Below are positions 1 to 64,000 of a DNA stretch of 64,000 bases, piece after piece. The DNA lies in the NCBI GenBank assembly GCA_037349105.1, contig JAYJMM010000094.1, positions 1,922,001-1,986,000 of the forward strand, read 5' to 3'. The stretch comes from Limnomonas spitsbergensis (taxonomy: Eukaryota; Chlorophyta; Chlorophyceae; Chlamydomonadales). The position numbers were made by a program, and so were the translations under genes. Each line of letters starts with the position of its first letter. Positions within the stretch are counted from its first letter, which is position 1. A model generated the notes under the pieces. It was not told where the DNA came from. It did no database searches and worked only from the letters and a program-made list of their open reading frames with translations.

Positions 1-105
1 CCCATTTGATACCTTGATGCGCTAAATGCCGAATCCAAGCTGATGTTTGATCCCCCGTAAGCATAGCACCATATAGCAGCGTGGGCTGGCTGCCATTAAG
101 CAACA
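1..105 (-). pseudogene. Degenerate second copy of PREP exon 157-302 (3' half plus donor)
   Basis: On the minus strand this stretch repeats the exon end: GGCAGCCAGCCCACGCTGCT, then a disrupted stretch, then GCATTTAGCGCATCAAGGTA, which matches the real exon end and its GT donor at 155-156. Indels break the frame in the YGYGGFNIS segment, so it is not a usable exon. It lies in the intron just downstream of the real exon. Confidence 0.8.
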
Positions 106-156
106 GGCCCTTTCTAGATCTCCACCCTTTTTGAAAACCCTGAACCCATTGGATAC

Positions 157-3100
157 CTTGATGCGCTAAATGCTGGCTCCAGGCTGATGTTGAAGCCTCC
201 ATAACCGTACAGCAGAGTGGGGTGGCTGCCGTCCAGCTGCAGGCCCTTGCGATGCGTGATGAACATAGGCACGCGGGTTCCGTCCTTGCTGGGTACAAAC
301 ACCTGAGGGGGTCAGGGGTCAGGGGTTCAACGGAGGTCAGGGGTCAGGGGTTCAACGGGCCAAGGGGCCAAGGGTAAAGGGGTAAGGTACATGGGGCCAG
401 AAGCAAGAAGAAAAAACAAGGTGCCAGGCGCAAAAGGCCAAGGGGCCAGGGGGCCCAGAGCAAAAGCAAGGTTCCAAGGACCAGGGGCAAGAGGCCAGGG
501 GCAAGAGGCCAGGGGCAAGAGGCCAGGGGCAAAAGGCCAGGGACAAGAGGCCAGGGGCAAAAGGCCAGGGGCAAGAGGCCAGGGGCAAGAGGCCAGGGGA
601 CAGAGGCCAGGGGCAAAAGGCCAGGGACAAGAGGCCAAGGGCAAGAGGCCAGGGGCAAGAGGCCAGGGGCAAGAGGCCAGGGGCAAAAGGCCAGGGACAC
701 GAGGCCAGGGGCAAAAGACCAGGGGCAAAAGACCAGGGGCAAGAGGCCAGGGGCAAGAGGCCAGGGGACAGAGGCCAGGGGCAAAAGGCCAGGGACAAGA
801 GGCCAGGGGCAAGAGGCCAGGGGCAAGAGGCCAGGGGCAAAAGGCCAGGGACAAGAGGCCAGGGGCAAGAGGCCAGGGGCAAAAGGCCAGGGGACAGAGG
901 CCAGGGGCACGAGGCCAGGGGCACGAGGCCAGGGGCCAGGGCTGATCAATCATCAATGCCCAAAGCAGGTGTCCTATACAGGGTTGGGAGTCAATGGCCT
1001 AGTTCTGGGCTGCAAGCTTCATCACCCTGCCTATGAATTAAAACCAGGAAGATGTGCACAAAATACGGGATTACCGGTATTAAGACAAAAGACTTGAAAG
1101 AAATGTACAAACTGACAATTGCCCAACATCACAAACTGTCCCAGGCATGCATCATCTAGAGGAAGCCGGAGTCTACCAGTCTACCAGTCTACCAGTTTAC
1201 CAGTCTACCAGTCTACCACCTGCAGCCCCGTCCCTCACGCCTTAAAACACATAACACGCACACACACGCGCGCACACACACACCTGTGTGGTTGTGAAGT
1301 CTTCTGCTTTGTGTGGCACCTGAAGCTCTGTCCGCCGGAACAGCTCAGGATCCACCTTGGGCTGCGCAAGGTCCATGCGGTAGGTAGCACCTGCATGGGA
1401 CAAAAGAACGCACAGACACAAGTCACAAGCATGTTAACGCACGGCAACATCACGGCTGGAAGCAGACAGGTCAAAACAGCACAAAAGGAACCTTGGGCTG
1501 CGCAACGTCCTTCCAGTAGTCAGCACCTGCCTAGTTTAGGGTTTATATTAATTTAGTAAGCACCTGCCTAGTTTAGGTTTTATACTAATTTAGTCAGCAC
1601 ATGCCTAGTTTAGGGTTGAGGGGTTAAAACCCTAATCAAGGTCCTTCCAGTAGGCAGCACCTGCTTAGTTTAGGGTTGAGGGGTTAAAACCCTAATCAAG
1701 GTCCTTCCAGTAGGCAGCACCTGCTTAGTTTAGGGTTGAGGGGTTAAAACCCTAATCAAGGTCCTTCCAGTAGGCAGCACCTGCTTAGTTTAGGGTTGAG
1801 GGGTTAAAACCCTAATCAAGGTCCTTCCAGTAGGCAGCACCTGCTTAGTTTAGGGTTGAGGGGTTAAAACCCTAATCAAGGTCCTTCCAGTAGGCAGCAC
1901 CAGCTTGCGATGAAAGATACACAGATAAAAGTCACAAGCCTGTTCTGCGGAGAATACCGCAGCGCCGTTGCCGGCGGTAGACAGAGCTGAAGAGCTGAAG
2001 ATCACAAGATACACCTTGGACCCAGTGATGTCCCTGCAGTGAGTTAAACTGCACATGCCGGAGGGACGGACCGACACTCCCGGTAGTCACAAGCATATTA
2101 CTGTAGATCGGATATGCCTTCCCTTGAGCATAAAAACGGATTTATCTCATACTGCCCCCAGGGCGAACTGACGACAAAAACTTCCGACGGACAGCTGACG
2201 TCGTCAGTCGATAATGAGTAATGCCATGGGTCCCTCATAAACAAACAACTTCAAATATGAGGGAAGGCAATGCAACCTCCTTCATCACAGAGGAACAGCA
2301 GTACAGCACGCGATTCAAGATACACCGATACGAGCAGGCCCGAACAGCCGAATCCCTCAACGACACCACACATCCAAAGCCAGCGAGGGGCACCCCTCAC
2401 CTGGCTCTGCTCACCTTGACTCACCTTAAAATGCGCACCCAGGCTGTTTTCCTTATGTAAGCGTCTCAGGTTTCTAGGGTTGGGCGGCCGGTCTCACACC
2501 TTCTTAAGTCCCAGCAAAAGGAAAGCGAGGGCCCTCCCTCACCAGGCTCTGCGAAGGACTGGAAGGAGAAGAAGAGCTCCGTCTCCTTCCGGCTGCAACT
2601 GATCCCGGACACAGACCCGATGCCAGGGAGGGGTAGCTCGCGCACCAGAGCCCCGCTGGACAGCTGGCAAAGCTGCAGCACGCCGCACACGTCACGCAGG
2701 TACCTAGAGGTGGCATGCAGCCATGCACTTGCTTAAGTCCCAGCAAAAGAAATGCGGATCAGGATCAAGGGAGGGTGTCGGTGGAGTGCTGGGTAGGGAT
2801 GGTTTTAAGCATTCCAAGCTACCTTAGGGGGTGTGCCGGGCCAATTGGGATCGTGATCCGTAGAGGCAATTCGTGAGTGCTTGGTAGGGATGACTTCAGA
2901 GCACGCCAAGCTACATAGGGGGGTCCTACCGGGCCGCCACCGGGGTGATGTGGATTGCTCTTCATGGAGTATATCCTGTGGTGTTTGGTTAAGACGATTT
3001 TAGAGTCCCCTAAACTACCTTCGGGGATCTGCCAGGCCGCCCCCACCGGGCCGATGGGGATCAAACCTTGACCGGCCCAACCGCAGGCGGCCTGAGCAGC

Positions 3101-6100
3101 AAGCCTGTTTACCCCCCTCCCATATGTGCAGGCCGTGAAGTATCTAGATTGTAGCTGAATCACCCTAACCAAATGACGCATTATAACCCCCCCCCCCATC
3201 CTCACCTGAGCACCAGGTTGTCCCCCTTTAGCGAGAAGGCGGACTGCAATACATACTTGTCATGCCAGTTTAGGGTTTAGGGTTTAGGGTTCACCAAGAT
3301 CCTAAACCCAAAGCCCCTTCTCACCTGAGCACTAGGTTGTCCCCCTTTAGCGAGGGGGCGGACTGGAACACATCCTTGTCATGCTAGTTTAGGGTTCAAA
3401 GTTCACCGAGATCCTAAACCCTAAACCCTACCCCCCCTCTCACCTGAGTACCAGGTTGTCCCCCTTTAGCGAGGAGGCGGACTGCAATACATCCTTGTCA
3501 TGCTGCGGCACCAGGTCGGGCCACGACGAGGGCGGGGAGCGGGGCGCCGCCAGGTCAGTGTGAATCACCCTTCACAAAAAGATGGGAAGTGTGGAGGAGG
3601 AACTCGACACCAATTCTTAATGAAAGAGAATCAGCCAGGAGCTAGCATCCAGATAGAGGACTTCCGCAGAGGGGGAATCAGCAAGGATCCATTCAGAAAG
3701 AGGCAGGCAGAGGGTCCATTCAGACAGAGGCAAGGAGCCTGCATTCAGATAGAGGACTTACGCAGAGGAGGAATCAGCAAGGATCCATTCAGAAAGAGGC
3801 AGGCAGAGGGTCCGTTCAGACAGAGGCAAGGAGCCTGCAGTCAGATAGAGGACTTACGCAGAGGGGAATGACAGAAAAAACATGATGTGGGGAAGCTCGT
3901 GCAAGGTCTGGGAGCAGGTGCAAGGGGGGGTCAACTCAGGATAGCAACCTGTATCTGGGCTAGCCCCCCACCCCCCTGCTGACCTGTATCTGGGCTAGCC
4001 CCCCCCCCCCCTGCTGACCTGTATCTGGGCTAGCCCCCCACCCCCCTGCTGACCTGTATCTGGGCTAGCCCCCCCCCCGCCCCCCTGCTGACCTGTATCT
4101 GGGCTAGCCCCCCCCCCCCCTGCTGACCTGTATCTGGGCTAGCCCCCCCCCCGCCCCCCTGCTGACCTGTATCTGGGCTAGCCCCCCCCCCCCCCCCTGC
4201 TGACCTGTATCTGGGCTAGCCCCCCCCACCCCCCTGCTGACCTGTATCTGGGCTAGCCCCCCCCCCGCCCCCCTGCTGACCTGTATCTGGGCTAGCCCCC
4301 CCCCCCCCCCCTGCTGACCTGTATCTGGGCTAGCCCCCCCCCCCCCCTGCTGACCTGTATCTGGGCTAGCCCCCCACCCCCCTGCTGACCTGTATCTGGG
4401 CTAGCCCCCCCCCCGCCCCCCTGCTGACCTGTATCTGGGCTAGCCCCCCCCCCGCCCCCCTGCTGACCTGTATCTGGAGTAGCCCCCCCCGCCCCCCTGC
4501 TGACCTGTATCTGGGCTAGCCCCCCCCCCCCCCCCTGCTGACCTGTATCTGGGCTAGCCCCCCCCCGCCCCCCTGCTGACCTGTATCTGGGCTAGCCCCC
4601 CCCCCCCCCCCCTGCTGACCTGTATCTGGGCTAGCCCCCCCCCCCCCCCCCCCCTGCTGACCTGTATCTGGGCTAGCCCCCCCCCCCCCCCCCCCCCCCC
4701 CTGCTGACCTGTATCTGGGCTAGCCCCCCCCCGCCCCCCTGCTGACCTGTATCTGGGCTAGCCCCCCCCCCGCCCCCCTGCTGACCTGTATCTGGGCTAG
4801 CCCCCCCCCCCTGCTGACCTGTATCTGGGCTAGCCCCCCCCCCCCCCTGCTGACCTGTATCTGGGCTAGCCCCCCCCCCCCCCTGCTGACCTGTATCTGG
4901 GCTAGCTTTCCCCCCTCCCTACCCTCTCTACACCGCTGACCTGTATCTGGGCTAGCCCCCCCCCGCCCCCCTGCTGACCTGTATCTGGGCTAGCCCCCCC
5001 CCCGCCCCCCTGCTGACCTGTATCTGGGCTAGCCCCCCCCCCCCTGCTGACCTGTATCTGGGCTAGCCCCCCCCCCCCCTGCTGACCTGTATCTGGGCTA
5101 GCCCCCCCCCCCCCTGCTGACCTGTATCTGGGCTAGCTTCCCCCCCTCCCTACCCTCTCTACACCGCTGACCTGTATCTGGGCGCCTTGAGGTTGGTCAT
5201 GAAGGAGAAGTGGGTCCCCTGGTTAGCGACGTAGTTGTACGATGCATCAAAGTTGTCAATCAGCTTGATGACAGGTAGCTTCTTAGCACCTGCACGTCAT
5301 GTGGGGGTAAAGGGTTGGGGTTATGGGTGTTGAAGTTGTACAACGCATCTAAGTTGTCGATCAGCTTGACGACAGGTAGCTGCTCAGCACCTGCACATCA
5401 GGTTGGGGTTATGGGTGTATAAGGTGTACGACACATCAAAAAGTTGTCTGTTGCTCCGTCAAAGATAGGTCCCCCAGGTCCCCATGGTGTCCACTAGGCA
5501 TCCTCCTCACGGTGGCCTGGCGCGCACTAAAACGAACGAGCTTTTGAGGCGTCCCAGCCCTTAAGCAGAGCTAAGCACATACGAAGCGGAGTACGTTATT
5601 GCAGGTGTGTGTGTTTCATTGCTCACACCCCCACACAGCCATGCCAAAATCCATCCCACCCGCCTGCCAATCCCCCTTCCCTGTCTCTGTGCGTATAAGT
5701 TTAGGGTCATACAGTTAAAAGCCTGAACAAGGCTGACGTCTTCCCCTCCCCTCCTTTCCCGCACTTCCTTCCCCCGCCCTTTTCTAAACAAGTCCAACGC
5801 CGTGAAGTTGAAGGACCCCAATGAGGCTTCTGAGGCTGAGAAAATGTGACATCAAACCCCCATGCCCTCCCCCCCCCTGCCCTCCCCCCCGTGCCCTCCG
5901 CCCCCGTGCCCTCCCCCCCCTGCCCTTCACCCCCCCTGCCCTTCAACCCCTGTCCTCCCAACTCTCTAGTCCCCCCCATCCTGCTGGCGTCCCCTCACTT
6001 CAGTTCCCACCCTGCCCTCCCCACCCTGTACTCCCAACCCTACTGGTGTTCCCCCCCTGCTCCCCCCCCCCCTGCTGGTTTCCCCTCACTCCAGTCCTCA

Positions 6101-9100
6101 CCCTTGATAAAGAAGTCAAAGGTCGTGAAGTTGAAGGCCCCAGATGTGGGCGACTTCCCGATGAGGCTCAGGTCCACGTAGAAAACACGGTTTGCCGGCT
6201 GGCAGCCCTCAGACACATACAGCATGAGGTAACTGCACACAAGGGTATGAACATTCAGGGGTGTGAACAGACAGTGGTATGAAAAAACAGGAGTGTGAAC
6301 ATACAGAGATGTGAACGGACAGGTGTGAATAAAGTCAGGTATGAACACAGGAGTGTGAATGTACAGAGGTGCGAACAGGCAGAGGTATGGACACAGGAGA
6401 GCGAACGTGCAGAGGTATGAACAAACAGGAGCGTGAACATACAGAGGGATGAACAAACAGGAGCGTGAACATACAGAGGGATGAACAAACATAGGTATGA
6501 ACAGACAGAAGAGTGAAAAACTACGGCAGGGGGTCCAAGCAGCAGGGCTTGCTGCGCCAGCCCCTCACGGCCATGGACCGTGATGTAGCTGATGTGTAGC
6601 TGAATGTGCTAACGCAAACACTGCTTTACACCGGCCCTCAACTGCCATCATACGTGAGCTAAGCGCTACAATCCTAATAGGGTGATCAGACATGACATGC
6701 AAATCTCTCCCCATCCCCACCCACCCTCCGCCCATCCACCCACTGTCACCCCTCCCCCCCCTCACCCCCCCCTCATCTGCCATCATCTGCCACCTCAGCG
6801 CAGCACATCCTCTTGGGATGGTCAGGCACAGGACAACACCACCTCCCTTCCGCCCACCCACTCATCTGTCTGCCCCCCTCCCCCCTACCCTCCCTCTGTC
6901 TCACCTGCCATGATCTGTCACCTCAGCGCTGCACATTCATTGAAGATGATCAGGCATGGCGTACATGACCACCTCCCTTCCGCCCCTCCCCCCTTTCCGG
7001 CCTTCACCTCCTTCTGCCCCCCCTCTCACCTGCCATCATCTGTCACCTCAGCGCTGCACATTCTGTTGGGATGATCAGGCATGGCGTACACGACGGCATC
7101 CTCAGCTTGAGGCGTCCCTAGCACATGGTAGCAGAGCAGCTACAGGGAGGGGGGGAAGGGGCAATGGTATACAACGAGGTAAAAGAGAGGGGGGGGGAAG
7201 GCCATTGGTAAATAACAAGGTAAAAAAAGGGGGGGAGGGGGAACTGGCATAGACAAGTAGGTAAAACAGGGGAGGGAGGAGGGGGGCCGAACCTGGACCC
7301 ATTGGCCAAACGGGTCGATGCGGCGTTGCAGTTAAAGCAGCCAATATGAAGACAGACGGCGAAGCATCGAAACGAGCGACCTGGCAGTCCCTGTTGTTGC
7401 CCAGCGCGCTGCCTTGGTCTCGCCTTTTAAAGGTGGAGGTCTAGTCCAAACTTGCGGCCCTAAAACGCTGAAGCTGTCAAGCATGCTGCCTTGGGCTCAT
7501 TTTCAACGCGAAGGTCCACGACTCCACGTCAAGGGTGAAGCCCCAAACCATCTCGTTGCACAGCGCCCTGCCCGTACCTTGCTTTTAGAAGGCTACAGGT
7601 TCAGAACATCTTGAACGCTGAAAACCCCACTTCTAACCAATGCCCTACCGGACATGTTACTCAAAGGATAGGGTTTAGGTAAGACCTGCAACCCTTGCAG
7701 TGGGCCCCATTCGCTGCCTTGACCTCATGTTTGCAAGGCTCGAGGTGGGGGTTAACCCTGGACCCCAAAATCCCTGCTGCGGCCCAGCGCGCCCTGCCGG
7801 TTTAGGGTTCAGAGTTTCAGGTTTAACCTACATCCTGAGGGCAGCACATTCACCTAATTGATGTTGTTTTAGGTCTCAGTCAGTGCCGAGGGTTTGGGTT
7901 CACTTTTTCCAGTGTAACCTAGATCCTTAGGGCAGATCCCACCTGGTTGATGTTGCTTGCGGTCATGGTGCCCATGCTATAGGGGTCAGGGTTCCAAGTG
8001 TGTGACCTAGATCCCAAGTGCAATAAATGCACCTGGATGTTGCTGCTGAGGGTATCCATGATGAGGGTCAGGGTTTAGGGGTCAGTGCCGAGGGTTTTGG
8101 GTTCAGTGTTTCCAGTGTAACCTAGATTGTAAGGGCAGCTCCCACCTGATTGATGTTGCTGATAAGGGTATCCATGCTGAGGGTCACGGGTTAGGGTTCA
8201 GAGCTGCTGGTGTGACCTAGGAATCTAGGGGCAGCTAAGTGTGGCCTAATAATCTAAGGGCAGCTCCCACCTGATTGATATTGCTGTCGGTCTCGGTGCC
8301 GAGGTCTGCCTTCTTCGGGTCAGCGTACCTTCATGGAAGAGAAAGAGAGGGGGGGCAGGGGGGGCATGTGGCTTTTCCCTTGAAGACCCCCTTCAAAACA
8401 AAAAAGCATGTGGCTCTTTTCCTATAAGACCCTTTTAAAACATACAAAAAACAGGTCCTCCTTGTCGCATTCCAAAAGAGGCCTCGGAGCACCAACGTCA
8501 AATTACCGTAGACAACGAATCAAACAAAATAGCTTGACCCTTCTAGGATCTGCGTCCTCACGAGGCTGTCCACCCTTCGGCTGAACGGCAGTCATCACAC
8601 GAAGAAGGCGGGCTCCGGAATCCACTGCCTCCAGCTGACGCTTGAGAAAATGAACACACACAAACCTCACCTCTGGTAAAGGTCTTGCAGTTTACATTGT
8701 ACGGCTCTTCAGCTACTGTTTAGCTACACCACAGCCTACGACCTTGAGTACCTGGAATGGCATGCCCTGCTGTCGAGGCCGCCGGCCAGCCAAGATTTCG
8801 TCCCCATCGGCCCAGTGGTGGCGGCCTAGCAGATCCCTGAAGGTAGTTTAGCGTACTCTAAGATCGTCTCTAACAAACACCTCAGAATATCCTCCATAGA
8901 GCACAATCCCCATGGGCCCAGTGGTGGTGGACCCGTGGCCTGCCAAAGGTCAAATACACACTTAACTTAACACCAGTGTCAGACCCCATCCGGCCATCCA
9001 CTCTGGAGAGAAAACGTGAGGCCAAGTGATGGCAGGGGTGAAGCTGCAGAGGGTTGAGGGAATGACCCGCAATACAGTGCCCCCCACACATGCCTGGGCA

Positions 9101-12100
9101 CTGAATGCTCACAGCCTGGGCCAAGCCATTTCACAGTTCATCGCTGATGCCCCTGCCCTCCCCAGAGCTCCTGTCTGATCTAGGAAAAGAAAAGCAATGC
9201 CAAATCCACAGCCAGAGCGGCCGTCAGGTCGCTTCAGCTGTGGACTTGACATTGCTTTTATTTTCCTAGACCAGGAAGGTCTAGGAAAATAAAAGTAATG
9301 AAAGCCCTCAGGTCGCTAAAGCGCGGTCTCTCCATCATGAACTCTTCACCTGTAACTCTTAACCCACGGGGGCAAAGTACGGGGTTTTGAACCATTGGAA
9401 GCTGCAACCCATTTGATGCTTCATTGCATCCCATATTTGATCCTAGTTCATCACACCCCATACCCCATACCCAATACCCCATACCCCATACCTCATACCC
9501 CATACCTCATACCTCATACCCCATACCCCATGCCTCATACCCCATACCCCATACCTCATACCCCATACCCCATACCTCATACCCCATACCTCAAACCTCA
9601 TACCCCATACCTCATACCTCATACCCCATACCTCATACCCCATACCTCATACCTCATACCCCATACCTCATACCCCATACCTCATACCCCATACCTCATA
9701 TCTCATACCTCATACCCCATACCTCATACCCCATACCTCATATCACACACCCCATACCCCATACCCCATACCCCATACATCATACCTCATACCCCATACC
9801 TCATACCCCATACCTCATACCTCATACCCCATACCTCATACCCCATACCCCATACCTCATATCACACACCCCATACCCCATACCTCATACCTCATACCCC
9901 ATACCTCATACCCCATACCTCATATCACACACCCCATACCCCATACCTCATACCTCATACCCCATACCTCATATCACACACCATACCTCATACCCCATAC
10001 CCCATACCTCACACCCCATACCTCATACCCCATACCTCATACCCCATACCCCATACCTCATATCACACACCCCATACCCCATACCTCATACCTCATACCT
10101 CATATCTCATACCTCATACCCCATACCTCATACCCCATACCTCATATCACACACCCCACACCCCATACCCCATACCTCATACCCCATACCACATACATCA
10201 TACCTCATACCTCATACCTCATACCCCATACCTCATACCCCATACCTCATACCCCATACCTCATATCACACACCCCATACCCCATACCCCATACCTCATA
10301 CCCCATACCTCATACCCCATACCTCATACTTCATACCCCATACCTCATACCTCATACCCCATACCTCATATCACACACCCCATACCCCATACCTCATACC
10401 TCATACCCCATACCTCATACCCCGTACCTCATACCTCATATCACACACCCCATACCCCATACCTCATACCTCATACCCCATACCCCATACCTCATATCAC
10501 ACACCCCATACCTCATACCCCATACCCCATACCTCATACCACATACCTCATACCCCATACCTCATACCCCATACCTCATATCACACACCCCATACCCCAT
10601 ACCCCATACCCCATACTTCATACCCCATACTTCATACCTCATACCCCATACCCCATACCCCATACCTCATACCCCATACCCCATACCTCATACCTCATAC
10701 CCCATACCTCATATCACACACCCCATACCCCATACCCCATACCTCATACCCCATACCCCATACCTCATACCTCATACCCCATACCTCATATCACACACCC
10801 CATACCCCATACCTCATACCCCATACCCCATACCTCATACCCCATACCTCAAACCCCATACCTCATATCACACACCCCATACCCCATACCTCATACCTCA
10901 TACCCCATACCTCATATCACACACCATACCTCATACCCCATACCCCATACCTCACACCCCATACCTCATACCCCATACCTCATATCACACACCATACCTC
11001 ATACCCCATACCCCATATATCATACCTCATATCACACCCCATATCATACCTCATACCCCATACCTCATACCTCATACCCAATATCATACCTCATACCTCA
11101 TATCACACCCCATATCATACCTCATACCCCATACCTCATACCCCATATCTCATACCCCATATCACATACCTCATACCCCATATCACACCCCATATCATAC
11201 CTCATACCCCACACCTCATACCTCATACCCCTTATCACACCCCATATCATACCTCATACCTCATACCCCACACCTCATACCTCATACCCCATATCACACC
11301 CCATATCATACCTCATACCCCATATCACACCCCATATCATACCTCATACCCCACACCCCATACCCCATACCCCATATCACACCCCATATCATACCTCATA
11401 CCCCATACGTCATACCCAATATAACACCCCATACCATACCTCATACCTCATACCCAACACCCCATACCTCATACCTCATACCCCATATCACACCCCATAC
11501 CCATATCACACCCCATACCCCCGTATCACACCCTATACCCCATACCTCATACCCCATACCTCATACCTCACACCCCATACCTCATACCTCACACCCCATA
11601 TCATACCTCATACCCCATACCCCATGCCTCATACCCCATACCCCATATCACACCCCATACCCCATCATAGTTGAATGTTCCATTCCATTTTGATGTCAAT
11701 TATCTCATTTGATCCCATGCTTGATCCCATCATGCTCGAACCCATTTGAGCTCATCCTTGACCTCAGCCATGATCCATTTCATCCAATACTGCATCCCAT
11801 GCGCCCACGCCCAAGATTTTACTGTCCATTTCCTAGGGGGAAACACAAACGAGTTTCAATGCAGTGAAATGTTGCTCGTTCACCATTTTGCTGCATTGAG
11901 GCCGACTTGCACTCTTTTCCACGCCCTCCCCTGCGCACCTGTTGTAGAAAAACCCCTTGCTGTCGTGCGTCCAGGACATACTGCTGAACTTGACAAACTC
12001 CAGCTTGTCCTCCAGAGGCTGCGGGACACCCTGCGGGCTGATGGTCATCACCTGGAACGACATGAGAAGGGGGGGGGGAGCAGACTTTAAAGACGTTCAG

Positions 12101-15100
12101 TTGTGCAACATTGGATGCATGACTTCCGGGCGCTTGCCACCCAGAAGCGTCGCGCTAGGAAAGGGAAGGACCGGAAACAGTTTCCGTACGCCGTGATGTG
12201 AAGGGAATCCCTGTAAATCTCGACACAACTAGCAATCTGTCATCCTGTCCCCTTGATTTCACCAGCGCCCCCTCAAACCATATACTGTGTTGCAGCTGAA
12301 TCAACGGTAGCTGAATGAACTGTGGCCGAGGCAACCCAACATATACAGAGTGCCACACCGCTTAAGGCGATGGCTGATTGATTGCATGGCAGCTTGCCAA
12401 GTGACTAGTCAGTTTACGGTGCCCAAACAGGTTTAAAGACTGGTACCCTGCAAGAACAAATTGCAGTATATTCTGGGAGGGCCCCGTAACTTCCTTTCAA
12501 TTTGCAAGGCAAGCAAGCCCAGCATTGCCGCTGTCGCACCCGCATGTTCCGAACACTTTGAATTGTTACGTCCCCTGCATCGGCACCTTACCATTGGCTC
12601 ACCTCATGCCGCACCTCACATGGGCCATAACATTATCAAAGCCACCTCCACACCCATCCACACCTTGTTAGACCAGTCTGAGCCCCTCCGCACCTCCTTG
12701 TTTGACCAGTCTGAGCCCCTCCGCACCTCCTTGCTTGACCAGTCCGAGCCCCTCCACACCTCTCCATACCTTGTTGTCTGGTCAGTCTGAGCCCCTCCAC
12801 ACCTCCTTGTTTGACCAGTCCGAGCCTTTCCACCACCCCTCCACATCCCTCCACACCTGGATGTTCGACCAGTCTGATCCCCCAGAACTGAGGCTGTAGG
12901 ACAGCAGCTTGCCATCCTCGCTGAACTCGATGCCCTGAACGTGTTGGACCCACAGAATGAATCAACACAAGCAGGGTACAGGCTGGTTTGAGGGTTGATT
13001 ATAGCAGGGAACTCTAGACTCGATTCCCCGCGCATGCCGCATGCACCAGCAGTTCAACGCTATCACAGTCTGAGCCGGGCAAGGGCATCCTTGCTGAACT
13101 CGAAGCCCCGCACATGCCGCATGCACCAGCAGTTCAAAGATATCGTAATCCGAGTCTGCTGAACTCCATGCCCTGAACGTGTTCACCAACAGCGCAAATA
13201 AAAAAATGCAGGGCTTTAGCGTTAAGGGTTCCTATATCTAGGATAAGGTCGTTAAGGGTCTGCCCTTACCCCTTCTACCGAAACTGTACCACCTATTCAC
13301 ACATTTTAGATACCTTCAGCCCAGCTCACTCCACACTACCTTCAGCGACACCTTCCCCATCGCTATTGACCATAACTAGTATGTGTGTACACTGAAGGCT
13401 TTACCCAGCCCACACCTCACCCACCCAGCACCCTGGGTGGGTGAGGGCCGCACCCTGGGCCGCTGGGTGGGTGAGGGCCGCACCCTGGGCCAGTGTTGCC
13501 GCAACACTGTTCCCTCTACATTTAAATACCGTATACATTGTGAACCAATCACCCAGCTCCCCCCCTACCCAGCTCCCCCCCCCACCCAGCTCCCCCCCTA
13601 CCCAGCTCCCCCCCCACCCAGCTCCCCCCCTACCCAGCTCCCCTCCCCACCCAGCCCCCCCCCCTACCCAGCTCCCCCCCCACCCAGCTCCCCCCCTACC
13701 CAGCTCCCCCCCCCACCCAGCCCCCCCCCCTACCCAGCTCCCCCCCCACCCAGCTCCCCCCCTACCCAGCTCCCCCCCCACCCAGCTCCCCCCCCCACCC
13801 AGCTCCCCCCCCCACCCAGCTCCCCCCCCCACCCAGCTTCCCCCCCACCCAGCTCCCCCCCCCACCCAGCTCCCCCCCTACCCAGCTCCCCCCCCACCCA
13901 GCCCACCCAGCCCCCCCCCACCCACACTGCACCTTGAGTGACACTGTCCCGTCCTCACTCATGGTGTTGGGGTCCAGCAGTACAGAGGGTCTGCCCTTGA
14001 GGCTGTCCATCGTGTACAGCACGTACTGCTGCTGCAGGCCGCTGTTGTGGTAGTAGTAGTACCGCTCTAAAAGGCAGTACAGTATGAATGCAGTCAGACC
14101 ATGGACTTAAACCCAGACAGGCGATATGGTTTGATGCTAGGGTTTGGGGCTAAGGGATGGAATCCTATACCCTATACCCTTATCTAGGATGATACACCGG
14201 CATACCCTGGACTCTCCCCTGGCAAGCGCTTCAGATCAAACTTAGGGTCTGGGGCTTAGGATTTGAACCCTTAACCATGTACCCTAATTTAAGATAATAA
14301 ACAGGACTGCATACAGGCGATTGACTCTCCATCTGACAGGAACTTGATTTCAAGGTTTGGGTTTAAAGCTAAGGTTCAGGAATCCTACACTCTAAACCCT
14401 AGTTTTGGATACTAGACAGCGAGATTCAAGCCAAGCTGTGCACCCCCCCAGCATGAGTCAGGGTTTGGGGCTTAGAGGGTTAGGGTTAGGGCTGCAACCC
14501 TACACCGTCAACCCTAGGCTCAAACTAGGCTAGTACATTGAGGCTGCAGTCACACTTTGGACTCCACCCTGACAGGCGCAGCAACGGTGTGGCAAAGAGA
14601 GCTTTAGGAGTTGCAAAATTTCAAATCCAGTCGAGGTTTGTGCAATGGACGCGTGCATATACCTGCATGCGTGTCACGCATGCCTCCTAGATCCCTCTGT
14701 CCTGATCCCGACAGTTGACGGCTGATTGCATCCTATTAACATACAAGGAGGACCAGTCAGTGACCGGGCGTCACAAGAGAAGCTGGCACCAAAGCTGGTT
14801 ACAAAGGTACGACCTGTACCACAGAGAGCCCCAGCAAGCACTAGAGGGCGACCCTGGGACACCCTGGAGCACAGCTGCCCCCTGACAGCCCTGTAACACC
14901 GAAGGCCCTACAGTCCTGCAGTCCTCCAAACCCTACCAGCCCTTTCAGCCCTGCCAGTCCTGCAACCCCAAAGGCCCTGACAGCCCTGCAGTCCTTCCAG
15001 AAGGCCCTGCCAGCCCTACAGTCCTGCAGCCCCTGACAGCCCTTCAGTCCTGCAACCCCTGACAGCCCTTTCAGCCCTTCAGTCCTGCAACCCCCTGACA

Positions 15101-18100
15101 GCCCTTTCAGCCCTTCAGTCCTGCAACCCCTGACAGCCCTTTCAGCCCTTCAGTCCTGCAGCCCTTTCAGCCCTTCAGTCCTGCAACCCCTGACAGCCCT
15201 TTCAGCCCTTCAGTCCTGCAACCCCTGACAGCCCTTTCAGCCCTTCAGTCCTGCAGCCCCTGACAGCCCTTCCAGCCCTTCAGTCCTGCAACCCCTGACA
15301 GCCCTTCAGTCCTGCAACCCCTGACATCCCTTTCAGCCCTTCAGTCCTGCACCCCCTGACAGCCCTTTCAGCCCTTCAGTCCTGCAACCCCTGACAGCCC
15401 TTTCAGCCTTTCAGTCCTGCAACCCCGAAAGCCTTTCAGTCCTGCCAGCCCCAAAGACACTGACAGCCTTTCAGTCCTGCAAACCCGAAGGCCCTGACAG
15501 TCCTTTCAGCCCTTCAGTCATGCAGCCCCCAAGGCCCTGCCAGCCCTTCAGTCCTCTAACCCCTGAAAGCCATGAAGCCTCTGCAGTGTTTCAAAGCTGA
15601 GCCCTGCAGTGTTTCAAAGCTGAAGCCTCTGCCATCCCTTCAGTCCTGCAGCCCGAAAGCCCTATCTCTGTATAGGCCCTGCCAGCCCTTCAGTCCTGCA
15701 GCCTCGAAAGCCCTATCTCTGTATAGGCCCTGCCAGCCCTTCAGTCCTGCAGCCTCGAAAGCCCTATCGCTGTATAGGCCCGGCCATCCCTTCAGTCCTG
15801 CAGCCTCGAAAGCCCTATCGCTGTATAGGCCCTGCTAGCCCTTCAGTCCTGCAGCCCGAAAGCCCTATCTCTGTATAGGCCCTGCCAGCCCTTCAGTCCT
15901 GCAGCCTCGAAAGCCCTATCTCTGTATAGGCCCTGCCAGCCCTTCAGTCCTGCAGCCTCGAAAGCCCTATCGCTGTATAGGCCCTGCCAGCCCTTCAGTC
16001 CTGCAGCCCGAAAGCCCTATCTCTGTATAGGCCCTGCCATCCCTTCAGTCCTGCAGCCTCGAAAGCCCTATCGCTGTATAGGCCCTGCCAGCCCTTCAGT
16101 CCTGCAGCCTCGAAAGCCCTATCGCTGTATAGGCCCTGCCATCCCTTCAGTCCTGCAGCCTCGAAAGCCCCATTGCTGTATAGGCCCTGCCATCCCTTCA
16201 GTCCTGCAGCCTCGAAAGCCCTATCGCTGTATAGGCCCTGCCATCCCTTCAGTCCTGCAACCTCGAAAGCCCTATTGCTGTATAGGCCCTGCCATCCCTT
16301 CAGTCCTGCAGCCTCGAAAGCCCTATCTCTGTATAGGCCCTGCCAGCCCTTTAGTCCTGCAGCCTCGAAAGCCCTATCTCAGTTTAGGCCCTGCCAGCCC
16401 TTCAGTCCTGCAACCTCGAAAGCCCTATCTCTGTATAGGCCCTGCCAGCCCTTCAGACCTGCAGCCCCAAAAGCCCCATTGCTGTATAGGCCCTACCAGC
16501 CCCTCAGCCCTGTTAGCGTACAGTCCTGCAAACCCGAAGGCCCTTTCAGTCCCACCAGCCCTTCAGTCATGCAATTCCGAAAGCCCTTTCAGCCCTGACA
16601 GCCCTACATTGCTCCAAACCCGAAGGCCCCTCAGCCCTGTTGTCCCTACCGCCACGCTTGAAGGGGGTGCCGAACTTTGGATAATCGTACAGCTGCACAT
16701 CAGGCGTGGACACAATCAGTGACAGCTATCAGAGTCGGTCACGATCAGTAAACAAAATCAAAGGACGCAAATAAAGCATGGGGAGGACAGTAGGGATGGC
16801 CAGGGCAATCTGAAGGGCCCTCCATTTGCAGAACGGGGTGGGTCGGAGAGATGGAGGTTTAGCAGGGTTTAGCGACGAGGTGAGAGAAGTGCATCAGGGC
16901 TTTTTGCAGCAAGGGGCCGACACGTGCCTTAAACAGTCTCACGCATCCGCCTGACAGGCACCTAGCTCACACGGACGCCCGCAATCGAATAGTTGAGGGT
17001 TCAGAGTTTGCATTATAAGTGGTATACTGGCAGGGATCTTGTTGCGGCGGCGGCGAGGGCCTGCACAGCGGCGGGGAGGACCCAGAAGCAGCAGTGGCCT
17101 GAAAGATGTCCCAAGCCAGAGGCTTGGTAGCCGGACTAGCTGCCATGCTTACGAAGAGCCAAATGATGCCCTCTCGGCCCCCTCAGCTGCAGCCCCCTCA
17201 GCCGCAGCAGTGGCCTGAAAGATGCCCCAAGCCAGAGGCATCGTAATGATGTCCCTGACCCACCTTAATTTGGGGACCCAATGGCTGAAGGAGGGTTAAG
17301 GGTTTGAAGTTCAGGTATTGTGTGCAGCAGGGTAGGGCAGCGTTTGGTCTCAGCCCGGTGAAAGTTGGTGAAAGGGTTCAAGCTCTCTAGGTTTAGGTAT
17401 GATGGTATCCCTTAGCACAAGATGCCACCTCGCCTTAGTGAACAGCTGGGTCCAGAAGGGTTTGGGGTCGAGGTTCAGGGCGGTTTCAGGGGCAAACATT
17501 ACTTTCAGTGCTGTACAATCGCGCCTTGATTCATAAATCGTATAAGTAACTACGGTCCCTCCCTGGTGAAAGTAGCTAAATTTGCCTTGAAATTACGGTG
17601 ACTGAATCTCAGCTTCGAAATTCAGCCACCATTAGGATCGTCATCGGCACAGCACTGATTACTTTCCCGTGAAGTGTTCACCCTAAACCCGGCCTTACCT
17701 TTGTGAACAGCTCGCGGAAGGATTTGCGCGTCTCACACTGAGACAGCAGCTGCTCGGTCAGCTTGTTCTGGGACTCGGTAACTGAGGTCAGGTGAAGGGG
17801 GGGAGAACATGACAATGAACAGGAGGCAGGAAGACAGCAGCTGCTCGGTCAGCTTGTTCTGCGCATGCACCACTGAAAACGGGGCAACGGGCAACAGGGA
17901 AACTGACAATCAACTTGAGATCCATACGTTATTGTTCAAGTGATCCAGTGACCCTAACAGATCCCCCATCAAGTGATGATCCCTGATTAAGTGATGATCC
18001 GCATTCCGCAATCATGATCCCTGATTAAGCGATAATCAGCAATCACTGATGATTTGATCAACACATGGCGTTAGCGGAAGAGCCTTCGATAACACAACGC

Positions 18101-18679
18101 GCACTTAACCCCTCCCGAGCTGCACCGCCAGCCTGATTCCACCCCTGCCCGGGTAGCGGATCTAGGAGGGGTGGAAATGCGCAGCTGGGTGCAGTCCCCC
18201 TCTAGTAACTGAATGCCCTCTCTCCCCCCTGAAGTTGCCGGATGCCCCCTGCCCACTCTCCCCCCAGCTCTATCAACTGGATGCCCCCTCTCCCCCCAAA
18301 CAGCTTCATGTGTTCCCCATTCATACCCAAACGCTTGAACACCGATAGACAACCCTACTCTATTCCCATTCCCACCCACATGCTTGCATCTCCTCTAAAC
18401 AGCTTCATGTGTTCCCCATTCATACCCAAACGGGTCCATGACCGATGGATAGCCCTACTCCATTCCCTTTCCCACCCACGTGCTTGCATTTCCTCTAAAC
18501 AGCTTTATGTGTTCCTCATTCACACCCAAACGGTTGCATGACCAATAGGCAGCCCTACTCCATTTCCATTCCCACCCACATGCTTGCGTCTCCTCAGAGT
18601 CCGGGTCCTCCAGCCAGCGGTACGGGTCCGCCACCTTCATGCCATGCAAGTCCTCCACAATACTGGTATCTCGCCGGGT
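157..18679 (-). CDS. PREP: Prolyl oligopeptidase (family S9A), spliced, both ends incomplete
   Basis: Cytosolic serine peptidase that cleaves after proline in short peptides. Fourteen exons read in order on the minus strand: 18580-18679, 17699-17781, 16650-16692, 13933-14066, 12857-12934, 11939-12051, 8271-8328, 7030-7139, 6102-6232, 5172-5289, 3444-3569, 2543-2703, 1284-1390, 157-302. All have AG acceptors and GT donors, and the phases agree throughout (1508 nt, about 502 codons). Family landmarks in order: [176 protein letters not shown]. This covers the N-terminal cap, the beta-propeller and the start of the hydrolase domain. The Ser/Asp/His triad lies beyond the left edge. The initiating exon upstream of 18679 is not found. 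Introns are 740-3610 bp and repeat-filled. Confidence 0.95.
423..945. repeat. 14-bp minisatellite (aggccaggggcaag)n
   Basis: About 35 imperfect copies of a 14-bp unit fill most of the PREP intron 303-1283. Long reading frames on both strands here are artefacts of the repeat. The strand carrying the host gene is C-rich. Confidence 0.95.
1171..1283. repeat. 9-bp tandem repeat (agtctacc a) followed by a CA/CG dinucleotide tract
   Basis: Six copies of a 9-bp unit lie at 1171-1219, and a purine-pyrimidine alternating tract (CA with some CG) at 1256-1283 abuts the donor of PREP exon 1284-1390. Alternating tracts of this kind can adopt left-handed DNA. Confidence 0.85.
1494..1895 (-). repeat. Tandem copies of a PREP acceptor and exon start (60-bp units)
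   Basis: The real exon starts at 1390 with acceptor ..GCAG|GTGCTACCTAC. Upstream in the gene sense, one copy (about 1494-1545) keeps the acceptor and extends to GTTGCGCAGCCCAAG. Five 60-bp units (about 1590-1895) each keep GCAGGTGCTGCCTAC and GGAAGGACC, joined to a TTTAGGG-like stretch. Each unit therefore carries a potential acceptor. Confidence 0.85.
2371..2440 (-). repeat. Degenerate copy of the 3' end and donor of PREP exon 2543-2703
   Basis: The minus strand reads CAGAGCCAGGTGAGGGG, close to the real exon end GCAGAGCCTG|GTGAGGGAGG. The intronic flank ('cttaagtcccagcaaaag') also occurs twice, at about 2503 and 2733. Confidence 0.55.
2760..3100. repeat. Three ~110-bp units related to a dispersed intronic repeat
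   Basis: Units begin near 2790, 2880 and 2985 and share 'taccttcggggatctgcc' and 'ccgggccgatggggatc'-like blocks. Related blocks occur at about 8780-8945, 50630-50660 and 53630-53700, so this is a dispersed family that has been amplified locally. Confidence 0.6.
3200..3395 (-). repeat. Two tandem ghosts of PREP exon 3444-3569 (3' end plus donor)
   Basis: The real exon ends ..CATGACAAGGATGTATTGCA..CTCAG|GTGAGAGG. Near-copies at about 3306-3384 and 3203-3275 retain CATGACAAG, the CTCGCTAAAGGGGGACAACC block and CTCAGGTGAG. A run of three TTTAGGG motifs sits at 3268-3292. Confidence 0.85.
3640..3870. repeat. ~97-bp direct repeat, about 2.3 copies
   Basis: The blocks 'atccattcagaaagaggc' and 'gacagaggcaaggagcctgc' recur at 3687/3781 and 3722/3816. 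This lies in PREP intron 3570-5171. No gene is seen. Confidence 0.85.
3948..5171 (-). repeat. ~36-bp array: 32 copies of a PREP exon end with its donor
   Basis: The real exon ends at 5172 with GCGCCCAGATACAG|GTCAGCGG. The adjoining array repeats GCTAGCCCAGATACAG|GTCAGC plus a G-run of 6-25 on the gene strand; I count 32 units before the real site. One unit (near 4490) varies in the block. Each copy keeps 10 exonic bases plus the GT donor and +3 to +6 positions of the true junction. Confidence 0.95.
5290..5470 (-). repeat. Ghosts of the acceptor and 5' half of PREP exon 5172-5289
   Basis: A good copy at about 5331-5402 reads GTGCAG|GTGCTGAGCAGCTACC and continues through CTGATCGACAACTT. A more decayed one lies at about 5405-5465. 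These duplicate the start of the exon rather than its end. Confidence 0.8.
5780..6101 (-). repeat. Ghost of PREP exon 6102-6232 followed by a C-rich tract
   Basis: At 5780-5840 the minus strand carries CTTCAACTTCACGGCGTTGG and AGCCTCATTGGGG, a deleted copy of the exon end (..AGCCTCATCGGG..CTTCAACTTCACGACC). The interval 5860-6090 is pyrimidine-rich DNA with C-runs and no recognisable gene. Confidence 0.7.
6236..6515. repeat. Short tandem repeat of ~17 bp (gtgtgaacatacagagg-like)
   Basis: About 15 imperfect units alternating 'gtatgaacaaacag' and 'gtgtgaacatacag' lie directly upstream (gene sense) of the acceptor at 6233. Confidence 0.85.
6635..6965 (-). repeat. Three ghosts of PREP exon 7030-7139 (3' half plus donor)
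   Basis: Copies near 6905-6965, 6775-6835 and 6645-6695, increasingly decayed away from the real exon, repeat GCCTGATCATC..ATGTGCAGCGCTGAGGTGAC and GATSATGGCAGGTGAG. Spacing is about 125 bp. C-rich filler separates them. Confidence 0.85.
7140..7850. other. PREP intron segment: purine-rich tract and unique DNA
   Basis: 7140-7290 is a G/A-rich tract. 7300-7850 is unremarkable intron with scattered TTTAGGG-like motifs (7668, 7798). I see no gene. Confidence 0.6.
7850..8265 (-). repeat. Decayed tandem copies of PREP exon 8271-8328 and its donor
   Basis: The real exon ends AGCAATATCAATCAG|GTGGGAG. Copies near 7850, 7940, 8030 and 8145 keep a CAACATCAA(T/C)CAGGTGGGAG-like block and sometimes CTCGGCACTGA, at about 90-115 bp spacing. 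Confidence 0.75.
8330..9440. other. PREP intron segment with a foldback and a dispersed repeat
   Basis: 8780-8945 is a copy of the dispersed repeat also seen at 2.8-3.1 kb. 9178-9271 is a foldback: GATCTAGGAAAAGAAAAGCA pairs with TGCTTTTATTTTCCTAGAC across a ~25-nt loop, and the arm recurs once more at 9280-9300. No gene is seen. Confidence 0.65.
9443..11668. repeat. 2.2-kb heptanucleotide satellite (CCCATAC/CTCATAC)n
   Basis: Over 300 heptamers alternate mostly between CCCATAC and CTCATAC, with CACACAC variants marking a higher-order period; the right third is richer in ATCACAC variants. The 666-759-residue frames it contains are repeat artefacts. It accounts for most of the 3610-bp PREP intron. 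Confidence 0.97.
12661..12856 (-). repeat. ~34-bp array copying the 3' end and donor of PREP exon 12857-12934
   Basis: The real junction reads GATCAGACTGGTCGAACATC CAG|GTGTGGAGG. Five to six units read GCTCAGACTGGTCAAACAAG followed by GAGGTGCGGAGGG or AGGTGTGGAGG, so exon end, donor and flank are duplicated together. Confidence 0.9.
13060..13195 (-). repeat. Ghosts of the acceptor and start of PREP exon 12857-12934
   Basis: ACACGTTCAGGGCATGGAGTTCAGCA at about 13155-13185 matches the real ACACGTTCAG|GGCATCGAGTTCAGCG. A block with 'gcatgcaccagcagttcaa' repeats at 13042 and 13120. Confidence 0.7.
13553..13925. repeat. 17-bp C-rich array (cccacccagctcccccc)n
   Basis: About 21 units start 8-20 bp beyond the donor of PREP exon 13933-14066. 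On the gene strand this is a G-rich tract (GGGTGGGGGGG), a strong candidate for G-quadruplex folding. Confidence 0.95.
14110..14570. repeat. Decayed ~115-bp tandem units
   Basis: Four units share 'gggtttggggctaagg' and 'aaccctaaacc'-like blocks and 'ctggactctccc' tails (14150, 14245, 14355, 14470). They lie in PREP intron 14067-16649. Confidence 0.7.
14880..15600. repeat. ~35-bp array (cagtcctgcaacccctgacagccctttc)
   Basis: About 18 imperfect units of 27-38 bp, sharing the core 'ccttcagtcctgca' with the next array, so both probably expanded from one seed. Confidence 0.93.
15640..16520. repeat. 51-bp array (cagcctcgaaagccctat...)
   Basis: About 17 units of 51 bp, a multiple of three, which creates artefactual open frames. 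Units differ at a few diagnostic positions (tctctgta/tcgctgta; gccagc/gccatc), showing blocks duplicated together. Confidence 0.95.
17050..17260. repeat. Direct repeat pair in a PREP intron
   Basis: 'cagcagtggcctgaaagatg' with 'ccccaagccagaggc' occurs at about 17090 and 17208. The rest of 16700-17690 is unremarkable. Confidence 0.7.
17831..17880 (-). repeat. Ghost of the 5' part of PREP exon 17699-17781
   Basis: A 30-bp exact copy of the exon segment encoding [10 protein letters not shown] lies just upstream (gene sense) of the exon. It is preceded by an altered acceptor region. Confidence 0.9.
18300..18579 (-). repeat. ~100-bp units copying the 3' end and donor of PREP exon 18580-18679
   Basis: The real junction reads GAGGAGACGCAAGCAT|GTGGGTGGG. 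Copies at about 18370-18397 and 18470-18497 read GAGGAGATGCAAGCATGTGG and GAGGAAATGCAAGCACGTGG, each followed by the same A/G-rich flank. The units share 'aaacagcttcatgtgttcc'. Confidence 0.9.
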
Positions 18680-18764
18680 CTGTTGATAGCAGACAATAAT
18701 ACAAATTAGAGGCAGGAAATGAGTGTTTAGTATTTATTTAAAAAGAGAAACCAGGAGGCAGCGG

Positions 18765-18832
18765 TACGGGTCTGCCACATTCATGCCATGCAGGTCCTCC
18801 ACCCTGCTGGCATCACCTGGGATCTAACGACA
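18765..18832 (-). pseudogene. Ghost of the 5' half of PREP exon 18580-18679
   Basis: Reads GTGGAGGACCTGCATGGCAT and GTGGCAGACCCGTACCGCTG, encoding VEDLHGMNVADPYR before losing similarity. The exon it copies has [15 protein letters not shown]. It lies in the intron 5' of the real exon. Confidence 0.85.
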
Positions 18833-19917
18833 GAGGACCCAAGGAGGAATGCCTGTGATTTTTCTGGTGCAAAATCTGAAGGTGATTTTCAGAGCATTGA
18901 TTCAGCTAGAATTCAGCCACACCAAGCGCAGGACCTCCAATATGCTGATGTTATGCCGGACCTTCAGGCAGCGGACACATGGCCACAGACAGGTCAAGCG
19001 GTGGTGAGCATGATCAGCCAATTCGAGGCTAAAGAATAAATACAAGGACAGGTGTTACCCAAGAATAGGAGGGTAGGGGAGGACCGGAGGAGCGCAGCTT
19101 TCGGCAGCTGCACCCGCACTGCGCAGGAAGGACGTGGTGTGGGTGCAACTGCCGTCTAGACGGCAAGCCAGGGGGGCAGCATGGCAGTTTTTGTAATCCT
19201 CGTGACAAACTTGTATATATCCTCAGACAGGCCACTCCGAGAGGCACACAAATTCATCATGATGTCGCACAGTCCACACCAGCGAACCAGCGGTGAAGTT
19301 TGTGATTTTTTCAGTCCAGCAGAGCATCACATTTGATGCATGAGACATGTGCCCATCAACCGTTACATTCACTTGAACACCATCGTTTAATTTTTTAGCG
19401 CTTCAGCTACAATTCAGCTGCCTCCTGGGTTTGTTTGAGATGTGTATGTCCATCCAGGGGTATCACCTTGGGGTATTGAGAGGGGAGCACTGAGAGGCCA
19501 GTCTGGCAGGCACCTGCAACATGGGCTTGTGGTCAAGTTGGCATGGAACCATAGAGGGCATGGAGGTATGGAGGTATGGAGGCACGGTGGCATGGGGTAT
19601 GGAGTCATGGAGGTATGGTGGCATGTGACGAATGGAGGCATGGAGAAATTGAGAAACAGTAGCATAAAGGCATGGAGGCAAGGAAGCATGGGTGCATGGT
19701 GGCATGGAGCATGGGGGCACCCTAGATCCATGGTACGCATCTACAATTCAATACAATCAGGGGAGGGACAGAATTTGCGTTGTGCCAGGAAATTATAACT
19801 CCGGGGTTACATAGTCTCCTGATTGCTATTTGCTGCGGGTTCGGCTTCTGATCTTCTGAATCTCATGGATTCAAATGCAAACACGCCTCAAAGTTGTCCC
19901 ACTCGGACAACAGGTCC
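18832..19917. other. Intergenic or 5' intron of PREP; GGAGGCATGG-type tandem repeat
   Basis: 19310-19356 matches a dispersed repeat also at 53446-53490 and 63497-63572 (inverted). 19558-19715 is a degenerate ~10-bp array (ggaggcatgg/ggaggtatgg). I find no PREP first exon here, although it may be present. Confidence 0.5.
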
Positions 19918-20078
19918 TAGATCCTCGACTCACCCTTAGCAGCAGCTGACGGTATACGCACACGAGCGCGTTTCCTTGTGATTGCAGTGATGCCTCGCAC
20001 CAAGGGGTAACCTAGTACACTTATGCCCATTACGGCAGTTCCCACCATTGCGATCCCGGAAGGCGAGAACTTGACCAT
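19917..20078 (-). CDS. Short reading frame, possible first exon with a hydrophobic N-terminus
   Basis: 53 codons from ATG at 20078 to TAG at 19917. It has a hydrophobic stretch (residues 7-25, GIAMVGTAVMGISVLGYPL) followed by a basic segment (TRKRARVR), the look of a signal anchor or organelle-targeting segment. A good donor (AAGG|GTGAGT) lies just before the stop, so it may be exon 1 of a minus-strand gene. The phase does not join directly to the first recognised PREP exon. Product unknown. Confidence 0.35.
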   Translation of the reverse strand: MVKFSPSGIAMVGTAVMGISVLGYPLVRGITAITRKRARVRIPSAAAKGESRI

Positions 20079-20224
20079 TATACCGTTTCGGCTACTGAAA
20101 AAATCGAGATGGAAATGATAGGTGCAAATGCGATTTTGACGAGTATGGGATTGATCACGATCCCCTGATCACGATGACACAGCAACTTTCGTCGGTACGG
20201 CAAACGCCGTATTATAATAGCGGT

Positions 20225-20695
20225 TATCATTTATGTTTGCCTGTGGGCCTGCCGGATCCTGAGATCTCGGAACTTGGGACAGGGAAGTGACATGGGCTCC
20301 CGATTAGCGAATTATGGGGACGTGGACAGCCCGCTGGATGCGCAAGGACTCGATAACTAATCTGGCATGTTTTAACTTCAGTGCTGCGATGCTACGTAGC
20401 GAACGCGAGCTGAAGACGTGTACTATACTACTATTGTCGTCAATCAATGCGCAGTGCAGCGTTGGGATGCCTGCATTGGTTTGAAATTTCTGCAGCGACA
20501 GGACATACTGAGGTAGATCAAAGCAAGGGTTGTGGTGTACACACCATAAGACTTTATCTTGCCTCGATCGCACATGTTGCAATGCAGCGACGATGCAGAA
20601 CGCGTCGGATCTGTGCTGATCTCCATGGCAAGTCCCAACTTTCGAAATCTCACGATTCGGCAGGCCCACAGGCAAACATTAATGATATAAGGCTG
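20225..20695. mobile_element. MITE-like element with ~50-bp terminal inverted repeats
   Basis: The left end TTATCATTTATGTTTGCCTG..GGGCCTGCCGGATC..GAACTTGGGAC is mirrored at 20635-20695 (CAGGCCCACAGGCAAACATT). The interior has no coding capacity. Non-autonomous. Confidence 0.75.
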
Positions 20696-20756
20696 TGAAT
20701 TAATTGTGTATCGTGTAGGCCTAGCCACGCAGATTCCTTCTGGCTACGAGGCCTGA

Positions 20757-20890
20757 TTAAAAAAAAGTCTCGAAAGAGGCTTTTCCCGTGTGGTTTCCAT
20801 TTGGCTGGTACCGTACTATCAGACTCCTGTCCCGACCAAATGGAGACCTAACGGGAAAAGCTAGAAACGCCTATCTTGAGACCTTCATTT
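20757..20890. repeat. Imperfect foldback
   Basis: Left AGGCTTTTCCCGTGTGGTTTCCATTTGG pairs with right CCAAATGGAGACCTAACGGGAAAAGC, with AGTCTC/GAGACC ends. The loop is about 30 nt. Confidence 0.65.
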
Positions 20891-21371
20891 TGGTGTGAAA
20901 TGCCTGCAGTCAGAAGGGATCTGCGTGACAACGCCTACACAATACACAATTAAATACCTGAAGGCCTGCCGTACGTGCTGGGCGTCCTTGGCCAAAGTTT
21001 GCCTCTGCTGCTCCCTTGAGTCGAGTCATGTTTGAAGGCCACTGTAGGATTTGAGCGCTAAACGGGCCATCAGCAGAGGCTCAAAGATGCTTACCGCCGG
21101 CGTCCTCACTTTTGCAGACGCCCGAATTACAGAATTATTGCAAGAGCCTACTAATGTACAATTTCCGGCAGTGAGGGAATATCCAGGTTGGCTACATGAG
21201 ATTCAATAGATTCAATGGCGTTTGACATAACTTGCTAGTACCCCTGCTAGTACACACCCTTGTACACAAAACTTTAATCACATTATGTATTGACCCTTGC
21301 ACCGACTGTCTTGTTGCTACATTATTTGTAGGCGAGTTCGAGGGCGAGTTGTGTTCCTAGTCTGCACACAG

Positions 21372-22142
21372 GTTCGCATGGAGCCATGGCCCCCCCGCAT
21401 CTTCGTCTCAACGTCATCGATGGACTCAAGGACTATTGAGTTGCAGCAGCAGATCAACTGGGCATCAAGGATGACATGGTGACAACAATTCAAGGCACCG
21501 GCTTGTACCGGCCGGTAACTCGGTATGAGGGAAACATGTGTTATAAGCTCGTGATGGCGCGGCAGGCATGGCTTCATTGATGTGCTCTCACAACATCCAA
21601 TGTACCCTGTCATTGAGCATGCGTTTGACATGGTGGCATATACGCCACCCATCATCAGCCTTCCCCGCGTTGTCTTTATACATGGTCGATGCTTATGCCG
21701 GAGCAGCATAGTCTCAGTACATACCGTATGCTGACCTGATCAACAATTGGCACAGCAAAAAATATGGGGATACTTATATATATATAGCCCCTGATGTTTC
21801 TGGGCTTGCAACGAACAGCATCTCTCACGGCTGGAATTATTATGACCATGTTCTGACCCATTACGTGGAATCCAACTATTCTTCATTCGTATGATGTTGG
21901 ATGGAACTTCTTAACATACTCATGAGGACTTTGGCTCATCCTTTCTGGAGGCAATGAACCATGTTATTAGGGAGGTGACAGTACAGCATACCAGCCTTGG
22001 CGGTGGGCATGACAAGGAATCATGGAAGAGTAGGAATTCCATTGCCCATGTGCTTAGGTATCTCTCTGTCAGTGAGGCCCCTCCCATCCGTGCCGCGTTA
22101 TGTGATAAGCAACTATATGCAGGCTTGGGTGGGAGGCTCTGA
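21372..22142 (+). pseudogene. Decayed protein-coding region, unknown product
   Basis: Four adjoining plus-strand segments read like protein but are broken. An ATG at 21384 begins a frame stopped by TGA at 21437; the same frame continues with DQLGIKDDMVTTIQGTGLYR..RYEGNMCYKLV to about 21570. A shifted frame follows (DVLSQHPMYPVIEHAFDMVA), then WHSKKYGDTYIYIAPDVSGL..SHGWNYYDHVL (about 21740-21890), then HEDFGSSFLEAMNHVIREVT..LYAGLGGRL to a TGA at 22142. Either a pseudogene or a multi-exon gene with unusual junctions; I see no clean GT-AG solution. Family not recognised. Confidence 0.45.
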
Positions 22143-22364
22143 CTTTCGTTGAGGACGTGGTAGGCATTGTTGAGGCCTAGTTTGTTGCTTTTGTTTGCCC
22201 TCTTGGGTAACAGTTTTTCCTACCCTTTTTTGTTTCCTTCTTGCTTTTTTAATGAAGGCTTGAGAGGGGCGGGGCTGCCTTTTCCTTTGGGGGGGGATTA
22301 TTTCTTCCTCCTTTGTATTTTCTCGTTTTTTTTCATTTTCCCGTAATTTCCTTTTTCTCCCAAC

Positions 22365-22430
22365 GGGTCAACTGGGCGCCCACGCGGCAGAGCCTTTTTG
22401 AGCAGGAACCAGAGGTGTAATGTCATTGAC
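22365..22430 (-). repeat. Dispersed ~65-bp terminal repeat (right-end orientation)
   Basis: Family signature: ACTGGGCGCCCACGCGGC..GAGCCTTTTTGAGC..CCAGAGGTGTAATGTCATTGAC. Other members: 23242-23288 (+), 27110-27184 (-), 37047-37113 (-), 54074-54112 (+), 54791-54829 (+), 54957-55012 (+), 55176-55240 (-), 55378-55436 (-), 62967-63012 (+). They behave like the terminal inverted repeats of a DNA-transposon family. Confidence 0.8.
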
Positions 22431-23800
22431 ATACTGTGGAGATCCGACAAATTTCACGAGGGCTAGGAAACCATGCTTAGCTCTTGCTTATTATTGAAGG
22501 TCTGACCAACTGAAAGAAGTCATCTTCTGATCCCCTATACAGCTTAAAACAAGCTGCAAGGCTTTTGAGCAAGCAATGACTGCATGCATGAACTCTTGTC
22601 GTTGTCGTGTGCGGTTTGTAGAGTAGCGTTCATGGCGTCATGCACTACCGTGAATTGCGTATCACTATCGTCTACAAGACTACAATGACGAAGAGGGCCA
22701 GAAGGCTGCCATGCATGACAGCGAATGGGACTATTACCTACAAACCACATGTCATGACAAAGATTGTGACATAAACAGTCAATTTTTCGGGTGAAAGCCA
22801 TAAATCACCCATTTAAGCTCAAAGACCCCTGCCACTGCCAACGAGCGTGGTTCTCAAAGCCAAGGGACAGTACCAACATGGGGGGATTCATGATTTATTA
22901 TTGGAAAACCGGATCAAAGGGTTTAAAGAAGGTGATATTCACCGAGAGAGACCACATGAAAAAACGTACGTTCATATTGAGATTTCTGGAAAAGAGAGCT
23001 GCTATCAGCGAATAATCAAACAAGCAATCCTCATAATCATGGAAAGCATGGGGACAAATAAAAGCCCCCAACACACATAAAAATACCAACCAGTCTGTTT
23101 TGTTGTTACAATGTCAACACTTCCACCCCAAGGCCTCTCACGAAAGGGCTAAGCTGCGTAACGTCCAACCCTACATATTCAAACGCACAGGCTGACCACA
23201 CTACGGAGGTATCTCAGTCACAACACGCAGTGGTCAACAGATGTCAATAACGTTACACCTCTGGGCCCGCTCAAAGCTCAGCCGCGGCCAACAACAAAAA
23301 GATCAACAGATGTGATTGAGGCTTGACATGAAAGGACCATGTCCCAACCGGTGCGCTCCTTCGTTGTACCACTGCACCACTGTGCACAATGTCCCCATCC
23401 GTTACATACCCTAACAAAACAAAACCGCCGCGCAGGCACTACAAAGCACCACAACCCAAGCAATGCAAGACACTGGGCACCAACCAGGCAATACAAAGTA
23501 CCACCACCTAGAAATCAAAGGAAAGAAGGCCAGTATCCATTGCACAGCTTCCACTGCACTGCATAGCAATGCGCTGCACTGTGGTTCTGACACACTACAC
23601 TACGGCGAGGAAATCCCTACCGCGCCCGAATGCCCCCCTCCTTGCTACGCCCTCAGTGTAGGTCAGCAACCACCCTCATGCCACGTTTTTGAAAGGGGCC
23701 CTGCCCCGACCCTGATGCTGCTCACGCATGTCCTCAACGCCTCCCTGAGAACACCGGATGCGTGCCCTCAACTTTCGCACCCACATCCTTACTTGCATCC
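22430..23800. other. Intergenic DNA with a dispersed-repeat left end
   Basis: Contains the plus-oriented 65-bp family member at 23242-23288 and runs of short direct repeats (for example 'gcacttcc..actgcactgcat' at 23550-23580). The short open frames are not convincing. Confidence 0.45.
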
Positions 23801-23814
23801 TTTAGAAGGTTAAG

Positions 23815-24095
23815 ATGGCGCGGATGGTGCATTACAAGATCCATGGGGTGGAGAAAAAATAGCTGAGGTCCCCGGCTTTTGCTGGGCGCACAAGGTGCCA
23901 ATGGGCCTGCCTCTCTCACGGAGCCTACTTCGTCACTGCAGCCCGGCGCCCTCGCCCCTCCTGTCCAGGTCCTCATGGTCACCCTCAAGAAGGAGAAGAT
24001 GGCGCAGATGATGCATTGCATAACCCAAGGTCTGATGAACATCTGTGAGCCCCGGCTTTGGCTGAGCCACCCCAGGGCCTGTCGCGGCCCCACTA
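23815..24095 (-). pseudogene. Two tandem ghosts of the terminal exon of gene 24164-25537
   Basis: The real exon encodes NPWIMQCIIRAIFTFSRMTM. Copies at about 23990-24055 (RPWVMQCIICAIFSFLRVTM in one frame) and 23820-23880 (more decayed) lie directly downstream, at about 170-bp spacing with shared flanks. Confidence 0.85.
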
Positions 24096-24163
24096 TCCTG
24101 CACACATGCAAGGGGGCACGCTACGATTTGGTACCCCCCACCCCCTGTCCGTGCCCTCATACT

Positions 24164-25537
24164 TCACGCCCACGTCCGCATCGTCATCCTCGAGAAGGTG
24201 AAGATGGCGCGGATGATGCATTGCATGATCCAAGGGTTGGTGTACACTTGAAAGGCTGAGTAGCCTAGGGCCGTCCAGCGGTATGCTTGCCACCCCATCG
24301 CGCACAGCTTCTTAAACTTTTCCTGCTTCATAGTCTGGGATAGATGCAGCAGGGAAGCATGGACAGGTATTAGGCGAAGCAGCAAAAAGCGTAGTGCCAA
24401 CCCACTGCCAACCCACTGCATACGGCTTCTTAACCCTCGTCGGCTTCATACTCAAAGGACATGAAAGCAGTGGGGAATTGTGGGCGTGTGAGCGGGCACT
24501 AGGCGAGCATTAATTAGTAGAGTGCCTGTATACCCTTGGACCTGTGTCTGTATACGGTACCCTAGGACATCATGTGCCTGTATTACTGTATACCCTAGGA
24601 CCTGTGTCTGTATACCCTGTGACCTGTGTCTGTATACCCTAGGACCTGTGCCTGTTCCTAGAAACTGGGCCCCTTGTCTTTTCCTGTGCTGTAGATGGGT
24701 GGTATTGTCAGCGCATGCTGGCTCGCATATGCCTTGGCCCTTCCGCTCATGCCCTGCGCACCCAGAGGCCTACAGGCGTGTGCATGCCCTGCTGGCAGCA
24801 TGCACATGGCCTTTTTCATGACTCTGCGCACCCGTGCATGCTACCCATCCCACCTGGATGCCTATGAGGATGGCTTGCTGCAGCTTCTCTGGGGGCAGGG
24901 TGGCTGCCTGTGGGCAGTTCATTAGGGTTTCCGCGATGAAGTAGGCCATGGCTTCGATCGCGCATTGCCGGTCCACCACCACGTAATCCTCTGCGTTAGA
25001 AACGCTGGGGCCGTGCTCTTTTCTCTCTGTCGTTCCAGGAACCGCGGCCGTGCCCGCCTCGTCGATTGGGTACGTCGGAGGGGCCAAGGCTGGCGAGGTG
25101 ATATTGGTTGCCATGGCGTCGCTTATGAGCTGCGCATATGTGAATGCGGCACTCGTTGGCATATGATGAGATGGCTGTCATGCAGGGAGGAGCTGCAGAG
25201 GGCAGAGCTCGACATGCCCAAGAAAATGCTCACCTCTGAGACGTCTTCGAGTGGCGACTCCCCCTCGATGGCCTCGGAGATGGGTTGCTTCAGCTTGTTC
25301 AAGAATTTTTCAGTGCCTATAAAGTCCTCTAGCCGGTTGAATGTCTGCAAACAGCAAAAGTTATAAGACAAGGGCTTTGAGCGCCCATTGATTTGCACCA
25401 AGCAAATTACATGTATACAAAAACATGCAGAACCTCACTTTGCATTCTATTCCAGCCTCGATTGGCTCCGTTAGCTTGGCTGCTTGCTCTCTAGCGGTAG
25501 CTTCCCAGCCGCAGTTCCGTCTTATACTCGAAATCAT
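24164..25537 (-). CDS. Conserved-looking 218-residue protein, four exons, function unknown
   Basis: Exons 25439-25537, 25234-25344, 24854-25129 and 24164-24334, all phase 0 with GT-AG borders, give 218 codons plus TGA. The start at 25537 (MISSIRRNCGWEATAREQ) gives a tidy exon; an in-frame ATG at 25675 is an alternative. The protein has an acidic, helical N-terminal part (TFNRLEDFIGTEKFLNKLKQ), a Pro/Thr-rich linker, then VVVDRQCAIEAMAYFIAETL..LPPEKLQQAI and a C-terminal segment LGYSAFQVYTNPWIMQCIIR that could lie on or in a membrane. It looks like a real, selected gene, but I cannot name the family. An intronic copy of the start of exon 4 lies at about 24425-24470, and ghosts of exon 4 lie downstream. 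Confidence 0.75.
24425..24475 (-). repeat. Ghost of the acceptor and start of exon 24164-24334
   Basis: Minus strand TATGAAGCCGACGAGGGTTAAGAAGC resembles the exon start ACTATGAAGCAGGAAAAGTTTAAGAAGC. It lies within the upstream intron. Confidence 0.6.
24520..24665. repeat. ~26-bp tandem repeat (taccctaggacctgtgtctgta)
   Basis: About five imperfect units in the intron between exons 3 and 4 of the unknown gene. Confidence 0.8.
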
Positions 25538-25919
25538 TTTGGATTTTGTACTAGCATTGAAAATCGCGTAACATTTCCACTGCAGATTTGGTCGGCTCCA
25601 GAGCCACGCAAATGGTGGCCACTCAAGCAAAAAGCGGAGAAAGCCCTTGCAGAGTTCCCAACCCCCTGTTTCCAACCTCCGGTGCTTTACAAGGCAGGGA
25701 GAAATGGTGTGGCGGCACTGACTTAGTCTCAGCGTCTTGCATCGTCAACAGCCAGTCCTTTTCTTTTGCTGTGACTTTACAACAGCCAGAAGCATGCGTG
25801 CTACAGCACTGCCAGTACCGGTATTAACTTGAATCCAGCATTACTACTACAATACCAGCATGCAAAACTGCAATGGATCTTTGAGAAAGAGGAATCGGTA
25901 GCACCTGTGGTTAAGTACC

Positions 25920-26360
25920 AAATGTTTCCTATAAATAATTAAATGGTTACAGTAGACTTCATTTGCCTCCGCGAACGCCCAGAATTTTTTTTGTTCATTA
26001 ATCGGAATATTGGTATGCAGAAAACACATTGTCGTAAGGCGCTCAGGCCGAAATCAATACTTGTGTAAGCCGCGCACCGCACTGGGCAGCTGTCCCTAAC
26101 CTCACCGAACGGTTCTCAAACTTGGGTTGCGCTCTGCCGTTGTTACAGTAGAAAAACTGGTCGCGGTGCAGATATTGCATGTGTATCTGTACGGTACCGG
26201 TGTGTGGACAAGGTGTGACGCGCGTGCGCGCGCGTGCACAAGCAATTGTTTAAAATTGCGTGATAAGCCGCAAATGCGTCTATGAGTTAATTGTTTAAGT
26301 ATTTATTAAGCCGCGAAGGCAAATTAACATTAATTTCTTGCGGAGGTACAGCGCGTCTAC
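25920..26360. mobile_element. MITE, copy 1 (ends CCGTAGAC..TTTGCCTCCGCR)
   Basis: The left arm reads GTAGACTTCATTTGCCTCCGCG. The right arm, reverse-complemented, reads CCGTAGACGCGCTGTACCTC CGCAAG. A second copy in the same orientation lies at 61925-62330 with the same internal blocks ('aaggcgctcaggccgaaatcaa', 'aagccgcgaaggcaaat'). No coding capacity. Confidence 0.75.
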
Positions 26361-27100
26361 GGTACCGTATATAAGTACCAATGTTGCCCATAATTATGCG
26401 TTACCGTACTGGTCATCCTGCTGTCGATGCTGATATATTCAGCGACCAAACGTTACTGTGCTGATGATCATCATCATTGCAGAGCAATCAGTAATGTACT
26501 AATGTAGTGGTGGCAGGATGTTCAAACCCCGCACCAACAGGTTGCAACCGGCAGGTTCCATGCATGCTTTCCAGTATATTTGAGTGCCGAACCTATCATT
26601 CATGTACAGACAATGAATGATCAGGGCGGTCTGGTGCATCAAAAAGTGATGCTTGGAGCCTTGGACCACCGTCTGAAGGCGGGACAAAGTTTTGGTACCA
26701 TAATTTTGAAGGACGAACGAGGCAACTATTTTTTAATATCGCTTGACTTCATTCAAGGGACACAAACCATACACATTTACATAACGTTTTCAACATAGCA
26801 TGTTTTACGCGCAAAAACGTGGTTGGCCTGCCAGGCCATTGGCAACAGCCACAGTCAGGGGACAAGATTCATTCTTGCATGACGGAGTCACAAGTTGCCC
26901 TGCTCAGCCCAGCCCTAAAAGAATCAGGAGGAACAAAACACTCCTGGCTTTGGTTTATTTGAATTGAGGATGCCTCTTATTCAGCATTTCATTTCTCTGG
27001 TCACCTGAGACCCCATGACCTACAGTTTACCCTTCGTCCCGGACACCACCCATTAGACACAAAACTGCACATTCAGAAACACACACTCTGCCTTTTCTTT
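26360..27100. other. Intergenic DNA, no gene seen
   Basis: AT-rich unique sequence. The short frame at 26580-26798 on the plus strand has no recognisable product. Confidence 0.5.
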
Positions 27101-27299
27101 TCTCCCAATGGGACAGTTGGGCACCCAGCCACCCACGCGGCCGAGCCTTTTTGAGCCGGGCCCAGAGGTGTTATGTCATTGACACACTCTTCCCAGCACA
27201 CCAGCTGTCAACACACCTTGCACCCACATGCATCATCACGCACTCGACCACCAGCAAGGTTAACAAGCAAATTATAATTTACAAATGAAGGGCAACGAC

Positions 27300-27750
27300 A
27301 CAAAAATAAGTGCGTAGGACGCCACATTTGAGAGTGTGCTCTCCCCTGGTCACTTCAAGCGAGCATATCCCCAAGGACCCCCCAGCCACTGTTCAGTGGG
27401 CGGGGGGGGGGGCTATTTTTATCTTGGAGCCATTATATTTGCTAGCCTTGAAGCATGAAAGCAATAGCCCATCCATGTTAGTATATACAGTATTTCAGTT
27501 GTATACAACAATCATGGTGCAAAGTGATGCTGAATTTAGAACAGGCATTAGAGCCATGAGCATCATAACGGCTTCAAGGATGAACAAGCCCAAGGCCAAG
27601 TGGGACTACCTTGTCTTCCTTCACCAACAGAGTAAGATGTAAGAAATATTAAATTAGCAACTCGTACTCATATCGTCATTGCCCTACGTAAAATTAGAGG
27701 ATAGGCCAGTCATAGTTTTGCGAAGCCACCAACCGTGTTTGTGCGTACTT
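27300..27750. other. Intergenic DNA, one short plus-strand frame of doubtful status
   Basis: A 110-codon frame at 27310-27642 contains a plausible stretch (ALKHESNSPSMLVYTVFQLY) but shows no family match or splice context. Confidence 0.3.
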
Positions 27751-27753
27751 TTT

Positions 27754-27888
27754 CAAGAATGTACCTGTCGGTTCCGCGGAAGTACATGCTTTAGTGCATT
27801 GGTAAAGCTGCTGTTGGTCGCGTACATGGGTTTTGGTCGAGGTCCCAAAGTGTGGAACTAGATATTAGAACCGACAGGTACATTCTTG
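27754..27888. repeat. 21-bp perfect inverted repeat abutting the large element
   Basis: CAAGAATGTACCTGTCGGTTC (27754-27774) and its exact complement at 27868-27888 enclose 93 nt. The right arm stops 3 bp from the left end of the 12.8-kb element. Confidence 0.9.
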
Positions 27889-27891
27889 AAA

Positions 27892-28935
27892 ACACCCTGG
27901 TGCAAAATATGTCCGACTGGTTCTAATATGTACTCAAGTTCTAATATACAGGTCCATACTTTCCATACGATACTTCCACGCTACAGTGTTGTGATGTGTG
28001 TTTAAGTGGACTACTTCATCTCTCCGCGATTTTCCTTAGGACTTGCTTTGGACCCCCCACATTCCTGACACGATTCCGCGGGTTGTACACAGCTTTTGCG
28101 GGTTGTACACAGCTTTCGCATGACTTTACGCGATGTTACCTGATTGCTTTGCTGATTCCACCCATTCCTGACATGATCCGCGGGTTGTACACAGCTTTTG
28201 CGGGTTGTACACAGCTTTCGCATGACTTTACGCGATGTTACCTGATTGCTTTGCTGATTCCACCCATTCCTGACATGATCCGCGGGTTGTACACAGCTTT
28301 CGCATGACTTTACGCGATGTTACCTGATTGCTTTGCTGATTCCACCCATTCCTGACATGATCCGCGGGTTGTACACAGCTTTCACATGACTTTACGCGAT
28401 ATCACCTGAATTGCTTTGCTGATTCCACCCATTCCTGACATGATCCGCGGGTTGTACACAGCTTTCGCATGACTTTACGCGATGTTACCTGATTGCTTTG
28501 CTGATTCCACCCATTCCTGACATGATCCGCGGGTTGTACACAGCTTTCACATGACTTTACGCGATATCACCTGAATTGCTTTGCTGATTCCACCCATTCC
28601 TGACATGATCCGCGGGATTTGCTGTTCCCACCCATTCCTGACATGATCATCGACAACAGACATTGTGCTTCATGCAGCCCGATTCCCTCATCGCCCTGCT
28701 GGGATATTAAAAAATGTCACGCCATGCAGTGCATGGAGTTGCAGTGCATGCAGTTGCAAGCAGTTGCATGGCAGTGCATGGAGTTGCATGGAGTTGCATG
28801 CAGTTGCATGCAGTTGCAAGCAGTTGCATGGAGTTGCATGGCGTTGTGTGGGGTTGCATGGCAGTTGTGCATGGAGTTTCAATCAGTTGCATGGGGTTGC
28901 TTGGAAGTGCATGGGGTTGCTTGGAAGCTTCCAAG
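27892..28935 (+). repeat. Left terminal inverted repeat of the large element
   Basis: Structure: ~180 bp unique end; about six ~84-bp units (CATGATCCGCGGGTTGTACA..CCACCCATTCCTGA) at 28070-28620; ~110 bp unique (28625-28725); then a ~10-12-bp array of GTTGCATG/GAGTTGCATG words (28730-28930). Confidence 0.92.
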
Positions 28936-29094
28936 GTCAGCGATCGACAGTGGTGCTTCGTATCGAGGAGCGAAGTCATGGGCAGTCATGTCTGTGGTCA
29001 CTTCAACTTGGACACGACGAGTTGCCATTTTCTGCAAATATAGCGGATATTTTTTCACGTCTGCAACGCCAGCACCTTTTGGGGGGTATGCCAC
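28879..29094 (-). CDS. Small hypothetical protein at the inner edge of the left repeat
   Basis: 71 codons. It has a balanced composition (KYPLYLQKMATRRVQVEVTT, HDFAPRYEAPLSIADLGSF) and its C-terminus runs into the terminal repeat. It may be the last exon of a longer minus-strand gene. No family recognised. Confidence 0.35.
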   Translation of the reverse strand: MAYPPKGAGVADVKKYPLYLQKMATRRVQVEVTTDMTAHDFAPRYEAPLSIADLGSFQATPCTSKQPHATD

Positions 29095-29349
29095 GCAGTC
29101 CCATCTGGATCAATGCGAAAATGCCACGGAAAGACATTACAAAACGACAGCGGACAACAAGTATAACACGCGCAAACAATAGGATTAGCATATAAAACAC
29201 AACACATTGACGAGTAATATTGGCTTTGACCAATGGGAGCGACAAGCAAAACATCACCGTTTACCACCAATCCGCCGAAAACAAGAAGACATACGGCCAA
29301 AACAAAAAGGCAAATGCTTGTCGTGTCGTCCATCGTGCTGACCGCATGA

Positions 29350-29876
29350 CTAAAATGGCTCAGCTGCCTCAGTTTCTGTGTCCTCGGATGCATTCATGTT
29401 GCTCATTGCCTGCTGCAGATTCGCGACCTGAAGAGTCAGCAGCTTGACCTCCGATTGCAACTCCCCGAGCATCCTCTCGGCGCTCTCACCGCGCAGCAAC
29501 GCCGTCTCTGCCTGCGCCTCTGCCTGCTGCTTCCATTTGCGCATCAGTGCAGCAGTGTAGCCCTTCGCAGCGGCTCCAGGGTGGTCTACGAGCGTGTGGC
29601 AGGTGCAGCACAAATGGATGGCGTTCGCAATGCCCCCACGCTTTTCCATCGTCTGTTCACTGTCATAGCGCTCGCCCTTTGGCTGGTTGGCGCAGATGTG
29701 GGCGCCCTCCCCCACGTACTCGTAGCTATCGGGTTGGATGCTGTGCGAGTGTGCGGGCCCATGGTCGGCTTTCGGCAGCGCGGGTTGCTGCACCGATACC
29801 CCGTTCTTCTGGCCACCATCTGCTGAACCGTATTGGTGAAGCTGCCATCCATCACCTGCAATGGGGCCAGAACCAT
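29350..29876 (-). CDS. HNH endonuclease-like protein, reading frame shifted once
   Basis: Two overlapping frames make one protein-like unit. The first (29876 to about 29740) gives VQQMVARRTGYRCSNPRCRK, a CxxxxC knuckle; the second (about 29750-29350) gives YVGEGAHICANQ, then AIHLCCTCHTLVD (C, CxxCH) and LMRKWKQQAEAQ, followed by a coiled coil to the stop. The order matches HNH nucleases of the GEAAHI..CxxCH..W type. A one-base slip near 29745 separates CSNP..RKPTMGP from the GEGAHI block, so it is either broken or carries an unrecognised intron. A candidate upstream exon (ATG 30056, donor ACAAG|GTACGC at 29929) encodes MKLEDAESEVDTASSSCAVT; its junction is unresolved. Confidence 0.6.
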
Positions 29877-30285
29877 CTGTGACGACTGTGCACCAACTTA
29901 ACGTTTAAATCTCACTCATCTTGCGTACCTTGTCCATATTTTTAGGACGACACGCTTGGCAACGCTAGCTGGCGTCGCCAAGCTCTGGCTGGTTGCGGTG
30001 ACAGCGCAAGAGGAACTCGCAGTGTCGACCTCGCTCTCCGCATCCTCCAGTTTCATGTCAATCTACGACCCACCGGCCTGCATGGGATGAGCGAATGAAC
30101 GTGAAAATGCCGGCTACCTTTGTCCCATATTTTTTTGCTGTGCAGGATATGCATGGGTAGGGCTGCAGGGCATGAAGGGACAGGGCATGCAGCCCGGCTG
30201 CACACAAGGCCCCAAAGTATGGTGGTGTCATGTGCTGCTGGCATGCTGCTGGCATGCATAGCTGCAGACCAGTGTCATATAGCAA

Positions 30286-30499
30286 ATCAGGTGCAGCAAA
30301 GCTTGCAGATGGGCAATGTTGCGGGTTGTACAACTCACTGTTCGTGTTCGAGGGCCTTGTCACGAAGGCTGGTGGTGCCCAGAGCGAGATTTGGCTACAG
30401 TTGGGGGCCTGCAGGCGTCAAACTGATGAGCGCACTAAGCACCGCATTTACAAATGTAATGCACCGCTAAACAAAGCAATGACATGTGAAAGTTCGTAA
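30286..30499 (+). CDS. Hypothetical exon or ORF in the large element
   Basis: After an acceptor-like AATCAG, the plus frame reads GLYNSLFVFEGLVTKAGGAQ, SEIWLQLGACRRQTDERTKH and stops at 30499. The composition looks protein-coding, but start, partner exons and family are unknown. Confidence 0.35.
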
Positions 30500-31400
30500 A
30501 TCCTGTCAGCTACACGAGGTACATTACGCGTACCTTCTGAACATCCCGATTCACCTTGATTGTTTCATTGTCAACCCGTATTTCATTGCTTCCGTGTGTG
30601 GAAAGCTTTTCACGCGGAATTCAACCTTGTCCTGCACAAGCTCGACAGCGAAGGTGCGGTCTAGCTAAACACAACGGCTTTCTAGTCCGTAGCCAGCCAA
30701 TATGCGGCATGCAGCACTAGTTCATGTTGGGTGTGTTCTTCCTAAACTTCATCTGCAAATCTCCGTCCTGCAGGGCTTCATTTTACACCCACAAGCAACG
30801 CGTTTCTGTTGCATCTGGAGAGCAAGCAGCTTATTGGAGGTATGCAGCAAATTTCGCCAGCATCCTCACCGGCTGCTTGCAAGCCGTTTCTGCGCAAACG
30901 TTTCACTTTCGAACAATGACGACCTTTTACTGTCACAGGTGATTTTTGATAGCTTCTAGCTGTATCCACTGAGTAGTTTGGACCACGCAACGCTTATGAA
31001 CAACGAGGTGAGATTGGGGGCGTCATTGTGAGGTTGGACGAGTCTACCTGTTCACCATCGGGGGGTTGTTCTTGCAAATGGAATGCAAGCATGTCCTTTC
31101 GTACGTACTGCAGCAACAACTTCATTAAACACAATCTTAGCAAACAGGACACACTTGAATGTGGAGTGGTCCTGTATCATGCAGCACCAAGCAGCAACAT
31201 CCACTGCATCATGCAAGACCATTGAGCAGCACTCAAAGCATTATGCAGGACCATGCTGGACCATGCAGCTTGAGTTGTCGTTTTTTTCCACAATGCCTAT
31301 TTCAGTGAAACGCCCATCCCTATCCTATCATGCAGATGCACAGGCAACACGGAATCGTCAAATGCGGCAGCACGCTGCCGCGTTTACCAAGTCTGAACAA
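30500..31400. other. Element interior with probable but unassembled exons
   Basis: On the minus strand, a segment at about 30545-30664 follows an acceptor (GTTTAG) and encodes TFAVELVQDKVEFRVKSFPH before a donor-like GTGAAT. Other fragments could not be joined in phase. Short 'gcagcac/atgcaggacc' repeats lie at 31180-31270. Confidence 0.3.
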
Positions 31401-31401
31401 A

Positions 31402-31767
31402 ATGGTTGCTATGTCAGCCAAGGAGACCCCGTCACCCGCCCCTCAAGCGCAAGCCACCAGCTTCCCCGCTCTTGGGCAGCTGTATACCGAGGGGCTGCTC
31501 AGCCGGTATGAGATAATGGTGGAGGAAGGGATGTCCAAGGGAGCAGCAAAGGCTTGCTTGGCGAGTACGGAGTTTGTGGCATCAGGACCACTGTTGAAGG
31601 TGTCTGCACAGCTGGATAAGCTGGATGCTGACTTCACGGCCCTGGAATTCAGGGTTAGGTTGCTGACCAGTGTGTTGATTGCCGTGACAGTGGCTTTCAT
31701 AGGTTTCGTCGATGTTGACAAGCTTCCCAACGCTTTTTTTTCAGTACTTATCAAAAGGCTCGGCTAA
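31402..31767 (+). CDS. Small coiled-coil protein with a C-terminal membrane segment
   Basis: 121 codons from MVAMSAKETPSPAPQ. Residues about 15-75 are helical (ALGQLYTEGLLSRYEIMVEE, SAQLDKLDADFTALEFRVRL); residues about 80-100 form a hydrophobic span (LLTSVLIAVTVAFIGFV), giving a tail-anchored layout. The start at 31402 is chosen because the upstream in-frame ATG (31330) adds a low-quality segment. It sits between the HNH-like and recombinase genes of the element. Function unknown. Confidence 0.5.
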   Translation: MVAMSAKETPSPAPQAQATSFPALGQLYTEGLLSRYEIMVEEGMSKGAAKACLASTEFVASGPLLKVSAQLDKLDADFTALEFRVRLLTSVLIAVTVAFIGFVDVDKLPNAFFSVLIKRLG

Positions 31768-31954
31768 ATCATTGTAAAACGAATACTGCCAGACACTCAT
31801 GCATGACACTGTATGGCCGCAGGGAGCTGCCGGGACTGCATGGCACTGCGTGTGTACATCCCAGGACATATTGGAACCAGTCGGGCATATTTTGCACCTA
31901 AGTGTAGCGAGGGTCGTTCAAGCAATCGATTGTGGCAGGTAATTGTGGTAAATA

Positions 31955-32125
31955 TGCATGCAGACCTGCAAAACTTGCTGGTGTCATGACTATGCTGGCA
32001 TTGAACGCATGCCATGCAAACTTAGTTGCTGGTGTTCATGACTCTGCTGGCATTGAATGCATGCCATGCAAACTTGTCATGACTCTGTTGGCATTCAATG
32101 TATGCCATGCAAACCATGCATGGCC
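31955..32125. repeat. ~50-bp tandem repeat, three copies
   Basis: Units share 'tgctggcattgaa.gcatgccatgcaaactt'. Confidence 0.85.
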
Positions 32126-32234
32126 CGGCCGGCGTAGCCAATCAAACTAAGCAATTCTTGTGACATCGCGTAAGTCACATGTGTGACAGATGTGCACAAC
32201 CCGCAGCATCATGTCAGGGATGGGTGGTATCAGT

Positions 32235-32440
32235 AAAGAAAGTGAACGCTCTGAACACCCCGCAGATCCTGTGGCATTAGCATAAACAAGCCATGTGGAC
32301 CGATGTGAACACCCCGCGGATCATGTGGCATTAGCAGAAACAGGCCATGGGAACGCTGTGAACACCCCGCGGATCCTGTGGCATTAGCATAAACAAGCCA
32401 TGGGAACGCTATGAACATCCCCGCGGATCCTGTGGCAAGC
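32235..32440. repeat. ~49-bp tandem repeat, four copies
   Basis: Units share 'gtgaacaccccgcggatcct' and 'gtggcattagcataaacaag'. It directly precedes the internal copy of the terminal repeat. Confidence 0.88.
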
Positions 32441-32444
32441 CCGC

Positions 32445-33205
32445 GTGCAAAAATATGTCCTACTGGTTCTAATATGTACTCAAGTTCTAATATACAGGTC
32501 CATAATTTCCACACGATACTTTCACGCTACAGTGTTGTGATGTGTGTTTAAGTGGACTACTTCATCTCTCTTAGGACTTGCTTTGCTGAACCCCACATTC
32601 CTGACACGATTCCGCGGGTTGTACACAGCTTTTCCGGGTTGTACACAGCTTTCGCATGACTTTACGCGATGTTACCTGATTGCTTTTGCCTGATTCCACC
32701 CATTCCTGACATCATCCGCGGGTTGTACACAGCTTTCGCATGACTTTACGCGATGTTACCATTGCTTTTGCCTGATTCCACCCATTCCTGACATCATCCG
32801 CGGGTTGTACCTTTCGCATGCCTTTTACGCAAGTCACCTGAATTGCTTTGCTGATTCATGACATGATTCCGCGTATTCCGCGGGTTGAACACAGCTTTCG
32901 CATGACTTTACGCGATGTCACCTGAATTGAATTGCTTTGGCTGATCCCACCCATTCCTGACATGATCATCGACAACAGATGCAGGCCGATTCCCTCCCTG
33001 CTGGGATATTAAAAAATGTCACGCCATGCAGTTGCAAGCAGTTGCATGGCAGTGCATGGCAGCGCGTGGAGTTGCAAGCAACTGCATGCAGTTGCGTGGG
33101 GTTGTATGGCAGTACTGCATGGAGTTTCAATCAGTTGCATGGGGTTGCATGAAAGTGCATGGAGTTGCTTGGAAGTGCATGGGGGTTGCTTGGAAGCTTT
33201 CACAC
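32445..33205 (+). repeat. Internal, degenerate copy of the terminal repeat
   Basis: Same order as 27892-28935 (TGCAAAAATATGTCCTACTGG; CGCGGGTTGTACA units; ATCATCGACAACAGATGCAG with a deletion; GTTGCATG array) but shorter and more diverged. It ends 12 bp from the recombinase stop codon, so it may be the left end of an older element 32445-40718. Confidence 0.88.
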
Positions 33206-33217
33206 CAACACCACACC

Positions 33218-34396
33218 TCACTTCCCCATGCCCTTCTTACTCAACTCTTGCTGCTGCCCTGGCGGCACCGTGCACACCAGCTCGCATCGCGCTCCCTTCA
33301 CCGGGTGCATCTTCAGCTTCAGCCTGTACCTCTCCAGCTGGTGCCCGGACGTCATCATCAGCCTCGCTATCTGCTCCTTGTCATGCGGCGACAGCTCGTC
33401 CATGTCTAGGCTGGTGCTGAACGAATGCCTCAATGTGTTGGCCGTCACCGGGCGCTTGAACAGGCGAGAAAATACGTCCCGCATCCAGTTCCCGAATGTC
33501 ACTGCATCAGGCCACGGCCCCCCGCTGCGAGGTGACACTAGCAGCCAGTCCCTAGGGTGCGCTTCCAGCGACACCCTCACCAGTGCTTCCAACTCCTCTG
33601 GCAGCTTGCGCACCGACCTCGGAAATTTCTCTGTTCGGTTCTTGAATGCCGATATCGTCAGCTCCATCCCCTCGGCTCCGGTGTTCAGGAAGTTGGGCTG
33701 TGCGCTCTCACGATTACTGTCAGGGGGGGGCGGCTTCTCACCTGCCCGGTATATCTTCACTGCATGCATGTTGATCCTCACAGGAGGTAGGTAGGTATAC
33801 ATCCCAAGCAGCAGCGTCTCCATCGACCTGGGACGCTGCTTCACCTCCTCGTCTCGCACTCGCAGCACATCCTCCCATGTCATATGGCTCTCCAACATGT
33901 GCTCGGTCGGCGTGTTTTTCTCGTAGTGCTCAGTTGCCTTTAGCGTCACCTCCTTGTACAGCTTCTGCCAGCATCCCATAGATCCTGAGGCCTCATGCTT
34001 CTGCTTCACCTCCAACGGCGCATACTTCAACAAGCTCAACACCAGGCTGATAAAGCTGCGCAGCGTCTTGTAATTGTCCGCCTCAAACTCTTTCACCAGA
34101 TTCCCGTACGTACCCTTGCAATCCGCTATCGCCGCTGACACGCTCGGCTTCCCTGACACCTCCATCAGCCTGCCCAGACGACTCACATACTGTCGCTTGG
34201 TCATGGTGCTCAACTGCGTGCCCCCGTCGTGCTGCGCCCCTTTGCCTTTGCCTTGGTGCGGGGTCGCTGCTGCTTTCCCCTGCAGCTTTGCTTTCGATGG
34301 CGTTGCTCTCTTTGCCTGCTTAGGCTGCGGGGTCGCTGCTGCTTTCCCCTGCGGCACAGACGCATACGCAGATGCCGGTTGCACCATCAAATCCAT
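33218..34396 (-). CDS. Tyrosine recombinase (phage-integrase fold)
   Basis: 392 residues, intronless. Breaks and rejoins DNA through a 3'-phosphotyrosine; here it is the likely integrase of the element. Residues 1-60 are a basic Ala/Pro/Gln/Lys-rich tail; about 60-180 form the helical core-binding domain; about 190-360 the catalytic domain. Candidate catalytic residues: R207 (LPPVRINM), K252 (AFKNRTEK), R323-H324 (NTLRHSFST, with N replacing the usual first His), H352 (TSGHQLE) and Y357 (ERYRLK). The PPxR and LRHSF style resembles recombinases of large DNA viruses and polinton-like viruses of protists. The stop codon lies next to the internal terminal-repeat copy. The gene is divergent from the resolvase gene, with about 145 bp between the starts. 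Confidence 0.85.
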   Translation of the reverse strand: MDLMVQPASAYASVPQGKAAATPQPKQAKRATPSKAKLQGKAAATPHQGKGKGAQHDGGTQLSTMTKRQYVSRLGRLMEVSGKPSVSAAIADCKGTYGNLVKEFEADNYKTLRSFISLVLSLLKYAPLEVKQKHEASGSMGCWQKLYKEVTLKATEHYEKNTPTEHMLESHMTWEDVLRVRDEEVKQRPRSMETLLLGMYTYLPPVRINMHAVKIYRAGEKPPPPDSNRESAQPNFLNTGAEGMELTISAFKNRTEKFPRSVRKLPEELEALVRVSLEAHPRDWLLVSPRSGGPWPDAVTFGNWMRDVFSRLFKRPVTANTLRHSFSTSLDMDELSPHDKEQIARLMMTSGHQLERYRLKLKMHPVKGARCELVCTVPPGQQQELSKKGMGK

Positions 34397-34540
34397 TCTG
34401 CCTTACATGCTTACAAAAACCACCCGTTTATGCCATACCTAACTGCAGCGACAACCCGGCCCACAGCAGCCATCATGATACACAGGAAATTCGGTGCAAC
34501 GTGGGCACTGCAGGCTGCTCGTACAACGGTGGCAGCAAGC
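34397..34540. promoter_or_regulatory. Divergent intergenic region between recombinase and resolvase genes
   Basis: 144 bp separate the two start codons, so the two genes probably share a bidirectional promoter. I see no clear TATA element. In-frame ATGs upstream of 34541 (for example 34474, MIHRKFGATWALQAAR) could add an organelle-targeting-like N-terminus to the resolvase. Confidence 0.4.
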
Positions 34541-35305
34541 ATGAAGCTCTACACCATCGGCATCGATCCTGGCATCAAGAACCTGGGCATTGCGGTGGTC
34601 AACGGCCATGGCTGCAACGCATGCGTCGTGCACGCCAACGTTTCGGCCAAAGGCCGAAAGGCATTTGCGCAAAGCGCAAACGTGTCCTTTGCGCACCCCG
34701 TGAGTGCCATACCTCGGGGGCAGCACAACACGACAACCGCACACAAGCGCAAACGCAATGTGCCGGTGCTCGACACCGATGCCCTCAGGCGTGCTCTGCA
34801 TGACGTTTGCGCTTCGCGCAAAGGCCTTTCGGCCGAAGGCCGAAACGTGCTCCGCTATGTTGACCGCCACGACACGTCGGTGGTCCTCGAGTCCCTCGTG
34901 CTGGGCGTCAACTGCACACAGACCGCCATCCACGAGGTCGTCGGAGCGTGCAAGTACGAAATGGAGTCTGCCACCGGCTCCAGGGTCGTTGTCGCGACCG
35001 CCAACCAGGTCATGGCGCATTTCAAGCATGACCTGGTCAAGGGCCTGGACTACAGAGCTCGCAAACAACAGTCCATCCGCTTTGCCGCCAGGTGGCTCTC
35101 CTTGCGCCACCGCGACCCAGGTCAGAAGCTGGACGACATGGCTCATCGAACCACCTCCAACCGGCTGGGCTGCCACCACGCCACCTCAGATTCCAAACTT
35201 TCTCAGCAGAAGGCTTTCGTCTTACTCTGGGACTTTTACTCAAGAAAATCGGTGGCATCTAGGATTAGATGCCACCCACAGGAACTGGGAAACCACACAC
35301 CATAA
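34541..35305 (+). CDS. RuvC-like Holliday-junction resolvase
   Basis: 254 residues from MKLYTIGIDPG. It cuts four-way DNA junctions with an RNase H-like fold and two metals. Visible acidic residues: D9 (IGIDPGIKNLGIAVV), E117 (SVVLESLVLG) and D198/D199 (GQKLDDMAHR), in the usual order for the RuvC/poxvirus A22-type/CCE1 superfamily. The interval between the first and second motif is long because two 46-bp palindrome-rich repeats are read through (residues about 33-48 and 88-103). After DDMA the expected helix is replaced by an unrelated tail, so the C-terminus may be frame-altered. Its neighbour is the tyrosine recombinase, consistent with processing of recombination or replication junctions of the element. 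Confidence 0.82.
   Translation: MKLYTIGIDPGIKNLGIAVVNGHGCNACVVHANVSAKGRKAFAQSANVSFAHPVSAIPRGQHNTTTAHKRKRNVPVLDTDALRRALHDVCASRKGLSAEGRNVLRYVDRHDTSVVLESLVLGVNCTQTAIHEVVGACKYEMESATGSRVVVATANQVMAHFKHDLVKGLDYRARKQQSIRFAARWLSLRHRDPGQKLDDMAHRTTSNRLGCHHATSDSKLSQQKAFVLLWDFYSRKSVASRIRCHPQELGNHTP
34638..34848. repeat. Pair of inverted 46-bp palindromic repeats inside the resolvase gene
   Basis: 34638-34683 and 34803-34848 are inverted near-copies with ACGT ends. Each contains two short hairpins (TTTCGGCC..GGCCGAAA and TTTGCGC..GCGCAAA). Both are read in frame without stop codons. Confidence 0.9.
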
Positions 35306-35401
35306 CCAGTCTATAAAAAAGGGAAAGGGGGCCGGCGGGCGTGCCAGGGTTGACAGGGTGGACATGAATCGGTGGCAGGGCGACGTCCAGGGGTCCCTCA
35401 A

Positions 35402-35602
35402 TCACTCGGCGTCGCCGAGCTCGTCCTCGTCAGCCTTCAGGCCGATGCCCATGTAGCACTTGGTTGTCTTGGACATTACCGGCTTCAAAGGTAGATTCGG
35501 CTCATCGAATGCAGCCATGTCGGCTTTCTCGTGGTCTGCCAGCTCCTTCGTCACGTTCTTTAGGAGGACGTCGGTACCCCCCTGTACTGGTATTTCACCC
35601 AT
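35402..35602 (-). CDS. Small acidic protein, function unknown
   Basis: 66 residues from MGEIPVQGGTDVLLKNVTKE to an acidic end (KADEDELGDAE). Good coding composition, convergent with the resolvase gene. No family recognised. A TATAAAA sequence lies at 35313-35319 between the two genes. Confidence 0.5.
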   Translation of the reverse strand: MGEIPVQGGTDVLLKNVTKELADHEKADMAAFDEPNLPLKPVMSKTTKCYMGIGLKADEDELGDAE

Positions 35603-35882
35603 ACTGACTGTGACGAAACCAAGACAGGCGCACGGCCGGTGGTCTAAGCTTGCAAGGTACCAATGGACATGCTCGTCTGTGTGAGCCCTTCACTGTACGC
35701 TGTCGATGTTTGAACGTCGACAAACGTGTACCGCACCGGTGTGTGGGCTCGAGGTATGGAGCCAATTGTGCCGTCAGAGCCTGCCCGCTGCCCCTCGTGA
35801 TCATACCAGTCTCAAATGATCCCCGACGACAGCTGAATATAATCTCGCAGGATTAAGGCATGCATCAGCTACCAGGAGCGGG

Positions 35883-36426
35883 ATGCGCCCGAAATCTCAA
35901 GCTCCGGGAGCAACGGTAAGAAACTCGTCATAATTCTCTCGTCCTCACGCTGAATGACTTCACATTGATTCCTAATTTGCAGGTGAAATATGGAGTCGTT
36001 GAAGCTGGCGGGGAAGCTAAAGCAGACGAATGTGTTCTCTGCCTCAGATCTGGCGTGAACCTCACTTCAAACCGACGGTGGAGATGCGACAGAGGACACG
36101 TAAACGAGGAAAGGTAGGATGTCCGCGACTTGTATCAATGCTAAACATGTCAGGTGGTCGGCCCTCGCACTGCGAAATTTGACTGAGCCCTACTTCTACT
36201 ACATTGCTGAGTGACTGCTACCTCGAGTGACCTCAAACTTCTGATGCTGCAGAGGATATCAGCTAAAGGACATGAAGGAATTTCTTGCGAATCCTGGTTC
36301 ATCATCAACTTCGCCGTCTCTTAGGCAGCAGGGCCCAGGTAAGGCCATCTATTGCGAGCTCATGTAAGGTTCTTTGTTGCAGGAGCCTTGGTCATCACGC
36401 GAGAACACCATCAACCAAACACGTAG
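35883..36426 (+). CDS. Four-exon small protein with a CxxC...CxxxH zinc-binding pattern
   Basis: Exons 35883-35915, 35983-36113, 36253-36338 and 36383-36426 (GT-AG, phases agree) give 97 residues: MRPKSQAPGAT, then VKYGVVEAGGEAKADECVLC, LRSGVNLTSNRRWRCDRGHV, a KDMKEFL helix, a Ser-rich linker and a short tail. C-x2-C-x13-C-x3-H suggests one zinc knuckle, possibly nucleic-acid binding. Introns of 44-139 bp contrast with the repeat-filled host introns. Family unknown; exon 4 is the least certain. Confidence 0.55.
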
Positions 36427-36659
36427 TAAATTAAATCTGCACCTTTCCCCTCCTCTTCACAGGCAGTTGAGTTTTGTTGTCCTTAACAGCCTCTGCGGGA
36501 CGGGCAGACACCTGCATGGGCTGATGGTGGATGATGTTTGAAGGTGCGTCCATGCTGGCATGGAAGATGCTTCATTGGTTTTCTGGCTTCCAGCCATTTT
36601 TGGCTGAACATTTGATTGCAAGTCTATGAATATGTGAGTATTTGCTAAATTTAAAACCA

Positions 36660-38235
36660 TAGTGATACAGGGTCCTCAACAATGCTGGCACATTCAGCTA
36701 ACATTACTGGGCATTGCAGCCCAGCAAAGAAGCTGCCAGACATTTGCTCGAACAACTGGGCATGCCCCCTTGCTGAAGGTGTCTGAGCAACGGGATTTCT
36801 TCCAGGCAAGTATCTGCTATTTGGGTTGCATGAATTGTGAAATATATTGCTAGTGATCTCCAGGTCGTCATCTTCTTACAAATTGCTGACATCTTGTTTC
36901 ATTTCTTTCTTTAGGTCAAGTCAACGATGCCGATGAAGAAGAGGTATCATGGAGTTGGCCATGCCGCTAGCCTCAGAACTTTCTCAAACATTTGTTACAT
37001 TGGCTTAATACCTGTTGTGAACATGGCTAGTCACATGTTATTCTTGGGACAGTTGGGCGCCCATGCAGCTGAGCCTTTTTGATCAGGGCCCAGAGGTATA
37101 ACGTCACTGACATGTTATACTTGATGCGTAAATAGTACGCAGCAGCCCCGGCGGCTGCACCATCATGCGGGGCTGGCAACAGCGTGGGTGCCAGCGGCAC
37201 TGCGCTGCCCGCCATGCAGGACAGCAGGGATTCCAGTTTTGTCATATCCGGCCTACCAGAGGGTGGTTTGGGGGAGGACTGTGCGGCTCAGGTCTGTGAG
37301 ACAGTGTGCAAGCTCATGGGCATCACTATCAATGTCAGTGCATGGGCGGCAAGGAGTTGTGGAAGCTTAAGATGAGCGAGGCAACGGGGCAGTGGCAGAC
37401 GCATATGGTACGAAGTCTGACATGAGTGTGGTCATGCATTTGGTCATTGACATTTTAACCCACCTAAAAACACTACATTTTAATGAATTTTGTGTCTTCA
37501 GCTAAGAATGTACCTGCTAGTACTAACTATTTACTTTCTTCCTCCCTTGTTTTAGTGGTCCCAGTTTACCGCTTCGAATTTCCAGGAGAAGTTCACTAAG
37601 ACCCTGGGAAGGGTGCCAGCCACACTGACTTGGACGCCTTCAAGGCATGGTCTCAAGGGCTGCTGGCTGGTGACGTGTACAGGTACGGCCATCTGGAATG
37701 AACTATGTCTTGCCCTAATTGGCTCACTGAGTTGGCTTGTTGACAAATATTGTGGCTGCACAATGTAGGATCCTAGGGCAAGAGTGTTTGTACCAATATT
37801 TACTTTCTTACACCTTTCTAATTATGCAGGGCCCTGCCCAGTGCTGGCCCCTTCTCTTCGCACGCCTTCCTGGCGGGCATAGCCCGGGCACTCGAGCCGA
37901 AAAACGCTTCTAGCATCCACCTGCTGACACGGCACGCTGTTGGCCCCGTGAAGGTGTCTCTCGAGCAACTGGCTTTCTTCAGCTTCAAGGCAAGTCCATT
38001 ATTTGTGTTTAAGTTATGTGTCAATTGAGTTCCATGCCTCTCATTGTGGGTGAGATTAAGATGCTCAATGCCTCGTTAATCACATTGCCAGATTGTCAAT
38101 GCAACTTCCTGATATTTGCTTCCTATTGCTTCTTCTTAGGTGAAATACAGGCTACAGAACAAGCAGGGCAACCAGGGATAGAGCCATGCCATGGGCATCT
38201 TAGCGGAGATCAAAATAGTCGAAGCTGCAGGAGAT
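36660..38235 (+). pseudogene. Decayed multi-exon coding region with two GC-AG introns
   Basis: Recognisable segments: FARTTGHAPLLKVSEQRDFF (about 36727-36806, donor CAG|GCAAGT) joined to VKSTMPMKKR (36915-36944); SSFVISGLPEGGLGEDCAAQ (37229-37350), reminiscent of retroelement ORF1 proteins; WSQFTASNFQEKFTKTLG (37557) which shifts frame to HTDLDAFKAWSQGLLAGDVY (about 37620-37682); and SSHAFLAGIARALEPKNASS..VKVSLEQLAFFSFK (37831-37988, donor AAG|GCAAGT) joined to VKYRLQNKQGNQG stop (38141-38181). A 65-bp dispersed repeat sits at 37047-37113. Frame breaks suggest a pseudogene, although unseen short exons could rescue it. Confidence 0.4.
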
Positions 38236-38549
38236 GAATATGGGTGGGAAGGCATGGCTGATCTGATTCAGGTGGCCGGAAAAAACTGCTAGCAGCTTGA
38301 TTTAGTTGGCTGCATGAGATATAGATTGTGGGCGGTATCCAACAGTGTCAAATTGATTTATTTTAAGAACTGTTGAACTTCAAAGACAGATGAGCCCAGT
38401 CTAAGCATTGTGTTCATTTTGAATGCATCTTCTTGCTGTCAGACGCTCCTAATTCATGAGATGGGCCACTTACAAATTTGGATTATTTGGATCTTGAACT
38501 GTTATATTTGATCACTGTTATATTTGGATCTTGAACACTGTTTGATTCA

Positions 38550-38935
38550 AACCTGCTAGATTTCATTTGTTTGATTCAAGCAATAGTCCGTCTGAACTCC
38601 GGATTGATTCAGACCGTCTGAATTGTGCTGTAACGCCTGATTCACGCTTGAATCAAGACGCTTGATTTTGCCTTGTTTCAACCCACTTGAATCGCGCTTG
38701 AATCAATCCGCTTGAACACCTCATGATTTCGGCTTGATTCAACGTGCCTGAACATCGCTTGATTCCGGCCTGATTCAACACGCCTGAACACTGCCTGAGC
38801 CCGGCCTGATTCAGACGCTAGTTTCAGTGGTTTGAATCAAGCGATAGTCCGTCTGATCTCCGGAATGATTCAAACGCCCGTTTCAGACAGGAATTTCACT
38901 GATTCAAGCGTATTTCAGGCGGCCTAATGTTACCG
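38550..38935. repeat. Degenerate TTGATTCAAxx repeat
   Basis: More than 20 occurrences of TTGATTCA/TTGAATCA words, a self-complementary core. No gene. Confidence 0.75.
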
Positions 38936-38939
38936 ACGT

Positions 38940-39485
38940 GTTTAAGCCCCTGTCACTCCGTTCAACAGCCGCGCTTCGTTGTTTAAGCCCCCTGTCGCTC
39001 CGTTCAACCGACAGCCGCGCTGCGTTGTTTAAGCCCCCTGTCGCTCCGTTCAACCGACAGCCGTGCTGCGTTGTTTAAGCCCCCTGTCGCTCCGTTCAAC
39101 CGACAGCCGCGCTGCGTTGTTTAATCCCCCTGGTCGCTCCGTTCAACCGACAGCCGCGCTGCGTTGTTTAAGCCCCTTGTCGCTCCGTTCAACAGCCGCG
39201 CTTCGTTGTTTAAGCCCCCTGTCGCTCCGTTCAACCGACAGCCGCGCTGCATTGTTTAAGCCCCCTGTCGCTCCGTTCAACAGCCGCGCTTCGTTGTTTA
39301 AGCCCCCTGTCGCTCCGTTCAACCGACAGCCGCGCTGCGTTGTTTAAGCCCCCTGTCGCTCCGTTCAACCGACAGCCGCGCTCCGTTCAACCGACAGCCG
39401 TGCTGCGTTGTTTAAGCCCCCTGGTCGATCCGTTCAACCGACAGCCGCGCTGCGTTGTTTAAGCCCCCTGTCGCACCGTTCAACC
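38940..39485. repeat. ~46-bp array (ccctgtcgctccgttcaacc)
   Basis: About 12 units alternating 'gacagccgcgctgcgttgtt' and a shorter variant lacking the 'ccgacag' step. It abuts the right terminal repeat region. Confidence 0.93.
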
Positions 39486-39705
39486 GAGGGAATGAGAGCA
39501 AGGAGGGTTGGTGGGGCGGGCGCGTTTGGAAGGTGCAAGGGGGCGATGGCAAACGCATGAAGAGAAGGGGGGGGCAAGGTCCTGATCGGCACGGCGAGCA
39601 GAGGTGATGTGGGGGAGGGTGGTTGGGACAACCTGTGGGATGTGGGAGGAGGAATAGACATGGGGAGGATCGGGCAGACGGCCAATTAAAAGGTTTATTT
39701 AAATT

Positions 39706-40718
39706 GCATACACTTCCAAGCAACCCCATGCAACTGATTGAAACTCCATGCACAACTGCCATGCAACCCCACACAACGCCATGCAACTCCATGCAACTGC
39801 TTGCAACTGCATGCAACTCCATGCAACTCCATGCACTGCCATGCAACTGCTTGCAACTGCATGCACTGCAACTCCATGCACTGCATGGCGTGACATTTTT
39901 TAATATCCCAGCAGGGCGATGAGGGAATCGGGCTGCATGAAGCACAATGTATGTTGTCGATGATCATGTCAGGAATGGGTGGGAACAGCAAATCCCGCGG
40001 ATCATGTCAGGAATGGGTGGAATCAGCAAAGCAATTCAGGTGATATCGCGTAAAGTCATGTGAAAGCTGTGTACAACCCGCGGATCATGTCAGGAATGGG
40101 TGGAATCAGCAAAGCAATCAGGTAACATCGCGTAAAGTCATGCGAAAGCTGTGTACAACCCGCGGATCATGTCAGGAATGGGTGGAATCAGCAAAGCAAT
40201 TCAGGTGATATCGCGTAAAATCATGTGAAAGCTGTGTACAACCCGCGGATCATGTCAGGAATGGGTGGAATCAGCAAAGCAATCAGGTAACATCGCGTAA
40301 AGTCATGCGAAAGCTGTGTACAACCCGCGGATCATGTCAGGAATGGGTGGAATCAGCAAAGCAATCAGGTAACATCGCGTAAAGTCATGCGAAAGCTGTG
40401 TACAACCCGCAAAAGCTGTGTACAACCCGCGGATCATGTCAGGAATGGGTGGAATCAGCAAAGCAATCAGGTAACGTCGCGTAAAGTCATGCGAAAGCTG
40501 TGTACAACCCGCAAAAGCTGTGTACAACCCACGGAATCGTGTCAGGAATGTGGGGGGTCCAAAGCAAGTCCTAAGGAAAATCGCGGAGAGATGAAGTAGT
40601 CCACTTAAACACACATCACAACACTGTAGCGTGGAAGTATCGCATGGAAAGTATGGACCTGTATATTAGAACTTGAGTACATATTAGAACCAGTCGGACA
40701 TATTTTGCACCAGGGTGT
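39706..40718 (-). repeat. Right terminal inverted repeat of the large element
   Basis: Reverse complement of 27892-28935 with very few differences: CATGCAAC array 39710-39890, unique part 39890-39990, about six ~84-bp units 40000-40540, unique end 40560-40718. Confidence 0.93.
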
Positions 40719-40825
40719 AGTCTATACTTGGTGACGCTGAATTAGTGCCATGACATTTCATCCATTTGAGCAAAAATGAGGATGAGTGTGCTAGTTGAGA
40801 GATTAAGCAATTGATTACTGGTACT

Positions 40826-41058
40826 GTAAAACGGGATTGGGTCCACGCACCCTTGTAGAGACCTAATATATTAAATTCGTCGCGCAGACAAAAGTACCCT
40901 ACTCCACGCACACGCAGCTGAGTTTTTAGATATTTGGTGCTGGAAGCACTACTCCGCGCACCTCTAAAATAGTTGTTAATTATTATTCTGTCTCGCACCA
41001 CTCCGTGCACCTCCAAAAATAATTAATTAAACTCAGAGTCCAACCGGTTTTACGGTAA
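40826..41058. mobile_element. 233-bp MITE with TACCGTAAAACCGGTT-type ends
   Basis: The left end ACTGTAAAACGGGATTGGGT pairs with the right end AACCGGTTTTACGGTA. Related elements are at 48050-49055 (nested) and 43874-44195. Shared interior words: 'actactccgcgcac', 'ggtgctggaagcac'. Confidence 0.75.
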
Positions 41059-41261
41059 TGGAGTTTGGAGGAAGACACGGCATGCTACATTTTCTTTAAG
41101 ATAACCTAAAGCCTCGACCTAATGAGGAAATATTCTTGAAACAAGGCAATTTACTTAAAAATTTACCGATGCACCATAACCCGTGGTCCTGATACCAGAA
41201 ACGTAACGCATATCAGCACGTACTTGTAAAAAAACTTGCATGGCAACAGGAATCAGTGGCG

Positions 41262-41385
41262 ACTTAGTAGCGACTCAGTAGACTCAGTGGTGACTCAGTG
41301 GTGACTCAGTGGCGACTCAGTGGTGACTCAGTGGCGACTCAGTGGTGACTCAGTGGCGACTAAGTGAGTAAGTGGTGTCTCAGTA
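41262..41385. repeat. 12-bp tandem repeat (gtgactcagtgg)
   Basis: About ten copies alternating GTGACTCAGTGG and CGACTCAGTGG. Confidence 0.92.
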
Positions 41386-41399
41386 GGATTTTCAGTAGA

Positions 41400-42352
41400 A
41401 ATTGTATGACTCATGCAAATGTGGTTTTAACAGCGATTCAGCAGATTTGAGATGCAAGTTGAAAATCATTTAATTTTAAGAGACGCCGCCATTTTAGCAA
41501 GGCTAGATTTCATATCATCGTGATTGGTGGCTTGATTATGATGCACGCTAAACATGGGGAATGCCATGGCCTGGTATTTTGTGTCACGAGGAGTTCCGAT
41601 AACAGGATAATGTCGTGGAGACGTGGAGTATGTCCACACAAATTTTCGCACGAGGGCGAACAAATTTCTACAAGATTTTGCCTTTGGGAAACAGGATTTC
41701 GGCTGAAAACCAGGGGTTTGCAAGGCTTGAGCAACAACCGGTATGATGATTGATGATTGATGAATCGTTGACACTGCCTACTGTGAGGGTATCCAGAAAC
41801 TCATGCATTGAACTGAGAGCACTTCAGTTATCAACGGGACTTGCCGTCAACATGGGGGAATGCGAAGAAGCAATGGACAGATTGAGATCTATAGTTTGCC
41901 CATCGTAAGTTGCATGTTATACCCGCTTGCGGTGAGGAGTGCTGCTCGTGCCATCCCGCAAAATCCGCCTATGGCATTCTGGTTCTGGAGCAAAGTGGGG
42001 GTTGAAGATTTTTCCTCGGCAGCTCCGGTCGGGGCACGGTCATACCCCCTACTCAAACCGTGAGAGCCATTATATGATCGTTGGCCCTCCATCCCGCACC
42101 TCCCTCCCGCAACCCCGATCTTGATTGCTGCTCGTCCAGATAGAATCCAGCCAAATTGCTTTCGAACTGAAGCCCTAGACTCTACAACCCGACAATTGTT
42201 CTTCAAGTTGCTGTGTCTGGCAATTATACTTTGTTTGCGCTGGACATAAGACCCACACTTGTCTGAGCACCACAAACACACGATCAACCCCTCCTCTGCT
42301 CGGCGCTACTGCCCCCTCGGCCCCGCTGTCATAAATATCCAAGGGCGGTGTC
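41400..42352. other. Upstream region of the FAM114-like gene
   Basis: No convincing gene. A TATA-like CATAAATATCC at 42330-42340 lies about 15 bp before the ATG at 42353, which may be too close for a core promoter. Confidence 0.4.
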
Positions 42353-45300
42353 ATGGATAAGGCTGACAAGGACATGGATCGCGCCAGTGATGACGCTGCT
42401 GACGTGTATCACTCTGGAGAAACCTCGAGTGCATCCTCCCAGAAGAGCGACGCAGGAGATACGTTGGCTGAAGCTCCTACAGCTGCCGATTTGCTGCCCT
42501 CACGATCTGAAAGCCTCGAAAAACAGGTAAACGCCGGGCTCGACGACGACAGCGCTTCATCGCTGCAGCCCAACAACAGCCAAGAGGACGGTGACGTCAA
42601 TAGCGACGAGGGAAGATTGGATGCCAAATTGATCGAGGCCACCACCAGCGGCATCAGCATCAGCAGCGGCGTTGCAAACCACAGGTGGGAAACGGAGGCC
42701 GCTGCAGCTGCTGCCAGCAGCAGTGTGCCGCTGACAGCTGGCTCTACTCAGGAGCAGCCAGAGCAAGAAAGATATCCTTCTGGCAGCGGTCTGCCCTGTG
42801 ATCCCCATGATAGCCATGCCAGCAGTGGCAACACCAGCGCATCACTGACAGCTGGACATGTAGAAGAGCGAGAGGAACATGCTCATGGCAGCGATCTGCC
42901 CCGCGAACTCGATGCCAGCCTAGTCAGCTCTGGGGAGGTGCCATCAGAGGATGCGCACGTGTTATCGAAGGAGGCACCTGTGCTGTCTGAGGAGGCACCC
43001 ATACCATCAGAGAAGAAAGCAGCGGTAACGTCGGAAAAAAATACAACACTCTTGTCACAGGAGAAGGCGACGGTGGCATCAGAGAAAAAGGCACCCGCAT
43101 CGTCAGAGAAGAAGGCACCCATGCCAGTGGTAGAGGAGCCCCCTGTACTCGTGGGGACGGAAGCACCTGTTTCTCGTGCGGTCCCTGCAGCTGCGGTAGC
43201 GGAGGCACCCGTACCTCATGCAGAGCCCTCTCGAGGGGTGGTAGCGGCAGAGGAGCCCTCTTCAGGCTGGGGCTGGGGTGCCTCAACCTGGGGCCTGCAG
43301 GCGCTAAGTAGCAAAATCAAGGAGGCTGCAGCAGGTGAGCCATGTTAAGGGCTTGAGCAGGTTCGGGCCGAGGAACCCAAACCCTGAACCAGCAGGTGAG
43401 GCCTATCACTTAACTCTGGAAAGCTTCTGCATGGCTAGAGGAGGGTCACCTGAAGATCTGATCCTCCATGCATGTGAGATTTTGTGCGCTGTGCATGGGT
43501 GGTCGGAAAGGGTTTAAGCCTGCAGGGTCTTGACTTCCTGCTGGACTCAAAACCATCCTCCGTGTCTGCCAAAGCCACAATTGTTGCTCCGGCTCAACCT
43601 GCTGCCACAAGGGTGCCGTATCCCAACCCTCCAAGACTGTATACCGTAGATTTGGATTGCCTTCCCTTCGAATTATTTATTTGTTTTATGCTGGCCTGGG
43701 GGCAACGTATGGACAAGCAACTCTCCATTCCTGACTGAAACCGGCATTGACCATCAGGAAGTAGTACTTGTAGGCATACCTCACACCTAAACAACTTCAA
43801 TTTGAGGGAAGCCAATCGGATCTGTTGTCCTAGTAAACCTCAGTGTGGAGTACATACCGGTGGGCCCCTTGTACAGGCATACAACACTACCGTAAAACGG
43901 CTTAACCTCGCTCAAAATTAAACAATTACCGGTTTCGGGGTGCGCAGACATGGCTGCGTGATAATAGTAATTTGTAAATTCGCCGCTTGCGTGAAGTTGG
44001 AATCTCAGTTGTTTGCGTAACTGCTGCGCGGAGTGTCAGTCAGAGGTCTACTGTATCTTCTGCGCGGCGTTAAATTAAATTAAGTGCAAACGACTTCATC
44101 GTTGCGCGACCGTTTTTTATTGTTTTCTGCTGCGCGACAAAAAAACAAATGACAAATTTTCTCGCTGCGCCGACCCTATGGGGTTCTACGGTATTTTTGC
44201 AGACAGCACATATTGGCATGTGAATGGAACGATTCCACTTCAATGGATTGCAAAACCACTGAGCGGATAAATTAAGGATGCCAATCTCACACACATTGCC
44301 CCATGCACGCTGCCCCACGCACACTGCCCCATGCACACTGCTCCCTTCAGGCACCGTGAAGGAGTGGTCTCAGAGCCTGAATGAGTTTCAGCAGGCGCTG
44401 GGCCATGCAGAGGACTCCCCCATTAATGTGCCGCGGGCGGAGCCTAGCAGCAAGTCAGGACCTGCAGGTCCGGATGCCACCGGCGACGTGCAGCGTGTAG
44501 GGCCCAGCAGCAAGGCAGGATCTGCTGGGACAAACGTTCATGCTGGCGATCCGGTGCGCGAGCAGGCGGTAGATGCAGGGTTGAAGGTGGCGGTGGGTGA
44601 GCCTCGAGCTGCTGTTGCGGCGGAGGCGGAAGATCCCCGGCTTGTGGCGGTGGCTGCAGTATGCAGTGTGGAGCATCGGGAGGCGGTTCCTGGCTGGCCG
44701 GCGGCTGGTTCAGAAGGGATGCTGCATCAACCTGATGACGGAATGGCGGTGCGTTGCGGCCACTGAATGTTTACGAACGCCGTCTGTAGAGCATATGCCG
44801 CAGATTTTGTTAGGTCTTGAGGAAGGCCCTAATGAGTGGTTTACTCCTTTCCTCAGAGGCCGCGGCTTCTGCTGACGCGTGCTGTACTGTCGTTGCTACA
44901 TCCCTCTCTGTGTTTAACATCTTGTCAACCTGTGCCAAGCAATGCTCCTGTCGATCTCGTCGTCATACCTCGACAGATTTCGGGATTTGTCTAATTGTAA
45001 CTGTCCCCGACCCCTCGGTGTGCTGCCCACCCACGGGCCAGTCCTTGTGCGTTATATCTTTTTCGGGGTTCCTCGACAGGTTTCGGGACTTGTCGTCATA
45101 TGTTAGGGTGGCTTGACATATCTTGACTTCAAAGGGTACGTTCGCAGGGTGGTTTGGGAGAGGGTGCGTGCCTGCATGGACGTGGGGGGTCAGGATTTCC
45201 ATGGGCTTGCATGGGAGCAGGCATGACCGATACGGTTGTGGGTGGTTTGCATGGTGCAACGTCGCTTGCAAAATCTACACCCTTGCAAAATTTCAACCCT

Positions 45301-48300
45301 AAATCCTTCCACCTTGGGTGTGAGATATAAGTCAATGTTTTAGCTGAGGGCGAAAGCCATGTCCTTCACCATCGTAAACTCCAATGTTGCGGATGGTTCA
45401 GGGCTGTCCCCTGAGCCCTTGAATCTAACCCAGAACTGTCATCTAGATCTTGTGGACCAGCTATTCCCTGGACCTCAACCCCAGACCTAACAATCCTGTA
45501 ACCCTAAACCCTTACCCTTTACCTGGATTACTGTTACCCCAACCTCCCATGTGGCAGGTGGTGGATGAGCATGTGGAGCAGCTGGCAAGTGAGGCTGCCC
45601 GGGCACTCGCCTCCCTGGGGGGCATGCTCAGTGGCATGGCTAAGGGAGGCTGGACATTCGGACAAGCTTTTGCCTCAAAGGTGAAAGGGCAGGTGGGAGG
45701 CGGAGGGGGACTGAACCCTACAGAGGGGGGGGGGGGGGGGCAGCCCAGGCAATATCCACCTAATACGGAGGCATGCTCAGTGGCATGGTCGAGAGGTCCT
45801 AGACCTTGGGTTGAGCTCTGCTTGCTAAGGCAGGTTGAGCTGTGCTTGCGTAAGTTAGGAGGCAGGTCAAGAGAGCAGCTGGGCTGTCTGGAATAAGCAA
45901 GGCGTTTTTTTTCCTGCGGCCCGCCCGGGATCTGCCACAGTGCAATTACCTACGCTTATTGTACCGGGCGTGCCGCCTTTAAGTCCTGGAACCCATATAT
46001 TTTTTTTGGTGGACGGACCCCGGGGAGCAATCCCGCCCAAAACAAGCGGAAGGGAGTGCAGGGTGCATGAGGGGTGCCTTATGGGGGGGAGGGGCGTTGC
46101 ACACTTTCCACTCCATGGAGTGCTCAGTGTGGTGGCCAGAGGTGGCAGGACATTGGGGCAAGCTTTCATCTGAAAGGTGTGGGGGCAGGCGGAGGCCGGA
46201 GGGTGGAGGGAGACAGCCTCTTTGGGGTGGAGGGGGGCAGGGGACCGACTATTTTTGAAGGGTGAAGAGGGACTGAATATATAATGGGGGGGTCTGACTC
46301 CCAGGGGGTGGAGTGTTGAGGAGCCTGACAGGGGGGGGAGGGGTCTGACTCCCAGGGGGTGGAGTGTTGAGGAGCCTGACACCCTTCGGTGGGGAGGTAG
46401 GCGGGCAGTTCAGGGGACTGGTTTTTAGACAAGGTGGCGGTCAGAGTGTTTCAGTTTGTTTTAATTGTTGTAAAAATCCCGCCCTGTTTTTTCAGGCCAG
46501 GAAGCGTTTATCGCTGGTTTTTTATTTTATATCTCACCGTGCATTGTTTGTTTTCCCCTGGTACCCCGAGGCCCAACTCCCCCCTGTCTCTCTGTGCAGG
46601 TTGAGGCTGCAACAAAAGACATTTCTGCTGGCAGGTAAGGAGGTGGGGGTGCAGGGATGTACCAGGCTCCAGGGACGACTGCCGTTTTTTCTTTATTCGT
46701 GAATCAGCTACACGTCAGCTACATTCCGGCCTCTGGCCGGAGGCCCAATTCGTGGGCAGCCTGGCTGCTTTGGCCGCCAGGTGCAGGCCGGTCTAGGTTG
46801 GGTCCTGATTGGGCCTTTGGCGGCCGCTGGGCGGCCTGCCGAAGTTGAACTTGCAGCCGAAAAAAGAAACACTGACAACTGCCTGAAGGGAAGGGCTCAT
46901 TAGTCTGGAAAGTGATGACGGTAGGACTAGTACGGGTGGGGAATATAAGTAGGGGGAATGATGACGGGGAGTGAAAAGTCCGGTGGCCTGGCTCTCATCC
47001 AGTGCTGTGCCGATTGTGGCCTGTAAGGTGGCTGAAGTGCGTAGCTGACTTTCAGTCGCTGTAATTACAAGGCAAATGCAAACACATGACCAAGAAGGGA
47101 CAAAAATAAATCACACGGGTTCAGAAATTCGGCGCAATTGCACAGAACTGCTCTCAGGATAGCTTTCTCCGCGGGGATATTGCAATTGGCCCCTGGTTAC
47201 AAGACTGTGCCTGCCGATTTGAAATGGACCGCTGGGTTCAATTTGTGACCCTGGAACACTCCATGCCAACAGTATGTGTGTGTGTGTGCCTGCAGTGTGA
47301 GCAAGATTGGCGACCGTCTGGAGAAGGGGCTTGAGGTAGGGTGCAGGGGTGTGGCTAGGGGCCTGTCACTTCGGAGGTCGGACATATCTACCCTAACAAG
47401 AGTGTTTGGCCGGGACGGAGCCTTTCCCCGTCGAAAGTGCGACAGGGAAAAAATGCAAAGTTTCCTTCCGTATTGAAAAGCGTAGAGCCTGGACGCCAGT
47501 AAAACGTTTCGCAGGGAAAGACCCCATCCCAACGGTCGACTGCGGTTGTCGGGGGACTCGTCCGACCCCCAAAGTGACAGGCCCCTTGGCGTGGCCATGG
47601 GTGTGGGTGTAAGGGAAAGGAGAAGATTGGCAACCTGCGTGACCATGTGGAGAGGGGGCTGGAGGTTTGGGCGAAACGGAGGAGGTGGAAGAGGAGCAAA
47701 TCGGGATGTACTTCCTATACTACCTATTTGCCATCGCCTCTGTCGCTCACTGTCTTTTAAAGGAGCATGAACGGCGCAGCCCTCTGGTCTGGACTGCGCC
47801 ACCCTGCATGTCTTGTTCAAGCAGGCCCCACAAGCCTTGTTCAAGCAGGCCCCACAGCCTTGTTCAAGCAGGCCCCACAAGCCTCATGCGGCCCTTTCTT
47901 CGTCAGCACCGGACATCATCCCATGAATTAAAACCATGAATCTGAATCTGTCCCTCAAACCTGCCCTGGATCTTGGACCAAAGGGCAGCATGGCGTATCG
48001 GGAGCTGGACCTGTTTTTCTAATTTTGAGCATGTGTGACAGAGGATGCGTAATACCATAAAACCGGATAGGGTCCGTGCACCCCATTTGAGAACAAATAC
48101 CGTGGTGACACGATGAATTGGTGATACAATCACTTTTGTTAAAAGAAAACAAAAATAATAACATGGTGATTTAAGTTTGGTTGAAGGATTCTTCATTATT
48201 TTAGGGGTGATTTAACTTTGGTTACAGCTTTTTTTTCACACCATGGATTTTACTAATTTTACCGGAGGCAGCGCCTCAGGTGGTCAAGGATACTGTTACA

Positions 48301-51300
48301 TGGTTCTCCACTCGTGGTTCTGATGTTGCCGCAGCGTTGATGCAACCACCCTGAAGCCTTTCTAGAAAGCACCAGACAGAGCAAACCTACGGGAAAGCTA
48401 GACAGAGAAGCTGAAGACAACATGATAAAACAGTTTAGAAAACAACAGTTGCGCAAATACCCAAGTCCTGAACTAGGGAGCCCATAACCAGAGTCAAGTC
48501 CGATCTTTCTCTCGCTGCACTGCTGGATCTAGTCAAGAATGATGAGTTGCTGCATGCGGCTACCCGGCTGGAACACGTTTCATGAATTCGGGCAGAGACC
48601 GCTGGCCAGGAGGTAGCCCTTCCATTGGAGCACAATTTGTTAAGAAGACACTAGGAAGCGCGGCTTTCAAGGTTGAATGACGGCTAGAAAAAATTCACGC
48701 CCCACAACGCCTAGGGGGGGATTTCAACTGGCATTCAGGGTTTTGAGGTCGAAAAACGCAGTGGTGAAAGGTTTTCGCTGCATTTTACGAGGTGATACAT
48801 TTGGTTATTCGTATAACCAGAGTGTATCACCAATTCATCGTGTCACTACGGTAGATCAAATTCGCCGCGTGTTCAAAATGTGGGCACTACTCCGCGCATG
48901 CGCAGCTGATTTGTTTTTAATATTCGGTGCCGAAAACACTACTCCGTGCACCCCCAAAAAGAGTTGATAATTTTTATTTTATCACGCATGTTCTGCGCGC
49001 AGGCGCGCACCCCCAAAATAATTAATAGCAGAATCAAACCCGTTCCACGGTATACCGATACGAATATGTGAGGGTGTGATATTTTGTTAGCCTACCCTGC
49101 CTTGGCCTGGTTCCTCTGTGGGACATGCATCACACACAACAGAGGGGCGCGCAACGGTGTTTATTTTCATGTTTTAGATGAGCCTTCATTCCACCATAAA
49201 TCCAATTTCTATAAAGCTCGTTTGACCATGAAGCCTAAGGCAAAGTCTTGGGGGCAGGGGGTGGGCAGGGGGGGGCGCCCAAGCCCCACCGCCTTGGTGT
49301 CAGGGTCGACCTCCCGGTTGGGGCTTGAGGGCGAAGCCCCTTGAGTTCAGAGCCTGTGATAGCTGTGTTGCAACACTAACTGTGATAGCTGTGTTGCAAC
49401 ACTAACTGTGATAGCTGTGTTGCAACACTGACTGTGATAGCTGTGTTGCAACACTGACTGTGATAGCTGTGTTGCAACACTGACTGTGATAGCTGTGTTG
49501 CAACACTGACTGTGATAGCTGTGTTGCAACACTGACTGTGATAGCTGTGTTGCAACACTAACTGTGATAGCTGTGTTGCAACACTAACTGTGATAGCTGT
49601 GTTGCAACACTAACTGTGATAGCTGTGTTGCAACACTAACTGTGATAGCTGTGTTGCAACACTGACTGTGATAGCTGTGTTGCAACACTGACTGTGATAG
49701 CTGTGTTGCAACACTGACTGTGATAGCTGTGTTGCAACACTGACTGTGATAGCTGTGTTGCAACACTGACTGTGATAGCTGTGTTGCAACACTGACTGTG
49801 ATAGCTGTGTTGCAACACTAACTGTGATAGCTGTGTTGCAACACTAACTGTGATAGCTGTGTTGCAACACAGACTGTGATAGCTGTGTTGCAACACTAAC
49901 TGTGATAGCTGTGTTGCAACACTGACAGAAACTGTGATAGCTGTGTTGCAATCGCTGTTTTGCAACCCTAACAGCCTTCCGGTGGCCACGCGTGTGCGCA
50001 GAATGTCGGCCGCCATGCGTTGGGGCCCGGGGGTCCCGGTGGGGTCTCGGGGTCGAAGCCTTTCGAGTTTAGAAACTGTGCAATAGCTATGTTGCAACTT
50101 GCAACCCTAACAGCCTTCTGGTGGCCACGCGTGTGCGCAGAATGTCGGCCGCCATGCGTTGGGGCCCGGGGGTCCCGGTGGGGTCTCGGGGGCGAAGCCT
50201 TTCGAGTTTAGAAACTGTGCAATAGCTATGTTGCAACTTGCAACCCTAACAGCCTTCTGGTGGCCACGCGTGTGCGCAGAATGTCGGCCGCCATGCGTTG
50301 GAGCTGCTGGAGGGTGCTGCAGAGCAGGATGGCGTTGCGAGGCCCCCGCCTGCTGCTGGGGGCTCGTCTCCGCTCCTGGATGGGGAGCCGGCAACATTCG
50401 AAGACTTCTTCTCCCTGTAGGTGCTTAAGTGTGTTTTGCGGTAGGGGGGTGCGGTGTGCCCTACTGCTGGTGTGGGCACGCTGCCACTCCAGGATGGGGA
50501 AAGGAAGCCTCGTTGGAAGGCTTGTTTTCCGTGTGGTGATGCTTTAGGTGCCAAGCTTCTTTGTTGTGTTAGCAAGGGCTAATACCGGTAGTCACTGTTT
50601 CCTTTTTCGACCACCAGTCCGCTGATAGCCCAATTGAGACCAAACCTGGACCGGCCTGCGACTGCCTGGTGAACAGAGCAGCATGGGTGGCCATGAACGT
50701 GGCCTCCGGGCAGAGGCCAGAGTGTAGCTGACATGTAGCTGAAACACGAGAATAAGAAACACGGCCGGAAGTGTCTTGTTTACAAATAATTATTGCCTGT
50801 ACCATTCTGGCAGCTTACACATCTTGGTACCCTCCTCCCCTGTGCCCACCCCTAACATTTACAGCCGCATTTCCTCGCGTGAGGATTTTGTATCCCAACT
50901 CAGTTCCCCATCCCGTCACTCCCCTCTCCTTTCACTCTTGTTCGCCCCTGTGCAGCTACGGTGGCGTTACGTTGTGTGAGGAGGCGGCGGCGCTGTCTGC
51001 TGAGTGTGCACGCTCGTGCGACGCATCACGTCCGGGCCTCGATTCCGACCGGCGAGCGCAGCTTGAGCGCCTGGCGGAGCGGCTACGGGCGCTGTTTGAC
51101 GCTGACCTGGAGGATCTGGTCGAAGAGCCGGAGGGGATCGTGGCGGATCCGGGATCTAGATTTAGCGCGTCATCCCCCCCGGATGAGGAGGGTTTGTGCT
51201 GGGAGCAGCTGCAGGTGAGACCTTGAAGCAGTGGTGCGCTATTCGGATTATTCCTTTGTTGTTGTCTCAAAACCGGGGCAACCGCTTGTAGCCTTTTTCG

Positions 51301-53408
51301 AGAGGGCCAGGCAGAGCAAACCGGGAGCGAAGAAGGTGCACCTAGGTTGCTAGGAAGCATTGCTGATGGACTGGTGAAGCAGGTATGTATGCGTGACTGC
51401 CTCCTTGCATACAAGTCACACTATCTTCAGAAAAGTCACATAAGTCTCCAAAGCAGTGTTCTTACTGCTGAAAATTTTAGAAAGAAATTGAGAATTCAGT
51501 CTTCCGTGCGGTGCATCCTTATGTCATAGTCATCCTCACGTAGTACCTACGATTGTGATGGGTCGGAGCAGCTGCTTGTGAACCTGACATGTTGGTTATG
51601 CTGAGTAGTTAACCGCATTATTAGTATACCGTATGCACGGTATGCATTACCCTTCACTCTTGTTAGTACGTAAACCAGGGTAGGCTTTCTGTGTCCCTGG
51701 ATTGAACCCTTAACGCCCTCATGAGGCCCCTCTCGGGCTCAACCTGACCTGGTGGATAACCTCGTCCGTACCCTGAACCTGAAGAACTCTGAAACCGAAA
51801 TCCTGTTCAGATCGAATGCGGCCCCGTGGATCCAATACCCTTGGCCCTGCAACTGCTTCCTCATGCTCTAAAACCCAAACCCTGCAACATTTCAAGGAGC
51901 AGTGGACTGCCTCGTAGAAGGCTCAGAACCCTGCACCCTTGACCTGCTCAGACGCGATACAATCATGTGCATGATCTCGAATAATACTCTGTATCTAGAC
52001 CCTTAAATCCAACCCCTGCAACCTGTTCAGGCACGATACGACCCGGTGGATTACCTCGTTCAAAACAGCCTAGACAAGGCAGCGGCCATGGCTATGACTG
52101 CAGTGCCAGCGGTCCCCGCTGCGACAAACGTAGATAAGCCTGATGAGGGAGAGGGTGGCGGCCCGCCCGATCAGGCGGCGCCGGCGGACCAGCTGCGCCA
52201 GCTGGCTGTCCGTAGCTGCAAGCGCCTGGCTGAGGTGGCAGCCGCGCAGATCCAGGCAAGGGTTGCATACTCTTCATGAAACCAACATGAGTCAGGGGTT
52301 AAGGCATATTGTAGGCTCTCTTTGCTTTCCCTCGCAATGAACGTCGTTTGAGGTGAGGTGTACATTAAGATAAACTAATTACCATTGGTCAACGCCAGTA
52401 TATGGCGTCGACCAATCGAGAATTCCAGGAATCGAGAGGTTTGTCGAGAGTTCGCCCCAAGGGAAGCTTGAACAGAAATCACTTGGTCATACCCGAGGGA
52501 AGGCGAATCAAATCTACGGTATGTTTTACAAAACGTGCCCTCCTCCCTGGCAAGGCATGACGTGTGGTAGCTTGAAGCAACATCTGTGGGCGCATGCCTT
52601 AGAAGTCCGTCCCTCTTTCTCGGCTGGCGCAGCCCTCCGGGCCCTGAAACCCTCTAATGCGTTCGCTCTCTATCGCTGTCCCCTTATCCACCTCACTTGT
52701 ATTGGCTTCTTTGTTTACAATCTGTGCCCTCTGCCCCTGTTCCAGCTGCTGCTGGACTCGGGCAAGAGCCTTGCCGCGCCTTCCCGCGTGGTCTCTGAGC
52801 CGCTGGGCAGCGAGCTGGACTGGCCAGCGTCCCCCAGCGCGCAGGCCCTGCTGGTGAGACGCCAGGCAACGCTCATGATGCGGGACCTGCGGGCTGTCTT
52901 TGAGGCGTACATGCGGGCTGCGACCGCAATAGAAGCAGCAGCAGGGGCGGCAACAGCAGCAACAGAAGCAACAGGAGCAACAGCAGCAGCAACAGCAGTG
53001 GCGGCAACAGGAGCATCAGCAACAGCAGTGGAAGCAGTCTCGAAGCAGCCCCCGCCCACCCAGGACGAGGCAGCCTGCAGAAGCTGCAAGGCAGGGTTCA
53101 GGGATGGAGACGTGGAAGAGGACGGGGACAATATCGTGGTAACTGCACAGGTGCCACTTCCCGGCGGGGCTTGCGCAGCCGCAGCCGACGATGTTGCTGT
53201 TCCTGCTGCGGCTGAGTGGCCTTCGGGCTCCAATGTACCAGAGGCACGCCAGGCGACCGTATTGCCTGTTGTATGTCAGCCGCCCGCGCCTCTGTTTGAT
53301 TGCCTGTCAGTTGCGGAGGAGGTAGCGCTCGGAAGGCTCCGGAAAGCCTGCCAGGCGCAGCTAAACTGCATTCTTGTACGCAGCCTGACGACACCAGGGG
53401 GAGGGTGA
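42353..53408 (+). CDS. FAM114-like protein, ten exons
   Basis: Exons 42353-43334, 44351-44592 (donor could be 44586), 45558-45680, 46600-46634, 47296-47335, 50280-50416, 50956-51214, 51305-51382, 52031-52255 (GC donor) and 52746-53408. Phases agree and total about 927 residues. Exon 1 is acidic and low-complexity with SEKKAP-type repeats, ending GWGWGASTWGLQALSSKIKE, like the Trp-rich N-terminal motif of FAM114 (NOXP20) proteins. Later matches: VDEHVEQLASEAARALASLG, NVGRHALELLEG, TFEDFFSLYGGVTLCEEAAA (family: FDEYQGLSHLEALEIL), LAVRSCKRLAEVAAAQIQ and a C-terminal helical part followed by an Ala/Thr-rich tail. FAM114 proteins are membrane-trafficking associated with poorly defined roles. The protein is longer than animal members because of low-complexity inserts. 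Confidence 0.65.
43874..44195. mobile_element. MITE-like element in FAM114-like intron 1
   Basis: It begins TACCGTAAAACGGC and ends near GGGTTCTACGGTA, with CTGCGCG words repeated inside. Related to 40826-41058 by its ends. Confidence 0.6.
45765..46195 (+). repeat. Ghosts of FAM114-like exon 45558-45680 (3' end plus donor)
   Basis: The exon end GGCATGCTCAGTGGCATGG..GGACATTCGGACAAGCTTTTGCCTCAAAG|GTG recurs at about 46115-46180 as TGCTCAGTGTGGTGG..GGACATTGGGGCAAGCTTTC and CTGAAAGGTG, and partially at 45768-45790. A G-rich flank is copied as well. Confidence 0.85.
46283..46385. repeat. ~50-bp direct repeat pair
   Basis: 'gggtctgactcccaggggg' with 'tggagtgttgaggagcctga' occurs twice, in FAM114-like intron 3. 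Confidence 0.92.
47352..47592. mobile_element. ~240-bp foldback element between exon 5 and its ghost
   Basis: AGGGGCCTGTCACTTCGGAGGTCGGAC on the left is mirrored by GTCCGACCCCCAAAGTGACAGGCCCCTTGG on the right. Confidence 0.8.
47617..47662 (+). pseudogene. Ghost of FAM114-like exon 47296-47335
   Basis: GAAGATTGGCAACCTGCGTG..GGAGAGGGGGCTGGAGGT copies AGCAAGATTGGCGACCGTCTGG..AGAAGGGGCTTGAG|GT, including a donor-like GT. Confidence 0.75.
48050..49055. mobile_element. MITE interrupted by a second element (nested)
   Basis: Outer ends: ACCATAAAACCGGATAGGGT at 48052 and CGTTCCACGGTA near 49050, with the interior 'actactccgcgcatgcgcag' as in 40826-41058. It is split by an inner ~760-bp insertion (about 48098-48860) whose 28-bp ends (ACCGTGGTGACACGATGAAT and its complement) are perfect or nearly so. 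Confidence 0.8.
49350..49970. repeat. 26-bp minisatellite (tgtgatagctgtgttgcaacactaac)
   Basis: About 23 near-identical units; blocks of TAAC and TGAC variants show segmental duplication. The unit is derived from the sequence preceding the acceptor copies ('actgtgcaatagctatgttg'). Confidence 0.97.
49971..50168 (+). repeat. Two exact-looking copies of the acceptor and start of FAM114-like exon 50280-50416
   Basis: CACGCGTGTGCGCAG|AATGTCGGCCGCCATGCGTTGG occurs at 50002, 50141 and 50280 (exon-start coordinates), spacing 139 bp. Only the third continues into exon sequence; the first two diverge to GGGCCCGGGGG. All three acceptors look equally good. Confidence 0.95.
51725..51965 (+). repeat. Decayed copies of the acceptor and start of FAM114-like exon 52031-52255
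   Basis: TGTTCAGATCGAATGCGGCCCCGTGGAT (about 51805) and GCTCAGACGCGATACAATCA (about 51947) resemble TGTTCAG|GCACGATACGACCCGGTGGAT. A further 'gacctggtggataacctcgt' lies at 51747. Confidence 0.7.
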
Positions 53409-54790
53409 CACCCAGGTCATTGTGGAGTTTTGTGACGTTTTTACAGTCCAACAGAGCATCAGATTTGATGCATGTGACATGTGCCCGTAAACCGGTACAG
53501 GCACTAAACCGGTTCAGGCATTGAGGTTGTAGAGGATGACCTTAACATCTGATAATATAGAAGATCCAGATACCTAAATATCCAGAGGTTGGCATTAATG
53601 GAAGTGCGCACAAGGGCTGTTCAGGGGCCCGTGGTAGGTGAGGCCCACATCGGCCACTACTGGGCTGATGTGGACCTCACCTTGACCGGCCGGTAGCTTA
53701 AGCCGCTGGGCCTGCCCCCAAAACTGTGAACTGTGATAAATCTGAATCTGAATTGTACATCGATCATCCTAGAAGAAAACGACTTTCTTGGCATCCCAAT
53801 CGCGAAATATTCATGAAATGAATGGCCAATGCAGCTCAGTTGGGATCGAGAAGTTGAGGGCTTTGCCAATCTGAAATCTTGTGGCAGATCACCAGCTGAT
53901 CATCATCATCAGGTTGGGTATTGAGCAGAGCTTTGAATCGCTTTGGCCCTCAGCTTTGAACAGCATTATGGCCACCTCGTACCTGTAATTGTTTTGGGCG
54001 CACTACATCACCTTTGGCACGCTGCTGGTCAGCCGCCTAAGGGAAAGGAAGGACCGTGATCTGTGGCACAAGTCAATGACGTTACACCTCTGGGCCCTGC
54101 TCACAAATAAAGTTCGACCACATTGGCAAACAAGAAGGCTGCTAGGAAACTCAAGAGAGAAGGCACAAGAGAAATGAAGGGAAAGTCCCCATCCTCCCAA
54201 CAACAAAATGACAGGTATACCCCAACCCCTCAAGAGATGAGCCCTCATCACGTTCGACCACATCTTCCACAAAAGCTATGGCCTCCCACCCCTGCCTGCC
54301 CCGGTACAGCTGGTGAAAGTTTGTATCGTCTCTCGGAGGACCAGCCCATCCCCACTCCCCACGTGCCGCCTTGATGCTTGGCCATTGGGAACGAGCATCG
54401 AGTCCTCCACACGCTCGCCATGTCCCCAAGCCCAGCATCTCTGGCAGTCAAATGTGTCTCACTGCTGATTGCTACGCTGTCCTCTAGTGTCCATTGTGCT
54501 AACTGCGCCGAGCCGCAGCCTTCAGATTGTGCACTCACGAGCACATGCCCTTTTGCTAGTGCGGCCCTTGATGTGCGAACCACCCACTGGCCAAAAAGCC
54601 ACCTGACCTACTTACAGGGGTTGGGTTTAAGGTAAATGATGTCCACCATCACCCACCTGCCAATGACTACTGCATGCTTGCCCTTCATGGGAATGCTTAG
54701 CGTAGGGTTAAGGGTTTGGGACTACGTCATTGTACAAATCTGAAAACAGCACAGAAGGGAACAAATCAATAATAAATCAATGAATGAGGT
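53409..54790. other. Intergenic DNA with dispersed repeats and a possible LINE fragment
   Basis: 53446-53490 and 53630-53700 belong to dispersed families seen elsewhere. 54074-54200 is a 65-bp-family left end with body sequence shared with 62967-63090. The minus frame 54248-54583 contains WTLEDSVAISSETHLTARD, where ETHL resembles the metal-binding motif of LINE-type endonucleases; this is weak evidence. Confidence 0.35.
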
Positions 54791-54956
54791 GTCAATGACG
54801 TTACACCTCTGGGCCCTCTGCTCAAAACAGGCGAGGTGTAGAAGCCTATCATGACTGTCCTTGCTGATTTGATTGGCCACCTGTAAGACACAAACTCTTT
54901 AACCGGAAGCACCTTCCCCACTTTCTCAACCCTGACCCACAAGTATTTCCCCACAT

Positions 54957-55240
54957 GTCAATGACGTTACACCTCTGGGCCCGCTCAAAGCTCGTGGGCG
55001 CCCAACTGTTCGGAAGGAAAAAAACAAAGAAAAACTAAAATGTAATCCCCACATGTAATACCAACATTACCAAAATTAGAGACCCTTCACTACCTCCCTA
55101 CTTGGAATATCTTCGCAATACACCATCAGGCCTTTCCACATTTTCCCCCTATCTTCACCATATCCCCCAAAATCAAACAGTTGGGCGCCCACGCGGCCGA
55201 GCCTTTTGAGCTGGTACCAGAGGTGTGCTGTCACTGATTG
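54957..55240. mobile_element. 284-bp MITE with both ends of the 65-bp family
   Basis: It starts TGTCAATGACGTTACACC..GGGCGCCCAACTG and ends with the inverted counterpart CAGTTGGGCGCCCACGCGG..AGGTGTGCTGTCACTGA. The interior is AT-rich and non-coding. This copy shows the family's two-ended structure directly. Confidence 0.8.
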
Positions 55241-55574
55241 AAAATCTTCAGACACTTTCTCAAATAGAAGATCTAGACCCTGAACTCCTGAGCTCCATTC
55301 CTACCCCTCAGACTCATGCATCCCGCAGCCATTGGGAAATCAACTGGGCCGATCTGTCCCTGACACTGGCAGCAATGTTAGGCGCCCACGCGGCCGAGCC
55401 TCTTTTATCAGGGCCCAGAGGTGTAACGTCATTGACTCGTGCGCCGCACACACAACCTCCACACTAACCGCAGGGACAGGAGTGAAGCAATTTCTTCAGG
55501 GTTTCATTATACGTTTCAACTTAAATGATCTGAATCGAATGATATTTTTCTTCTGTTCTGGGTGGATGACGTAG

Positions 55575-55925
55575 ATCATGCCATTCCTGCACGTCTTATT
55601 AAGCAATGAAAGTCAATGCATGCACAATTGCACATGTGCTGCCCTGGTGCACTGCCATGCGAGTCTGTGTAGGCCCGATCATGCCAGTCCTGCAGGTCAT
55701 GCTAAGCAATGCGAGTCTATGCAGGCAAATGTGATGCCCTGGTGCACCGCCATCCGAGTCTGTGCAGGCTTATAAGCTACCTTGCCATGCGAGTCTATTC
55801 AGGCCCACACGTAGCCCTACCATGACAGTCTTCGCAGACCCATGCACCGCCAAGCCGTGCGAGTCTATGCAGGCCCATGCTATACTGCCATGCTTTTCTA
55901 GTATTCTGTACAGGCCTGTGCGCTT
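55575..55925. repeat. Degenerate ~60-bp repeat (tgccatgcgagtctatgcaggcc)
   Basis: At least six units share GCGAGTCTATGCAGGCC-like cores. Confidence 0.75.
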
Positions 55926-55929
55926 TTAA

Positions 55930-56270
55930 AAGCGACCAAGGGCGTGTGGACATTCAATTTCGGTGTTGGCGGGGATAGGGTTAGAAAGAAAGAAATAAAT
56001 CGCCTGGACGCGTCTTAAGGAATACGAAATTGGTAAACGGCTAATGGACGAGGTAACATGACATACCCCCTGTCAAGAACGCCAGGTATGAACTTGCCAG
56101 GGATGAAAGGTACAGGTCGCTGAGTCTCACAACGTCTCACAACTTTTTATATCGCGAAATAGTGTTCCCCTTATGCAATGATGTCTATGGTCGAATCGGG
56201 TCCGCAGCCTGAGGCTAATCGCTAGCGTCCACCCGATTTCGCAGCGGTAAGATGCATCCCGCCTAGAGAA
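55930..56270. other. Intergenic DNA, no gene seen
   Basis: Unique sequence without a recognisable frame. Confidence 0.5.
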
Positions 56271-56279
56271 ACAGCAGAC

Positions 56280-57052
56280 GAGCTAGTTGATCAGAACTTC
56301 GTGGATGCCAGAATTCTAGTCGAAGACGGGCTTCAGTTCAACCGCCAGGGATGCAGTGACGAGCCTCTTTGCTGCCCTCATGGCTTTTTGGCCAGCTCAC
56401 TTCCTGCTCTTCTGGCTCTCATCTGCAAAAAGAATTAGCCTCGTTTAGCCACCTCAGGTCAGCTGGAACAGCAGGGACAGCTAGTGCTGGAGACACAGCG
56501 GGGCGAGCAGCTGGGACGGTGGAGACGGCAACTAAGGGCAGCAGGGTCAGCAGGGTGGCCACAACTGTCAAGCCGTGCAGTCCTCAAGCAGAGGCCAAGT
56601 GAAACCAACCGTGCAAAGGCCTTGGTTAAAGCTCTCTATGAGGATGCCTTGTGGTCTGTAGCTGCTGTGTGCATATGCAAAACAATTGCCCTGGGCGTGC
56701 ATGCTTATGCAAACTCGCTCGCACTGCTCACAGCGAGCTGCGCGTGGTCTTAAACGGAGATTGCCAGCACACCTCAGACGGGCAAGTGGTAGGAAGACTC
56801 CGGGGAAGCACGCCAGGCAGCTGTCGCCACAGCGGTAGGCAGAGCACCAGCCAATGCGCATGCACTCGGCCTCATTGACGGGCCGGTTGTGCACCAGCTT
56901 GACAACACAGCCAGCTCGGTTGGCGCCTCTTCACAAGTCCTTAGGCGGGCCATCTCGGAGGAGGACAAGCGGCGTTTCATCCGCCGCAAAGACGACGCAC
57001 AGTCCATAGGGGCGGTTGCGCTGCAACCACTGGCAGGGCACATTCCAGCCTA
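56280..57052 (+). CDS. Possible gene (three candidate exons), function unknown
   Basis: Plus-strand protein-like blocks: ILVEDGLQFNRQGCSDEPLC (about 56316-56440), QLEQQGQLVLETQRGEQLGR..RAKALVKALYEDALW (about 56460-56660, helical) and DSGEARQAAVATAVGRAPAN..SEEDKRRFIRRKDDAQSIGA, ending in TAA at 57050-57052. The last block has no ATG in frame, so it needs an upstream exon. AATAAAC lies 13 bp after the stop. Junctions are unresolved. Confidence 0.4.
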
Positions 57053-57390
57053 AACAGAAAGTGAATAAACTAAGAGCGGATGCGCTATGCACTCAAGCAG
57101 CTTTTCGGTTAGGACTTCTTAATTTGATCAATTACAAACTGTTTTACAGCTAGATAACCTAGGCCATATCAAAGATCAACTCACGCCGGTAGGCACCAAG
57201 CCTAAACAGAAAGTGAGTCAACAGACAGCGGCTGCGCAATGCAATTAAGCAGCCTTCCGGCCAGGTTTCTCCATTTATCCAATAACATCCTCCTTACAGC
57301 CAGGTACCTTGAGCCAGACTGCAGATCCACTGAGGTCGGTAGGCACCAAGCCTAAAAAGAAAGTGAAACACCTGACAGCAGCAGGTGCGT
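57045..57390 (+). repeat. Three ~150-bp copies of the 3' end of the 57.05-kb gene
   Basis: CCTAAACAGAAAGTGAATAA at 57049 recurs as GCCTAAACAGAAAGTGAGTC (57206) and GCCTAAAAAGAAAGTGAAAC (57349), each followed by 'agcggctgcgcaatgca'-like sequence. Confidence 0.8.
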
Positions 57391-57439
57391 AAGAATGTAA
57401 GATGAAGAACCCTAAGTGGGGGCGCTGAGCGCAATCAGT

Positions 57440-58910
57440 TCCGCTGCTGCATTTCTGTATGAACATGTGCCTTATAAGCAGCTCTATGCTACTAAAATCA
57501 TGATGTGGGTGCCGGTATGATGCAATCTCATGCTTGAGCATGTGGCTAACAACCGCACCAGTGTTCACAAGCACGGATTGGGACAACACCTAGACCAGCC
57601 ATCGGCCGGTTGTCCCCGCAACTCGCATTTGAGTATGGAACTAGCTGCAGCGACAACTCAATGCTACACATATTATAATGTGGGTATCCTGCAATACCTG
57701 GTTGAGCACAAGGCTAACAACTGCACCAGTGGTGCACCTACGCTGATTAACACCACACATGGAGCGGGTTGCGACCGGTTGTCCCCGCAGCGCATTTGAG
57801 AATGGACCTGTGCCGCATCGTCAGCTCAATGCTACTGATATCATGTTGTGGGTATCATGCATGCTCCTGGTTGAGCATGTAGCTAGCAATTGCACCGGTG
57901 CAACACCTGTGCTGATTGGGACCACACATGGACTGGCCTTCCACCGGTTGCCCCCGCAGCGCCTTTTAGTAAGGACCAGTACCGCAGCGGCAGCTCAATG
58001 CTACTGCTATCATTATGTGGGTATCCTGCAATCCCCTGGTTGGGAACAAGGCTAACAGGTTCACCAGTGTTGCACCTATGCTGATTGGGACCACACCTAG
58101 GCCGGCCTACGGCCGGTTGCCCCCTCAGCGCGAATTTGAGAATGGACGTGTGCTGCAGCGGCGGCACAATGCTACTGTTGTCACTATGTGGGTATCATGC
58201 AATCCCCTGGCTGGGCACAAGGCTAACAGCTGCACTAGTGTTGCACCTATGCTGATTGGGACTACACCAAGACCGGGCTACGGCCGGTTCTCCCCGCAGC
58301 GCGCATTTGAGAATGGACATGTGCTGCAGCGGCGGCACAATGCTACTGATGCCACTATGTGGGTATCATGCAATCCCCTGGCTGGGCACAAGGCTAACAG
58401 CTGCACCAGTGTTGCATTTGTGCTGAATGGGACCACACATGACACATGGACCAGCCTACAGCCGGTTGCCCCCGCAGCACGCATTTAGGTATGGACCTGT
58501 GCCGTAGCGGCATCCCGATGCTCCTGATATCATGTTGTGAGTATTATGCATGCTCTAGGATGAGCATGTAGCTAACAGCTGCACAGTACTGCACTTGCGC
58601 AGATTGGGACCGCACATGGACTGGCCTACCGCCCGTTACCCCCCCAGAGCGCATTAGAGTATAGATATATGCTGCAGTGCTACTGACATCATGCTGTGGA
58701 TATCATGCAAGCTCCTGGTTGGGCATGAGGCTGCGGTACCAGTAACAACTGCACCGGTATTATTGCACATGCGCTGATTGGGACCATACCTGAACCGGTC
58801 TTCGGTATGCCCTTGCAGCGCACACCTGAGTATAGACCTGAGCAACAACGGCAAATCAATGCTGCAGGTTTGATGCTGCAGGCACCATGCTGGCTCCTGG
58901 TTGGGCTGTA
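57440..58910. repeat. ~175-bp satellite, about eight monomers
   Basis: Monomers begin near 57450, 57620, 57785, 57960, 58128, 58303, 58480, 58650 and 58820, with the core GAGAATGGACNTGTGCTGCAG..GGGTATCATGCAATCCCCTGG..GATTGGGACCACAC. The period is close to nucleosome repeat length. Small open frames in it are artefacts. Confidence 0.9.
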
Positions 58911-58929
58911 GGTGCCTGTAAAGCTGCAA

Positions 58930-59999
58930 TGGTGATCACCGATGGTGATTCACCTGCAGCTTGCACCGACCGGTAATGACGAACCGTTGAGCATGGGTAT
59001 CCGTATGGTATGGGGATGTTAAAGCTATCGCGCCCTAGCTGCGCCCAGAACAGGCATGGACCCGAAACCCGAAGTTAGCCAAGGGCCCACGGGTCGACTT
59101 CGAACCTCTCGTAGGCGACAGCTACGTGACCCGCGCTAGATCCTGTGCAGTGCGAAGTACTTATCACAGCCCAATATATTTCCAATAGCAAGAAAGCAAC
59201 GTGTTTTTTGCCGGAACGCGCAGTGTCATCGACTGTACCTTTCATTCCTGGCAATTCCATACCTGGCGCGCCAGCTGGCGTTCTGGGGTGACATACCGGT
59301 AGTGCTCCGGAACCTGCGGAAACGAATGCAGGTGGGAGGTCAGACTGAAATGAGGGATCTGATGAGGGATGGCTTATTCCTCTCCCCCGATACATTTTAA
59401 TATCCTCCATCTTCTGTTTCAGCTTAATATTTCGCCCTTCATCCACCGCCCCCGCTCCGCATTGCAGCCATGCAGAGCCGCCGCAGCCAAGCACGGTGTA
59501 CTTGGTTGTCCAACACCGGTGAGGGCCTTGAGAAGCATGTCGATACTCTTTTCAATGCATCCATTCGATACACTGATCGGATAGGAAGACCTCAAAACTA
59601 GGAAATGCTGAGTATCGGAATAACCCTTGACGAAGATGAATGCATTACGTTTTGTATAAGCAGTGCAGTCCAGCTTGTGCCTCGTGCAATACAGATTTGT
59701 GTCTTACATGACTGATATGATAAGCTAGGGGTTCAATGACTGGCTAGTCTGAACAAAACCACCCAACTAGCCACATTGCTTGGCTTGGAAAAAATAATTT
59801 CCTGGGTTCCGAACTGCCTGCATGCACTAGGGAACCTGAAGGACACGAAATAATGAAAAATTGCGGAAATTTCGATACTTGAGGTCTTGTGTCATTTACC
59901 CTTGCATGAACCATGCACAATTTGAATGTCATCTCGATGGGATTTGAAGATTGTCTGCTTGTTAATCTTGATATGGAATATGGGACCCCTACCTGATCA
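58930..59999. other. Region upstream of the LRR gene; one doubtful minus-strand frame
   Basis: The minus frame 59075-59494 contains KLKQKMEDIKMYRGRGISHP and a Pro-rich stretch; it could be an exon, but I find no partner. 59600-59990 is unremarkable DNA. Confidence 0.35.
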
Positions 60000-61769
60000 A
60001 TGGGAGATGCATGTGCAGGCTTCAACTTCTCAGCGTCCCCCCCTCCCCCCTTACACCTTGCAGATCAGCACGACTACATCTCAGACCTCCCTGCAAATCT
60101 GTTGGACAAGATCTTTTGCCTTCTGGGATGTGGATCAAGGTCCATTCGCGCAACCTCAAAACGACTCCGAGACGCCTACGACCTCGACAACAATCGACTG
60201 GTGCTTGTGAGCACGCCTGTGCCATCCCTCAATCGGGTGGACCGGGAACTCCGCCTCGCGGCTCTCCGAAGTATCGTCTCGCGCACAGCCAGTTTGACCC
60301 ATGTGAAGCTGATCGGTGGGATCAATCAACGCTTCATTTCCAGCCTGCGTATTCCCTGGAGCCAGATCAAAAGGCTGCATATCCAAGATGAAGGATTTCT
60401 CCGCAGTATCCCCATTGACGGGCCTTTCGCCTCACTACAGCATCTGGATCTTTCGGGATGCTCACGATTAGAAAGCATGGCCACGTTTACACCATACCAT
60501 AGGGCGCTGCACCATCTCAACCTCAGTTATTGTAGCAATGTGGCAGACTTGTCCTCCGGCTCATCCCTATCAGCTTGTGTTGCGCTGCAACATCTCAACC
60601 TCAGCTGGTGCAGCGGCGTTGGAGATATGTCTGCTTTGTCAGCTTTAAATAGGCTGCAACATCTTGACATCAGGGAATGCACCAACGTAAGAGACTTGTC
60701 TGCCTTGTCAGCTTGCGTTGCCTTGCAACACCTCAACTTCAGCGGATGCGTCAACGTGAGAGACTTGTCTGTCTTGTCAGCTTGCGTTGCCTTGCAACAC
60801 CTCAACTTCAGCGGATGCGCCAACGTGAGAGACTTGACAGCCTTGTCAGCTTGTGTTGTGCTGCAACACCTCGAGTTGAGCGGTTGCTGTGATGTGGGAG
60901 CATTATCAGCCTTGTCAGCTTGTGTGGTACTGCAGCATCTCAACCTCAGGTGTTGCACCAACTTGAGAGACTTATCAGCCTTGTCAGCTTGTGTTGCCTT
61001 GCAACATCTTAACCTCACGGGTTGTAGTCTCGTGAGAGACTTGTCAGCCTTGACAGGTTGTGTTTTGCTTCGACATCTCAACCTCCAATTATGCAACAAC
61101 GTGAGAGACTTGTCAGCCTTGTCAGCTTGTGTTGTGCTGCAACATCTCGACCTCTACAACTGCATAAACTTGGAGGACTTGTCAGCCTTGTCAGCTTGTG
61201 TTGCACTGCAACATCTCAGACTCCAGTCGTGCAGCAATGTGAGAGACGTGTCAGCCTTGTCAGCTTGTGTTGCACTGCAACATCTGGACCTCTGCTACTG
61301 CATAAACGTGGAGGACTTGTCAGCCTTGTCAGCTTGTGTTGCACTGCAACATCTCAGACTCCAGTCGTGCAGCAATGTGAGAGACGTGTCAGCCTTGTCA
61401 GCTTGTGTTGCACTGCAACATCTGGACCTCTGCTACTGCATAAACGTGGAGGACTTGTCAGCCTTGTCAGCTTGTGTTGCACTGCAACATCTCAGACTCC
61501 AATCGTGCAGCAATGTGAGAGACGTGTCAGCCTTGTCAGCTTGTGTTGCGTTGCAACATCTCGACCTCGGCTGTTGCCGAAAAGTGAACAACTTGTCATC
61601 AGTATTGTCAGCTTGTGTTGCACTGCAACTTCTCGACCTCGGGGGATGCTACATCTGCAAGACTGACCGGGCGGCCCTGTCCACCCTGTCAACGACAATA
61701 GTACGACACGTATGTAACTTGAACGGAGTCCCAGTTTCAAGAGGCTTAGACAACTTCATCTGGAATTAA
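60000..61769 (+). CDS. F-box/leucine-rich-repeat protein
   Basis: 589 residues without interruption. Residues about 24-65 (DYISDLPANLLDKIFCLLGC..ATSKRLRDAYD) look like an F-box, which docks on Skp1 of SCF ubiquitin ligases. From about residue 145 to 570 there are 18 repeats of 23 residues with consensus CxNVRDLSALSACVALQHLN, the cysteine-containing AMN1/FBXL type. Three tandem 138-bp units (two LRRs each, 61189-61602) are almost identical. The first ~15 codons are Pro/Ser-rich, and an acceptor-like TGCAG lies at 60014-60018, so the true N-terminus may come from an upstream exon. Likely a substrate-binding subunit; target unknown. Confidence 0.85.
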   Translation: MGDACAGFNFSASPPPPLHLADQHDYISDLPANLLDKIFCLLGCGSRSIRATSKRLRDAYDLDNNRLVLVSTPVPSLNRVDRELRLAALRSIVSRTASLTHVKLIGGINQRFISSLRIPWSQIKRLHIQDEGFLRSIPIDGPFASLQHLDLSGCSRLESMATFTPYHRALHHLNLSYCSNVADLSSGSSLSACVALQHLNLSWCSGVGDMSALSALNRLQHLDIRECTNVRDLSALSACVALQHLNFSGCVNVRDLSVLSACVALQHLNFSGCANVRDLTALSACVVLQHLELSGCCDVGALSALSACVVLQHLNLRCCTNLRDLSALSACVALQHLNLTGCSLVRDLSALTGCVLLRHLNLQLCNNVRDLSALSACVVLQHLDLYNCINLEDLSALSACVALQHLRLQSCSNVRDVSALSACVALQHLDLCYCINVEDLSALSACVALQHLRLQSCSNVRDVSALSACVALQHLDLCYCINVEDLSALSACVALQHLRLQSCSNVRDVSALSACVALQHLDLGCCRKVNNLSSVLSACVALQLLDLGGCYICKTDRAALSTLSTTIVRHVCNLNGVPVSRGLDNFIWN

Positions 61770-61925
61770 GCGTTAACCCAAGCCCTGAGGCTAATTTCTT
61801 TAGCTCTTATGGTTGGGGGTGTATGTTTTAATTTCTTGAGCTCTTTTGCAAGGGAAGATGTGCACTGCCCTCATGTTCAACATTTCCCTGGCATTTCTCT
61901 TGTTCTTGCGAAGCCTTAGTGTACC
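61770..61925. terminator. 3' flank of the LRR gene
   Basis: T-rich sequence after the TAA at 61767-61769. I see no clear AATAAA; the position of polyadenylation is unknown. Confidence 0.25.
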
Positions 61926-62330
61926 GTACAATTGATTTGCCTGCGCAAACACCTCCAACAAGTAGTTTTTATTTATTGGAACATGCCGAAATCATGTTTT
62001 GTTAAGGCGCTGAGGGCTGAAATCAACTGTTTTAAAGCCATGCATGCCCCAGCTGAAAAATGCCCCTGATCGCGCTCATGGTCTGTGTGATCCTTATTTC
62101 ACTGCACGCTAATGTTGCTTGGTCTACTGTATCGTTGCTGATGGATCAAGTGTACCGGTAGTGCCGTAAATGTGTGGAGCTGGAAGTATGGGGCTACTCA
62201 TGATCTGTTTAATATCGCGTTCTAAGCTGCAGCAACGTCTATTGAGTATTTGTTTGAGTACCTTATTTTAGTAAGCCGCGAAGGCAAATCAACGTTTACG
62301 TCCTGCGGAGGCAAAGGACGTCTGCGGTAT
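61925..62330. mobile_element. MITE, copy 2
   Basis: Same element as 25920-26360: GATTTGCCTGCGCAAACACC left arm, 'aaggcgctgagggctgaaatcaa', 'aagccgcgaaggcaaatcaa' and GGACGTCTGCGGTA right end. Confidence 0.75.
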
Positions 62331-64000
62331 GATCTATCTAATTAGTTCATGTTTTCTACCATGAGGTGAATATTTATATAACCTCCTAGTTATGGCAATG
62401 GCAACGGATTGCTACTCCCCTTCGGCTAAATAGGATAAAGAGATTTTGTGGGTTGGAGTCAACTTCCGCATTGACCTTATTCAGGTCTTGTTCTTGCGTG
62501 CCCTGGATATTCAATAGTTTTGACAGTTTTTTCTTGTGTGGTCCAGTCTGTCTGCTTACATCGGCAGGGCATCCCTGAATGCCTCATTGGTCGCAAGTAC
62601 CCCTTTGATGTTTCTGCATGGATGACACATCGGGACTTCAGTTGTCAATTCTGGCTCTTATAAAAGAGCCTTGCATGGGCTTGGGGACTGACAATGCCAT
62701 GGGACATGAACATGAGCCATGTCCATGCCGGTAGCAATGCCGGTACGGTAGCGATTCAATGGACACGGAGGGAAATTGTGATGGGCAGTTGTTTAAGTGT
62801 TGGGCCGCTAATCTATCAAACAGATTATTGGCTTATTTAACTATTTTGGGTACCACTGGTGGTATTATTGCCATTAGGAGGGCTTAAATATCCGTCCATG
62901 TATCTTTATCCCGGGTTCAAATAATGATTCAGCTAGAATTCAGACTTCCCGGATTAACTTGTTTAAAAATGACGTTACACCTCTGGGCTCGCTCACTTAT
63001 TAAGGCCGGCCCCGTCGGCTAACAAAAAGTCTGCTAATGAGGAAACTCAAGGGAGAAGAAAAGAAAGGAAAAGAGTCCCCACCCATTCTCCACTAGTTTC
63101 TAGATTACTTATGCAACATTGAAATCGCTCACTTACAGAAGTTTCACACCCGGTACTCAATGATTTATACAACACAGTTCACACTTTACTCGCTTAAGTT
63201 ACGCATCACATTGTGCCTCACCCAGTTCACAATTTAAAAAAAAATCTTTATCTCGTTGAAGTGTCGCTCACGCATCACACAGTTTTTACACAGACGTATA
63301 CAATTTCACTTAGATCTTCTTCTTTCCTTCTTAATTTTCCTAGGAGGCGTCCAACCGAACTCTTTGCACCCACGTCATGTTCTATGGCTGGGGCTAATCT
63401 TCTGCACCATGGGGTTCATTACCATGCTACTGCTCAGTGGTTGTGTGTTGGTTGCTTGCCCAGGGGGGTCACTGGTTTTCGCTCGCTGTCCTAGCGTATT
63501 TAGTGCATGTACCGGTTTACGGGCGCAAGTCCCATGCATCAAATATGATGCCCTGTTGGACTGTAAAAACTTCACTTCACCCTCCAAACATCAGCAAAAA
63601 TGACAGGAAATTCGAATCCCCAGCCCATTCAGAAACTATCTAGCCCTAAAAGTCGGACCACATCTTCCACAACTAAAAGCCAGAGCCTGAGAGCCAAGAA
63701 ATAATTGTCCCACTAAACACCGAAGTCAGAGTTAGTTGTGTTTCTCACTCCTTCCGGAGCAAGCAATCATACTGTACTCCTCCATTTTGCTGTGACTTAA
63801 CAGGGTGTGAGGCCTGCCGCCCAACCCTTTAAGCCTGAGATGCAAACACAAAAAACAGCCCAGGTGCGCATGTGGCCCTCGTCCTCAGCAGATCAGCTTG
63901 AGAAAAGTTGAGGAGGAACAAGAAAGGCTCGCGACCGGCAAGCACTCACATGGCCGCAAAAACTGACAGGGAGGGGGGCACTCAGCAGGGGAGGCACCTG
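62330..64000. other. Intergenic DNA with dispersed-repeat ends, no gene seen
   Basis: 62967-63090 is a left end of the 65-bp family with body sequence like 54074-54200. 63490-63575 is an inverted copy of the 53446 dispersed repeat. The short frames at 63213-63640 overlap these repeats and are not convincing. 63650-64000 is unremarkable. Confidence 0.5.

Follow-up and report, generated by a model that had tools for sequence, protein, structure and literature searches.

Copies of exon edges in the introns of a green algal prolyl endopeptidase gene and their probable origin in local tandem duplications across splice junctions

Introduction

How an intron comes to contain copies of the edges of its neighbouring exons is a question raised by the minus-strand gene for prolyl endopeptidase (PREP) in the window, the 64,000-nt stretch of Limnomonas spitsbergensis DNA analysed here. 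Long introns are commonly attributed to transposons. In this gene, which takes up the leftmost 19.5 kb of the window, local repeats account for 55% of the nucleotides in 14 introns, and many of them resemble the adjacent exon. An explanation must account for the similarity itself, for the kind of event that produced it and for the part played by the junctions.

The PREP gene

From E0 to the stop codon the PREP gene comprises 20 exons, five of which lie to the left of the window in a stretch (L009) that also supplies the stop codon. The 14 exons placed at the coordinates of the original prediction are all bordered by AG and GT, and their spliced product is a single open frame that matches the solved prolyl endopeptidase 9q5g (residues 3-502, E 3.9e-158). 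The nearest named protein homologues come from green algae, with Chlamydomonas euryale at the top (68%). The shortest introns measure 260 and 377 nt at present. At the 14 window junctions, with nine residues considered on each side, the PREP protein exceeds six algal homologues by no more than one residue, located at E9-E10.

Exon edges match their own introns

In a strict test, 30 exon-only nucleotides from each edge were compared with the edge's own intron, with all other introns and with 100 shuffles of the own intron. Over all 20 exons, own-intron copies were found at 17 of the 38 internal edges (donor 10/19, acceptor 7/19); for E1-E14 within the window, nine of 14 donor and five of 14 acceptor edges beat everything. 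None of the 38 edges matched the intron on the opposite side of its exon, and none matched in inverted orientation. Margins are thin at 18679, 17699, 6102 and 5172, where the lead over the best shuffle is no more than 1-2 points. When edges and introns were re-paired at random in 20,000 draws, the mean score fell from 23.6 for own introns to 14.9 (sd 0.65, max 18.1). The alignment of intronic repeats to adjacent exon edges, which was the core of the original prediction, is therefore borne out by 13 of the 14 edges that it listed. All five acceptor edges (1390, 5289, 12934, 17781, 18679) and eight of the nine donor edges (157, 3444, 5172, 6102, 7030, 8271, 12857, 18580) pass, while the donor edge at 2543 fails the exon-only test and passes only when the intron part is included (score 38, threshold 26). 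One further donor edge, 17699, passes without having been listed.

Plain growth of micro- or minisatellites, with a chance likeness to exons, could be thought sufficient, since several introns do carry satellites devoid of exon sequence. Examples are 481-936 and 9451-11665, the latter a 2.2-kb array of about 320 copies of a 7-nt unit that occupies most of intron 6, downstream of exon E6 (11939..12051, minus strand), neither edge of which is copied. However, exon-only edges find their match in the adjacent intron alone, and the shuffled pairing refutes satellite growth as the full explanation, as had been anticipated; we regard it as very improbable.

Self-comparison of positions 1-20000 of the window yields 162 repeat pairs. 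All 45 pairs in the window with at least 8 exon nucleotides join an exon to an adjacent intron, and 115 of the 117 intron-only pairs in PREP are confined to one intron. The copies are thus direct and local, neither inverted nor dispersed, as in tandem genomic duplication; part of them stand in head-to-tail arrays of a unit, as in intronic minisatellites, and several array units cross a junction.

Introner elements were also considered. Within PREP, where their signature was sought, none of the 45 exon-bearing pairs involves a non-adjacent intron, and they were rejected as a full explanation.

Copies along the gene

PREP exons and their copies all lie on the minus strand and are given here in the order of the exons. 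No copy was found at either tested edge of E0 (19467..19513). E1 (18580..18679) has donor-side copies at 18341-18395 and 18440-18495, in a 100-nt unit, and an acceptor-side copy at 18756-18814 that starts 9 nt within the exon. The acceptor-side copy of E2 (17699..17781) lies at 17832-17861, agrees at 30 of 30 nt and starts 11 nt within the exon; a weak donor-side copy is found at 17433-17464. E3 (16650..16692) and, by the strict test, E4 (13933..14066) are without exon-edge copies. Repeats start about 12 nt into the donor-side intron of E3, and C-rich repeats run from about 9 nt into that of E4. E5 (12857..12934) is copied on both sides, at 12645-12686, 12687-12719 and 12749-12795 for the donor and at 13086-13116 and 13158-13192 for the acceptor.

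The three donor-side copies of E7 (8271..8328), at 8114-8161, 7911-7972 and 7835-7891, all contain the GT. Those of E8 (7030..7139) form a 125-nt unit in which the GT is kept at 6899-6964 and lost at 6765-6828 and 6637-6694, and the single donor-side copy of E9 (6102..6232), at 5743-5826, has lost it as well. E10 (5172..5289) is accompanied by acceptor-side copies at 5334-5416 and 5422-5448 and by a donor array at 3947..5150, in which a 39-nt unit that includes the last 12 nt of E10 and its donor site is repeated about 32 times. The GT is kept in all 20 array copies scored. With some 30 repeats of its donor lying downstream, E10 offers a natural experiment on how splice sites are chosen.

E11 (3444..3569) has donor-side copies at 3292-3384 and 3185-3265, in a 119-nt unit. 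The short donor-side copy of E12 (2543..2703), at 2382-2410, includes nine of 10 exon nucleotides and is the one that fails the exon-only test. E13 (1284..1390) has an acceptor-side copy at 1475-1530 and others within a 60-nt array (1637-1664, 1697-1724, 1757-1784, 1817-1844, 1877-1939). E14 (157..302), finally, has a donor-side copy at 1-112 and another to the left of the window, at about 9870-9970 of L009.

E12 is also bracketed by a 31-nt repeat pair, 2497-2527 and 2726-2756, with an offset of 229 nt and one copy in each neighbouring intron. The pair is possibly the remnant of a whole-exon duplication.

The copies behave as non-coding DNA

At most edges with a copy, at least one copy runs without interruption from exon through the splice site into intron, an indication that DNA and not RNA was duplicated. 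The prediction that copies include the splice site applies to these edges; it does not extend to 17781 and 18679, whose recognisable copies start 11 and 9 nt inside the exon, or to 17699, whose copy ends at the junction. Among copies that span the site, the donor GT is kept in 34 of 37 and the acceptor AG in seven of nine.

Such survival of splice dinucleotides might suggest that the copies are alternative or decoy exons retained for regulated splicing. However, 20 of the 37 donor copies belong to a single homogenised array, and none of the 41 copied sites with an intact dinucleotide (each located by taking the GT or AG closest to the predicted position, up to 6 nt away) would give an in-frame, stop-free product: 39 would lead to an in-frame stop and the other two to a frameshift. 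Together with the lack of an extra run of residues in the protein, this predicts that the outer splice sites are the ones in use. Differences between exon and copy are spread over codon positions 1, 2 and 3 as 37, 22 and 53 (27 kept copies at 16 edges, with two arrays reduced to one or two copies each), whereas the functional exons of two chaperonin paralogues, described below, differ as 15, 3 and 115. The contrast (P 4e-11, with copies from the same intron not being independent) implies that the copies behave as non-coding sequence. Since, in addition, copies are not the same between paralogues, a function as alternative or decoy exons is highly unlikely. Duplication of mutually exclusive or alternative exons was rejected for the same absence of frame and coding constraint.

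At 897 aligned exon sites, the 27 kept copies show about 12% divergence from the exon. This speaks against an artefact of assembly, which a repetitive region might otherwise invite, as do the similar copies seen in the two paralogues and on other contigs among the sampled stretches; of all the explanations weighed here, the artefact is the least credible. The exon and intron parts of the copies are 87.5% and 86.1% identical, respectively (P 0.46). Equal divergence of the two parts is contrary to simple decay, in which two neutral intron copies should diverge more. Nor do copies as a rule decay with distance from the exon, as had been proposed: of the nine edges that have multiple copies, three (7030, 8271, 1390) show lower identity farther out and six do not.

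Beside 17781, the exon stretch 17741-17770 recurs at 17832-17861 as 30 nt without a difference, in flanking sequence of poor similarity. This island may stem from gene conversion or from a recent new round of copying. Like the equal divergence of the exon and intron parts, it is unlike simple decay and counts against the explanation by tandem duplication that we prefer.

Tandem duplication across the junction

The most probable explanation, to which we assign a probability of about 0.7, is that the exon-edge copies in the PREP introns are local tandem duplications across the exon-intron junction that were absorbed into the intron. Each event would duplicate the tail of the exon together with the head of the intron, or their mirror image at the acceptor, over tens to a few hundred nucleotides. 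The exon-proximal splice site would remain in use and the second copy would turn into intron; junction-spanning copies could be absorbed in this way because the original outer splice site would stay in use. Duplications lying wholly within exons, or splicing at the inner copy, would give a broken protein and would be removed. Some units may then have grown into arrays through later slippage. The frequent capture of junctions likely reflects the shortness of introns at the onset of growth, with duplicated units of roughly that length. Exon-edge copies of this kind would preserve the history of intron growth as fossils do, and the constrained exon would be the reference against which to read them.

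Chaperonin paralogues

Two copies of a TCP-1 family chaperonin gene, L029 and L030, allow the process to be viewed in related genes. The six intron positions examined are common to both and their exons share 87.3% identical bases, yet the intron lengths are 641, 2868, 588, 842, 227 and 756 in L029 versus 255, 3417, 778, 1620, 329 and 445 in L030. With 30-nt edges, own-intron copies are found at three of 12 edges in one paralogue and at two of 12 in the other; with 60-nt edges the numbers rise to six and three. The copy at the acceptor of exon 5 is common to both paralogues, and the acceptor of exon 4 is copied in both, to a different extent. One paralogue alone has copies at the acceptors of exons 3 and 7, the latter limited to exon interior, and at the donor of exon 4; an 89-nt copy over the exon 6 acceptor, AG included, belongs to the other apart from a weak 21-nt match. 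Private copies suggest that junction copies were likely still arising after the paralogues split, with loss from one of the two as a possible alternative.

Are junctions the seed?

According to the original prediction, tandem duplication is seeded at junctions. A process that targets them is conceivable, in that breakage or template switching could be favoured near splice junctions, for example by co-transcriptional RNA-DNA hybrids. The private junction copies of each chaperonin paralogue fit such targeting. Repeat coverage does not: it amounts to 0.40 within 20 nt of the 28 window junctions versus 0.55 at 50-150 nt into introns (Wilcoxon P 0.06), a direction opposite to seeding. Likewise, the position of the junction within 13 duplicated units, using values entered by hand, fits a uniform distribution (KS P 0.21).

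What random placement can achieve was simulated with random tandem duplications in growing introns, rejecting those wholly inside an exon or containing one. The observed set, whose curation by hand is a weak point, consists of 26 repeat families, of which 13 cross a junction and 18 cross it or stop within 12 nt of the exon. Starting from 150-nt introns, 11.9 crossing families and 16.3 crossing or near ones are expected (P 0.39 and 0.27), so that random placement is enough. The expectations drop to 10.0 and 13.6 with 200-nt starting introns (P 0.11 and 0.04), to 8.6 and 11.7 with 250 nt (P 0.03 and 0.005) and to 6.3 and 8.6 with 373 nt (P 0.002 and 0/6000 draws), a length that the available part of one report gives as the intron mean of Chlamydomonas reinhardtii (PMC8633747). 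The excess at 250 and 373 nt, and already at 200 nt if near-stops are counted, favours targeting and counts against our preferred explanation. On the other hand, if 40% of the intron-internal families are assumed to have decayed out of sight, the crossing count is ordinary up to 373 nt (P 0.13, for a count of 25 families). Exon-anchored copies may also be recognisable for longer owing to the constraint on the exon, a further assumption to which the equal divergence of exon and intron parts lends no support.

Random duplication in short ancestral introns, together with selection, accounts for most junction copies, and an excess appears only if those introns measured at least about 200-250 nt. 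Since the tests of coverage, position and simulation give a mixed answer, a modest excess at junctions is possible; targeting as the main cause appears unlikely. What stands of the prediction is duplication that takes in junctions, as seen in the direct orientation, adjacency and contiguous pieces of the copies and in the differences between paralogues, while seeding by the junction is not established. It is equally doubtful that junctions are hotspots of tandem duplication genome-wide, with a process linked to transcription or splicing that copies exon edges into introns. If they were, introns would expand from their edges and accumulate decoy splice sites, all of which the spliceosome would have to pass over.

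Other loci in the genome

Exon-edge copying extends beyond PREP to some of the other genes sampled. From the assembly (260 Mb, 124 contigs) we sampled five contigs with nineteen 10-kb stretches placed at round coordinates, and added the window from 19.7 to 64 kb. PREP codon use picked out 89 coding-like segments, most of them unverified as exons, and 74 had long enough flanks. Twenty of the 89 overlap a local repeat, some only within themselves. Of the 148 edges, 21 beat every flank from other loci, where about 0.5 would be expected from the rate among other pairings; segment heads match the upstream flank in 13 of 74 cases and tails the downstream flank in eight of 74. There were nine far-side matches among the 148 edges and no inverted ones, and 127 of the 148 had no match. 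Adjacent flanks thus match far more often than non-adjacent ones in the sample, which is the outcome that the original prediction had staked itself on.

Four of the 21 matches lie in repeat-rich frames and may be discounted (both ends of L022:6762-6887, L013:2587-2919 and L024:837-944), and several score just 25 against 21-24 for the best other flank. Six of ten copy-bearing segments searched against Pfam have a family at E ≤0.05; RrnaAD and RNase_PH are above the curated cut-off, and the remaining four are two kinase exons, ABC1 and SAC3. Among eight alignments inspected, six show diverged copies crossing an apparent exon edge (L026 twice, L027, L012, L023 and L020) and two (L017 and L025) are overlapping self-matches, which are uninformative. 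The copies are not present in every gene: the exons of another S9 peptidase (L001, L002) have no local repeats, L003 lacks them at its exon, and L004 and L008 have repeat overlaps whose matches are not clearly exons. Local direct-repeat coverage ranges from 0.00 to 0.62 over the 19 stretches (median 0.20) and is 0.45, 0.51 and 0.57 in the three 10-kb pieces that contain PREP.

Other features of the window and genome

The PREP introns (23.1 kb) contain the telomere motif TTTAGGG 19 times, where other words of the same letters have a mean of 2.7 and a maximum of 31; in the two chaperonin loci (15.7 kb) its count is 14, where the mean of same-letter words is 1.9 and the maximum 9. Some of these copies lie within arrays, and one contig, C1, starts with a long TTTAGGG array. 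The motif could hint at break repair in introns.

Further along the window, tandem units at 28060-28616 and, inverted by reading of their consensus, at 39994-40550 enclose an open frame (33218-34402) that is recombinase-like by its motifs and lacks Pfam support. A second enclosed frame weakly resembles a RuvC-type resolvase (Pox_A22, E 0.008, below cut-off). To judge from this arrangement, 28060-40550 is probably a 12-kb mobile element; a scan of viral contigs gave no match to its recombinase. A probable spliced gene on the plus strand at 42335-53408 contains a stretch that resembles DUF7798 at E 9e-5, short of the curated cut-off, and a protein search with its guessed joined product returned no homologue. 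At 59997-61769 a long leucine-rich-repeat open frame is built of in-frame 69-nt tandem units, and since 69 nt is also a natural length for a leucine-rich repeat, this says little about duplication as such.

Comparison with known systems

Duplication of gene pieces has been linked to introns before. Gao and Lynch reportedly described internal gene duplication in 2009, and Zhuo is said to have traced human introns to tandem arrays in 2007. As in PREP, gene pieces and their splice sites are duplicated locally in these systems; the reported outcome is duplicated exons, introns or alternative splicing, whereas in PREP it is mainly exon edges that are copied and that then decay.

The genes of Chlamydomonas reinhardtii are likewise rich in tandem repeats. 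The accessible part of a report on them gives repeat counts only (PMC8633747), whereas in PREP many units can be seen to contain neighbouring exon sequence along with the splice site. Among titles and the openings of abstracts, mostly outside subscription journals, we found none that presents duplication across junctions as a common way for introns to grow.

In the AGGT model of intron gain by tandem genomic duplication (Rogers 1989; Hellsten 2011), as outlined in parts of later papers (PMC3443670, PMC4974935), direct duplication likewise furnishes a second splice site. That model, in the same outline, makes introns from exonic segments, whereas in PREP existing introns lengthen. The nearest parallel comes from potato, where, according to the accessible portion of the report, a tandem duplication across an intron-exon boundary copied the splice signals, as in PREP, and created a new intron (PMC4974935). 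The potato duplicate is described there as yielding a new intron and added exon sequence, whereas the PREP copy would be swallowed by an existing intron, and repeatedly so; the prediction for PREP includes neither a new intron nor an added run of residues, and the copies lie inside existing introns. What differs is the outcome, namely that existing introns have probably been lengthened repeatedly, in several genes, by taking in the edges of their exons.
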